From contig OW804097.1 in assembly GCA_942159475.1 (NCBI GenBank), positions 6,973,685-7,037,684 of the forward strand: 64,000 nt of DNA, written 5' to 3'. The DNA is from Sthenelais limicola (lineage: Eukaryota > Annelida > Polychaeta > Phyllodocida > Sigalionidae). The notes under the pieces are model-generated. The model was not told where the DNA came from, did not search any database, and saw only the letters and a program-made list of their open reading frames with translations. This document shows positions 1 to 64,000 of the stretch, in pieces. The position numbers were made by a program, and so were the translations under genes. Position 1 is the first letter of the stretch. Each line of letters opens with the position of its first letter.

Positions 1-1746
1 CTTGTTTTTGAATAAACTTGCATTGACTACAATGATTTTTAAAAATTATTTTGAATCAATACACACCCTTGAACAATCTTCTCACAGAATACAATAATAT
101 CATATGTAATATTGCTTGATATAGGCACCAGCTTTGCACGACATATTACATTTGACAAGAATAATGTCAATAATGACACACAACTTTGGGTAATGAATAT
201 AATAATATAAACTTGATAACATTGAGCAAAATACCATAACCACACAATATACCATATCTATACATAAATACTTCATGAAATTCCGAATAACGTTGCCTAT
301 ACTTTAACACTGGAAGATCCGATTTAAACTAAATATTAATACATTTTCCAGTGTTTTTACCAAAATAAAACATTAAATCATTCTTTGAGACAGCCTCCGC
401 TCATCTGGTCACATGACATATCTCATCTGGTCACATGACATTATAACGTCTAGGAACGAACTGATTTTGAAAAATTAATCATATACAATATTAAATCCAT
501 ATCATGAAATATATTCATAATGAGCATGAGCAACATTTCCGCAACATTTGTTGACTAAAATCGACAGTAATGCTGAGATTTCACCCATTGTTTACTTTCA
601 CCCCACTGCCGGGCAATGGGCCGGGACGTGGGGGACTCTGGCCCTTGACGACCATAGCAACCAAGGTTAAACATCTTTCCCCCTTGATTTCTTGAATTAT
701 ACACAATTGTTGGGAAAACGGAACTAGTGACTGCAATGTATGAACAATACTTGATATATCCATGTAAGCTCATAGCATTTTGACCCATTTATGTAATATT
801 TCGAAAGGGTTGAAAACAGATATTATAGCACTGAAGTCAATGGGGCGCGGCTGTTGTATTCACGACCACTTTCCAGTCATTGACATAATTACTGAAAGAA
901 ATGTTGGTGCCTAAATTACATCCTAAAGAAACCCTAGAGTAATGTTACTGCCTTCGAAAAGAAATTAGATATGCTAAGGTCTTGGCTTCATCTGCCTTAA
1001 ATTCCAACAAAATTCAGTGAAAACCAAAATTCTCATCCCTAAATATTGGTACATTTTCAAGTGTTTTTTTAGTGAAATAAAAATTTTAATCAACGCCAAA
1101 GTAATCAGCACCCACAAATCACTGTAGGATATCAACCAAGGAAGAGACATACATGATACTAGAAAATTCCTACTGTTTTTTTTGTAAATTAAACAAATAA
1201 TAAATAAATGTCAGCTGGATATATTTGAACCTGACTGCCTATACCTAGAAGACAGCATATTTCTCTCTTTGTGTCATCTCTTAAAACTTTAATCTAAAAC
1301 TCGATCTGAAAAATGTCATTTCCAAGACCGCCTGGACGTTTGTTAAAAATACCAATTTTGAGACAATTTTGCCCGACCAGTCTCAGAAAACATGTCTAAC
1401 CCTGTGTGTAAAAACACCAAAAATTAATTAGAAAAGTATGTGTCACAAAAACGCCCTGAATTGACACCCATAATGTAATAAAATGTCCATATATACCTGG
1501 CGTTAAATACTGTATAAATATCCTTAATATGAAGTAAATGTTTCACCTTAACACTCTTATATAGGTGTTTACAAACCTGACACCAAAAATGCTAAAAATA
1601 CTGACTGTGAAATTATAAATCATTACAGCAGTACATAGAATTCCTCACCTGTCCTCATATATATACCCATAAGGAAAAAACAGTATTATAATAATGCGTG
1701 GTTCAGAGTTCATTTGAATTGCCAGTCTATAGCAAGATTTTCCTGA
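1..1746. other. AT-rich intergenic DNA, no gene seen
   Basis: I see no splice-bounded exon, RNA gene or long open frame supported on either strand. A short direct duplication (CTCATCTGGTCACATGACAT) occurs at about 400-440. The phrase ACATTTTCCAGTGTTTTTAC near 340 recurs in altered form near 1050, which suggests a dispersed repeat. Confidence 0.4.
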
Positions 1747-2022
1747 TTAAGATGTATATTCTTGGAACGTTGTAGTTGTCTGGAATCCATATACTCTATT
1801 TCTCCAGGTAATGGTAATGTCATGTTTTGGTACTCTTGCTTCAAGTTTCAAATATTTAGGTGTTGGACATCTTCGTTTGAGGCCTTGATTAGGTGAGCTT
1901 CTGCTCATGGATGACACAACCACTGTATCCCTGGTGTATTGGTGCTGTCTGATCCAGTGGTAGTGAAGGTTGGATCCTGTGCGATTGGGCGGTGGTATAG
2001 AGTAGCAGGTCATTCTGATCAA
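1747..2022 (-). other. Unassigned open frame, possible exon or TE fragment
   Basis: An open frame of about 91 codons, rich in Arg, Thr and Ser, ends in a stop at the left edge. It has an in-frame stop just upstream and no convincing acceptor. The sequence is not low-complexity, so it may be an old transposon or exon remnant. I do not recognise it and assign no function. Confidence 0.15.
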
Positions 2023-2112
2023 ATAGCTGTCATACTTCCTCAGGATTCAAGGCTTACCAAGTACCTTTCAAACCCAAACAAGTGTTCTCAGATGCCTACA
2101 GCTCCTCGATGA

Positions 2113-2261
2113 TTAGTTGATTTGATTCCAGCGAGCTCGGAAAAGCATCCTATAAATAAGGTCAGGGCATGAATGAAACATCATTAACAAGGGACACAGA
2201 ACTTTATCACTTGAATACTTGACATGAACCATTGTATAGGGTATACTGATAATCAGGATAT
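2113..2261 (-). CDS. Candidate terminal exon, unknown protein
   Basis: The minus strand shows a pyrimidine-rich acceptor ending in TAATAG at 2262-2270, followed by an open frame to a stop near 2113. It begins GAT ATC if the preceding exon supplies a G (phase 1). The candidate exon at 4556-4643 ends in exactly that phase. The start of this exon resembles that of the exon at 3029-3134 (both read ...SIPYT... in phase 1), so the two may be alternative or duplicated exons. No domain is recognised. Alternatively this is a chance open frame. Confidence 0.2.
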
Positions 2262-3028
2262 CTATTAGAAGAAAATAGAAAGGAACTATTGGCTGGTTCA
2301 TTTTTTTTGTTTAGCGCAGTGTTTGTATTATTTCATGTGATAGTTAGAATGAATATGTTTGGGCGATGAATTATAATTCGATTTTTATTTGCATTCTATT
2401 GTGAATAAGCATTGAATAACATTTCGTAATACATGTATACTATAAGGCATTGCATTGATTCTAATTTTATTCAGAATATTTGATCAAGTTGCCCACTCTT
2501 GGTAGCATAAGTCCGGAATAAACCACCAGTAATTTCCACAAATTTTCCATTAGATGAATGAGACATTTATTTAATGAATTATAAGTGATCAAATTACAAA
2601 AAAATTAATTAAAACATCATGGGAAGTTTTTGCAACTTTGACAGTTAATTACAGTAAAACTATTCAGTAAAACTTATAAACCCCATATTTACTGACTTTT
2701 GAGATCCACCCATCGTTATTAATATCCTAAAATTGTTTGTTTATAGATTGAATATTGCATGTAAAGAACTGTGAAGAGGTGGTCTAATATTAGTCGTTTT
2801 AGTCAATTTTCTTCATGCTGGATTTAGAAATAATATTATCTTTGAAACAATAGTTGGAATAAGACTTAGTTTCAAGAATTACTAAAAATATTTTTTGGGT
2901 ATATTTGAATCAGTATACACACCCTCATATTTGAGGCTCACAATGAATTACTGAGTTGCAGCCCACCCCACGTCACCTGTGGTTTAAATGGTGTCAAACT
3001 CTTGTAGATAATTTAGTTAATAACATAC

Positions 3029-3134
3029 CAAATCCATGGTAGCAGGACCTGTGGGCAGCACTTGGGAGTTCACTACACATTATCCACTTGTCTGCAGCTA
3101 GCAAGAAACGGCTGGGTATACGGTATACTGATAT
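3029..3134 (-). CDS. Splice-bounded candidate exon, unknown
   Basis: A good acceptor (TTTTCTTTCAG) and a donor (G|GTATGT) bound 106 nt. In phase 0 it is open throughout (begins ISVYRIPSRFLL). In phase 1, the phase offered by the exon at 4556-4643, it meets a stop after about 20 codons. It could be a real exon of an unrecognised gene, an alternative last exon, or a pseudo-exon. Sequence similarity at its 5' end to 2113-2261 suggests local duplication. Confidence 0.25.
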
Positions 3135-3634
3135 CTGAAAGAAAACAATGTATTTGATGAACATTAAACAGATCCCTATATTTTGCATTTCATGAAAGTA
3201 GATATTTTTTTCAGCAAGAATGGAATACACATATTTATTCCACCTTTGATATGCTCTACCCAGATAAATGCATTTGTCAATCTTACGTTATAATTTAAAG
3301 TTAATGAGATAATAACACAAGCATGTTTATGTTACACATTTATATGGTCATTTACTCTCCCCCGGAACTTCAAAGAAAATTTAATTATCTGTGGGTGGCA
3401 TTATTAAAGATGATCATCACCAAATGTATTGATGCATCATACTCTACATATCCGTATAACCTATGGGAAAGAGGGGTTTCTTTGTCTCACATGTTTTTGG
3501 AATCTATTCTTTTAACAACAGTTTCACTGATCTGTAGAGTTCTCTCCATCCTCTCCTCTCCATTGTCGTATGATAATTTGTGAAGATATATGGGGTGAAA
3601 ATAAGATTTTGAAGCCCTCAATTATTTATGATGT

Positions 3635-3796
3635 GTTTCAGGAAATGAGTCATAAGTCACAAAATTGATATTTTTTCATAGTGATTTTTCCACAAGATCC
3701 CTTCATTGAAATGTTCTGATTTTTAGAGCTTTTAGCACTAAACGTCATAAAATCCATGTCCCAAACTTTGCGACTTATGACTCATTCTCCTAAAAC
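3635..3796. mobile_element. Short MITE-like element with about 28-bp inverted ends
   Basis: The left end GTTTCAGGAAATGAGTCATA and the right end, read in reverse complement (GTTTTAGGAGAATGAGTCAT), match over about 28 bp with a few differences and small gaps. No coding capacity fits in 162 bp. A related half-copy begins near 46095 (ATAGGAAAATGAGTCAGAAG), which supports a dispersed family. Confidence 0.5.
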
Positions 3797-3849
3797 GGAT
3801 CACATTTTTAGCCTGGAACAGCCCCCATTATGAATCAAAAGAGATGATG

Positions 3850-4440
3850 TCATGCCTCTTCCACCACAGTAGCAACGTGGGATTCCCTAGCAATGTGTCC
3901 TGTGAGAGTCCTTAGCAATGCGTCCTTGGGAGTGCATGTGTATGTAGGGGGGAATAGGGGGGGATAGATGGGTGGATGAGAGAGTAGAGTGGGAGAGGTA
4001 GAGGAGAGAGGGGGGAGGGGTGGAGAGCGAGGGAAAAGAGAGAGGGTGAGATGAGGGAGAGAGCAATCAGAGGGGAGGAGGACAGTGAAGTAGAGGAGGG
4101 AGGAATCCGCTAGGGAGGGGGAGAAAACAATAGAGAGAAGAGGGGGAGGGAGAGAAAAGACGGGAGCCAGAGAGAGAGGATGGGGGAGAAGAAAGGGAGG
4201 GGAGGGAGAGGATGAGAGAAATTGAATAGGGAGAGGGAGAAGAGGATACAGAGAGAAGAAGGGAGAGGGGAGAGAGGGCAGGGCAGGGGAAAGGAGAAGG
4301 GGGATAGGAACAGGGAGAAAGAGAGTGGGTGAGGCAGGGAATGAAAAGGAGGAGAGGCAGGAAGAGGAGAGGAGGTGGGTGACCATCCAGAGGACGGGTT
4401 CTTTGCTGGTACAGTATAAAGAGCCCAAATTGTTACACAA
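3850..4440. repeat. GA-rich satellite inside a dispersed element
   Basis: About 440 bp of nearly pure GA-rich DNA on the plus strand is bordered on the left by TTCCCTAGCAATGTGTCC and on the right by GGTGACCATCCAGAGGACGG. The same two border motifs flank a CT-rich tract at 43790-44240 in the opposite orientation, so the satellite is carried by a mobile element. The long Pro/Ser/Leu-rich open frame on the minus strand is a by-product of the repeat. Confidence 0.6.
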
Positions 4441-4555
4441 CAGCAGGCTCTATGGGATGTGTAAATATGGTGTATAAAAATGAATATGGGCGACATCCTA
4501 TTTATATGAAAATAATTTTTTTCTTACTTTAATATGAAGTCATCAATAAACATAC

Positions 4556-4643
4556 CGGTCAATTGCTCTTCATGGCTAAGGGCTCCAGGTGGTGAAACCA
4601 TGGTTACCTTGGCCAGTCTCTAGCTAGTCCTGTGCATTTGAAC
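4556..4643 (-). CDS. Candidate first coding exon of an unknown gene
   Basis: The acceptor TTGTTTACAG and donor CCG|GTATGT bound 88 nt. All three frames contain stops in the 5' half. An ATG at 4601-4599 in a strong start context (GTAACCATGG) opens a frame that runs through the donor in phase 1 and begins MVSPPGALSHEEQL. This is the pattern of a spliced leader-plus-start exon. The upstream candidate exon at about 6667-6790 would be non-coding or carry a short upstream frame. Downstream partners (3.1 or 2.2 kb) do not give a recognisable protein. Confidence 0.3.
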
Positions 4644-6666
4644 CTGTAAACAATTAGAATTTTGGATTTTCTTTCATCACAATTAAGTATATACCATGTT
4701 ATCAGACGTTGGGTGCCATAAGAATACAATTTAACATAATCTTTGTTTGAATCCTAACTTCATTATAATGTTAGGGTCAAAGCCTATCCTTTGGTTAAAA
4801 TTACAAGCTAATTTATTTTACTTTAAATTTTAAATATACAACTGTTCCTTTAATTACTCTCATGTTGCTGAATTTTCTGACAGCTGACATGTCTTATAAC
4901 TACATAATCTTTACCCTGTTTCAGATCAAGCCCTTGACACCTTTGAATATAGTATGTACTTGAAATACAAATATCTATTGGATCAGGCAGGTAAACTAGA
5001 AGATCAATCGATCAATTTCCCCAAACAGCTCTAAATCCTACATGTGACCAAAATGACTGCACCCAATATCTCACGCTGTCATTTTAAATACTCAGGTTAC
5101 CTCATTGATGGAATAGAAGCATTGCCATAGACTTACATGCCATAGGAAACCAAGTACGTCAAGTCAGCCAAAGTGCCCTCCAAGTACCCATAGTTGTAGG
5201 CTTATTTTTGATCTCATCAATTTCACCACCTTGTTCTGTTGGCCTATATGCTCCCCCAGCGATCTCCTATTCAAAACAAAACATACATCAGTGTGCATAC
5301 AGAAATAGCTGCTATCCACAGTACATCCTATAGGTATGTTTTACACTCTAAAATTCATATCAAAGCTGGTTTGGTTCAGAGGTTAATATCATGTGACACA
5401 CTCACCCTCACACTTATTAGATGAGAAAATTATGTATATTACTGAGCTCAATTTCAATTCAGTTTACAGTTATACACTAAAGACTAGTGTATATAATATC
5501 CTTTTAATATACTGGTAGGCTACCCGGAGATAAGGATGTGTGGGAGTCCAGAGATTTCTACTCTTTCCGGACATAAGGGGTAGGAAAATGGGGTAAAATC
5601 CATCTAAACCCTTTAAAAGGGGGTCTAAAATTGATGGTATTTCCGGAGATAAGCAGGTCTTTTTGAAATTAGGAAATGAGCATTGGTGTCTAGCTAATAT
5701 ACTGAGTGGGGTGGCCGGGGATATGGCCATCCAATTGGCCACAGGACTGAGTTATACTCTCAGTGCTTTGCCAATGGACCATGCATATTAAACACATTCA
5801 AAGGTGAATATAAAAGGACAAATTATCTTCCGACTTAAGCACTCCTTTAGCATGAGATCTACCGATCTCAGTTGTCTACAAATTGAAGCCTCTGCAGTAG
5901 CAGAGCATAATTACTTAAGGACACTGTACAGTTAAGTATGGTACCACTTATTTTTCAAGAAAAAAATCTTAATTTTTAAGAGTTAAGAATCTATTCTACT
6001 GGATTATGGTGATTTTTCATATCATTTTACGTTTTACATATCGGGGCACTGTGTCGCCATGTCTCAAGGGATTTTGATGATTTAAAATTCTCTGTGATCA
6101 ATGCTGACATGTTTGCGATTCATTTGACATAAATATATGAATTTATGAGAGGTGTAACATTGTGTAGACAACATGAACATGGTCCGGTACGAAAACCGTT
6201 ACAATAAATTCAGAAATGCAAAATATACCAACGCACCCAACCAGAAAGATACTGCACACTCCAAGGATTGTGGAGACTTTTTAATTTTTAAAATCCGTTC
6301 ATTATTGACATCAATACAGACCATTTTAACGCCCTTCCACTCTCTCTTTTTTCATACCTGTATCCCCATATATACCCATAAATTATTAATGCGATATCGC
6401 AATCTAGGAATGCGATATTGCACAGGGGAATGAGATATCGCACTGTTAGTACCGTATGTGTGACGTTGCAATAAATCATTATAGTCACATTTGATCTTCC
6501 ATACAAAACACCACCAAAACACACAGGTAGCCTAGGTAAAATGCGAGCTTCTTACACCGTACCGTACTTGGCCTAGTATAACGTTACTACTAGTATCGCC
6601 CACCCGTAGACTCTTGGGCTATATTTCTAAAGGCTATGTATGCTATTCATGAGCAGAAATACTTAC

Positions 6667-6850
6667 AGAACATCTCTTGGATCCTCGGATTAATATCATG
6701 GTGAACTGCGATGTCAAAAACATGGTGGATATGGCGAGTTTCAGGATTTAGTTCTGTTTGAAGAGACGTGTTTGGTAGACACAAAATGGCGGCCGTGATG
6801 CGTGTTTAGCTGCCGCCACCCGCCACAAGGTGGCGCCAGCAATATGCCAC
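6667..6850 (-). promoter_or_regulatory. Possible promoter and first exon, minus strand
   Basis: A locally GC- and CpG-richer patch (ATGGCGGCC, CCGCCACCCGCCAC) precedes, on the minus strand, a CCACCATG start context at about 6714 and a strong donor TCT|GTAAGTATT ending at 6667. The frame from that ATG is open for 19 codons to the donor. If spliced to the exon at 4556-4643 it would end after a few codons, so it is best read as a 5' non-coding exon with a short upstream frame. Confidence 0.3.
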
Positions 6851-6859
6851 CAGAGGGTG

Positions 6860-9230
6860 GTGCATCTTGCGCTGCCTTCCTCATTCCATAAAGACGTTAT
6901 TTATAAAGCAACGACGCAATTCAACCGGTGTCACTCTTAATATTTGACGTTGTATTGAAAGGTGTTCCCTTGGTATTGGAAGGCCATGTGATGCTAATAA
7001 GTTATTTGACTGACATTTCACTTCATTAGTTGGATTGTCAATTTCTATTAGGCTAGGTCTATTAGCATCATTTAAGAGATAGGCCTATGATAATTAAATT
7101 ATTTAGGCCTATCATTTAGATGAAAAGTAAATTTAAGATTATTTTTTCTGTAAATTTAAACTGCCTGGCGCCGCCTAGCCTGGGAGCTGGTAAAGGGATT
7201 AGTGAATGGAATATAACTCTGGTCTCTGCCATATTTTGTAAAAGATTCTGCTGTTCATTTACATGCTTAGGCAATTCTTGTTCATTTATATGCCTAGATA
7301 TAGAGGCCTATGGAAATGTACCGTACTTGTAACCAATGAAGTCAGAAGATCAGGGTATGGACCCCCGACCCTTTGAATCACGTTTCCCGTTTTTTATAAG
7401 CCCCATTTCCCAAATCCCTGGGCCCTATTTGATATACCTTTTAAAATAGGCCTATACATATCAATGTTTTGACTTGGTATGAAAATACATAGGCCTATTT
7501 CTTGACCACTACAGTAATTAGGCAACACATCAATTTCAAATATAAATATTTCGTATTTAAAGTGATTTTGTTTTGGTTTCATTTATAAACCATTGTCCGA
7601 TGCTAGTAGCCTATGACTAGCCCCTTATATACTGGCATTTAGATTGTGTGGAATTCTTTTTAAGGTATCCCTGAAGTCCATAGCCTTGTTAGTAACAGAA
7701 ACCATTGTGTCCGAAGTGTAGCTTCTATATACATGTAGCTCAAACTCACCCCAAGGTGTGATAACAAGAACTGACATTCTAAATTGAAATTGAAACGTGC
7801 TATAATAGTATAAGCTCAGAATTATATGAATAAAGAATTAAGCACTATAATCAATTATCATTTTGAAATACATTCCTAATTCCCATCATGTTTTTTATTA
7901 TATAAATGTAGGCCTATCTTAATTTAAACCATAATAAGGCTATTATGATATATGTACATGTGACAACAGTCTACCGGTGCTGATGTGCGCTCAGACAGCG
8001 CTATTTTGGTGTGCGTTTTGTCTCCCTGTTGTTTGCATGTTATATCGCAGAGCGACGCTATATATAGCGGCCGCATGTGTCCCGAGCCGGTGGCTATGCC
8101 AGGTGTGATAGCGTTAGAAGAGCGTATATCGCGGGCTGAGTGTTGAAACGCACTGAAAGCGCTGTTTAGGTGTAACATATTGCAGTGTATGTGTGCATTG
8201 GGTCTACCCATGTGACTTTATCTTCTGTATTTGTTGCCCTAACATGGCCTGTCCCTTCCCCTAACATGTGGGAACGTTAAAAATGAGATGTGGATACTTT
8301 TAATTTTTTATGTTCTCAACCCCTATATATTTTTGTTAAAAAATTGTATAGACTACCGTACACAAGGCAACGCCAAGTGCACCATGCACAGAGTGGTTAT
8401 GCCGGAAGTCTCCACACTGCTTCTGCCTTGCTTGAAACACGTATGGCTTCTGAAATCGCCATTCATTGAGTAACATAGATCAAAAACTTCGCTATGGGGG
8501 GTAAAACAATATTAGAATCATTTCTACCAAATAATTCAGATTTTTCATTCATTTCTTTATTAAATCGATCGACACACTAACACGGCTGAATCAGTCAAGG
8601 TCAAGGTGGGCCATAATGTGGGCATGTGACATTAGAGCCCCGGACACTTGGGCCTATGGACCGTAATACCCAAGCAGCGAAAGGTACTAGTAGTGTGGCC
8701 CTACCGTCTGATTTTGTGGCGCTAGTGTCCGGGCTTCGTTGGTTGCATGTAAAAAGTAGAAGGTTTGTTTGTTTATGGAACGGAAAGTGCGGCTGACGTA
8801 ACCAACATTGTGAAGTTATACTTACATGTACTTATGTGATATTGGTCTGACAGAGGTAAAATATACTAAATATTAGAATGTGATGGGTTGAATTGTGTAA
8901 AACATGGTGATTTTGAAGTTATAAAGGCGGCGTTTTGACTCGGTCCTTTCTGTGTAAGAAGTAAAATAGTAACCCATGTATTCGAGTGGAAGAGCTAAAT
9001 TATTTCAGTCTTTCATGCTGTAAGTACATCTAAAACATTTTTTAAAGGGTCTAATATTTGTTAATTGGTGTGTAAACAGTAGTATTGAATCCAAAAATAA
9101 ACCATAAACATAAAACATAAACCCCTCTGCCCTGATGAGCCTTGGGGTTTATTTTCAAACAAATGCCTTAGACACTAAATCTCGGAAAACTAATCCCATA
9201 ATAAACAGGGACATAGGAATAATTAACATT
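6860..9230. other. Non-coding, with small foldbacks
   Basis: No supported exon. At 7970-8170 a CG-rich patch contains a GTGCGCTC..CAGCGCT motif that recurs inverted near 8145-8165. At 8635-8738 AGCCCCGGACACT and AGTGTCCGGGCTT form an inverted pair about 100 bp apart. Both look like small foldback elements. Open frames here are short and have no exon signals. Confidence 0.35.
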
Positions 9231-9237
9231 TCCATCT

Positions 9238-9243
9238 TTATTT
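9238..9243 (-). terminator. Candidate polyadenylation signal for the GIMAP-Hint gene
   Basis: AATAAA on the minus strand (TTTATT on plus), about 530 bp downstream of the TAA at 9773. It lies at a plausible 3' UTR distance, but other AT-rich matches exist, so the assignment is tentative. Confidence 0.3.
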
Positions 9244-9772
9244 CATGCAAGTAATGTAATAACAAGGGCAACATATCTGATGACAATTGCTTCAAGTGTA
9301 CTTAATTCATCTCCAGCTAAGGCAAGTTTCTAGAGTTGATGTATTCAATTATAGACAGCTGCCTTTAAAACTGTGATACACATTATATAAATTGATAAAT
9401 TGATTTTTTGAGTTAATAACTAATAAATGTAAGGTAATTATCATTTGTCATCCATATCACAGATCTTCAAGTAGATTTGTCTTGTTTTGTCCAAACATTA
9501 ACCTAAAATTATGTTCCAACTATCTGTACCATGAAAAGTATATGCACAATTAGGTATCAATTTCATCACAGAAGGTATCTATTTTCCTGTTTAGTCTTAG
9601 AAGATAAGGTTTTTTTTTTTTTAAACCCGACTCATTTTTCCCAAATTATTCACACTCACCAATCCTGCTAGGCATTTCCCCTAAATGAAATAAACTAAGA
9701 TAATTTAAGCATGCATTTGATAATTTCTAATCATATTCTTTCTTTACTTTTGGCATCAATTGTTCAGACATT

Positions 9773-11272
9773 TTACTTAGGAATAGATCCCCATGATCTA
9801 GCTACACCAACAAGGCAGTGCCTGTACTTGTGGAGTAAGGCAGGAGAACCAGACACTTCATCATAAGCTGCCAGTCCCTGGAAGATGGAGGAGGGCAGCA
9901 GATGGTAGAGCAGCCTGACTGGTGAGAGAAGGAGGTGAGCTACGGTGGGTGAGAGGGCCGTTGTGTAGCAGGAGGCAGCCACACCATCAACAATGATGTT
10001 ACCAGTTGTAGTGTGGGGGCAGTACATGCCCTGTTTCCACTCCATGCTCACACTCTTCACTCTGGTGGGCTTCAGTTCAGTCTCTGTGAAAGATGTAAAC
10101 ACAATGTCCCCAGGTCTGATGTGCTTTGCTGGAACAAGGTTACCAAGTGTACCAACATGGAGGAGATGACTTCCAGACAGAAATATCTCTTCACCAGTCT
10201 CCAGTTGAACACCAACACAACACATGTTGATGTTGGCATTGCCATGACTGAACATGATGACAGGGGAATACTGCAGGGATCCAGAGTTATCACATGTCAA
10301 CACTTCATCACCAATACAAAGCTGGGACATGGTCTTCTCTCCAGTCTTGGTGATCACCTTCCCTTCTCCACTGAAACATTCTCCAACTTCATCCAGGATG
10401 CATTTAATTTCCTCCACTTTGCTCCTAATAATAGCTTCTGTTCTTTCTTCACCAAGAACAGTTGTGTATTTGCTATCCTTTGTAAACTTTTTCTTTAGGT
10501 CTGTTGCATGCTTATCTAGCTTTCTCTTCATAGCTTCAGTAGTTCCAAATTTTTGCAGGCTAAAAAGCCATGTCTGAAGACGTTCACATATTTCAGTTGA
10601 AAGCTTTTCTTCTAGTTCAGACTTTCTGATTTCTTCTGGCTTAAGGCTAATGGTAGTTAGTCGTTTCTTTGGTGATGATTTGCTTTCTTCTAGGATATGT
10701 TCTACTGTCTCATAAAAGAATCTGTGGTTCTGGGTCAGAAATTCATAGAAACGCCGGTCATTGACTGTCAGTCCAGAGTCATCACCATCATTTAGTTTTC
10801 TACTTAGGTGTTTTTCTATCTTAGTGCAAAGTGCATCCACTTTGTATGTACCTGCGGCCTTGGCAGAAGGTAGAATATCTGTCTTTTGAAGGGCAGCTCT
10901 CAGTGTATCCCTTACCTTATTACTAAAATCTGGAGTTTTGTTCAAACGTAGCCTTATCTCCTCACGCCTTTCTACAGCTATCCTCAGTATCTCATTGGTG
11001 TATGGAGTTGATCCTTGCTCTATGTATATCCCAATGATGGATAAGATGATGCAGTGACGCTGGATTTCAGCCTGTATCCTAGACTTTGTGTTATTGTCAA
11101 CAACAATAAAACGCCCACCTGCTTTGTTTTTTACACAATTATCAAAGTAGGAAAATTTCTCCACTTCGGTCTCAGTAGTAAGATATTCACCAATGGTGTG
11201 CTCTTGTAGAATAGTGTCTCCATAAGTTGCTACGAAAACACAGTAGCTGAATAACTCTTCTCCCATATCAGT
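9773..11272 (-). CDS. Last exon: GIMAP G4/G5, helical segment, Hint domain
   Basis: A single 1.5-kb exon starting after TTATTTCAG. Numbering from the Met at 11266, residues 9-20 (CVFVATYGDTIL) carry the GIMAP G4-type T-x-G-D motif, and residues 51-60 (GRFIVVDNNT) match the G5 region. Residues about 85-295 are charged and probably helical, with no recognised domain. The Hint domain starts at Cys297 (ECFSGEGKV, base 10378). It continues with IGDEVLTCD, LSGSHLLHV (block with the conserved His) and GNIIVDGVAASCYTT, the classic Hedgehog C-terminal signature, to about residue 460. The residue before the catalytic Cys is Glu instead of the usual Gly, and the T-x-x-H Thr appears as Ser. A short tail ends ...SWGSIPK. 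Confidence 0.85.
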   Translation of the reverse strand, partial: TDMGEELFSYCVFVATYGDTILQEHTIGEYLTTETEVEKFSYFDNCVKNKAGGRFIVVDNNTKSRIQAEIQRHCIILSIIGIYIEQGSTPYTNEILRIAVERREEIRLRLNKTPDFSNKVRDTLRAALQKTDILPSAKAAGTYKVDALCTKIEKHLSRKLNDGDDSGLTVNDRRFYEFLTQNHRFFYETVEHILEESKSSPKKRLTTISLKPEEIRKSELEEKLSTEICERLQTWLFSLQKFGTTEAMKRKLDKHATDLKKKFTKDSKYTTVLGEERTEAIIRSKVEEIKCILDEVGECFSGEGKVITKTGEKTMSQLCIGDEVLTCDNSGSLQYSPVIMFSHGNANINMCCVGVQLETGEEIFLSGSHLLHVGTLGNLVPAKHIRPGDIVFTSFTETELKPTRVKSVSMEWKQGMYCPHTTTGNIIVDGVAASCYTTALSPTVAHLLLSPVRLLYHLLPSSIFQGLAAYDEVSGSPALLHKYRHCLVGVARSWGSIPK

Positions 11273-14200
11273 CTGAAATAAGAAATGAGTTGACTAGTCC
11301 TTGTTTCTTATTCATTGGCAAATGGCACATGTGTGGCAAAGTATGTGAATGATCAGAAAGTAATCATAAGTACTGTCCTTAATTAAAACAGTGTGTTGAA
11401 TAATCAGTTTTACTCATAATCATTCATCAAAATACAAAGTACAATGTGAAGTGATGCTCTTGACCTATTTGGAATATTTATACAGTGATTCAACAAGAAT
11501 GTTCAGTTATGTTTATCAAGGATCATGTATCAAACAAGGACAATTTCAATACTTATCCTGTTATATTATAGGAAGTATGTGGAAGAAGAACGTCTGGTCA
11601 AAGCAATGACTTTGTTGCAACTAAGGTTTTTTCAGTAAAGCGGTGGTCACCCATGTGACCGTGCATGCTGGCCAGCCACACACTGTGCGGGGTCGGGATG
11701 GGGGGTGATTACTACACCCTGTGGGGGGTGAATATACACATATACAGTAGTATACTATAAATAAGCGATCTAATAATATGAGGTATAACCTATTCATAAG
11801 CTCCCTCCCCTCCTTTTAGATCAAACATTTGTTTAATCTACGAGACAGTTAAAATTACAGTACTGAATACTAAGGTTTAATTAAAGAATTATTTGATCGG
11901 TCGGTAGTACCCAAACTTAATTTAACATAAACATGGAATATTAAAAAAAAAGGCGGTAATTTGGCCTTCACTGCAAGGGTTTTCAGGCCCGCTTCTTGCA
12001 GTAATGCATGCATAGACAACTTACGCGACTGACTAAAATATATCGAAACATCTAAACTACTGAAATCTTTAGATACGCCCATGGGCGATTGTCACCTAAA
12101 GGTTCTAAAAAAATTAAACTATAAATATAGCTTTTGAATTAAGGTAACTTCACAAATCATTACATAACTTTACCTAAAGATACACAGAAAACACATAAAT
12201 CAATTCTCAAGCTCACAAAGAGCTATGTCCTTGGCGTACCCCCTATAATTCCATAAAATACTAAAGGTTTGTTCCGCTCCCCGATAAAGCAAGCATTGCA
12301 ACAGTAACACATTTAATGATTGGTTCAGAGAAATTCAGAATCAATGGATTGTCAGCAAAGTAAAAGGTTTGTCTAAAAAGCAGGCACTGTAATAAAGTGT
12401 TCAAAACAGATCTGTTTCAACACAAACGGGTTACGAGTAAGGTAATGTTAAATGCAAATATGGCTCGACTTCTCAGAGAAAGAAATTGTTAGTATGTAAC
12501 ACAGCAATGAGTCTATGAGGGAATGATTATCAAAATATAATGATAGCCTCTATTTTGTTTTATGTCTTTGTTTCTTTTTAAAAATTTCAGCTGAGTGAAA
12601 TTATGTAGTTATATACTATTCTCTTTCTTAGCTGATATGGGAGATAAACTTTACAGAATCATAGTCAACACATACGTTTAAATTCATAACAATAAATCAA
12701 ATACAGTAAAAATAGAGAAACCCAAGTAATAACGATCACCCAGGCAGCATCCACTGCTACAGAATATGAGTCGGTCGGTGAGTAGCTCATAAGGAGTGGA
12801 TTGTAAACACAAGCACTCAACAAGATGTTCCAATTATGACCAACTTTTTTATTGCTAAAGATCTCCCTCACACGCTCTGCAACATGAAGGAGCACAGGAG
12901 GGAGCGTGGCACTATCCTTGATAGCTCACTACCAAGCATGAATCATGGGTGTGGGGCCCATGCCACAAGGATGTATAGCAGAGTCTAGCATTTCATCATA
13001 GACAATACACAAAAAATCTTTACAATCTCATTCAAATCTCAGGGTTGGCGGAATCTCTATATTAATAAAATGAGCATTTTGAGCCTAAAACTGCTATCTT
13101 CTCTGAAACCGCTGGCCAGATCTCAATTATATTTCACATGCACATTGCCAAAGATGGTGCCGGACTATTCCACTATGTTTCATTAACAAATTAGGGTTGG
13201 AAAGGGGTTAGAAATGGGTTTACATTGAGCACCCCCTTCCAGGGCCCCCAGCACTGCCTGAAAACAAACCTATCAGTGCCCCCACACCAGGTTTCTGGGT
13301 CACCCAAAGCATGACGTCTTGGATGGGCACATCGTTGCTTCACTATGGGACGGGAGTTGATATATTTCCACCAAAAAGAGCATCGTCAGAGTTGAATCAG
13401 TTCATAAACTATTGTTTGTGATCGTCGAGCAGGGGGAATCTCTTCCCCTCTCTCCTCCTCCTTCAGAATTTGTGTTGAAAACCTGGCAATTTATTCAGGT
13501 TTGTCCTGTCTTTGTTTCTAAGAAGGTTTAAAACCCCCGTGCGACTCATTCCGCTATTCATATTTGGCATTATATTTCTAACAAATTAGGGTTAGAAGTC
13601 AAATGAGGGTTAGAAATGGGTTTACATCAAGCTCCCGTATCCTGGGGCCCCAGCGCTGCCGGGAAAACAAATCCCTATTGGTCCCCCTTATAGGTCAGTG
13701 CACCCTAGATACAGGGAAGGGGCAGAGGCAGGGAAGGTGGTATACAAGGACCCTAGATACAGGAGAGTGGCAGCTAAAGTTTGTCAAGGGTTTCACAGTT
13801 CAGACCTCTTCTTTCTTTCTGTCTGTGTCTCTCTGTCTGTCCCTCTCTCTTTCTCTTTCTTTGCCTCAGTCTTCAGCACTCTGTGTACAGTGTGTGAAAT
13901 TAACTTTTTTTCTTTGCCCGCTACGATAGTGGGTGAATGAGATTTACCCACCCACACACAAATTTATCTGCCCACTAATTCAAATTACCTGTAAATGAAA
14001 GAGGGAGCGGGAGAAGGAATGTGAGAGGGAGAGGGAACAAGAGAGGAAGAACAAGTGGGAGAGGGAACAGGACAGAGACAAGTACAAGGCCCACCCACAC
14101 AGAATTTTACCCACCCACTAATTACCTCACAATGAAAGAGGGAACGGGAGAGGGAGCGGGAGAGGGATTGGGACAGGGACAGGCAACACAACAACAGCAC

Positions 14201-17200
14201 AACACTGAACAGTAACTAATACAAGCATCTAAACAGGATTCCATTTGTGGTATGTAGATACTAAATTAAATAGAGACAACTTGAAAGAGAAAGATAGTGG
14301 GAGAGGGAACAACAAGAGATGAGGATGTGGGCCCCACTGTTCCTCTAGCAAATCCTGTGCATAGCACGGGTATTTGCTAGTACTCATTATGTAGGAATTA
14401 TCATCGGATGATTCCGGGGCATTGTGATGCTCACCAGTGACAACAGAGGGAGTGACAGCTCCCCTCATCTCCTCTCCCCGACACCAGGGGACCCCTCCAG
14501 CGTGCGACACCATCACACGTCCCTCTCCCACTTCTCCTTCAGCCTCCAGGTAGTTCACACACATATACCCCATCGGCTCCTTCTTCCAGCGTGTAACTCC
14601 CTTTTTGGCTCGATATCCCAGCCCACGACATCCATACTGGGCCGTTGGTCTGGACATCAGTACTACCAACTTGGGTGAACAGAAAGTGAGGAATTACGCA
14701 CACCATCATGCCGAGAAGGACAAGAAGCTCAAAGAAAACCCCTCAGCATGAGGAAGAGCACAAGGAGGGCTCCCAACACGAGGAGCGTGACCAACAGGAG
14801 GACGGCAGCCACGTTAGCGACCAGTCCAGCGAGGTGCAGTTTAAACCACCAAAGAAACCCTTGGTCAAGTCACTATACGAAGACTTGGCAGGAGTATCTG
14901 GAGAGAGGGGTCGAAGAGGGGGAGAGAACCATCACCTCCCAAGTCACCACCGCACTTGCAGCACAAACACGAGGAGGAGACGGGGGACCGCAGGCAGCCC
15001 GGTCACTCCTCCAACAGCCGAGTCAAGAAGTGGATATCAGACTCTAGAAGGCGCAGCTCGTCCACTCCAAAAGTAATCAGAGGACAAATGTACGCAGATG
15101 ACTTTATAGAGAGAGAGATTGATCGCCAAAGATTCGCTCACCAGTTACACGGTAGGGAAGACATTATTACGGATATACACAACGCTAAGATCTCCCCTAA
15201 ACCCTATATGTACGTGTACAAGGAGGGGGTTCAAACTGTGAAACAAAAACTAGAGGGCCTCACATACAACGAGTACCTCAACGGTTTCCTCGCCCTACTC
15301 GATGACAGCCAGGGAATTGCTGACCCAGACGACTATCCCCACCTCATGTATCATTTACGCCAAGTGACAAAAGATAGCCTCGAGCGGCCATGGCCCGCTG
15401 TAAGGAGATGGACCCAATATATATGGGACATGATCGAGGCTGGCAAGATCTCATGGTCAGATAAAGTTGCAATACAAGAAGAGAGAATGAGGATCTGCCT
15501 CACAGGGGGAGGCATGAACAACGCTGCCCCAGAATCCAAAGACACTCAGTCGAAGAGCTCTAATGACAACAACAGATGTGATAACACAGGGAACGGCATT
15601 GAGGCAATATGCCGCCCCTATAACTCGAGGGATGGATGTACACACAGTGGTGACCACAAGGAGTCAAATATTACTATGCTACACGCCTGTGCATAATGTA
15701 ATTCTGTAGGTAGGAGGACGCATCACAGTATAAGAGATTGCCAAAAGAGACTAAGACACCAACAGCAGCAGGCTGATGGTACATACGTACCTAGGACCAA
15801 CCAGAACTCGAGCAACAGCAGCAACAAGAACAATGTGAGTAGCAACCACGATGGTTGATCACACAATGCTTCAAAAAACGAGTAAGTGGCCAATGTGTCA
15901 AGTCGACAGGCCTACCAAACTCTTTAAGCACCAGGAGGCCTATACCTACTAAACTGAATATTACTGGATGGCAACAGCTGCTGTCAAAGTCTACCCAAGA
16001 CCAAGAGATATTCGACTTCATCAGATTTGGGTTCCCCACTGGCTACCTGGGCCCAGCATCTAATAATGCGGGCGCTAAGAATCACCCCAGTGCCACGAAA
16101 TACGGAGACAAGATATACCAGTTTGTAAAGAAGGAGCTTGACCTCAATGGCATCATAGGCCCGTTCATGCAGCCTCCTTTCAAGCAATGGACTCACACGT
16201 CACCTATCATGTCCTGCGCGAAACGAGACAGTGATGCACGAAGAGTGATAATAGATCTGACATTCCCTGAGGAGTCATCTATTAACAAGTACATTATTAA
16301 AAATTCTGTGTGGGGCGTGCAGAGGGAGCACTCTCTCCCCACAGTGGAAGATCTAGTCAGTCACCTTAGGAAGGTTGGGACAGGGGCATACTGATTGATA
16401 TTGCTCGTGCTTATAAAAACTTCCACAGCGACCCCCTGGACTGGCCCCTGCTATGCCTAGAATGGCGAGAGGTATGGTACTGTGAAATCACCATGCCTTT
16501 CGGTAGCAGGGGCTCCAGTGCCCACATGCAGAGAGTGGCAAACGCTATAGTGGGCATGCTATGTAGGAGAGGCATCAGGGCCTTCATGTATTTAGACGAC
16601 CTCGCTCTTGTTAGTGACTCCCTAACTGAAGCAAACAAAGCATACGCCTGCGTAAGGGATACACTTGCTACCTTAGGGCTCGTCGAGGCTGTCGACAAGC
16701 TACAGCCCCCTAGCCAAGTGGTCAGGTGGCTAGGCATAAACGTTGACGCGCATGATATGACTCTATCCATCCCACAGGACAAGGTAGAACAAGTGGTGTG
16801 CTTAGCAAGCAAGTACTTCAAGAAACGATCCATCACAAAGAGAGAGCTTCAGTCGATCATAGGCTCCTTCATACACGTCAGCAAGTGCATACCACCAGCA
16901 AGACTGTTCATATCACGCCTGCTAGAGGCACTAAGGGGTTTCAATGGCCTACACCTGAACATAAATAATGATATGAAGGAAGACCTCAGGTGGTTCCAGG
17001 CATTCTGTAGTGATTGGAACGGGGTGGCCATGATCCCTGACACATATGCAACCAAGGTGTATCTATTGGACGCATGTCTGTCAGGAATAGGAGCTACTGA
17101 TGGGCAGTATGCGTATGCACACCGCATATGCCCCTCAGACATGGAGTCCGAAAACATATCCGAAGTACAGGTACTTAACATCGCCGTAGCACTGCACACG

Positions 17201-20200
17201 TTCGTGTCAGAACAAGATAAAGGATCACACATTCACATCTTGTGTGACAACATGTCCATGTCAAGTGTCCAAGTATTCAGCACTGGAAAGGGAAAGAACC
17301 GTGCCATGATCGCGGCAGCACGCATGGCCTGGATGATCCAGGCCAAATACAACTTAATGATCAGTTATGGACACATCCTGGGGGCAACAAATAATGTTGC
17401 AGACGCCCTTAGTCGAGCCCACCTTGGGGAAAAACAACTAATTGAGTCCAATAGATGGGTTGATCATTATTCGCTTAACACTGTACCCCCATGTACATAC
17501 GCCCTACAACCATGCCTTCTTACTTTCAGGGACTCTGCACGAGGCGCTAATAAGGCAGGCAGAGCAGACACAGGGGCAGGCATGGTCTGAAGGCACAAAG
17601 GCCAATCGTACGTCGGCAGTGAAGGCATATCTGTCATTTGCACGTGACATGCAGTTCGACCCTCAGCGACCGCTAGTCGAACATGTGTGTGCGTACATCC
17701 AATCTGTGGCTAACAGGACCCCATCACCAGGCGACACCTCACCAGGGCTGATGTGGTAGTCCATGATGAATACGTCACCTTGGACATCAAGGAGGCCAAA
17801 ACATGCAATCAATCGTCCAAAGGAGGTCAATCGGGCTAAATGCATGTGATGATAAGAGACTGTGCCCTGTGGATAAGATAAGATCTATACTACGCCAGCA
17901 GCCCACCAAATCAACACGCCAACCGCTTTTCAAGTTTGCAGGATCGCTGAGACCCATCCCGGCAACTTTCGTGGCAAGAAAATGGAAGGCACACCTGGTG
18001 GACAATAATGTGGAGGCTAGTGCCCTATCGCTACACAGCCTCAGAAAAGCTGCGGCCACCACTGCCTTTAAAGCAGGGGCCTCAGAGACAGAGGTCAAAC
18101 GACTGGGGGGCTGGTCATCGGATGCATTTCAGATATACATGCATACCGACCAGTCTAAAACCAACTCAAGGCTAGTGAATGCCATGACCTCGAGCCAGCC
18201 ACCACATGGTCCTATGCGCACGGACAAGCGCACTGGCTAACATTAATAACAACAGATAATTCATATATAGAAACTCTAACCCTATGTCAACACAGGGACG
18301 CAGAACTGAACTTACCATAACAGTAATTCACATCTGGAATTGATGAGTTTCCCTTCATATAATGCCTGACTTCCAGCCATACATAATTAAATTACACTCC
18401 CCACCTGGCTCGCCACCATACACCACTCTATTTCTCTTACCCTCCCTCCTCTTCCCCCTCTCCTTTCTCTTATGGCTTTGGCCTATATTAATAATATCTA
18501 AATATTAATTAATCTTATGATATCTAAGGTTAATCAACATGGTAATCAACCAACATGTAATTACCTAATCAATTATCCATTATGTAATACCAAGGGTAAT
18601 CACACTCATAATTCATTATACAATAATTATTGATGTTTGTCTGCCATGTAACATATACCATTCCCATGTGCATTGTTCGACAATAAACATCAATTTCCCA
18701 CACTCCATCTCTGTCTGTTCACTGGGGAGCAAATTCATAATGAAATGATAAGAGCGCCATATTTAAAGTCATGTTAAATGTAAACTCGATATCTCCACTT
18801 GATTCACGTGGCAACTTCATGAACATGGAGGTTTGTACCAAATATTTCACAGCATTAATTTCCAACAACAATATGGAGCAGTTGATCTCAGGGCGCCTAC
18901 CTCCAGTGCCATCAAACTTTGATATTCTTCTTGACAAAATCTTGATGCTCCAGACTGCACGTGGACAAACACATGTACCCCAGCTTGCATAAACCTGAGT
19001 ATCTTTAATACAAACACAGACAAATCAAACATGCAGACATAAAACTACACTTCATCCACAGAAATATATTCAGAAATTCAAAATAGACAGATAATTTGTT
19101 ATGGGAGGCAAATGTTTACTCTTCCTCAAGGGTTTGAACATATCCCCTAAAAAAAACCTAGCCACCTGCTCCCTACAAGGAGAAGATAGTTGTACTCATG
19201 GGTGAAATAAATGTTCAAGGGCTTTTCCCACGCTTTATCACACAGAAAACTCAAAACTCACCCCAAATATGATACTTGCAAAACACATTTCTCCCTGTTC
19301 CTCATCGGTGTCAAAGATTCCAGGCGTGTCCATGATATTAATGATAAAACCATTGTATTGCAGCTGCCGAACTAGAGTAATCTTGGTCTGAGCCTCTAAA
19401 CTTACAAGAGAGTCAAACTCATACCGCTCGAGGAGAGAGTTTCCAGTTGCACTTTTACCCACGCCAATTTTTCCCACCAGGACCACATTTATCACCTGGG
19501 CCTTCACAAGATCCTTCCTAGAAGCAAGGGAGTTAACATCAAACGCCAACCGTTTGGTGCACTGGACAGGCTGAAAACATGATTTGGAGTCAGGGCTGTA
19601 TAACGTTATATTCAGACGGGGTCAAATACTCTGTAAGTAAGTACAGACCTACCCCGAATTCTAGGTGGGAGTGAATATTCACCGAGACGGTCAAGGGGCT
19701 GGAGCCCCGCGACTGTCATGGGTGAATATTCACGATGCCGAGAATCCAAGGGCTGTTTTGTGTTTGTTTCACCCCACACACATAACTTATGTAAGATTAA
19801 CATGATCTACAGCGATTTTGAGGAATGGATAGTTAAATAATTATGTTATCTATATGGGCTGAGCATATCAAGGGTGAAATAAAGGCGTAAATATGATCAA
19901 GTCACATGTGGGCTTTGTTCAACTACTGAATCATGCAACCAGAGAAACTCAATACAGATCAATGGTCTAAAACGTACTTCACACACTTTCTGCATTAACG
20001 AATATGGTGCATTTTACATGTGTATTCAGGAGAAGGGGACGTGTGTTTGCAGAACATGTATATGGATACTGCATGGATAGAAGTGAGCAAGACCCAATGG
20101 GATAGGTGTCACCCTCTTGGGGCGTAATTTGGAACCATTTAAGCTTACAATCTGTGGTTGCTCGATTTTCGATATTCTAATGTAACAGTGATGGACCAAA

Positions 20201-23200
20201 TTACATATTGACGATGTTGCAAAGATATACCAGCCAATATACAGTATTAAAGTCCCTTTAAACATACTAACTGGGTTCATCACCAAATGTTCCAACATAT
20301 TTTCATCTACTGGGCTGTTGATGAGCAAGGCAGAAATTCGCGTTTTTGATCTCAGAGTGCCCTTTGCAATATGCATCTCGTACTCTTTCAGCTGGTCTGC
20401 GATTTTTCTTTGAGTGTCTTCTAATTCAGGCCACTGTAGAGGGTCTTTGAGACAGGGTCCAGTGTAGAGAGGCGTTGTTTTGAAACATTTTATCTCTTGG
20501 TCATATGCGTATAACGTTAGGTAGTTCTTCGTGAAGTCAGTCAAGCATTCTGTCTCCTCTACAGATCGCTTTCGACTTGTTACTATTATCTTCTTTGGTA
20601 TGAGATGAACCTATTTGCAATGGAAATGGGATGATGAATAACATATTTGAGTTAAGTAAATTCACATCATGGTATAACTGATATGCATTAGTTATTAATA
20701 TAATACACCGGGGATCAGAAACAAGCAATTAATGCTTTAGACTCCTAACAAAGAACAGCATCCAGATCGAGCCAATTTACATAATGAAGTATTTTTCAAT
20801 TCAATTCAATTAAAATCAAATGGTGTTCTACCTTAATTTTGCTTTATTTTGTGAGGAAATAGAGTTTCCCTCCCTAGTGCCACCAACACTCCATGCGATT
20901 TAAACTCGCTATAAGTTCTCACCAATTATTGTTTACTAATTTTAAAAGTAAATATGGAGAGCCGTGTTTTATTATGGCATCCTTAAAAGTCGGTATTCAT
21001 GTCCTGGCTTCAAGCTCCTACCAGTTCTATGATAATACATGGAGGATCATTTTATATAATTATAGAAATACATTGATGTGAATGTAATTAATTTCCACAT
21101 ATATTATGAATACGATATAAACGAATTTGGAGCACAGGTCCCCTATAAACCAATGTATTGTATGGTGACAACATATTCGGGCTTATTCCAGTGGGAATTT
21201 AGATATAAAGACAAAAAGTCCTCCCTTCATTAGAAGTTAAGAATCTATTCTATTACTTTATGATAGTTTTTCAATTAATTCTTATTTTGTTTATATATTT
21301 CTATGTGTCAATATTGAAAATTGCCCGAAGGACATAGCTTGTTTAGGCAACCCCCAACTGATCTCTGATCATATCTTCTGTATTTTAGAACCAGCGTTCA
21401 TAAAACTATATATGTATGTAGCGCAAGGCAATCCTGCTCTTTCCGGACATCAACATTTGGGTTGGGTATTCTGAGGGTAAATATTATTTTCTATTTCGCG
21501 GCAGCATTAACTGCCCATGATAGACGCAGGTCTGGTGTGTCTACCGCATATCACCCATGGCATATATATCTAGAAGAGATGGCTGAAGCTTACCTCTATC
21601 AACCGTTCTGGTAAGCTCTCAGTATGGTCCTGTATAAACTCAAAAAGCTTTTGTGGTTTCCGTTTTTCAGGATAGACTAGTGTCGAACGGTTTGGAAAAT
21701 CAGAGTTGGTTTGTCTCCTGAAATCATCCTCCCATGATTCTTGGAAGCATTTCCCACTAGGTCGTTCCCTACACAAACAAAATTAATATTTCTAGTAAAC
21801 TCGTTGACAACGACAAGGAATCCCCAGAGTTGCACTCATATGATCAACTATGGTTATTACATAATTCATAGTTTTCATAGTTGCTGGCCGTTTATTATAT
21901 TTGCCCCTATTGACAGTCAGTTCTTTAGACTAAAGTATTGCAACGGGGAAGTGTGATAACCCACGACTTAGAATTAACGGTAATCCTGACCATTAGAGTC
22001 CTGTCAGAAATTACATGGACATTTCACCCAAATGATTATATCTAAGCAAAGGCAGGAAGTCAGTATAGTAGTGAGCCTGAAGTGAGCTCCAAGTCAAAGA
22101 TTATGTTGGCGCATGATCCAAATTCTGGTCAGTCAGCTAATTGGGTCAATCACCAACCGTAAAAGAGTCCACTGCTTTACCACCCACGATATTTTATCAT
22201 TTGACTATATTGATATTGTGCATCTCAAATTGCTTGGACAGATGATAGAGAAGAAATTACTTTCAATCTTTTGAATTACTGTTCTGTAGTAACTATACTT
22301 CCAGACAGGTGGAAGCACTAGAGGTAGGTAGCAGTATTCTGAAATCATTTAGGGGGAGCAGTGTGGGACTTATCCAGTGGTCGCATATCAGGGCCTAGCT
22401 CAGTATATGGGTACGAGGATGAGGGTGTGTATGTGTGCGGAGGTAGGGTGATATATTTCCAGGGCCCTGGCACTGAGGATAACGCATACACAGATCGGTT
22501 ATTATAAAAATAGTACTTGGAAACTGTATTTTTCTGGGAGCGATGGTGGGGGTGGGCGGGTCTTTGGTGGCGAAGTTGATGCACAATTTCATATGCATAC
22601 ATGTTTATTTTCAGCTTCAGTTTTTATTTTTGCTAATATTCAAAAGATTCAAATGTCTGCATGTCTCTTCCTATTGCTGGGAGGTTGTTCTAATGGACAA
22701 TTTTTTTTTATTAATTACAAATTGAAAATTGATTAATTTGTCATTGAGACGCTATATGCCTACATTTTCTCCTAAATCACCCCAAATTCTAACATATATA
22801 TTAGAACTGAGTGTACCATTTTCCGTATACTTACCTGCTAGGTGTTTTGGTAGTGTCCAGTATAAAGTAAGCCTTTTTTCCAACGTATTCTGCTTCAATA
22901 CTATGCGTTGCATTTTTGTCACCAGATGGTGAGGCATTCTTGATTTCCTGAGTGAGAAACGATGGCATTTTAATAAAAAATAAAATAAATACAATAACAA
23001 AATGATCTCACCACTTAATCATGATATTCAAATCACATCTATTTTGACAATTACATCATAGACATTTAACAAGTTCCCGCCCACGCTGACACAACATTTG
23101 ATGGAATATCTTCATATATATTTTTACCGGACCAAAACACATTTTTAGGTTCTATTCTCATGAAGCTACAATGACTTGCTCATGATTGAGCCTTCATGAC

Positions 23201-26200
23201 AATTTAATGTTGAATTTTGTCAACCGACATACACATGTATGACTAGAATTCATCATTTTTCCTATTTACCTTTGTTTCAAATACAGACACCAAAGTATAA
23301 TGCTTATCCTTCTGGAACAGACTGACGTCCCTCAATATCTTCATCTCCTCCGTCTCATCATCTTTCTTCATGAGGGCGTTCATGACAACCTCAATAGACA
23401 GTCCAAAGGCATGAAGGAGATCTGACCATTCGTTGATTGGGTGGAATTCAATGCTAATACCTTTTTGTCTCTTCATGTTTCTCTCACAGGGAACGATCAA
23501 TAGGGATGATTTAAGGCACTCATCTATATGTTCATCTTTAATAGCAAATTGTATTTGTCAAATTAGTTAAATTGTATTAGTTAAATGTGTAGAAGCTCAC
23601 GTTCATCTCACGTTGGATACTGTAGACTTGAAAACACATGTAGGATTCAGTATAGATATTATTATGATGGGATGTTAGTATGGTATCTTTGTTATATTCC
23701 AGTATATATATGTTTGCATTTAATTAATCAGTTTCATATTACAAAAATTCTGATTCTAAGGCATTGGTGGCGCCCCCTCGCTGTAGCTCCGGGTAGTCCC
23801 TACCCATAAACCCTCACCTCTTCCTTCTTCTTCCTCAACATCAAACAAACAATTATTATTCTTCAACTTCTCTCGTAAGGGGTTTCTATTTCCCACCCAC
23901 CCACTACCAAACCAAAAACAACACTACCGGTAGCTGTATACAGACGAAACAATTTCCATTTTATTATCTATTTCATTCTACTCAACAAAATGTCAAATGC
24001 CCACATTAGTAATACAAATTTTGCTTTCATAAATTTTATATCATATAATGTTTAATCAAATCATTATACATTGTTATTAAGAATAAATTATGTCGTTGAC
24101 CAGGTTTGCCTTATCTATTATTCAATTTTAATTTAATTCATTTTAATTTACATGGGTCAGATTTTCAGAAAATGTACAACTCAACTTCGCCAATCCCCTC
24201 AAATAATCCAAATTCCAGATGAAAATACAGTTCAAAATGCAGTACAATCTAACCAAACAGATTGCTAGAATCAATGCAAAGCAGAATATACTCGAATGTA
24301 CCTAGTATTGACCAAATTGCAGCCTGATTTAGCAGAATTTACTCAATGTGTACAGCTGCCAATTGTACATTTCTGAAAATCTGACCCACATCTCAATCCA
24401 TTCAGTTGGGTAAACTTGTGATCCATATGTCGAAAGAACTTACACAGTGTTTTGGATGGATCTGGCATCTGATTCGCTGGTATGATAACTCTAGTGGGAC
24501 TAAATACACTATCTGAAAGAAAGTTTAATATCACATGTATTCGGAAGGCATGTACTATTTCCAGAGAATACTCCTTTTTCCATTACTATTTTCTAGTCGA
24601 CCACACTGTATTACTGTATCCGTCTGGATTTACATAACAATATATAATTATCTTTATTAAGTTTAAAATATGTTACCTTGTTGTTAGAGAACATTATAGA
24701 GAATGGGGCCATGCCATGTATTTTCAGTTTTCCCCAATATGAACAATGCATCTTTGAACTTCCTTCCTTAAATGATTATTGGAAACATACATCGTTACAT
24801 GTGCTAAAGTATTAGACAACGAATTAGCCAATTCCGTTGGTCTTTGCCCTCGGGAATAGAGAAAGTGGTGACTAATACTTAAAGGCAAACGCTACTATCT
24901 AGTGGAAAATGAAAATAAATGTCATTTTTCTGAAACTTTGGTATTTGATTCTTGAAGTGTTTCAGGTCATAAGGATGGAAAAAAATCATTGGGTCGCCAT
25001 TCTCATTTTTGAATTACATTGCTTCAAAACTTGGTATCTCAAAAAAACCAATGAGGACCAAAAGGGGGGCCCATTTTGCAGTACCTCGACTTCATAGTTC
25101 ATATTTGCTATTTATATTCACTCAATTTAAGTAAAATTAACAGTTTCAGAGACAGTATTATTTGGCCAATAATTCTATGCCTCTTTTCTATAGTGTGCAT
25201 TGTTATTTTTATTTTGAAAACAACAAATACATAATGTGAATTTTAAATTAAAAACTCGAAAAACTCAATATTTTTCACCATTTTTATAAAAACATTTTTG
25301 TTTCCTCCCCACTGAAAATAAATGTCATTTTTCTGATTCTTTAGTATAGGATTTTTGAAGTATTTATGTTCTTAAAACTGAAAAAAAATTAATGGGTCAC
25401 CATGCTAGTTTCTGAATCATGGGGCTTTGAAACATGGCTGACAACCCAAAAATCTGCTGCTTTCAAAGTGTTCTATGTTTTCTAAACATCAGACAGACAG
25501 CTACAATTATTTTTCTAACGCGATGACATACATTTTGTTCCCTATATATGTGTAGAATATTACCTGCACTATATGTGTAGAAAATTTTGGGACATTTGGA
25601 ACATCGATTTTTGTTTTATTCCCAAAACCGTGAAAGGAAAATGCAGCATTTCCCAATAGACTTGCATGCTAATTGGGTACAACTGAGAGTACCCATAGCT
25701 AGCTCTGTTTACCAAACATGTCTATTTAAGACAGCTATAAAAAAAATCTAACGCAATGACATATATTTTTATTTCCTTTTTATCTGTAGTATATAACATG
25801 AACTGTATGTGTAGAACATATTGGGACAGTAGGAGTAGCCCTTAATTGTTTGTGTTATTCTATAAAATGTGAAAAAATAGGCCGTTTCCTCATAGACTGC
25901 AATGCTAAAGGAATAGTGCGTAAAATGCCCGTAGATTTGGTATATGGTAAAGGGGGGCGTGGCAGTGAATAGTAGCGTTTGCCTTTAAATAATGTTAATA
26001 CTATTACACTTACAACAGTAAATTCGAGTAAGATGTTCTAGTTCCATGAGCAAACTTTGCCTTTGATCAGTGACATCGTTGACCTCATAAATATCATTCA
26101 TACATCTGACCTTCTTCTCCTTGAGGAACTTAATGGCATCTTTGCGCGCATCAGTAGTTGCCCAGACTTTCTCAACATAGTCAACAAAGGACGGATGTTC

Positions 26201-28926
26201 TCCTGGGAGTAACTGAGAACAAATCTAACACCTCAGGACATGTTAACGCATTGTGATTAGTAATTTCAGTGTTTCTCTGATATTATCGATTTAAATAATT
26301 TTATGAAAATAATTATCCTGGCGGACATATGGACATATATGATAGTATCTGATCATGTATATTTAACTCTCTTTACAATTTAAGTGAATAATTCATATAA
26401 GTTTTGAACATCTTGTATAATGGAGAATCAACCTACACCTTTCTGCAACATTTCTTTTGGTGCTGAAAAACAAAACAATATGGCTGTTAGTCGACTGTAT
26501 CAGTACTGACCGCTAATTGGAGGCATTACAAAGGAAACGCCTCAAGACATATTATGAGATGTAAAGGCAGGGTCCCCATGTGGCGTTTTCTATTATTTCA
26601 TTTTACAAATGTGTTATTCAGATTATTTGCTAGAAAAGACAAACTCAATCTTTCATCGGTTTTCATCCACCCTACCTATCATCGGTAACATTAATCTAAT
26701 AATTATTGCAAGCAATAGTGGTTTTCGGACCTGCTTCGATTAATAGTAGTAATTTGTATACCATATATATTATCATTGCAATATAGGAGAAACAATTAAA
26801 CACCTACGTTGCATTAGACTAACAATCTGAGGCTGTCCACTTTCCAGAACACACTGCAATATGTTGTAGTATTGTATATAGGATCCTCTCTGTAGGTAGT
26901 GAAGTAATCTCCTCACTCTATCTGGTCCCTGCACAGATCTCTGTAAACATAGTGTTCCATGCTAAATATGAACATGCGCCTAGATAGGGGTACGCTGTCT
27001 TACGTGCAAGGATAGTGTACAATATGACCAGTGGTTATGTCTTCTAAGTAAATATTTAGCCCTTCTTATCTACATACATGTCTCTCTTGGAAATATCACA
27101 TATATAGGCCTATCAATCACATATATATATCAGAATATCGCTGTCTCTGTGAAGGCGTTTGACGGCAAGGGGAAAACCATTCCTATAGGGATAAACTATT
27201 GAATATTGATCCCATTATCATAATATATTGAAGATTAACATGTCGTTTTTCGTTATAAATTTAGGGTCAGCAGATGCGTTTCTGAATAAAACTTTAAATA
27301 AACAGTTGAGGTCGATCAGAGAATCAGATGACCCCTGACTTTTACAATATAATTGATATATTCATAGATGATACTTGGTTAGAAAAGGGTAATACTTTAA
27401 TGGATAATAAATATTAAGTTTTTATCTTTCAGTGGTTATAAACGCCTTACAACGTTATATTTTCATGTGGGACATGCAGAGCAGGACTATTTGGGGAAAA
27501 CTTATCTCAGCGAGTTTTCTTTTTTTGATAATTAGGCTCTCCAATTATTATTGGCTACTTACCCATGTTCTGAGTTCCATCGACTGAATTCAAATATTTG
27601 TACGGACCTTAATTTACTTACCCATGTCTCAAGTTCCCACGTCCGAATGAACTTCATTGCCACCAGCTTATTGAGGAAGAAATCATCAACGCTCATGTTT
27701 TGAACAATATCCATCCAGTTCCCCACAATAGTGTCTTTGATATCTTCAGTGAGGATTGTGTTCTTAGTCTGCAATGACATGTATATTTACTGCAGTGAAT
27801 AATGCGCTATACGTTGTCTGATCATTATCCTATGTAGTTGATAGAGATTGCTGCTCCCGACAGTAGCAGCAACCTAGTGAACTCGTAGTTTGTCTCAAAA
27901 GATATTTTAAGATTTGTTGGAATTGAATGACTTTCATAGCCACCAAGAACAAACACACTATCTGTAATAACATGACATTTCTATTATAAATGTTTTTCAT
28001 AGATACATACATTCATTGCATTACTGTTATTGTTATTGTTATTATAATATCTGATACCATTTTGCATATATTATAGTGAATTAAATTGATTTCAAAGCAA
28101 GACATAATGATGGCCACCATTGAGGGATTAACTCCATGGTGGTTTGTTTCCTGTATTACTATGTAAAAACGTGGTACAGCACGGCTTGAAAAACAGAAAG
28201 GGAGAAGACCGGCTCATGGAATCAAAACATTATTACAAGTTGAACAAAAGAATTTGTACAAGCATGTAACATCAGCAAAATATTGATAAATTCAGTCCTT
28301 TAAGTCATAATATGAGTAGATCTGTTAAAATTATATGATGACATAATAGCTGAGAAAGCAATTTTATTTGTATAATGTGTTACTGTCAGACTTTATTTGT
28401 TTATGAAATCATTATATCATTCTAAAAATGTAGTAAAGTATTCATCCCGTCATCCATGACCAATATTACTTTTCAAATGAGATACCTCTTTGGTTGGTTC
28501 CGTCATGTACAATATGTTGAATTCCTCATCGTCCTACAAAACATGGATATTTATAACTGTGTATACAAATATCAATCTTCTTTACTACCGCATGTCTTGA
28601 CTAAGGTAAAATGTATTGGGCGGTTATAGATAAATGCATACAAAACCAAACCATAATAAAAAAAGGAATTAAGAATTATCACATGACAAATGCGAGATTA
28701 ACTGGACCAATTATCTGAACAATCTACAAATATTCATCTGAACTATTAATTATCTTTTCTTGTTTTAATGCATTAATTATATAATGGGTAAAATCCACGA
28801 ATTTCTGGTGCGAGGTCTGAGACCACCTCAGGCATATTGACTGACTGACACTGTGGGGCTAATGGTGCAAACTCACCTCTGACATAAGATGATGTTGGCT
28901 ACTTGTGCCTTTCCCCAAACGATGTG
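9773..28926 (-). CDS. CARD - unknown region - GIMAP GTPase - Hint fusion protein
   Basis: Hand-built gene of 14 phase-matched exons: 28926-28877, 28533-28486, 27768-27622, 26940-26808, 26462-26437, 26212-26014, 24512-24444, 23535-23270, 22947-22835, 21768-21594, 20610-20272, 19570-19262, 19002-18901, 11272-9773. Every intron has GT and AG and the frame stays open to TAA at 9773. Domains in order: CARD; about 395 unassigned residues; AIG1/GIMAP G domain; helical basic/acidic segment; Hedgehog-type Hint. GIMAPs are membrane-associated or self-assembling immune GTPases, CARDs recruit partners through death-fold contacts, and Hint domains self-cleave. Together this suggests an immune protein that may shed its N-terminal part (inference). 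Translation could start at the ATG at the end of the first exon (MSEDDEEFN...), or the gene may extend upstream into the CARD block at 37634-39962, which is phase-compatible. A DIRS element lies antisense in the last intron. Confidence 0.75.
11280..13180. other. Intron DNA, no exon seen
   Basis: Part of the 7.6-kb last intron of the GIMAP-Hint gene. The open frame at 12665-12895 (minus) has hydrophobic stretches but no usable splice frame. I see no RNA gene or clear repeat structure here. Confidence 0.4.
13183..13690. repeat. Direct repeat pair, about 115 bp each
   Basis: The unit ACAAATTAGGGTTRGAAR...GGGTTAGAAATGGGTTTACAT followed by a CCAG(C/G)GCCCC-type stretch occurs at 13183-13300 and 13578-13690 with about 80% identity by eye. 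It may be the two ends (LTR-like) of a small element or a dispersed repeat. The TTAGGGTTA in it is a short match, not a telomere array. Confidence 0.4.
13985..14330. repeat. GA-rich satellite
   Basis: GAGAGGGA/GGGAGCGGGA-type repeats on the plus strand appear in two blocks, separated by a repeated CCCACCCAC...CCCACTAATT motif (13950-13980 and 14092-14125). The composition matches the elements at 3850-4440 and 43790-44240. The short motif TGCTAGTACT at about 14385 resembles the border of the 43790 copy. Confidence 0.5.
14708..15696 (+). pseudogene. DIRS gag-like ORF with frameshift
   Basis: Two overlapping frames: 14708-15076, a basic, Ser/Glu-rich N-terminus (MPRRTRSSKKTP), and 14956-15696, with DDYPHLMYHLRQVTKDSLER and WPAVRRWTQYIWDMI. 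A Cys/His cluster (CRPYNSRDGCTHSGDH...HAC) near the end resembles the zinc-finger-like region of DIRS Gag. The frame change between the two could be a decay mutation or programmed slippage. I favour decay, because the RT frame is also broken. A remnant with the same gag segment is at 52.7-52.8 kb. Confidence 0.65.
15855..17590 (+). pseudogene. DIRS reverse transcriptase / RNase H, frameshifted
   Basis: Frame 15855-16394 holds the RT N-terminal part (LNGIIGPFMQPPFKQW...RRVIIDLTFPEESSIN). A one-base frame change at about 16390 moves to the frame of 16493-17590. The first catalytic Asp (LIDIARAYKNF) lies just after the break. It continues with PFGSRGSSAHMQR and YLDDLALV (active-site Y-x-D-D). 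An RNase H domain follows (LLDACLSGIGA, Asp of CDNMSM, and ATNNVADALSRA). The enzyme copies element RNA to DNA in intact relatives; this copy should be inactive unless the shift is bypassed. Confidence 0.8.
17442..18240 (+). pseudogene. DIRS tyrosine recombinase, internally deleted
   Basis: N-terminal core-binding part (TKANRTSAVKAYLSFARDMQ) in the 17442-17759 frame, a broken join near 17750-17800, then a catalytic part in 17803-18240 with HSLRKAAATTAF (H-x-x-R), RLGGWSSDAF and the Tyr of IYMHTD. The segment expected to hold the first catalytic Arg is missing, and the length is well short of intact DIRS recombinases, so the enzyme is dead. The family integrates the circular element by site-specific recombination. 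Confidence 0.75.
18250..18900. other. DIRS 3' flank and intron, no exon
   Basis: Likely holds the DIRS 3' non-coding end: TAATTA-rich short repeats at 18490-18640 and AATAAA at about 18681. No gene on either strand. Confidence 0.35.
18901..19570 (-). CDS. Two exons with GIMAP G1-G3 and the following helix
   Basis: Exon 19570-19262 (103 codons, phase 0-0) contains VVLVGKIGVGKSATGNSLL (G1/P-loop in the exact AIG1 form) and IMDTPGIFDTD (G3). Exon 19002-18901 (34 codons, phase 0-0) contains QAGVHVFVHVQSG followed by SRFCQEEYQ. This is the equivalent of the SPGPHAxLxV...RFTxEE stretch that follows G3 in GIMAPs, with the Ser-Pro-Gly-Pro core diverged to QAGV. It joins in phase to the G4 motif in the last exon, so the G domain is complete across three exons. 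The acceptor at 19003 (TATTAAAG) is weaker than its neighbours. Confidence 0.85.
20272..26462 (-). CDS. Unassigned region between CARD and GIMAP (seven exons)
   Basis: Exons 26462-26437 (26 nt), 26212-26014, 24512-24444, 23535-23270, 22947-22835, 21768-21594 and 20610-20272 are all phase-matched and open, and together encode about 395 residues. The content is soluble and charged, with helical patches (KDAIKFLKEKKVR, EMKILRDVSLFQKD, RKIADQLKEYEMHI), no membrane segment and no motif I recognise. The piece around residues LLPGEHPSFVDYVEKVW could be another helical-bundle module, but I cannot name it. It links the CARD to the G domain and may be an oligomerisation or sensor region (inference). 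The micro-exon of 26 nt needs the donor GGT|GTAGGT to keep frame. Confidence 0.65.
24153..24388. mobile_element. GGGTCAG MITE, copy 1
   Basis: Inverted ends GGGTCAGATTTTCAGAAAAT and, at the right, ...ATTTCTGAAAATCTGACCC, over about 27 bp, flanked by ACAT on both sides (4-bp target duplication). It is about 70-75% identical by eye to the copy at 31824-32058. It abuts the donor side of the exon 24512-24444 within about 60 bp. Confidence 0.75.
24879..25988. mobile_element. piggyBac-type non-autonomous element
   Basis: Perfect inverted ends AGGCAAACGCTACTA / TAGTAGCGTTTGCCT are flanked on both sides by TTAA, the piggyBac target duplication. The roughly 1.1-kb interior has no transposase. It holds two diverged internal direct copies: AAAATAAATGTCATTTTTCTG at about 24912 and 25316, and a 'gcaatgacata...atttttttcc..' segment at 25520 and 25750. 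It sits in the intron between exons 26212-26014 and 24512-24444. Confidence 0.75.
26808..27768 (-). CDS. CARD 2 (two exons)
   Basis: Exon 27768-27622 (49 codons) ends after the third helix: DIVQNMSVDDFFLNKLVAMK then FIRTWELETW. Exon 26940-26808 (133 nt) supplies helices 4-6: RVRRLLHYLQRGSYIQYY, then VLESGQPQIVSLM. The spacing and the Leu/Ile/Val pattern fit a CARD: an interrupted first helix, 'xxLxxxxFIT..E', then the 'LLxxLxxRGxxxxxxFxxxLxxxGQxxLxxLL' block. The intron position (phase 0) and second-exon length and end phase (133 nt, leaving a C) are identical to CARD 1 at 37634-38125, so the two arose by duplication. CARDs bind other CARDs to build signalling assemblies. Confidence 0.75.
28486..28926 (-). 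CDS. Two small exons preceding CARD 2
   Basis: Exon 28926-28877 (50 nt, phase 1 to 0, acceptor CTGTTATAG, donor GAG|GTGAGT) and exon 28533-28486 (48 nt, phase 0-0, acceptor TTTTGTAG, donor GAG|GTATCT). Together they read ...HHLMSE then DDEEFNILYMTEPTKE, an acidic leader to CARD 2. The ATG four codons before the end of the first exon would give a natural N-terminus, but its start context (CTTATGT) is weak. The exon is also open upstream in the phase expected from CARD 1 (C|CA). Confidence 0.5.
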
Positions 28927-28939
28927 CTATAACAGAAAA

Positions 28940-29170
28940 AACATTTGCAGGTACACTCTCCCGCGCGCCGTACCCGCGCGATACGGAGCGGCAAGTTTTT
29001 TCGTCTTCAGTGAGACGATTTTTGTCTACAGAGCACCGCGAACGCTACTGGTGAACAGTGGTGACGAAATTGCCTGAACTTCTGATACGAAAAACGGTCA
29101 TTTGAATCACGGAGACGAAATATGATATGCTCCGTATTCGCACTCCGTTTTTCGTATTGAGTTTTGGATG
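28940..29170 (+). repeat. CG-rich ATACGAAAAACG element, copy 1
   Basis: Begins ACACTCTCCCGCGCGCCGTA and contains CGCGCGATACGGAG and ATACGAAAAACGG units. The same start, with similar internal units, occurs in reverse orientation at 36600-36790, which implies a dispersed element whose body is a short CpG-rich tandem repeat. Confidence 0.5.
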
Positions 29171-30218
29171 CGTGACACTACTGAATGCTTGATATTGGCC
29201 CATTGGTAGATGGGTGAGATTTCCAGAAAATGCACAAAATAATTCCGATCTGAACATAAAAATTAGCCCAGAACCAGCCCTGAATATCAGAACGACGGCC
29301 ATGCTTGCAGATTTACAATTGCATGGTTAGTTCCTTTGCAATAAATTATTTCCCTTCCCCCATTTTTATCTCCATATATTTCACCATACTATTTTAATAG
29401 CAAGATCATCATACAATATAATAATTACAATATACTTGAATCCCGAATCACTCAAACACATCGCAATGGACGCTAATGTTTACACATTCTGTCTGTCTCT
29501 CTGTCTCTTGCTCACTTTCCTTCACCCGCCAGGGAAGGTGGGTAACTTTGGGGTTTTATATAATATAAATAACTTGGCATGAATGTTGTCCGCTCAGTTG
29601 CAATAGCGCTATCCTACCAATAACGCCGATATGAGGTTTTTTTTCAATAATTAATTATGTGTAATTTATGAACGTTACCAACTTCTCATCAGTTTCTTTA
29701 TAACATTAATATATCAATAGTGGAAGTGGAAGGATGTGTGAGCCTATTCCGATTTTATCTTGACAGTACTATTTCTGTGTGCTATCATAATAATAGTAGT
29801 AATGTCACACATTTAAGTTTTAACACTTTTCGCTCACCCATACTTATGGGGGTGTGGCATCATTTTCACACGTTTGAAAGCTAAGGTGAAACTATTCTGT
29901 GTTCAGAAATCGCCACAATTGTTACAAGTGTAAGTGTCTAGGGGTAGTTGATTAGACATAAAAAAATCGATTAGGGTAATGAGTTATGTTAAATCCAGAA
30001 TGGACATTAACACAAGGTGAATTCAGAGTCTCTTCCAACAGCTCACATTATTCAAAATTATCCTCTCATCTCTACCGGGCCCAGAACAATTTCAAACCAA
30101 CCGATCTTGTCCCCCTTGGTTTTATTTTAAAGCTAATAAATAGACCTACTGCAGTACTAAGTTTCATTTTTCTACCATTTTATTCCGCCGCACAAATAGC
30201 CAATCTCTGGCCGCCGCA

Positions 30219-30262
30219 TTACCACCATATACCTTAGGTATTACCACCATATACCTTAGGTT
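30219..30262. repeat. 22-bp perfect tandem duplication
   Basis: ATTACCACCATATACCTTAGGT occurs twice head to tail. It is isolated and no gene overlaps it. Confidence 0.7.
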
Positions 30263-30529
30263 AATGAAAATATAATATTCTCTTCTGCATAATGGGCTTA
30301 TTTATGGGCTGTATGGAAATGCGTTCCCGGGATGGCGCTCCTTCTACACAAATTTCACTACGGTTATCATTATTGTTTTCATTTGTTATTGTTTCCCACA
30401 TAAATGACTGCACTGTTTCGACATGGCTTTTGGCCATTCCATCCCGATATTTTTGTCCATTGAGTCCACCACCTCCCACACAGGTGTTAACGCTCGCCGG
30501 GGTGACAGTTCTCCTCTAGGCGGGGAAAG

Positions 30530-30615
30530 GTGTAAAAACTTTTGGCCATAGCGACCCGGCAGTTTTGGGCCAACACCGGCCTAGCCTATGCTGCGAGCCT
30601 AGGCTATTGTTATGA
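30530..30615 (+). promoter_or_regulatory. CpG-richer region upstream of small plus-strand gene
   Basis: GGCGGGGAAAGG, GCGACCCGGCAG and CACCGGCCTAG give local GC enrichment in an AT-rich background, immediately 5' of the ATG at 30616. It may be a promoter or 5' UTR. No TATA box is evident. Confidence 0.3.
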
Positions 30616-33600
30616 ATGAACAATGCAGCAACGACCGCTCTCCTTACTGCAGCAGCATCTTGGTTTCTCACAAAATACCATAAGGTAAGGAACATTATAT
30701 ATACTGTAACGTTATGCATACTTGATATTAACAGGGCAGGAATTGATTGGCTGATTTGTAAGAACTACTGTTTTGTATTAAGGCTAGTTTGTCTGTTTTA
30801 AATCTACGCAACATTATACAACCAAACATAAACAATGGCGGCCATGATAAACAATGCCATGACCCGGTATGGTGGCCGTGAAAAACGCGGTGTTATATTT
30901 ATAACCCTACTCCTTTCAGAAATTAGGAATCGCATAAAGGAGTATAGCATGGGAGATAGTGAGGGCCTTATTTTGTACTGGCAATGGGATTTCTTTTTCA
31001 TTTTATTTTGAGTGGGTAAGCTACAAGTCACTGAATACCTTAAAACAACCAAGTGGACGATGTAGGCGACCTTTCGAGATAAACCTTACTAGCTACAATA
31101 GCGAGAAGAGGTAGAAACAATAACTCTTTATATACCTGGTAATACTGAAAAAGGACCTTTTAAAAAGAAAAAAAGCTTTAAATCCTCACTTAGAATCGGC
31201 CGATCTGAATAAATCTAGATTCTAATCAAAGAGCAGAACCTCCTTGCCATGTCTATGTATGATGGCACACTGCCCCACTCTAAGGATGGTAATCAGGGAG
31301 TGTCAGGGGCAACACATGGGCAATTGCTTAAATATATAATTATTTATTTGATGTTTTTTTCATAATCTAATCAGGGCCTAACTAAACAATTGTTGTGCTC
31401 AATAAGTTAGCTTCTAATGTCTCCTACATCGTCCACTTAGTTGTTTTAAGGTATTCTAGAAAAAGAAATTTATGTGAATTCTTTTGGAAAAAAATAGAAC
31501 ATACTGCTGGTATGTAATGACTCGTTCTAATATCATTATGCATATGAATTGCTTCTTGTGTGTGTGTTGGCAGGTGAGGGTCGTATTGGAAAATTAAAAA
31601 TTTGGGTAGTTCAGCCTATAGGCTATACAGCCATGTTGCTTATTGTTAGTATGTGAAACAATTGTATGCATATATAATGTATACATGTATATACAATGTA
31701 TGTATAATATGTATACATATGTACGTATACATGTATAATGTATTATATATATATGCGCATAGAAGTATATGTGTACATAAATTCATGCATGTAGGCATAA
31801 TATGTATGGTTGTATATGTATATGGGTCAGATTTTCAGAAAATGTACAATTCGCCTTCACCAATCCTCTCAAATAACCTACATTTAAGACAGAAATGAGC
31901 TTCAAAATGCAGTTTATCATAACAGAACTGATACTTTAAATCAATGCGATACCGAATATACTCAGATATACCTGGCATTCTTCATTTTTCAGCCTAATTT
32001 AGCAGAATTCCCTAAATGTGTTGAGCTGCCGATTGTATATTTTCTGAAAATCTGAACCATATATATGAGAGGTTGGGTTGGGTGTGGGGAGAGAGGGAGG
32101 GAGAGAGGAGAGAAGAGAGAGGGGGAGAAAACGTGGCAGTTAGAATAGATGAGCCAGGCCAGTCAGAGGTATATTGAGCGCCGCAATTGTCGGCGTAATT
32201 GGCGGCCACAATATGCTGCCGCAGGTAAACAAATTTTGGAAAATGTTAATCCCCCAGCTTATTTAGAAAGAATCATCATATAATCATACAATTCATACAT
32301 TTCAGGATGATATTAAATGATGGGTCTTGGAGGAGATACTGAAGGAGGGGATTCTGGAGGGGATACTGAAGGAGATAGTGGATGAAAGGTACTGGAGGAG
32401 ATACTGGAGGAGTGGCTACTGGAGGATATACTGAAGGACGAGATACTGTAGGAGATACTAGAGGATGTACTGGAGGATGGGGTACTGGGGGAGATACTGG
32501 AGATGGAGCTACTGGAGGATGGGTACTAGGGAAGAGATTTTAGGAGATCCTATAGGAGGTACTGGAGGAGGCACTGTAATAGGAGGCAGGTACTGGAGAA
32601 GATACTGTAGGAGATCCTGGAGGAAGGATACTGGAGGATGAGGTACTGCACTGCCAACTGAGCCTCTGTATAGTGCAAGCCAGTAGACTGGGGTGACCTA
32701 TATATCCTACCTGTAGTGACCAAGCCTACTGCCGCTCCTGTGTTGGCTATTTGCCCCCCCCCCCCCCCACCCACATACTGCCACCCTGCCCTGGCCCTAA
32801 TGTTCCAGGCGAATAGGTGTAACATTTAGCGTGAAAATAGTATGGAGCTATATCACATTCTCTGATTGGACACCTATCCTCCCCCAATAACCTCCTCCAG
32901 TCCAATTGGACACCCACTGCACTAATGGCTTTGGGTGAGAGTGATGTCAGTGATTGGACATCTACTGCGCAATATGGCTTTCCAGGCCCTGGAGTAGCAT
33001 TAATTGTGAAAAACAAAGATAATACCACCATCACATTTATCATGCACAAAAAATAGTTAACATAGGTTTGAATGGAACTTCCATTCAATCCTATGTTAAT
33101 TTTTACTGCACAATTTTTTATTTGCATAGGTTTCTATGGAACTGCCATTCAATCCTATGTTAATTCTCACTGCACAATTTTTAGTTTACATAGGGCTGAA
33201 TGGAACTGTCATTGAATTCTATGTTAATTCTCACATCACTATTTTTTGTTTGTATAGGATTGAATGGAGACGCAATAGACACCAGTGTTATTAGTTTATC
33301 ATTATCTTTTGTGGGCACTGGAACATGGAGGTCACTGGAGGAGGCACTGGAGGAGGTTACTAAAGGAGATTACTGGAGGAGGGTACTGGAAGAGAGTACT
33401 GAAGGAGATTACTGGAGGAGGTTACTGGAGAAGGTACTGGAGGAGGTTACAGGAGGAGGTTACTGGAGGAGGTTACTGGAGAAGGTACTGGAGGAGGATA
33501 CAGGAGGAGGGTACTGGAGGAGGTTACTGGTACTGGAGGAGGTTACTGGAGGAGGTTCTTGAAGGAGGTTACTGGAGAAGGTACTGGAGGAGGCACTGGA

Positions 33601-35288
33601 GGAGGTTACTAAAGGAGATTACTGGAGGAGGGTACTGGAAGAGAGTACTGGAGGAGGGTACTGGAGGAGCTTATTGGAAGAGGTTACTGGAGGAGGTTCT
33701 TGGAGAAGGGTACTGGAGGAGGATACTGGAGGAGGTTACTAAAGGAGATTATTGGAGGAGGGTACTGGAGGAGGTTACTGGAGGTTATTGGAAGAGGTTA
33801 CTGGAGGAGGTTACTAGAGGAGTTCTTGGAAGAGGTTCCTGTAGGAGGGTACTGGAGGAGGTTACTGGAGGAGGTTCTTGGGGGTGGTTCTTGGGGGCGG
33901 TTACTGTGTGTACAATCATGTACATAATATATTGATGTCTAAATTCATAATTGAATGAAAAACACATTTATTCAAATCGCACATGCTCTGCGATTCCAGA
34001 CACACAAATTCATGTATACTCATACCCAAAAAAAAGTAGTTTTTTCTGAGATCGCTAAAGTTCAATGCCAAATCGCACATGATTGCTAACATCTCACCTG
34101 CAAATGATGTAAAACTACACTATTCATGGATCGCAATCATGGCATAAATATTTTGTTTTTGTATTGATTATGTTTTTGTAAGATGAATATATGTATAATT
34201 AAGCATGGAAATGGAAATAATGATAGTAAATAATCATCAGCATTACATAATATAAAGGTGTGAAAAGCAGCGCGGCCAGTCGTCCAGTATCCCTTACAGT
34301 ATGTCCTCCAATACCCCTTACAGTATGTCGTCCAGTACCCCTTACAGTACCTCCTCTGGTTCCACTTACATAACCTCCCCCCCCCCCCCCCAGTACCTGG
34401 TGGTAATCAGGGGCAACACATGGGTGATAAGTTTGGGACCAATACATCGTTCACAATTGCTTGAATATAAGAAAACAATCGCTCTTTATATACCTGGTAA
34501 TACCAAAAAGAAATTAAATTGCAATTAGTATTTGTTGACGAAAAGTTACACATATAATGTATCTTTAGTTTGGTTTTTAATTATAGAAGATGGAACGTCT
34601 TGAAATATAGATAAACAATCATATTAATATAATAAGGGAAAATAAGTATATATAATGAATTGTGATTGAGAGGCATGCATATTTTCACCAATTGTAAAGT
34701 TCATGATGGATATTCCACGTTATTATCATTATCATTATTAGGGATTAGTTTTCTGTTACTTTTTCTGTTAGTGAGGGAACTTTTTTGCCGCATATTTCGG
34801 CCGCCATTTTCGGCGACAAAAGCGGCGACTCCGCAGCTTCTTTCGGTACAACACATTATGAGAATCCTGTACAACCTATCGACCGTAAACCTTTTTTATA
34901 TTGCTGACACATTGTACTAAATCATGTGTAATCATATGAAATCGTTTTTCATATTTTTCATATTGATGAAATGCCAAATATTTAAAGAAACTAACAAAAG
35001 CATATACTCTTTAACAAATAGTTTTCAATTGTTGTTTAGCTACTAATTTCCTACCATTCAGTATAAATTACATTTATATCTTGATATATAGAGTAAGTTT
35101 GCAAACATTGTCCATGTGAAATTTTTAATTTCTAAGTAATGCTGCATATCTTCCTATTTCAGGGAATCGACTTCGAGCCTGAATCGCTCTCCGGGAGAAA
35201 GACACCCCCGAGGTTGGTGGTCACCAACAACACCGGCTTTGTGACTGCGGACGGGCGCACATTCAAGTGCTCAGGAGACTGCCTGTAG
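30616..35288 (+). CDS. Small 64-residue protein, two exons, function unknown
   Basis: Exon 30616-30684 (23 codons, donor AAG|GTAAGG) and exon 35163-35288 (41 codons and TAG, acceptor CTATTTCAG) join in phase 0. The first exon encodes a short hydrophobic stretch (TALLTAAASWFL) that could be a signal anchor. The second exon is GC-rich and codes GIDFEPESLSGRKTPP, then LVVTNNTGFVTADG and two Cys at the end. AATAAA follows at 35551. The 4.5-kb intron is full of repeats, so middle exons could be missed. It is nested, on the opposite strand, between the two CARD blocks. I do not recognise the family. Exon 2 with its poly(A) signal is the stronger half of the model. Confidence 0.5.
31033..31456. mobile_element. 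MITE with about 38-bp inverted ends
   Basis: The left end begins GAATACCTTAAAACAACCAA and continues GTGGACGATGTAGG. The right end is its reverse complement, with two differences in about 38 bp. No coding capacity. Part of the interior (TATATACCTGGTAATAC and GGGGCAACACATGGG) recurs near 34400-34510, so pieces of this family are dispersed nearby. Confidence 0.65.
31824..32058. mobile_element. GGGTCAG MITE, copy 2
   Basis: Same family as 24153-24388, with inverted ends GGGTCAGATTTTCAGAAAAT and ...CTGAAAATCTGAACC, flanked by ATAT on both sides (4-bp duplication). The interiors align end to end. Confidence 0.75.
32330..32650. repeat. GGAG-rich minisatellite, degenerate
   Basis: Repeats of the type ATACTGGAGGAG with variants (ATACTGAAGGAG, GTACTGGAGGAT). 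The same unit family is at 33320-33910. Open frames across it are repeat by-products. Confidence 0.7.
33010..33265. repeat. Tandem hairpin-forming repeat
   Basis: A unit of about 65 bp is repeated roughly 3.5 times. Each unit holds TAGGTTTGAATGGAACT and, inverted, CCATTCAATCCTATGTTAA, so every unit can fold on itself. It is followed by TTTTTACTGCACAATTTTT-type spacers. Confidence 0.6.
33320..33910. repeat. ACTGGAGGAGGT minisatellite
   Basis: About 600 bp of 12-bp units (ACTGGAGGAGGT and variants). Because the unit is a multiple of three, long frames such as YWRR repeats appear. These have no start context or splice support and are not genes. Confidence 0.8.
34280..34370. repeat. 21-bp tandem repeat
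   Basis: CCAGTACCCCTTACAGTATGT-type units, about four copies, followed by a C-tract at 34378-34391. Confidence 0.55.
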
Positions 35289-35550
35289 ACGAGTGTACCT
35301 GAAACTGCTATTGAATGTTTGATATCCTCTGTATAGATCAGTCTGCATTATGGAAATAATTCGTGACGGAAATTATGCGTTACGGAAGTTATGCACAACA
35401 TTTAGGCCCTGTGAAGGCAAAAGACCTGAGACAACAGTGTATATTTTCTCATGTATATAGAAGATACTACTATCTATGTATCTGTGAAAGGATTTTGATG
35501 TATGTGTTTAATCATGCATTCCAGTGGCAATAATATTGGGTGCCTGTTTG

Positions 35551-35556
35551 AATAAA
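35551..35556 (+). terminator. Polyadenylation signal AATAAA
   Basis: Lies 263 bp after the TAG of the small plus-strand gene. A second AATAAA follows at about 35565. Confidence 0.5.
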
Positions 35557-36589
35557 TGTTGTGTAAATAAAAAATAAGGATATGTATTCATATTAAGGGC
35601 AAGCAAATGCCATTGTTAAAATCAATGACGAATAACTGGTATACTTGTTATTGTTAAAATCTGTTATGTCAAATGCCTGGAGGTCATAGTAGAACATCGA
35701 AAATAATTCTTCTGTATGATATGATGTATTCAGGGATGCAAGTTGTCCGTCAGTTAACGGATTTCCGCTAATCTCCTCGTTAGCAAAATGTGTGATTAAT
35801 TTCGTCGAATTACCTTTAAAAAGGTTGGTCGTCAATGTACCGATATATATCATGGATTTAGAGTACACATCTGATGCTTCTTACATGCTCATCCTCCAAC
35901 GTCAATTGTCTGTTTACAATTGACTATGATTACCCCAATACACATTTGCCATTACCTCGAATGAATCATTCGATGAAATATCTTACACTACTTACCACGA
36001 TTATATAAGCATATATGATATAGGTCTTCACCAACCATTTGGGTACAAATAATAATATGGAACCTATAATTGATTACCCCAATACAACTGTGTGTTTATA
36101 ATATTATTGAGGTGTTACTGATGCAAAGCATGGTACAGATATTTTGTTTGCAATTATGTTGCGATAATTGTTCATAATTCTTGATAAATGTGCATCATCC
36201 AAAGCAATATTACTTATGATATTATGTATTTATAATGTATAATTTAAATGATTTCTATGACGGAAATTGTCAATTCTGGTTTTTATTGTGCTAAGTGTTA
36301 TATCGTATATATTACTGGACTTTGAAATGAATAATAAATATATATAAATACTGTATATATAATGTAACCATTGTTTTGTTTTCTCTTGCTTCAATTTCGC
36401 CGATAATAATTCTTCATACAGCATGGTACAGTACAGTATTAATTGCAATATAATACCGGATAGAAACAAACCATTAATTAAAGCAAATATTTTCGGTTTT
36501 CACCCTGCCGCCCCCCATGCGAAATTCACCGTCCCCGTCCCCCCCCCCCCCTGAATCCTGGCCCACCACGCTCCACCACGCTACCACTG

Positions 36590-36795
36590 CGCTAAAAATA
36601 GATTTCTGAGAGCACGAATCGCTGATACGAAAAACGCTGCGCGAACCGCCGATACGAAAAACGCTGCGCGAATCGCCGATACGAAAAACGCCGCGCGAAT
36701 ACGCTGAGACGAAAAAAATCGTATCAAAAGTGGGTACAAGAAAATCGTATTCATTTTCGTATCGCGCGGATACGTTGCGCGGGAGAGTGTAAAAA
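36590..36795 (-). repeat. CG-rich ATACGAAAAACGC element, copy 2
   Basis: Several roughly 24-bp units of GATACGAAAAACGCTGCGCG occur between 36620 and 36715. The end, read on the minus strand (ACACTCTCCCGCGCAACGTA), matches the start of copy 1 at 28940. CpG is strikingly frequent for this region. Confidence 0.55.
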
Positions 36796-37261
36796 CAAAT
36801 TTTATTTGGCTAAACATTTCGATGTTTTTATAACCCTGGTTCTCAATTAAATATCACCTTGATTGCATTTAACTATGAATGCATAAAAACTTCCTGTGTG
36901 ATAGAACGTAAATATGGTAACACTTGAATGCGATTTTAAAAGTCTATATTTTCATAATTAAAATCCTTTTCATGACGTGTATTTCTCATCGACTTGGAAC
37001 AACCTAGTGTATCTTCTAAAGTCTGCTCATCTGAGAATTATGGGGTGACACTGAGAAACTTCTAAAGTAAGAATCATAATTAGCCATATTGGGGAAGTAG
37101 AAACTAAGCTGAGTACACAACTCACTAACTGAAACTTAGTAAACGTATATTGGAATTCCACGTTGTATGGAACAAAACTATGTAACAATGTTGAAAGGTG
37201 AATTTACGTATAATATTATGTTAATGTTTATTAAAATTGTTAATTCTAAATGTACTCATAG

Positions 37262-37392
37262 GAGGAACTGAGTTTGTATTCAGATACCTTCCGCTTATCT
37301 GAGTCAAAAATAGAATTCAAACAGCAACGTCAACTACAAAGGCACCGCATGGATAGCATTGTAAACATGATCCACGCACCCAAAGGACTAGG
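37262..37392 (+). CDS. Splice-bounded plus-strand candidate exon
   Basis: Acceptor (GTACTCATAG) and donor (AGG|GTAATG) bound 131 nt that are open in one frame (EELSLYSDTFRLSESKIEF, then QQRQLQRHRM). It is charged and helical in character and not recognised. It could belong to an alternative transcript of the plus-strand gene ending at 35288, or be a relic of another gene. Confidence 0.3.
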
Positions 37393-37633
37393 GTAATGCT
37401 CCTGATATCACTGCTCCCATTCATAATACAACTGTGAGATAATAAGTTTTTTCAGTTTGTTTCAGTGGAGCCCACCCACTTCCTGTTATTAGTCGTTCTT
37501 AAGAAATACAGAATGATCGTCAAATCAAGTTTCAATAAAGGGCCTTCATGTGTATTTACATTTGGACCGAGTTGTCAAGAATTGATGCAATTTTCATCGA
37601 ACAAGTAATAATTTATAATTGTGGACTACTTAC

Positions 37634-39962
37634 GCTTAAAGAGATGCAGAAGAGTCTGCTGATTGTCCTTTTCCACACAAAGAAGAAATTTGTCATACAC
37701 TGATTTTGTACTGTTCCGAAGAGTGTTGAGTAGTTGATAACATTTCCGCTCCTCACTCATGTTTTCCTGGGAAATTATTGCCAGAACGTAATGCGATAGT
37801 GCATATAACATATCTAGTAAGCAATAGCCGAGTGGATTATAGAGAATGATGACTTACTATGACAGTACGGTTGCAGACCGATTCATTTTAGGAAAATAAC
37901 TCATGTAATTATAACGCACAATACTGAGTCATGGTACATGTAAGATTCAATGATATGAAAAAGGATCCCAACTGACAAGGACATACTCACCGGGAATGTT
38001 TCCTTTATTACCCTTTCAGATATGAGGTGTGACACCAGGTTTTTTGAGATGACCAACCTTTTCATAATTTCCTCCTCATTATGCAGCAATAGTTCTTGTA
38101 TTTCTTTTGTGACTGCATCACCAGTCTAAAAACGCACACATTAAATGAGTATTGCATTTTTTAAATAGCATGATGTCTACAATTGTCATCGTACACCACA
38201 TGAGAACAATCAGGACGGTCAAAGTAACACTTTGCATTTAACATATATATGTATCGTACACCTTTTCTTATCTACTCATGGATTTATTTGTGAATAGACC
38301 CTTTATTAAATGCGATCTATTCAGCTTATACACGATTACTTCATCTTAATCATTAACCTGTTATCACACTTCTTCATCATCTTTCATACCTGACTTGACA
38401 TACGATGCGGTGGTACAGCACATGGCATGTGTCTTCTCTCAGCACCAGGCGGGACTTGTACCTGTGGCACTGCAGAACTGTTCATCTATAGGTAAAGGCA
38501 GGTTTCATTTTATATTCAGCAGCAAGTGGTATTTAACTTACTAGTTTCAGTTCATAAAACTCTGACTCATAAATATTTCATGTCATAGTTGATTCATACC
38601 TGTTCATGTGCAGTAAATTTCGATTTTGGTGCTTGTATGTGCCTTTTTCTCAGCTCCGGCAAGTCACTGGTGGTACTGGTCCTAGAACCATATATTGTTG
38701 CCCGAGATAGAGGTTGTATGTTGCTTTCCATCATTGTTCCTCTCCGCTCAACCAATGTAGCATGGCTTGCTTTCTGGGGCTGTAAACGGGATTTTGCTCT
38801 CATTATTTATAAACCTTCAATAGTATTACACAAATTGTAAGGGCCTGAGATCTTCATAAAAAGATGTGCGATACCCTGGGGTCTTCACTGTCTCAGAATT
38901 CATGAATGCAAAATTATCTGCTGATAGCACACTCACTCAGCCAATATTAAAGGGATACCCTGTTAAACTCATAATCTAATAAAGTATCAACAGACATCCT
39001 GATCTTTGGTAATTCCATATCGACTGCCCAATAGAAGAAGTATAAACTGTTTTATGATATAATGGCTATAGAGAATGTAGATCAATATCAACATTAAAGC
39101 AATGTTATTGACGATGCACTAAATACTCTACAATGATTAAACTGACAACTTGACCAGAATCCAACGAATTATGACTATTATATGCATAGAATATTCCCTA
39201 TGAGACATATGGTCACAAAAATCAATGATCAAATAGGACAAACATTTAGTATACAATTAAACACCAGTAGGAGGTGATCTGAAGCATGGCTTAAATTTCG
39301 TCTGGGATTATTAATTTTTTAGACACGATTTGGTCAGATTCTGGGATGTTTTTTCTTACCTATAGACCAAGTTTTATCAAAAGAAGTAGCCTCAGCTATA
39401 GTCTATGGGAGTGGTCTGAACGGCAGTGGTAAAACAGTTTCAAGAAGGTGGCGCATCAGACTGTAAACTTCCGATTCATCTGTGCACTCAATATATGTTT
39501 CGCAAGGCATATTTGTTTGAAATAGATAATTGTACTGGTTGGTGAACCTTCTATTTTGGTATTAATAAGTTGATCTTATCAGATCGCATCTAAAAGCACT
39601 ATTACCCTGGGTTTGTTGTGGTCTGTGTGGTCATGGACACTCGAGGGCTATAATAAAAGAGCACAAGGTGGACCCTAAGGGATATTATTAATCCCTTTAT
39701 TCACTGCCTCTGGTGGATAAAGTCCCACAATTTTAAAAGCAGTGATTTAAAGACATTATATCTTAAGGAGGCATTGTTATACCGCTAGGGGCGGCAACAC
39801 CCAATACACCTGAGTGTGGGGTGGCCGCTATAACAACATGAACCTACCACTCGATATCCGTAGATGAAGTTCATAGTAATTATACCATATTGTTTGACCT
39901 ACCCTTTTGGTTCTCTCATCGGCATCCTCCTCATCACTGTCATCATATTCACCGTTGGCTAC
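37634..39962 (-). CDS. Acidic N-terminus and CARD 1 (five exons)
   Basis: Exons 39962-39903 (60 nt), 38779-38600 (180), 38485-38390 (96), 38125-37991 (135) and 37766-37634 (133) all have GT/AG sites. The first four keep phase 0 and the last ends in phase 1. The first exon is acidic (GEYDDSDEEDADERTKR); the next two are Pro/Ser/Arg-rich and probably disordered. The last two form a CARD: EIQELLLHNEEEIMKRLV, LISERVIKETF, then KCYQLLNTLRNSTKSVYDKF and LLHLFK. Exon structure matches CARD 2. The end phase fits exon 28926-28877, so this may be the N-terminus of the CARD-GIMAP-Hint gene. If it is a separate gene, its last exon and its start codon are not identified. No start exon was found upstream of 39962. 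Confidence 0.65.
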
Positions 39963-40194
39963 CTATGAAACGAAAATATATAGGCGAACACTATATAGTC
40001 AAACGTCTTACCATGATACACAAACAACGTTTTTCTTGTCCCCACTTTTGATACACTCTTTTGATGTGACGTTTAGAGTCTCACGTCTTTTAACGTCTTC
40101 CAAAAACGCTAAACGCCACATGTGTGACGTTTACTGTGTGACGTTTAGGGTCTTGGGTCATACTACATTTAGTGTCCTGAAAAAACGTCCTGCC

Positions 40195-40256
40195 CAGCCT
40201 AGATCCGACCTCTCATGTGGACAGCGAATGCTCTATCCATTGTGCTACAGATCCAG
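40195..40256 (-). repeat. tRNA-like SINE head
   Basis: The minus strand reads GTAGCACAATGGATAGAGCA, matching the A-box and D-arm of tRNA, followed at the right distance by GAGAGGTCGGATCTAGG, a degraded B-box. No full cloverleaf is intact. Downstream on the same strand (to about 40040) a sequence with GACGTTTAGCG-type repeats could be the SINE body. Confidence 0.4.
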
Positions 40257-40259
40257 TTG

Positions 40260-43200
40260 ATGTTAGGTGTACAATTTATGAAACTGATTTTGCCTTGGCA
40301 TGAACATCAAAATATAAAGTAAGAACACTTGATTTTATATGAAAACGTTTGTATTAATACACATACAGGAATACATGTCATGGATTCAATATGTTTGGCA
40401 TATTTATCAGTGTTATTGGTTTGTTTTCTGGTGCTATCATTAGATTTGGTAGTTTAGTATGTAATCAAATGACATCTTCCATCCAAAATATTAAGTATTT
40501 CCAATTGGCTTTAAATATGAAGTGCTTACTATCAAAATGAAGCTCAATTTTGGAGGAATGCAGCTATTTCATTTGTATTTCCCTCTCCCCAATTTTAGAA
40601 GCGTGTTCGAGGATGGCGCGTGATCGCGCATATTAACATCACTACTAATACCTATTATATTGTACACAACTGGTGTGCACATTGGAACTAAAGCTATCAT
40701 AAAGTGCATAGCTTAGAAATTGATCACTTCATTGGATTGATTCTGAGATTCCATTATATTTTAAACAATGGAATTAGGCGGATTCCCACTAGCATTTAAC
40801 ACATCTAAAAAGTACTTTTATATCTGTGCATGGGGAAATAGTTATGAGTTACTGATGTTTTTCTCTAAGAACCTTTAGTTCCCAAATATTAAGTATCTCC
40901 CTTAAAATCGGTTTGAATAAGAAGTTTTTACTTTTAAGATGAAGCTCAGATTCAAGAAAATGAACTAATTCATAATCACCTATCCCTAATATGTAATCAA
41001 AGCTGATATAGAGACAGGAGAGATAGAGTAGAAAACGAAGGAGATAATAATGTAAGACTTAGTCAGGAATAAGAAGAGATGTGAGATATGTATTCACATT
41101 GAATCTATTCAATTCATATTCAAACGTAAGGGTCAGGTTGCCTAGAAGTGTACAATTCTCTGTGCAAAGTATTGGGCATATGTGAACCAGTAGAGTAGCA
41201 AATGTCGCACATATGTTGTGACATTTTTCACACCTCATTGTGTCAAACTTTGTTATAACACCTCATTTCGCTCACTCATAGTAGTCAGGGTGTGGCATAA
41301 GTTTAAAGCTAATGGGAAACCCTAAGCAGAGTGGGTTGAGAATGCACCAGGAATGTTTCAAGGTGAGTCTAATTAAGAAAAATCAAACAAAATCGCATAG
41401 ATCTCCTGTTTCATTAGAATTAGTTAGGGACATATATACATTTCGCGTGACGTTTAGCATCTACAGGCGCAATGTTTAGCATCTACTGGCGCGATGTTTA
41501 GCATCTCCAAATAGTTTTGCTGCTTAGTTTATTTTGCAGACCGTCTCAAAATGCGTCTAACATCTTATGAGGACGCCATTGCGTCCTCTGTTGATACAAT
41601 CGGAGGACACTAGCGTCTTATTCTATGTATCAACTGAAGACGTTGCCCAAACCCAGTTTTTAGAGTAAAGTTGGTCAGTTCTAGCAGTTTAATTTTCTGA
41701 AAGAATGCTAAATTATTGAAAAGATCAATCCCCTGATGGCATCTCCTGTTTGTGGTTATGTTTTATCTGCAGAAATAGCCTATGCCATTATTATGCATAA
41801 CCCAATCACTTAATTATAGATTTAAATTTGACAAGCACGTCTAAATTAATATTTACAGCATGTGATTGATCTTTTCTTCTGACAAAAACTCTACTCTTTT
41901 ATACATTTTGATGAGGCCCAATTTAATGGCTGAGGTCCCTTTATTCCAACTGAAAGGAGTACTATGCAGGCAGGTAGGGAAGTAACAGTTATTCCTTTCT
42001 ACAAAGCTAACTTAGAACATGGCAGCATTCTCTATCAATCTGAATGGACAATATAAGTGTTATTGAACAAACTAAATCTGTTCTCTCTGGTCTTGGAATC
42101 TGTCAGCGCTATATGCTGCACATCCCCTCAAGATTTCTCCCACATACAGCCAGAAGTGAGGTTGTTCAGTATGCACGGCACAAAGTCTGCAGCCACTTCA
42201 CTGCCCCCTTCCAAATTGTACGGAATTCATGTATGCTTTTGGCAGAGACAGATTAGATCTTGAAGTAGTCTGGCATCTCACTGGCATTCCACTGGTGGGT
42301 AGGCCATCTGAATGTCTGTATGCATTGTGCGGAGGCCTGATCAATGATACGGTACCAATCTTGGGTTAAGAAAAGCAAATGATGGACAGAGGTCTTAAAT
42401 GTATCTATATGCTCATTCATGATAATTTTGTCATTTATTCCAAAGCCAAATAATGTAATAATATGTTATAGCATGCATGAAAAAAACACCATCATTGGTC
42501 GTATATCAAAACGAAGCTAAGAACCTCAGCTATAAGGATCTGTGACATCAGGTGCCTGCAGTGTGGGACGTTTTTGGCAAATTGCCAAAATTGGAAGGTA
42601 CCATGGAAACAGTTCTTCAGCTAAATTTGGCTTGTAGCATACTAATTCAGGAACTTTAACATGAAATAAAAACCACTGATACTAGCTTCATGAGATTTTA
42701 CACACATTCAGGGAGTAGTGCGGGGGATCAGTTGGTCAAGAATGCCTGACCTTGGATGAAGTCAAGGTCATTTATTTCAAGGTCTAAGTATGGAGTTTTC
42801 AATATCTTTTGACAAATTTTGAAAAACTCCATATTTCGACCTTTCGATATTTCAATCCAAGGTCGAATTCACTTAAGAAATCAATAGCCCACAGTGATCT
42901 CTGTATGTGTCTAAAGTTTCATGATGGTAGTTTATATGATTTTTATTTTATAAGCTGATTAAAAAATGACTAAATTATTTATTGTATTAGAGGGTATTCT
43001 GTTCCGCCTTTCTTTGTCTTCTTCAGGAGGGTCATATAATTATTAAACTAGATCTGTATGTTACAACGTGGTGTAAGAGAACCTGTATGTTTGATGGTCA
43101 GATGCTCTGCTTTGGTAGCCAAGGGCCGCTCTAACATTTTGTACTTCATTAGTTGCTTGTTATATTTCTCAGGAGGAAATCTAGTTCATCTTGAGAGATA

Positions 43201-43780
43201 ATACATTTGTGTCTACAGGACATTTGGCTGTGAGACTTAATAGGCCTATGTTCCTTCCAACCACAGGGTTGATGTCATCTTCAAATGACCAGAATTTGTG
43301 AAATGGACACTTTTGTACATGTTTGCCAAACAATTTTCACTTGCTCACCATTAGGCAATAAAATTTAATGATATTCAAGCAATTCATTTTCATTTTACCA
43401 TCTCTCATTTCAAGAATACCATTGGATATTACACATTTCAAACTCAGCCTTTGTTATCTATGAGATCATCTCCTTCTAGCTCAAGAGTTCATCAGCTCAA
43501 GTGATTGACAGTCGATTATAACATTTTCATCCTTTTCCCCTCTGCAGGTTTGACTAGGTCCTGTCTTGACGGAGCTGGTTAGATCAGTCGCTAGTGGGTG
43601 ATTATCCTGCAACATGGCGCTAGCAGTGTTGTGATACTCTGCCAGTTAATCAAAACTTTATCTATTGTCATTTTAGCAGTCTTCTCAGAATTTCCAGCCA
43701 TTTTGGAAGACATAGGTGAAGTTAATTCGGATGAGATAACATATTTGTTGTCCAATTAAATTTAAAGGGCACCATTTTTA
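40260..43780. other. Mostly non-coding, several short repeats
   Basis: A triple GTTTAGCATCTACAGGCG-type repeat lies at 41451-41510. An unrecognised 70-codon plus-strand frame sits at 42044-42256. A minus-strand stretch at 43080-43200 (KYNKQLMKYKMLERPLA) looks like the conserved part of a dispersed element. No exon with good sites was found to link the exons at 44.3 kb to those at 39.9 kb. Confidence 0.35.
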
Positions 43781-43789
43781 TCAATTACT

Positions 43790-44240
43790 AGCAAAGTACC
43801 CGTCCTCCAGATGGTCACCATCTTCCTCTCACTGTATTTCCCCTCCTCTGTCCCGGTCCCTACCCACCTTCTCCTCTTCTCGCTCTATCCTCTTCTCAGT
43901 TAATACACTTTGTAATTTCTACGTTGTGACCTTTTACGTTGTATAGCTATGTGGACATATATGGAGCCTGCTGGGGTGTCCCTCACCCTATCTGATTTCC
44001 CCCACACTATCGCTGTACTTCTTTCATTGTCTCCTTCCCTCTCCCACCCTCTCCCTCCTCTTCCGCCCCTCCCTCTCCCTCCCTCACCTCTGCTTCTTCC
44101 CTCTCCCCCTCCCCCTCTGATCCCTCTTCCCTTTTCTTGCATTGCTAGGGACTCTTAGTTGCAGGACGTGTTGCTAGGGAATCTCCCATTGCCATGGATT
44201 GTAGGACGTTGTTCCAGAAAGTCCCAGAAAGGATTTCCCA
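43790..44240. repeat. CT-rich satellite element, inverted relative to 3850-4440
   Basis: Left border CTAGCAAAGTACCCGTCCTC and right border GTTGCTAGGGAATCTCCCAT match, in inverse, the borders of the GA-rich element at 3850-4440. Between them is CT-rich satellite (CCCTCTCCC). Confidence 0.6.
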
Positions 44241-44326
44241 AAGGCTATCCCTACTTTTCCCAGCTAAAAATAGTTGCATAGAAGACAACTTATAAAGTAA
44301 AAAGGGCTTTAAAGTCACATTTTTAC

Positions 44327-45110
44327 CCCAGATACTTTCAGCAACCACATAAGTTGTCCTTCGGAGAGGGTCAACGGAACTGTACTGAGCAGAACAACTG
44401 TTGGTAAAATAATAGATTCTGAGAACAAGACCCACAAAGAAACCCCTGTGTGTATATCATACAGATTACTACTAGTGTATCTTGCATCCTAATAATTAAC
44501 AGTTTGAACGGCTTTACATACTTACCCACTCTTGGGTTTTACAGTTATTTCCTTAATAATAAGAATAGCATTTCCACAATTCATCCAATTCGGCCACATT
44601 GATAGAAGTAATCTTGAAGGTGATGTATGTGGTAAGTTCTCTCCATTGATTGGTCCAAATGGCAAACTATGTAATTCAAGCTCATAAAATCCAGGTCGAA
44701 CAAACATGATACAAAATTGTTTTTTAAAAAACTGAAATGCCCTTTAAATAAAGTTCTCCTTATTAAGGAAAAAACATGCTGAATAAAATTTGGACCCATG
44801 TATGCGAAAGTTCTGGAATATTGTTAATTATTCAAAGCAGACCAAATGACTAGTATGCTAACAAAAGGAGGATGGTAGTAACAGATTGATCTACTAATTG
44901 GTTGTTATGCCCTGAAGTGAGTTTTGATGATTCAAAACAATATAGATATCATCTGCTTGAGTGTTAGTCGTTTTCAAAAGAGAAAACACATGACTATGTA
45001 AGGGTAAAACAAATATTTGGGACACCAAAACTACAAGGCTTTCATAAATCGTGAAAATGGCCGCCGTCAAATATCACCTTACTTACAAATTTCTGAAACG
45101 CTTTCCGGAG
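44327..45110 (-). CDS. Three phase-matched exons, possible C-terminus of the NLR
   Basis: Exons 45110-45087 (24-nt micro-exon LRKAFQKF, acceptor TTCTCTTACAG, donor GTAAGTAAG), 44731-44526 (206 nt) and 44397-44327 (71 nt) join in frame. Exon 2 reads FCIMFVRPGFYELELHSLPF, then LLLSMWPNWMNCGNAILIIK, which looks like beta-strand-rich coding sequence, but I cannot name a domain. The start phase (0) fits the alternative donor of the last LRR exon at 49379, so this could be the C-terminal extension of the receptor. The last donor (phase 1) has no identified partner. The frame also runs on to a stop inside the CT-rich element, so that exon may be terminal. Confidence 0.45.
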
Positions 45111-45114
45111 CTGT

Positions 45115-47130
45115 AAGAGAAAAACATTTTTGTTACACTTATGATATAAATTAACTCAAATCAAAATTCAGGATGTTCACATATGAATGCGTTTGGCGAT
45201 AAACTTACCCAGGACATATTAGAGTCCTAAATCCTACCCCTTTCAGTTCAGTTCAGTTCCTGGTCAAAATTACTACAGTCAAGTGACTACGTTTTAACAT
45301 TTCATATAACCTACAAAGATAAGAGCAAAGGTTTGTGTGCATTATGCAAATATGTTGTCCCCAGCCATGTTATCAGTAAGTAACTGGCACAGGTACACTT
45401 GAGACCTTTGGTGTCAATACATGACACTGATTTTACATAGGGATGAACCGGATTTAATAAAGTTTCTATCCCTATCATGATTTATTCTCTGGTTCTACAC
45501 TGTAAAAGCTGGGGCCCAGGATGCACACATTGGGCGTTAGTATACTCGAATTAGGGGTTGCCTGGTGGCATTAACGCCTATTGGGTGTAGATTGGGTATG
45601 ACATCACATTCAATGTAACATTACATGAAATTAATGTTTTGCTGCTGTAATGGACTGAGCTAGGGGATGGAGGCTGACGACAAGCCCGCTCTAGTATAAC
45701 CCACATCCCACACTGGATTTCTCTGAGCTATAACTTCAAGGTGCGCGAAAATGAATCCATATTCCATTGTAGCATTGTTGAACACAATTGAAGCATCTGG
45801 TGAACCATAACTTTTTAACATCATAGTTTTGAAATATTTCATACATTTTACCTTCGTATTCTGTCTTTCAAGACTTAATCATAATATTATTCGGTTGTGA
45901 ACACTACAATACTTTGAAGAAACCAAAATTGATAAAATATCCACCCTCACATTTCCAGGAAATAGCTATGATACCCTTTCAAAAAAAAGGACCTGAAATG
46001 GACAATATTGATATAACTCAGGCAAAATACAATGTCTTTCTGTCTCTGTTCTTCCTTTCCTTTCCCCTCCATCTCCTTCTTATTTGTGTTGTGTTATAGG
46101 AAAATGAGTCAGAAGTCGAAACAAATATGTTTCCCAAAGTGATCTATTCGCAAGATCTCTTTGTAGAAAAGTTATTGTAGAGGTTATAGCGCTTCAAATG
46201 GCATACATATTATATGAGACAGAACAAAGTATATTTTGTAAAAATACTACCAAATTGCGACCTAATGAGATGCTTGTTTATGTTTTATTTTCTTTTGTGA
46301 ATAGACCTCTGGAGGACTATTGCTATGCACCGCATAACTTCAGACACTTTAACAGCATTAAATCCTTTGAAAATGAATTCATGGTTTGACAAAGAATAGG
46401 CATCAATAATGAGGAGATTAGTTTATTAATTCATTTGATAGATATAGTACACGTCTACCTTCAATGGAAGTTACGACAATCTGATGACCAGATTATTTTG
46501 TTGTCAGTTGGCCACTGCAGGAAAATCAGTCACGTTATAGAATCAATTACATCATCTTCACAGTTTTAAATATTTCTAAAATCACAGTAATGCTTTAACA
46601 AAGGGTAGACATACATAAAGATGAAAGTATTTGACTTTATTCCCTTTATTTGATCTATATTTCATCGTTTTGCCTCCAGTAAAAGCTTTCTATAAACTAA
46701 GTATCAATTGAGATTTGATTTAGATTGATCTAAACAACTCGAAAGATTCCTTTATAAACATGGTTTGCTTGGTAATATAAATATTGGACAATTTGTATGC
46801 TTTTTGGAGAGTACAAAAAGGCCTACAAAAGTACTTCTAAGTGCCGCACCTTTCAAGAGAGTGTATTAAATAAATCCCTGTGTTTTGATGATATACACTT
46901 AATTACTTTACTAGTAATTGCTCACCCTGAAATATTGCAAACTTTTTAAAAAATATGAATATACCAAAGATAAAATATAGAGGTACTTATTAGGTGTACT
47001 TCCTGTTTACCATCATTTGAATCGGCTTGGTTTCATCTGTTCAAATATGATCGTATCTCAAAATATATTTTTTGTGATTTGTGATTTACTTTCCTGAAAC
47101 TATGGAACGCCATTGGGTCATTTATTCACT
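45115..47130. other. Non-coding, no gene seen
   Basis: The minus-strand open frame 45660-45842 has no usable acceptor. A partial copy of the 3635-type MITE starts near 46095. No other structure is visible. Confidence 0.35.
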
Positions 47131-47139
47131 ATTTATTGA

Positions 47140-47660
47140 TATCTGAAAATGATTTATTGATATCAATGAATCATGTTCAGATATCAATAAATTATTTTCA
47201 TATATCAAGAAATCATTTTCAGATATCAAGAAATCATTTTCAGATATCAAGAAAGCATTTTCAAATATCAAGAAATCATTGTCAGATACCAATAGATTAA
47301 TTCTTGATATCTAAAATAATTACAGATATCCTAAAATGACTTTCTGATATCGAGAATTCATTTACAGATATCTGACAGCCCTTTTCAGATATTTAAAATT
47401 CATTTTTTGATATCAAGAATTCATTCATTGATATCAAAAAATGATTTTCCGATATCAAAAACATAGCCGATAGCCTTAGACAAGTAGCCACCATTAGTGA
47501 TATCAAGAATTGACTTTTAGATATCCAAAAGTCTTTGCAAATGAGCAGCAGAAAACACGCCCCTTGAATTTTAGATATCTGAAATTTAATGCAAACAAGC
47601 TATAGACAAGTAGCCATCTTTATTGATATCAATAAATGGATTTTTCGATATCAAGAATTG
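47140..47660. repeat. GATATC-rich tandem array
   Basis: About 20-22 bp units around the palindrome GATATC (TTTTCAGATATCAAGAAATC and variants) are tightly repeated from 47143 to about 47290. They continue in both orientations (TTTTTGATATCAAGAATTCA) to about 47660. The core GATATC occurs about twenty times. No coding frame. Confidence 0.75.
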
Positions 47661-48763
47661 CATTATGTCACCAAACTCACCTAATATGCATAGATTTCTT
47701 GATTTCAAAAACTCGCCATTAATGCTCTTCATAAACTCTATGGATACAATTGGGATGTTCGCCAATATCTTCTGGTAAAATTCAATATTTTTTCAAGAGA
47801 AAATTTGATGAACGATTGACGATTCTGTCATCGGAAGTGGCAGCACATGAATACACAATTTGACTTTGGGTGAACAGGCTTAGCTGCCGGACCTATTTGT
47901 TTTTATCATCCAAGGGCACATTAATTTTCATGTTATCACCAGCCTTGATGAACTGGGTGATACAATGCTGAAGGCCTCACAGGGGTGAAATAAAGTAGTG
48001 TCCAGCACAACATGTTACACAAAGGTAGTTGATAATATTAACTACCTTTTTTATACTGTTTTATATTATAAAACATTTGAAAAACTGGGGGTAATACATT
48101 ATACACAAGGTAAAGCAATGGATATGAACAATACAAGAAACCAACAACTCTTATAAGTAATACATAAAGAATCCATGTATCATGGTAAGGGGAAATAGAG
48201 AATAATAAATATTAATGTGAAACACACGTGGCCATGCAGTGGGCTATTGCAGAACTACTTCACTAATATAATAAGGCGGGAAATAGAAGTCGCCCAAAAT
48301 ACTTTTCGTCACACTTTTTTTTTATTACTGGACTCAATTTTGGGGCAAGTAAGACATCTCATGTTGACATTTGGTGGAGTGAGACATTTTTTGTACAGCT
48401 CAGTTGCTGGTAATGAGAATCAGGATGGCATGACAACTGTCTTACACTATAGGCAAATCGATTCTTTTTGGTCCTCATTTCAGATATCACAGTCATATTT
48501 AAGTATTAAATTTGTTACCTATAAAATGTGTTTCATAATACCCTTGGTAATGAATACCTTCAATAACCTGAATTAAATTTTTACATCACTGGTACCTTTG
48601 GGAGGATTTTTTAGGGTTTTTATTCATTTTTTCTCAGTATCACTAGATTAACTTGCCAAAATTGCGAGATTTTTTCAGTTGAGTTGTCGCTACCTTCTTC
48701 ATATTAACTTGCTAAACATGGTCTGTATCAACCTCGTTCATATTCCAATGCATTTCCTATGCC

Positions 48764-49018
48764 TTAAACATAGAAAAAGGCAGCTTTTTGCATCATCACC
48801 ATTGCAGTAGCCAGAAGCTGGAGTACTTCCAGATTAATGTTAATGTTCTGGAAGAAGGCATGAAACTGCTGCATTTGGAGTTGATAATGTTGTACTAGCT
48901 GTTCAGAGCTAGGAGGCAATGTCAGTAGATATAGGGTGGGATTGTCGCCGTTGATGTACTTGTTGAATCTTGTCCAGATTGTTCTATGTACTTTTGGGAA
49001 ACTGTCATTGGTAAACAT
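48764..49018 (-). other. Unassigned open frame between NLR exons
   Basis: Open for 84 codons (IWTRFNKYINGDNPTLYLLT, then QHYQLQMQQFHAFFQ) to a stop. A weak acceptor (CCAATGACAG) would give phase 2, which does not fit the LRR exon's alternative donor (phase 0). It may be an unused exon or a TE remnant. No domain is recognised. Confidence 0.2.
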
Positions 49019-49354
49019 CCAAACTTACGTCTGCTAGACAAGCATTCCAGGAAGATTTAAGAAGTAACATGATTACGTGTTCATTCTACCCCAAGCGAGG
49101 GAGTTTCAAAGTTTTAGTGGTGGCAATTTTTCGTTTTCAGCTGTCAGAGGTTGTCCAACGGGAGTTGAATTTAATTGTCTTGAAATATGTTAGTAGACAC
49201 CTTTATCAAGACATTGGTGAGGACATTTCTTGGTAAGGAATTCGTTCACAGATCAGTCTTTTGTCCCGTAATACTCCCTGACTAAATGCATTATTATACT
49301 ATTACAATATACCAAAACGTTCTATAACGTGCATATCACTCTAACCATAGCAGC

Positions 49355-49448
49355 TTAGGTATCCGAATTAAGCTTTACTCTGTTGCCAAAGTTCATGTTG
49401 TTCACAATTGCAGCATTATCTTCAGGTTTAGTTGATGCCATTCTAAAT
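49355..49448 (-). CDS. Last LRR exon, possible C-terminus
   Basis: The acceptor TTTAATTTTCAG continues phase 2. It reads FRMASTKPEDNAAIVNNMNF, then a stop after VKLNSDT. It also contains a donor-like AGA|GTAAAG at 49379, which would exit in phase 0 and could lead to the micro-exon at 45110. No AATAAA is close downstream on the minus strand, so the alternative splice is plausible. Confidence 0.5.
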
Positions 49449-52400
49449 CTGAAAATTAAAAATTAATAAAATAATGACGTTTCCTATACATTTCACTATT
49501 GTTAGTTTTTACAGTTCTATCAGTATACTGTTAGAACCATACAATCAAAATTGATACTGGAGCAAATAGAGCAACCATGAAGACATTCCTGCAATATTTG
49601 TGGTTATATATAAAAACCATGCTTACATTAATCTTTCCCTCTGTCTTCATGTAAGTAAATGTTGATATTATTAATAGCCCTTGTCTACATGGCTAGCTGA
49701 TCGACATAATATCCTGATATCAAAAATTCCAAATTATTGATGGCTGACAATACCACCTCTCATTCCGAAACCACTGCTCCCCATGGTTATGGCTGGACAT
49801 ATCATGGGCTGTGTGAAAACCATTTTTGCCAAAAATAAACAGAAGCTTATGACTGCCACCCATAACTCTATAACAGAACCTATGTATCTCCAAACCCCAT
49901 CCAACGTATTGTTCTCCCTTAATTAGATCTTAGACTCTCTAGTTCTTTCACCAATGGAAAGGAAATTGCATCAATAACTACATGGGTGAGTTTGAAATAG
50001 ATATGGGTCCCAGATGTGAACATATTAGTGAAATTAAAAAATAAAATCATTGAAAATGAAAAAAATATAAAAAGGCTGTCTTCAGTGGGATTTGAATTCA
50101 CAATATCCAAATTGGCAGTCCTAGAAGCTTGACTATAGAGGACTCTAGAGATCATGCATATTATAACACTGGGCATAGCCTTGATGCATCACATTGTAGG
50201 TTTTCTTCTCCTCGTGGTGAATGAGGAGAATGGGAAATACATTTTGAAGGTCCTTGTGCTAGCCGCAGGCAATATAATGATTAAAATTAATTATAAAAAT
50301 ATATCTTCCATCTGCAATCTTTTTTTCTAACATGCGAATGCAGGACTACTAGGTCTGCATGCATCCTAGACCTTTTTGATAGGACTCTTACATTAGGTTA
50401 GACAAGGAATTGAATAGATAAGTACATACTCAAGTTTGATCTTGGTGTTGTCATGAAACAGTTTCGTCAAGGTTGACATCAACTCCTCAATTGGAGGATT
50501 TATTGGTAGGTCCATCCTATGTTTCATTGTGGCATAATAGAAGACTATCTATGTTTATTCTGAGATACTCATCGCATTAGCCGTTTTACTCCATGTTAAA
50601 TTGATGTATGTACCACATGCTATTGGTTGGTATGGGCGGGAGAATATATATATAAGTGTTTTTATTTCCAAATTGCATAACAATTACAGGACAGGAGTAG
50701 TGTGGTAATTTGCTTCAATCCTATGCATATGGTATGAATTCCACATAAATTGAATTCAGCAACATGTGATTAAATATAGAACCTAAATCTGAATGTGGAA
50801 CTCGGGACACTATTGCACTGTCCAAGATTTGTTTTTTCATAAGCCACTCACCTATTGCCTTGTGGGCCACAAAAACAAGGATCTCGGCCAGTGCAATAGT
50901 GTCCCTCATACCACATTCACATTAGATTCTATCAATATACTCAGTGGCATAGACAGTAGATATTAGCATAGGTAAAACATTACTGGTATCGGCCTGGATC
51001 AAGAAACGAAGACTGAGAGAGGTTCTCTTCATTTAAGGTGAGAGTGCATAGGAACTCTTACAAGGCTATTTGAATACCGTATATACCCGTGTATAAGCCG
51101 GACCCCGAATATAAGCCCACCCCGTTTATAAGCCGGGGGTTCAGCACTTCATAACGTTAATATAAGCCGGGCCCCGTTTATAAGCCGGGTGCTTGGAACT
51201 GGATGGAAAGATGGAGGGCCTGGTCTCTTCTCAGGGGGAATATACTGAAGAGATTGGCCAGAAGGAGTTCTTAGTGGATGATAAATGATACTTTAAGTAA
51301 GAGAAGTCAGTTGTTGTTGATCGATTCTGAATTCTGGTAGTGTTTGTGTTGTTAAATTGAAGTCTAAAACACGAAAACCAGAGCAATAATTAAGGATAAT
51401 AATACCAATGTATTTCAGCTAAATATACTGGTTTGCAGTTAGTGTAATATAAGCCGGGCCCCGAATATAAGCCCACCCTGAATATAAGCCGGGTCAAATC
51501 ACCATTTGAAATTAATATAAGCCGGGGCTTATACACGGGTATATACGGTATATGAAATAAACTGCTGGTCTTTAGAGAAGGTTAAAGGAGTAGGAGAGGG
51601 TGGGAGGGTGAAGAGGAAGAATGTCTGGAGACATGAAGCGAGAGAGTAAGAGAGAGAGAAGGGGTGATAGCAAGGTTATAGTATAGTTTTAAAAAAAAAA
51701 AAAGGTTATAGTTAGGGTTCCTCTCACCAGGCTGCATAAATGGAAGTAAGCTGGAATCAGCCTGGATCGAGAAATGAAGACAATAAAAAAATGATTGCAA
51801 TAATAACCCTTAATTAATGGTGAGAGTATGGGAACTCTTACAAGGTTATTGGAATATATAAAATAACTGTCCAAGAACCATGAGAATAGGAAAGGAATGG
51901 GTAAGGGTGGGGTACAACAATAAAGAATATGCAGCATGACATGATAATGTAGATGAATTATGTAAGTATATGGGTAGGTTCAAATCATGGAGACTGTAAC
52001 CTTGGGTAGCCATATTAGGTTTACGATTATGAGTTTATAATCTCAGAGTTAGGCTTTTTGTAGGTGGTGTTGATATAATTTGTATAGGCCTAGGAGGCCC
52101 ATCGTCCATATATCATGACTGAGCTCACTGGCACCTGCATTGAATGCTGCAGTAGCAATGACTTTTCTGACACTGTGAAGTGATAGCTTGGTTGTGTTGA
52201 TCTTACTGTTCTCAAAATGCGTCTTCCATTTATGAGCGATGATGGAGGTTGGTATTGGTAACATGAGCTTTACTTTTTTCATGATACACATGTTTGTCAG
52301 GGAAGTGGCATAATTTAATAACCTTGTGTTTGTATGTAGATTGCGTGTTATTTGCTGTTTTATTTGAGATTATTAGCTGGTAAGGTTCAGGGTCAAAAGA

Positions 52401-55400
52401 TTTAATGGACAGGGCTAGTCCTTCAGACTACCTCAATACACCCTGAAACAATAATAACACTGCCACTCCCACCATGGTGCTCTCATAGCTGTAGTCGAGA
52501 GCAAGTAAACATGTGCCTGAGGGTTTTAATATTGATGGGGGCTTTCATGCGGGGCACATACTTCTTATTTTTCATAAGCTCTTCAATAAGCCATTTAACT
52601 CGATGATGGATCCAGTTGGCTGTTAAGTCACACTTCGTAAGGTAGGTCCTCACATGGGCCATATTGTTTGATAATTACTGTGGAGCACTCACTACCTCAT
52701 ATATATGTTGCAGGTAAGCACAGGCTGTGCATGTGCCTTTCAATTATATCCTAGGTTACCTTATGAAGATGGTGCATCATGTCCTCATAATCCTCATCTT
52801 TGTAAGCCAGTCATCCAAATGTCATCCAAAGTCATCCAAATGGCCGTCCATATATTCCACCGGTATTAAAATTGGTCTGGCATCTAATCTCTGTTTTACT
52901 GTTTGATTACCTTCATGATATACATATATGTAGGGTAGGGTTTTGAAAGTATTCCAGATCGGTGAATGTCTGATATTATATTGACCATACCATGAAGTCT
53001 GTCAGCAAAACGTTCCCTGTCTAGTTGGTGCCCCACAAAGTCAGCCATTTGTCCTCTAATATGCAGGGAGCAGACATTGCTCTCTCCCTCTCGCCCTCCA
53101 CTCTGACCGTTTAGAGCTTGTGGTCGATCTGGTGTGTTTTGTCCCCAATCGGAAAGGATATTTATGTGACATAAGAAAAGTCCAAGAGTTTTTCCTTTTT
53201 GAATATCGTTTTCCTTTTCGAATATCCCTTTTCCTTTTCAAATATCCCTTTTCCTTTTCGAATATCCAGTCTTATGCTATTCTCACTTCTTCTCACCATG
53301 TACTATGATGTATTCCTACACCAACATCTGCATGAGGGGAGAGGGAGGGGGAGAGCAGTGATTAGTACATATGCACTAGTGGCCATAGCTTTGACTGCTT
53401 GGGTGTGTTATGTAACACTGCTACACTAGCACTCACTTGTCTCTTGGCATCCAAAGTGTGTGACCTATTTCCCTTGTTCTGGGCTCTAAAATAGGCATTG
53501 TTTATGAAGCAGGTAAATTGTTGTTTATTGTCAGAAATGAGCAGCAGTTATCAATTCACTTTTTAGAAATTCAACTTTTAATGCTATAAAGTAGGTACTA
53601 GGTGAGAAGGGACTATTTTCTGGTGGATTGATATGCAGTGGTGTGTTGGAAAAGCAACAGAAGAAGATCCTCAAGTAGACTAGTCCCAAGCCCCTATATC
53701 CCATTTTATGTAGCACACATTAACCCAACTAACTACTTGTATTTTTCATTTGTTTTGAAAGAACATTTATTTTAATAATAGATATGAAATGAATGCTTCC
53801 CCATTTGCAGCTGGGTGTTTATGAATTACATTTTATTAGATGAATTCATATATTCTGAATTACATAAATAAACATGCTGTACAAGTCTACCCATGTTTCC
53901 TTTGGTATGGGTAGAAAAGGGCTGTACCAGGGAGGACACCAATGAGAAAAGATGGCCAAATCTTGACATAGGAGTCAGAGCAGCCTGACATGGCTTTTCA
54001 TATAGGGGAAATAGGAAAAAGGTGCAGTGATATACTTTTCTGTGGTGAATATCTAAGGGAAATAGTGGAAAAGGAGGCTGACATGGGAAAATCGACACTG
54101 ACATGGAACTTTTTGTTCTGGAAATAGTAAAATGTTCCCGGAAATAGGAAGTAAGCAGTTCGAAAAGAATGTGTAGTATGTGAAATAGCTTGTACCACAG
54201 AGGAAAAGTCTGTACCGATTTCATCATTTGTACATATGTCTACTTTGGGACGCAACATGGTGTTAGACATGAAGTAGATGAGGAAGATCTAGTTGAATCG
54301 CTATCTGTCTCCTTACTCCAGATGAGCTCATCCAGGGTGGTAATGACAAGAGACAATTGGTCCTGCACTGATGATGACTTCTTTTGAAGGGACCTGCATG
54401 TACGAGCATTAGGAATTGCTTTTGGCCTTCCAGCTGCCCGCCTAGTGCATGATGCATCTTGTTCTCCCTGTGCTCCTCCCGGTCCTCCATCATGACCCTT
54501 AGGCTTTTGTATTTCTATAACGTTTTATCCTTCCATTGTGGTAGTATATCTGGTAGTATAGATCAATATACTACCAAGCTGGGCATAGATAGTCCAGATG
54601 CTGCTATGATTATACTCCAGTGTAATATAGCTGCCAGAAATAATTGTGTGAGGAGGAACCTCAGATGCTGAAGAGGAAGAACGCGTGCAGATGTTGAAAA
54701 GCAGTGAGGGAGAGAGAAGAGGGTGATGGCACAAGGAGTGGGGTGACCAGGGGTTAGTTTATGTTACAAGGCTGCAGAAATGACAGTGTATGGCTAGTAA
54801 GCCCTGCAAGCACGTAACACAAGTAGCTTCTAAAAAGATTGATTACGTTTATTCATGGAATGTAGTGTTCAAATAACATTTTAAATCCTGGGCAGCTAGA
54901 CTGGGGTAGGTGGGATTCCACAAGTAAATTCAAAACCACATAATAATTGTAATTACCGCAGACAGTTAAGGATGCTGTTCGCGGCAAGGGCCTCCATTAT
55001 AGCAAATACCCCTTCACTTGATATGGTCTTACGGCTGTACTCAAAGCTGAAAATAACAAGATCATCTCTATATAACCTGGCCACACTATATAGCTTTACA
55101 ATACTAACACAGTACCTTTACAACCTTATTGTACCAGAGTTATATTATAAAACTAGCTCTCACTCCGCATGAAGTTACAGATTCATAGAATGGGCGGAGG
55201 TGTCATAATGTGTTATATCTGATGTATATATAGTGAGCGTGTTTTCAGAAGTTACATGTACAGGGAAACAAACCACAATACAGGCATAGATCAATACAAT
55301 AATCATTATGTCTATCCTTAGGGGCTCCAACATTGAAAGTATTTTGCAAAAACTCACAAATATTTTGTAATCAACCTCACCAAACGTGGAGTGGCCGGTG

Positions 55401-58400
55401 CCATGACAGGTGTCACCTGATACCATATGGTCGCCACCAACATCATACAAAATATCATGACGCCACTCACAATTTCCGGCTTTACTTTTGTTACAATCAT
55501 CGGCCCTGTGGCCATCTCTCTTACATTTCCTACAAGCATGCTTTTTACGACCCACCCTACTCTTCCTCGCTCCAACCTCGCTCCAACCTTGAAATACCTT
55601 GCTTGCAAATGCTTGATGATCGGCGACCAAAAGCTGCCTTGAGAAAGGCGGGTGCAGCAGGCATATTTTGAATCCCGGGTTTTGAATCCATCTGTTGCCC
55701 TGGGCATCTAGTGTCAAAACCCCACCTTGTACAGATCACAAACAGATCATCCCGTTCTTGTGTTAAACATACTGATAGCCAACTTCATTACCCGGAAATC
55801 GCAAGTATATTAAGTCTCCTCCAACTTTTGTCTGAAGAAATAATCCATCTATGCTTTTGAATAGATTATCAATATTCCTATACTATTCCTATGGGGATGC
55901 ATTGGGACCTGCCGACCGCCATTGGCACCACAACATTGGAGCCCTAGGGGAACCATAACGCCAGGCCTAGCGTGATGCAATGTGGCATAGAGCGTCCCAT
56001 ACACACAACGGCAGTGGTGTGTGCGGGATACTAGGTAGGAGGGGGGAGGAGAGGGGGGGGGGGGGCGGGGGATGATTCAACAATCTGTAAGGTAAACGCC
56101 AGTCACAAGCAACTCATTTATCATAGGAAAACATATATTCTGGGCGGATTTACTTCTGGATGTTGTACTTGGTGTTATTCAAATTACTCTTTCCTGACCG
56201 TTATTGTTGTTTTGTTCTAGGGCCCCATTCAGGGAGAACTGACAAATAGTCAGGTTTGTACTCACTCCCTTGGTAAATCCTAGTGCAGTACAAAATAACT
56301 TAATATCCATCAATACATAGTCCCTCAGACACAACTATGCATTGAACCTCGAGTTGGACATCTATGAAAAGCAATAATTACCTGATATCTGTCAGAGTTG
56401 TAGAAACCATCAGTACACTTGCTATTGTTTTGCAAACTTCATCATCTACGTCATTGCGGTCGAACCTGTGACCAAAACAATGAAGGTATACCGATATAGG
56501 CGGTACTAGGGAAATAAGATTCATTTATCATCTATTGATTGTGCTTCAATATCTATATAATCCTAGTGTCTACCTTTTGTAGACAGTCGAGTTTGTAATT
56601 TAAGTAAACTTTCATTTTCTCGCCTGTTTAGAATGGCTTCTTGTTAAGAGTGTAAGCAGTGCGCCACTGACAACCCATTGATTTGCGTTTCTGAAGAATA
56701 TTCCTGAATAACTATAGTTTAATAGGATCATTTGTATCTAAATCAGGAGAACACAGTATTTTGTTATGTGATCCCGTTTGTGGATAAGAGTAAGACACAA
56801 GGTTGCCGTGATTGATGTAAATGATGAATGCAATGCATGGCTGAGATATGTGGGTAATAAAGACTGGTACCACTAGCCCCCTCAAAGGGAATAGACACAC
56901 AAGCAATAGCTCCTAGTATCTTGTGTTATATAGTAATAGTTAACTAGAATATTGAGATTAATAACACACAAGTCTAAGATAGTCAGATGGATGAAACTTA
57001 ATGTTTGTTTACAATTATTGATATCTGGAAGCATATACTGCAAAATGTGAGGGGAAGTCTTAGGCTATTTACTGGTTTGAAAATCGATTCATTTTCTCAT
57101 TTTCACTGACACTCGCCACCACACCCCTCCTCTCCCTCTCTCCTACTCAGTGTCCCATACACCTCACCGCCACTGGCATGGTGAGTATGCGATGCTCTAT
57201 GCCAGTGTGCAGCAGCAGCAGGTGCCTTGCCTATGTGTGCTATGGTGTCGGAATAGCTCAACATTCAAAAGTTCTGTGAAGCTTTCTGGTGGCTAAACCT
57301 GAGTCTAGCGTTGTTTATGTACTGCAATGAAGCATCAATTCCTGATGAAATTGAGAGGAAAGTGTCTTAAGATGCCATTATGTGGATATCATTGACGATT
57401 TCTATACTATGATGTTGAAAAATAGGCAATAGGCAAATAGGCAACTGGCAAATAGGCAACTGGGCTCTCACGTCGATCTGACGTATTCCTCTGTTCTCTC
57501 ACATAGGGCTTATTAGTTAGAACGATCTGTTCAGACTCCCTTCGGTCAGCCTCGCCATCCTCACCACAGATCACCATTATTCAAACAGCTTTAAACTCTG
57601 GTTCCTGCGCATGCGCCTTCTACCCTGCACACTGCGTTTTTCTCCTTACAGCATAGATTTTAAACTGTACCACTATTCCCATAATTCCATGCGAATCAAG
57701 ATTCAAATTGGCGGCTATGCAAGTCCCCTATTGGTGCTAAAGAAGTAGCCTGTCAGCTTATTCACGGAGAAGCAGTAGTCATGTCTCATCAAGGTCCTGT
57801 GAGAGCAAGGGGTATGGAATTTAATGTGTCATCTGGTACAATGATGTTCAGTATTAACTTACTCAAACTTTTCCAATGTGTTATTGCGTATCAACGAATT
57901 AGCAATGGCACTAAATCCTGGAGGACCCATCTTGTTATAGTTCATGCTGAAATAAGAAGTAGATGGTCAAGTTATTTCATTGAAAATGTCTATGAATTAG
58001 AAGTTTCTTTAAAAATGTTAAGTTGCATGTACAGCTCATTATTGTCTATAAGCTTTGTGGTCGTTCCCCCGGCTCACATTATTTGAACAAGGTAGATGAA
58101 AATTTGTATTTTCAAGTGAATAGTCTCTGTTCCTCACCTGAGCTGTGAGAGTGTTTTGTTGTTGTTCAACATTCGTCCAATGCTCAAAGACGCTTCATTC
58201 TCTAGTTTATTATTGTTGAGACTGAAATTCAATTGTAAGAATGAGTATAGTGTAAACTACCGATATAGTGCCCTTAATATCGGTTAGCTTATGTTTGACG
58301 ATGTGCACTAATATGATGAATCCATACATAGAATTAATACTTGGTGCAATTACGTACATGAGGCACTTTAATGTTCTGTTCTTACTTTCGAGGACAGAAC

Positions 58401-61400
58401 AGAGAGTGCTCACTCCAAGAGGACCGATGCTGTTCCCTGTCAAGCTATAATTATAAAACGGATTATTAGATAATCTGGCTTGATATTCATATTGAGATGT
58501 TTGTGTAATCATCCATTAATGATCCTGCCTTACAAACATATGTAACCAAAGATTTGGTTCCCTATTATTTTTATTAAGTATAAAAATCCATTAATAGCAA
58601 ACTATATTATCTTAAATGTGTGCCAGAATTCATACAAGGTCAAAATTTGTTATACACAATATGATGGCAATGAAATGTTTTAGGTTACATGAATACGTTC
58701 GGATTAGGTTATCCTTAAAACGGATAATTCAAAATGAAATTAGAACTTACTCAAGGAGCCGAAGATGGTTGTTCCTACCTAACATTTTTCTAACCTCTTC
58801 CATACCAAGGTCACCAATATTCATTCTCTGTAGTCTGCAGTGTTAATGTATTGAAATATCAATGGAGGAAGGAACATCAAAGAATAAGGACAACAGATTA
58901 CAGGGTTGGTTTTGTCGGATATATTAGTAACAATTATCAACTGAAAAATCATACTCGGAAATATATACATGTTTTTAAATATTTTATTTTAACTGGGTAT
59001 TAAGGTCCACTGTCAGGGTTTTTCACCAGCCCCAGTATGAAAACGTATCATTGGGTGCCAGGTTCCTTAACAGGAAAGGGGGAAGGGGGAAGAGGTAAGG
59101 GGGGGGGGGCAGATGCTTTGGTCATTGAAGTGTTATTAAACACCGGTTACCCAATCTTGCCTGGCTTGGAGGGGATAGGATTAAAGCTGAAACAGGAGGA
59201 ACTTTCCCCAAAAGTGGGTCGAGAGAGGCGAATCAAATTGAGTGTTAGTGGTATAGTGAAGTATCTGAGCAACATTAGACCAACATTAACTTTTGATAAA
59301 GGTCGTTTGACGACTTTTAGATCTTTATAAAGGGCATAGAGTATTTAACCAGATATTTTGGTTCCATTTAAAAGTCTCAACTGCAACTATATTGCATTGT
59401 CTTGCTGTCCGCTCATTCTACGAATGCTGTCCTGATGAAAACTGAAATTTGAGCAATTTTGATTGTAAAAATTATTGGCGCTTACATAATATATTTGGAT
59501 GGTTTATATATTAAAAGAACCTAATGATTCATTTGGAAATAATACTTCCACTATTGACATAAGCCCGCTACTGATATTTGCCTCAAAATTTCTGTTGGAA
59601 AAAGAGGAAGTCCTGTTCTTTTTATGTATAGCCTTGTGAAAGCGTGTTTACCTTAAAACTGTCAGATTGGTGTTTGCTTCAATTTCATACATCAGGTCGG
59701 TGATACCTTTTTCTGGTAGGTATGCTCGGTTTAAACTGAAAGAAGACAAAGGCATATCTTAAGCAGGGCTTGTCCGTTCTGTCTGCAAAAGAAGTTACTA
59801 AACTATATACATTGGACTACATTGATGCAGACCATTACATCATCATTTGATTTATTTGATTTAACAGTTCTCAGTTCCATACAATCTGATATTTTTGTTT
59901 GAATAATGGCATAATGCTATGGGATGCGAGGAGTACATCATCATGTACATAAGTCCTGTCAGTAGGTCCTGCCTGGGTTAAGCTAGTATTTTATCAAACT
60001 TGGCAGAGGTGAACTATAAATCATAATTCTCTAAACTTACATGAGAGAAAGGGTGTCTTTGGAATGTTGTAAAACATAAATGAGCCCCTGAAGATCAACT
60101 GCTGTCAGTGAAGTACGATCAAACTGAATTCCTGATTCACTCCCACAAAGGTACTCTCCAATAGTGGAAGCCAACTCTTCACTTTGAGTTTCATAAACCA
60201 TTTGGACAATGAGGCGGTTCCATTCATCAGACGTGTCCTAAAGATGAAACAAGGCGTTTTCTCGTTCATGAAGTAACATTTAACTCCTATTGTAACATAT
60301 CAATGATAACGTTATCTGTACGGTAGCTTTCTTAATATAGTAATTGATGGTGGCGCAACTTCTGTGTGGGTATACTCTAAAGGGATCTTTTGTGAGAAAT
60401 TGTTTGTGACAGATCTTCAAAGGATAGAACACATTTCTGACAAATGCCCTATCAATGGATATTGAATTTAAACTTCCAAAACTGTCTATTTTTTGTACTG
60501 ACCTTTGTTGACGATGCATCAGATAAAGTAGCCAATACTCCCCGAACATGGTTGGCTTTTTCTGCCAGGACACCTTCAGATAGGGATGTCAAAGAAGAAC
60601 ATTCTTGATCAAACAGGAGACCACAAAGATGAAGAACCGCCATGCTTGATTTACCCGAAATCAACATCTCCTGCAGTCGTTGCTTTATTGTTTCAGAGTC
60701 CTGTTGTACCAGATACATCATTGCCATCATTTCTTGTATAAGGAGATGTGCGAATTCCACACTGATACAGTCATCCTTTTGGATCCTTTTTATCAAACCT
60801 CCTAACGACAAGTTAATCACTGTAGCAAAAACATAGGAAAATGTATATAAAATATTTTACCAAACAACCTTTTCATTGAGTGGCTGTGAAAGCTTATAGT
60901 GGAGGACATACATGTACAAGGTACTCACACTCTTGTGGCTTTATTCCTGACTTGAGTATTTCTTCAGCACTAAAGACCATTTGCGTAATGCCTGTGCCAT
61001 CCTCATGATGGAATAAACCATAGTAAGCTAAGTTGCAAAGTGCCTGTAGTGTCTCACGCCGTGTTTGTTCAACAGTGAGTTTTTCCACTTCTGAATTCAT
61101 TTCTCTACCGAGATAGTTCTGTAAAGGCAAACATGAGTGGAATGTATAACCATACACTTACATTAAATCTAGACAGGTAATATGTCACTATTTGAGGGCC
61201 TTCTTAAGGAGATATTGAAAAAATGGTTTCTAACTTCTCATATTAAATCATTTGCTGGAGAAATTTCCAGATTTGAGTAAATTATATAGTTTTATGGACT
61301 CCCAAAGTATAATTAGCCAAGACTCACTTTAACAAAAAAGTGTGCTATACGTGTGTAGGTTCTCAGATTCTTGATGTCCCTCACAACAAAACCTGTAGAC

Positions 61401-63710
61401 AGTGCCTGGCATAACTTCATGCAGAAAAATGTAATAGTTGACACAGAGAAAAGGATGGGATTGTTCTCCAGTTCTCGTCTGACAAATTCTTTCTTTACAG
61501 ATTTGACATGCTTATCAATGTATTTGTGAACTCCATCTCTCATCAAACCAATAATTTCAATAAGAGTATCAAACGGAAGTTCATTGAGGGTTTTCATGGG
61601 TCTGAAAAGTAAATAATTAACCATGGTCAAATGAAAACACATTATATATACTTATATAAAACAACGGAAGACTTCATGAACAAATGTGATATGAGGCAAC
61701 CTTTTCTGAATTTGTCAGACGAGAAATAGGTTTGCCCTTTTAAAAAAAAAAAAATTCTAGTTAAATGTAATTCTAGTTAACAAATTTAATTCTACTATCT
61801 GTCTACCAAAATCTCGATCTGAGTTGTAATCTCGGTTATCTATGCTTATCGGTTGAACTTACTGATTCCCATGACAGGTATTTTCATATTTAGAATCAAG
61901 AGATAGGTGTAGTCTTTTACCTCCTTAAAAAAACACTCACCTCGACGTAACAATGAGAAAGCATTTAGGCATGACTTTCCTGTGTATAATAGCAAAGCAC
62001 CAGTCCATTGGGGAAGCCTTTCCAGTTGCTCTATGGATATCTGGGACAGTTCCTGTCCATGGTGACTCATCTAAAGCATCTGAAAGATTCGTGGTTTTAA
62101 GGATTACATTCTCTTTTTTAAAAAAAACAAAGCAACTATGCTGAGGACTGATCATCTCAAAACCCTTGGTTTTATGGTATACATTAAAGATAGACCAAAC
62201 ATTTTTCTTTTACTAGGGGCCCTCTGGAAGAGCTATGGTTTTCATGAAATAGAAGGACCCTTTTCTTGGGTAATATTGCGGTATTATTATTACCTATGTT
62301 TTTTCAGAAATAAACATCGTACATACTAACAGACTTCTTTGACAGGACAACATCTATGCAACTATTATTAACCTACCCATACACATCACGCAACCTTCAC
62401 CGTCTTTTTCAATTCCTGCTTTTAAAATATTGGTGTCAAAGTTCTCCAATTTGTAGAAAGAATAGTTCCTCAAAAAGTCAGTTAGCTCAATTTCAGATCC
62501 CATTTTTGGAGGTATCGCCCGGAGGTTGAACAAAAATGCCAGCTTGAACTCGTTACCATATCGACCTTGAGCCCACAGTCTAGGCAGTTTTTGTATCACT
62601 GTACTTTTCCCAACACCAGCTTTGCCCGTCAGGATAGTCATTGATGAAGACACTTTTGAAGGAATTATCTTATCTAATTTAATAATTTCATCAGTGATAT
62701 TTGAGGTTTTGGATTCATATTTCTCTATATCGTCCTTCACAATCATTCTTGGCTCAATGAACTCTGTATCAAGGTCTATTGCTTGGTCAAGAACCTTTTC
62801 CGCAAGATGAACAGTCCCCGCTATAATGTGCTTCATATTTTTCAATTTCCGTCTGGAAAAAAAAAAGAGATTATTAAGTAAATTAAGGGTCCTGTGCTGC
62901 TCTCAGCACAAGCATATATATACTGTTGTTGAGCATGTATTCATGAGTCAGGTTAAATAAGACCTGGTGCAAACAAAGCCACTGGTTTGCCTTCCGTATG
63001 TGTTACTTTGTTTAATCCCACCACAAATCTGTGGTTCCATACAGATCTGTATAACATAGATTTACCATCGCCTACAGATGCGATGCATTATTATTTGTGA
63101 TTCTAATCTGTAGTCCCACAAATGTCAATAAGTTCAATAGGATCATATTTAGAGCAAGGTTTTGTGACTCGCCTGCGGTAAAGGACCATGACAACTGCAC
63201 CAATACCGGCACTAATAAATGCAACCACTGCTGCCATGGATATTGAAGCTACTGTTGCAACATGTGAAGCTCTGTCTAAATAGAAGTCGATAATAATGTA
63301 TATCTAGTATTTTCAGATTGTCTAACCTATTATAGAAAACCATTATGAATTGTGGCAATTAACGGATATATCAGAATTATACCTTATTTACCAGACATTA
63401 TAATGAAATTAATCGCCATTAACGCTTTTCATTAAATCTACAAATCTAAGGTCTTCAGAAATAATTGGATAGTATGTATGATAATATGATTGACATATGT
63501 TTCGATAGGAATATGCAGTATTAGTTTGGTTGTACTTACTTTGGCAGTATCCAGGATGGGTCCATTCTCCTGAATGCTGACATGTGATGTTACCTGCACC
63601 GTAATATATGAAGCCTTCTATACAGCTCACTCCTACCGAGGCCTCAAATACCCTGGAGTTACCTGCATACTTGCCATGGTCTAGCATTGGAAAGCTGCCA
63701 CACCTTATTC
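49355..63710 (-). CDS. Membrane-anchored NLR: CCP - TM - NACHT - LRR
   Basis: Sixteen exons, all in phase: 63710-63540 (CCP), 63275-63173 (TM), 62852-62377, 62079-61941, 61601-61328, 61118-60929, 60819-60503 (NACHT and helical domain), 60237-60041, 59735-59652, 58834-58751, 58444-58358, 58221-58138, 56465-56382, 55046-54957, 50516-50430, 49448-49355 (LRRs). About 853 residues from the CCP exon to the stop. The predicted topology is type I: sushi module outside, one membrane pass, NACHT ATPase and LRRs in the cytoplasm. NACHT proteins are nucleotide switches that oligomerise on ligand sensing; a CCP ectodomain would make this a surface receptor (inference). No death-fold domain is seen in it. 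The N-terminus is incomplete: see the exon at 63867-63981. Confidence 0.85.
50084..50145 (-). repeat. Degraded tRNA-like sequence
   Basis: The minus strand reads TCCTCTATAGTCAAGCTTCT... and GAATTCAAATCCC, resembling a tRNA-Glu/Asp A-box and B-box at normal spacing. The stems are broken. Probably a SINE head or tRNA pseudogene. Confidence 0.35.
50430..60237 (-). CDS. LRR exons, mostly one repeat per exon
   Basis: After 60237-60041 (start of the LRR region, ...AVDLQGLIYVLQHSKDTLSL), eight exons of 84-90 nt each carry about one 28-30-residue ribonuclease-inhibitor-type repeat. All have phase-2 introns: 59735-59652 (LPEKGITDLMYEI), 58834-58751, 58444-58358 (LTGNSIGPLGVSTLC), 58221-58138 (LNNNKLENEASLSIG), 56465-56382, 55046-54957, 50516-50430, and then 49448. 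The regular architecture lets repeats be gained or lost without frame change. The 4.4-kb intron before 50516 holds the decayed DIRS and a TA-flanked MITE. Confidence 0.85.
51077..51548. mobile_element. TA-flanked MITE with internal TATAAGCCGG repeats
   Basis: Perfect inverted ends (CCGTATATACCCGTGTATAA at the left, its complement at the right; 26 bp if the surrounding AT/TA bases are counted) are bordered by TA on both sides, as for Tc1/mariner-type insertions. Both subterminal regions hold repeated TATAAGCC motifs, about nine in all (TATAAGCCGGGCCCCG, TATAAGCCCACCCC), clustered within 110 bp of each end. The middle 200 bp is unique. In the intron before LRR exon 50516. Confidence 0.8.
52049..52850 (-). 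pseudogene. Decayed DIRS remnant
   Basis: On the minus strand 52291-52049 encodes IPTSIIAHKWKTHFENSKIN and LSLHSVRKVIATAAFNAGAS. This matches the recombinase of the 14.7-kb DIRS (HSLRKAAATTAFKAGAS), with H-x-x-R retained but GGW lost. Upstream at 52815-52700 the gag segment EDYEDMMHHLHKVT (with stop codons) matches DDYPHLMYHLRQVT. At 52.55-52.62 a frame reads WIHHRVKWLIEELMKNKKYV. The RT region is absent, so the copy is old and internally deleted. Confidence 0.65.
53195..53272. repeat. 23-bp tandem repeat
   Basis: TTTTCCTTTTCGAATATCC units, about four copies with one C-to-A variant. Confidence 0.7.
55175..55717 (-). pseudogene. CCHC zinc-knuckle ORF, probable TE gag fragment
   Basis: In an LRR intron, an open frame of 180 codons contains CRKCKRDGHRADDC, a canonical C-x2-C-x4-H-x4-C zinc knuckle, preceded by a basic stretch (GARKSRVGRKKHA). 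The 3' part loses resemblance to coding sequence. Zinc knuckles bind single-stranded nucleic acid and mark retroelement Gag proteins. No RT is next to it. It may or may not be the same element as the DIRS remnant at 52 kb. Confidence 0.45.
56041..56072 (+). other. G-tract, possible quadruplex
   Basis: GGGGGGAGGAGAGGGGGGGG followed by GGGGCGGGGG lies in an LRR intron, beside CACCAC/CTCTCC motifs that recur inverted at 57110-57200. It probably belongs to a dispersed repeat. Confidence 0.4.
57410..57470. repeat. Short tandem AATAGGCAA repeat
   Basis: AATAGGCAAATAGGCAACTGGCAAATAGGCAACTGG: about five copies of a 7-11 bp unit. Confidence 0.6.
60503..62852 (-). CDS. NACHT domain exons
   Basis: Exon 62852-62377 carries the P-loop TGKAGVGKSTVIQKLPRLWA and LAFLFNLRAIP. 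The Walker B region spans the junction with 62079-61941 (CVMCM then DALDESPWTG), followed by CFLIVTSR. The Pro of the sensor-like TSR-P falls on the next exon, 61601-61328 (PMKTLNELPFDTL). Exons 61118-60929 and 60819-60503 give the helical part, with ISVEFAHLLIQEMMAMMYLV equivalent to the 'FxHxxxQEFxAAxY' block. The phases 2-1-2-0-1-0 are all consistent. The ATPase core has the conserved residues needed for nucleotide binding. Confidence 0.88.
63173..63275 (-). CDS. Transmembrane exon, GC donor
   Basis: Reads ASHVATVASISMAAVVAFIS, AGIGAVVMVL, then basic YRR. Joined to the next exon it gives YRRRKLKNMK, a stop-transfer signal placing the NACHT side in the cytoplasm. Phase 1 to 2. The frame is kept only with the donor CAG|GCGAGT, a GC-AG intron. 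Confidence 0.8.
63540..63710 (-). CDS. CCP / sushi exon
   Basis: 57 codons, phase 1-1, the usual symmetric CCP exon. Four cysteines in order (IRCGS, VSCIEG, ITCQ, GYCQ) and the Trp of GEWTHPGYC match the module. CCPs fold extracellularly with C1-C3 and C2-C4 disulphides and mediate protein or glycan binding, as in complement regulators. Only one module is seen. Confidence 0.85.
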
Positions 63711-63866
63711 CTATAAGCAATATATTCACAGATTGTAAAATGTATCTATATCTATTTATTTAAGTATTCATCTCGGAAAATATTTGAAAATATTCATTAC
63801 CAAATACTTACATATTCGATGATGCTCAAAAGCTTTCATTTCCTTAATTTATTTGTTGCCACATAC

Positions 63867-63981
63867 ATGTAATAACTCTGTGAGTTCCTTGGACTGGTCG
63901 CCAAGATGATTGAGCCCAGTCATGTGATACACACTTTATCAGTTGAACTAAAGCCAGGGCCAAAACGATTACAATGCACAT
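63867..63981 (-). CDS. Candidate signal-peptide exon
   Basis: ATG at 63981 opens MCIVIVLALALVQLIKCVSH, a typical signal peptide, and runs 38 codons to a donor (ACAT|GTATGT) in phase 1, the phase the CCP exon needs. However, T from this exon plus GA from the CCP exon makes TGA. A 21-nt micro-exon candidate lies between (about 63830-63850) but also ends in T. So a different exon, another donor or a damaged allele must be assumed. Confidence 0.45.
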
Positions 63982-64000
63982 AATTATGGAGTTATGGTTA

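Follow-up and report, generated by a model that had tools for sequence, protein, structure and literature searches.

A tandem family of predicted AIG1-type GTPases with a C-terminal Hedgehog-type Hint domain, in which homogenisation between paralogs is confined to the Hint cassette

The window, by which we mean the whole 64,000-nucleotide stretch analysed (G000:C4:6973685-7037684), carries on its minus strand, from position 28885 to 9773, a gene of 13 exons and 12 introns, the spliced model of which encodes 1,121 amino acids without internal stop codons (Table 1). All 12 introns have GT-AG borders, and the phases join across the whole spliced model; the donor after the CARD, C|GTAGGT, fits its phase. 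Single open reading frames revealed AIG1 and Hint, the rest of the gene was resolved through comparison of the window and eight further loci of the same genome (1.13 Gb in 161 contigs), and the exons at 22.9 and 19.0 kb as well as a 26-nt mini-exon were revealed only by this comparison. The eight loci are a subset of the 32 AIG1 matches in the genome, and weaker matches in the cluster region, at 6.62, 6.74, 7.16, and 7.34 Mb, were left out.

Tandem paralogs possess the same exon set in the same order, with splice sites at matching phase, and because this arrangement recurs within one genome, the exon chain is not a product of chance. The search recovered each of the 11 exons sought in the C4:6.60 Mb paralog, where acceptors lay on the predicted base for 11 of 11 exons and internal donors for 9 of 10; this phase agreement was partly imposed, since the search demanded phase while tolerating 60 nt in either direction. 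Fewer exons were detected in the remaining paralogs, and some of their splice sites are shifted. Two candidate features were rejected, namely the open reading frame at 24343-24582 as an exon, as it is a repeat that lies on opposite sides of X region exon 2 in two paralogs, and an apparent second P-loop at 21.7 kb, which is in the wrong frame. The last intron measures 7.6 kb and holds a retroelement, in which a tyrosine-recombinase-like open reading frame was also recognized by eye; a match in the C4:7.2 Mb locus represents a related copy.

Table 1. Exons of the minus-strand gene, its Hint cassette, and the retroelement in its last intron (window positions).
Feature	Position	Strand	Basis or remarks
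Proposed start exon (MSE)	28877..28885	-	9 nt; ATG TCA GAG, then donor GTGAGT; in phase; proposed from the window copy
Exon 2 (DDEEFNILYMTEPTKE)	28486..28533	-	Conserved in the C4:6.60 Mb paralog
CARD exon a	27622..27768	-	Paralog comparison, spliced frame, CARD profile matches
CARD exon b	26808..26940	-	Paralog comparison, spliced frame, CARD profile matches
26-nt mini-exon	26437..26462	-	Conserved in the C4:6.60 Mb paralog; counterparts in two more, by eye
X region exon 1	26014..26212	-	Paralog comparison, spliced frame
X region exon 2	23270..23535	-	Paralog comparison, spliced frame
X region exon 3	22835..22947	-	Paralog comparison, spliced frame
X region exon 4	21594..21768	-	Paralog comparison, spliced frame
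X region exon 5	20272..20610	-	Paralog comparison, spliced frame
AIG1 exon 1: P-loop, switch, DTPG	19262..19570	-	Pfam AIG1 (7.7e-18, open reading frame of the P-loop exon alone)
AIG1 exon 2	18901..19002	-	Present in 8/8 other loci compared, in one of them partly
Last exon: AIG1 C-terminal half, helical stalk, Hint and tail helices, stop	9773..11272	-	Pfam Hint 6.5e-36; predicted fold
Hint cassette, codon of Cys921 to stop, homogenised between 8 paralogs	9773..10378	-	Divergence analyses
Retroelement with reverse transcriptase, in last intron	14200..18300 (approximate, from open reading frames)	+	Pfam RVT_1 7.7e-11 for 16370-17590

The spliced protein is organized in the order CARD, X region, AIG1 GTPase, helical stalk, and Hog, the latter composed of the Hint domain and a helical tail. 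Pfam profiles assigned residues 513-726 of the spliced protein to AIG1 (4.7e-31, 108.2 bits with a cut-off of 27, profile positions 2-206 of 212) and residues 917-1082 to Hint (4e-35, profile positions 9-184 of 213); the C-terminal half of AIG1, searched as part of the last exon alone, stayed below the cut-off (3.4e-4). The AIG1 motifs GKIGVGKS (P-loop), DTPG, and TYGD (G4-type) are in the spliced frame. By its whole domain and its motifs, the protein is classified as an AIG1/GIMAP GTPase, with GTP binding as a predicted property. The original prediction had placed a CARD, the GTPase motifs, and a Hint domain in a single phase-consistent exon chain, and GKIGVGKSATGNSLL, DTPG, T-Y-G-D, and GNIIVDGVAASCYTT are indeed all present in one spliced frame with consistent phases and no internal stop. 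A profile search of the spliced protein bore out its AIG1 and Hint domains but not its CARD, which was absent at E <=0.1.

The CARD (residues ~20-112, split over two exons) is the weakest part of the architecture. With the final exon borders, the window copy matched PF00619 at an E value of 0.058 and 13.8 bits, compared to a cut-off of 23.9, while an earlier provisional exon join gave 0.0017. Three of four sequences, including that of the window, matched this family at E <=1, the best at 1.5e-4, and a profile built from the CARD sequences found one solved CARD, NOL3 (4uz0, E value of 0.0019). Both CARD exons were found in four of the nine loci, window included, and the second CARD exon alone in a fifth; in the stretch searched in the other four loci, neither was found, apart from one 7-residue chance match. 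We therefore assign the CARD weakly, and mainly through the paralogs.

The X region comprises 364 amino acids (residues 122-485) and is 39-66% identical to the window copy in five paralogs. Searches with six members revealed no convincing Pfam match, with five families each hit by one member (best E value of 0.034), and no convincing match in the PDB, where a single hit had an E value of 0.16. A search with X and the first AIG1 exon returned nine proteins, all with AIG1, at a query coverage of 13-23%, and no full-length relative of the protein was found at E <=0.001. Given the proposed start, no signal peptide was recognized by eye, and thus the protein is probably cytosolic, if this start is right. 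At E <=0.1, the full protein had four Pfam matches, and the Hedge ligand domain was not one of them.

Aligned with Hedgehog, the Hint domain retains Cys1 (Cys921), the TxxH histidine, and the SCY cysteine, but carries Ser instead of Thr326 and His instead of Asp303. Cys1, His at the Asp303 position, S-x-x-H, and the SCYT cysteine are identical in all eight Hint-bearing members of the cluster and recur in 7/7 sequences of a second alignment, which consists of the window copy and six of the seven hits from one search (Pfam AIG1 is listed for three of these six) and which also has conserved tail positions after the Hint in all seven sequences. In P0007, the seventh hit and not part of this alignment, Ser replaces the SCY cysteine and His occupies the 303 position, both as judged by eye, so that this His is not special to AIG1 fusions. 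Whereas Hedgehog proteins have a conserved Gly directly before the cleavage Cys (PMC13060885), this residue is Glu in the window protein and six further cluster members (7/8) and Ala in the remaining one.

The genome contains 13 Hint matches, eight in the cluster, three elsewhere, and two at Hedgehog-like loci. At the Asp303 position, His is present in 11 of the 11 Hints outside the Hedgehog-like loci. Of the latter, the Hint at C2:55.04 Mb is complete and has Asp at this position, and the one at C1:111.1 Mb is a fragment that does not include the site. The three non-Hedgehog Hints outside the cluster (C4:112.70, C4:112.83, and C6:106.2 Mb) differ strongly in protein sequence. Two of them can be aligned to the AIG1 portion of the last exon, with approximately 28% identity over this exon, and neither X nor CARD was found in the short stretches searched near the two outside Hints tested; for the third, the AIG1 exon is 21 kb away and the link is presumed.

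In the AlphaFold model, the Hint was predicted fairly confidently (block mean pLDDT 68-89), while the model is of low confidence outside it (mean pLDDT 61.8), tail helices included. Foldseek returned as first match of the predicted Hint the Hedgehog D46H mutant structure 6TYY and as second 1AT0, with a TM-score of 0.90 to the target and 31-33% identity to the two structures, and on this model the Hint fold is present. Because the Pfam Hint match ends at profile position 184 of 213, the tail that follows is not Hedgehog's sterol-recognition region.

The earlier idea of self-cleavage thus gains support at the level of sequence, with the thioester residues conserved, and at the level of fold, with 6TYY and 1AT0 as best matches. 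In fly Hedgehog, the D303H exchange was reported to leave structure and activity intact and to widen the range of accepted sterols (PMC9163320), and D46A, which affects the equivalent position, to block cholesterol transfer but not thioester formation (PMC13060885). We infer as likeliest a self-cleavage that probably leaves a sterol on the CARD-GTPase; the lipid or sterol linkage itself, which the original prediction had offered as one outcome, is plausible. Alternatively, the Hint might cleave by hydrolysis or by attack of a small thiol or alcohol, and its tail would then just release a soluble CARD-GTPase. We consider this unlikely, albeit a serious candidate: the missing Gly at -1, the replaced Asp303, a tail unlike Hedgehog's SRR, and the faster cleavage of several Hedgehog D303 mutants in the presence of DTT (PMC9163320) agree with it, whereas the sterol transfer retained by D303H in the same report and the conservation of tail positions after the Hint argue against it. 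It is rather improbable that the Hint has lost its cleavage activity and now has a structural or binding role. The loss of Gly at -1 and P0007, devoid of the SCY cysteine, would be compatible with such a role, but neither the cluster nor the 7-sequence alignment shows any change in Cys1, S-x-x-H, or the SCYT cysteine.

The most unusual feature of the family, absent from the original prediction, is that paralogs have been homogenised in the Hint cassette only. Divergence was analysed for the eight Hint-bearing loci of the cluster (28 pairs), with dS determined in 40-codon windows and saturated pairs, which gave no dS, left out of the means. Mean dS was 1.06-1.55 before the Cys column, 0.70 in the window across it, and 0.05-0.23 after it, up to the stop codon. 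Saturation affected 10 of 28 pairs when the upstream part was taken as a whole, compared to none over the Hint, where pairwise dS was 0.07-0.16. Nucleotide identity climbs from 0.63 to 0.90 within approximately 90 nt around the Cys codon, is mostly 0.89-0.99 in the cassette, and drops over its final 60 nt; after the stop codon it is mostly 0.35-0.52, although 84-bp repeats following some of the stops may disturb the alignment there. Nine other exons tested, each in four to eight loci, were near synonymous saturation, with a mean pS of 0.64-0.79. GC3 is 0.51-0.56 in the cassette versus 0.34-0.40 upstream.

Phylogenetic signal differs likewise between the two parts. Distances in the cassette do not track the upstream distances (Mantel r 0.14, p 0.29). 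In the four-gamete test, 111 of 231 informative site pairs in the cassette (0.48) were incompatible. When the cassette was simulated on the upstream protein tree with equal mean divergence, none of 1000 runs reached an r so low or an incompatibility so high (mean r 0.88, mean incompatible fraction 0.20). The upstream tree is well resolved, with three of five inner branches starred, and the Hint tree, with none of five, is not. However, when three upstream clades were examined by AU tests on the Hint alignment, none was rejected (p 0.10, 0.33, and 0.17), and a fourth upstream group appears in the Hint tree without firm support.

The low dS of the cassette, its raised GC3, and its scrambled phylogeny are read together as gene conversion between diverged heads, and as cause we infer repeated conversion confined to the Hog cassette. 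Its sharp limits may simply reflect flanks that are too diverged for conversion and thus halt it. Constraint on the RNA or DNA sequence, rather than conversion, as the source of the low synonymous Hint divergence would fit the coincidence of cassette limits with protein domain limits and the upstream clades left standing by the AU tests. However, constraint acting along the upstream tree should keep the distances correlated, which none of the simulations reconciled with the observed r or incompatibility, and both the raised GC3 and the strongly different protein sequences of the three non-Hedgehog Hints outside the cluster also argue against it, so that we regard constraint as improbable. Among studies on GIMAP or Hint and gene conversion, judged by titles and the openings of abstracts, none described conversion of a Hint in such genes.

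Further irregularities were seen at the end of the cassette. The paralog at C4:6.636 Mb, the ninth locus, has AIG1 and lacks the Hint, and the last 60-77 nt of the cassette are kept. A unit of 84 bp that codes for the last 28 residues is repeated past the stop codon at the C4 loci at 6.596, 6.931, 7.322, and 7.375 Mb, with four further copies at 7.322 Mb.

With conversion as the preferred reading of the cassette, we propose that the product of the window gene belongs to a family of intracellular proteins encoded in tandem, which would be processed as follows. Cys921 would convert the preceding peptide bond into a thioester, which would be displaced by an alcohol. The likeliest alcohol is a sterol of the membrane, which the His at the Asp303 position would activate. 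The Hog tail would thereby be freed, and the CARD-GTPase head would keep a C-terminal lipid and reside at the cytosolic membrane face, where CARD partners, for example caspase-type adaptors, might use it as a platform controlled by GTP. While the heads diverge between genes, gene conversion would keep the Hog cassette alike, and the family would therefore consist of variable heads on one shared, self-removing processing tail. We consider this proposal as a whole, comprising a Hog that acts as in Hedgehog, a lipid-ended CARD-GTPase head, and a converted shared tail, to have slightly better than even chances. The Glu or Ala before Cys1, the Ser at position 326, a tail unlike Hedgehog's SRR, the Ser of P0007, a CARD below the Pfam cut-off that was not found in four of nine loci, the outcome of the AU tests, and the negative search for a full-length relative count against it. 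Its individual elements, namely gene conversion as the cause of homogenisation, cleavage, sterol linkage, membrane location, CARD signalling, and an immune role, are putative, while the gene structure, the domain content with its weak CARD, the conserved catalytic residues, the predicted Hint fold, and the homogenised cassette are observed.

Vertebrate GIMAPs anchor in membranes via hydrophobic C termini. In the proteins described here, a sterol would supply the membrane anchor in place of such a C terminus. It is tempting to speculate further, though we hold this only tentatively and judge it less likely than not, that the Hog cassette represents a shared, interchangeable, self-removing constant region, copied from Cys to stop by gene conversion between immune genes with diversifying heads, and that its sterol choice is relaxed by a natural D303H. 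If so, a single processing and anchoring machine would be kept working beneath many heads, and these genes would form a variable-head, constant-tail immune family whose constant part cuts itself off.

The original prediction had also held that no described protein combines all three domains. This was wrong, as CARD, AIG1, and HINT were reported together in lancelets (PMC12373286). That study calls architectures with CARD and HINT "unique to amphioxus among animals" and states that, besides lancelets, only a few multicellular fungi combine the three domains. The lancelet proteins contain the same three domains in the same order, with an N-terminal CARD and a C-terminal HINT, although the CARD of the window protein is weak, and they belong to an expanded immune-related family; the likeness to the window gene is one of domain architecture. 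In the part of the study considered here, an X region, D303H, or conversion of a cassette are not mentioned. In the COX1 of the genome analysed here, five of eight AGA/AGG codons align by eye with Ser of mammalian COX1, and at conserved sites ATA corresponds to Met and AAA to Lys. This is the invertebrate code of protostomes and lancelets and argues against cnidarians, sponges, and echinoderms; a cnidarian origin, at first suggested by the two Hedgehog-like loci, was accordingly rejected. The animal is a bilaterian, and as genome size and the C-terminal part of COX1 appear spiralian, it is very probably not a lancelet. In that case, CARD+AIG1+HINT is not restricted to amphioxus within animals.

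AIG1-type GTPases with a C-terminal Hint or Hog, as in the window gene, were further reported from the coral Acropora (PMC3723955), the snail Biomphalaria (PMC7053062), and a fungus, in GmGIN1 (PMC2362128). The excerpts of these three reports considered here do not mention a CARD in the same protein, and that on Biomphalaria lists CARD-AIG1 and AIG1-Hint as separate architectures. The finding of the three domains in one lancelet protein also argues against a very improbable alternative, in which a gene for CARD and X and an adjacent gene for GTPase and Hint were duplicated together. The CARD exons, not found in the stretches searched in four of nine loci, would fit this alternative, but every exon of the window gene joins in phase in one open frame.

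The window protein resembles the Hog part of Hedgehog in its Hint fold, Cys1, the TxxH-like motif, and the SCY cysteine, and differs from Hedgehog by the absence of a Hedge ligand domain and, by eye, of a signal peptide, by its tail, and by His for Asp303, Ser for Thr326, and Glu for Gly(-1). What appears to be new here is the putative conversion of a Hint cassette between diverged heads and the occurrence of His for Asp303 in every non-Hedgehog Hint of this genome. If our proposal is correct, Hedgehog-type autoprocessing extends from secreted signals to intracellular immune GTPases. The family would also provide natural cases of D303H, which in the parts of the literature covered appears only as a laboratory mutant. 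With its sharp divergence step at the self-cleavage site, the family lends itself to a clear test of why homogenisation affects a processing domain and the protein that it processes diversifies.

Elsewhere in the window, pieces of an NLR-like gene are located at 58.2-62.9 kb on the minus strand. They include a NACHT match (4.3e-11) at 62902-62354, a weak NLRC4_HD2 match (0.0056) at 60856-60452, and an LRR-like open reading frame at 58515-58210 recognized by eye, all on the minus strand, and are adjoined by a minus-strand open reading frame with a Sushi domain at 63409-63759 (2.9e-07). A dispersed repeat on the minus strand, common to the C4:6.60 Mb locus, occurs at 24.15-24.43, 31.8-32.1, and ~53.8-54.2 kb, the 53.8-kb copy being identified by eye. 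On the plus strand, a long array of near-repeats at 33.2-33.9 kb codes for runs like YWRRLLEE in several frames, and the 32-34 kb block has a GC skew of 0.34.
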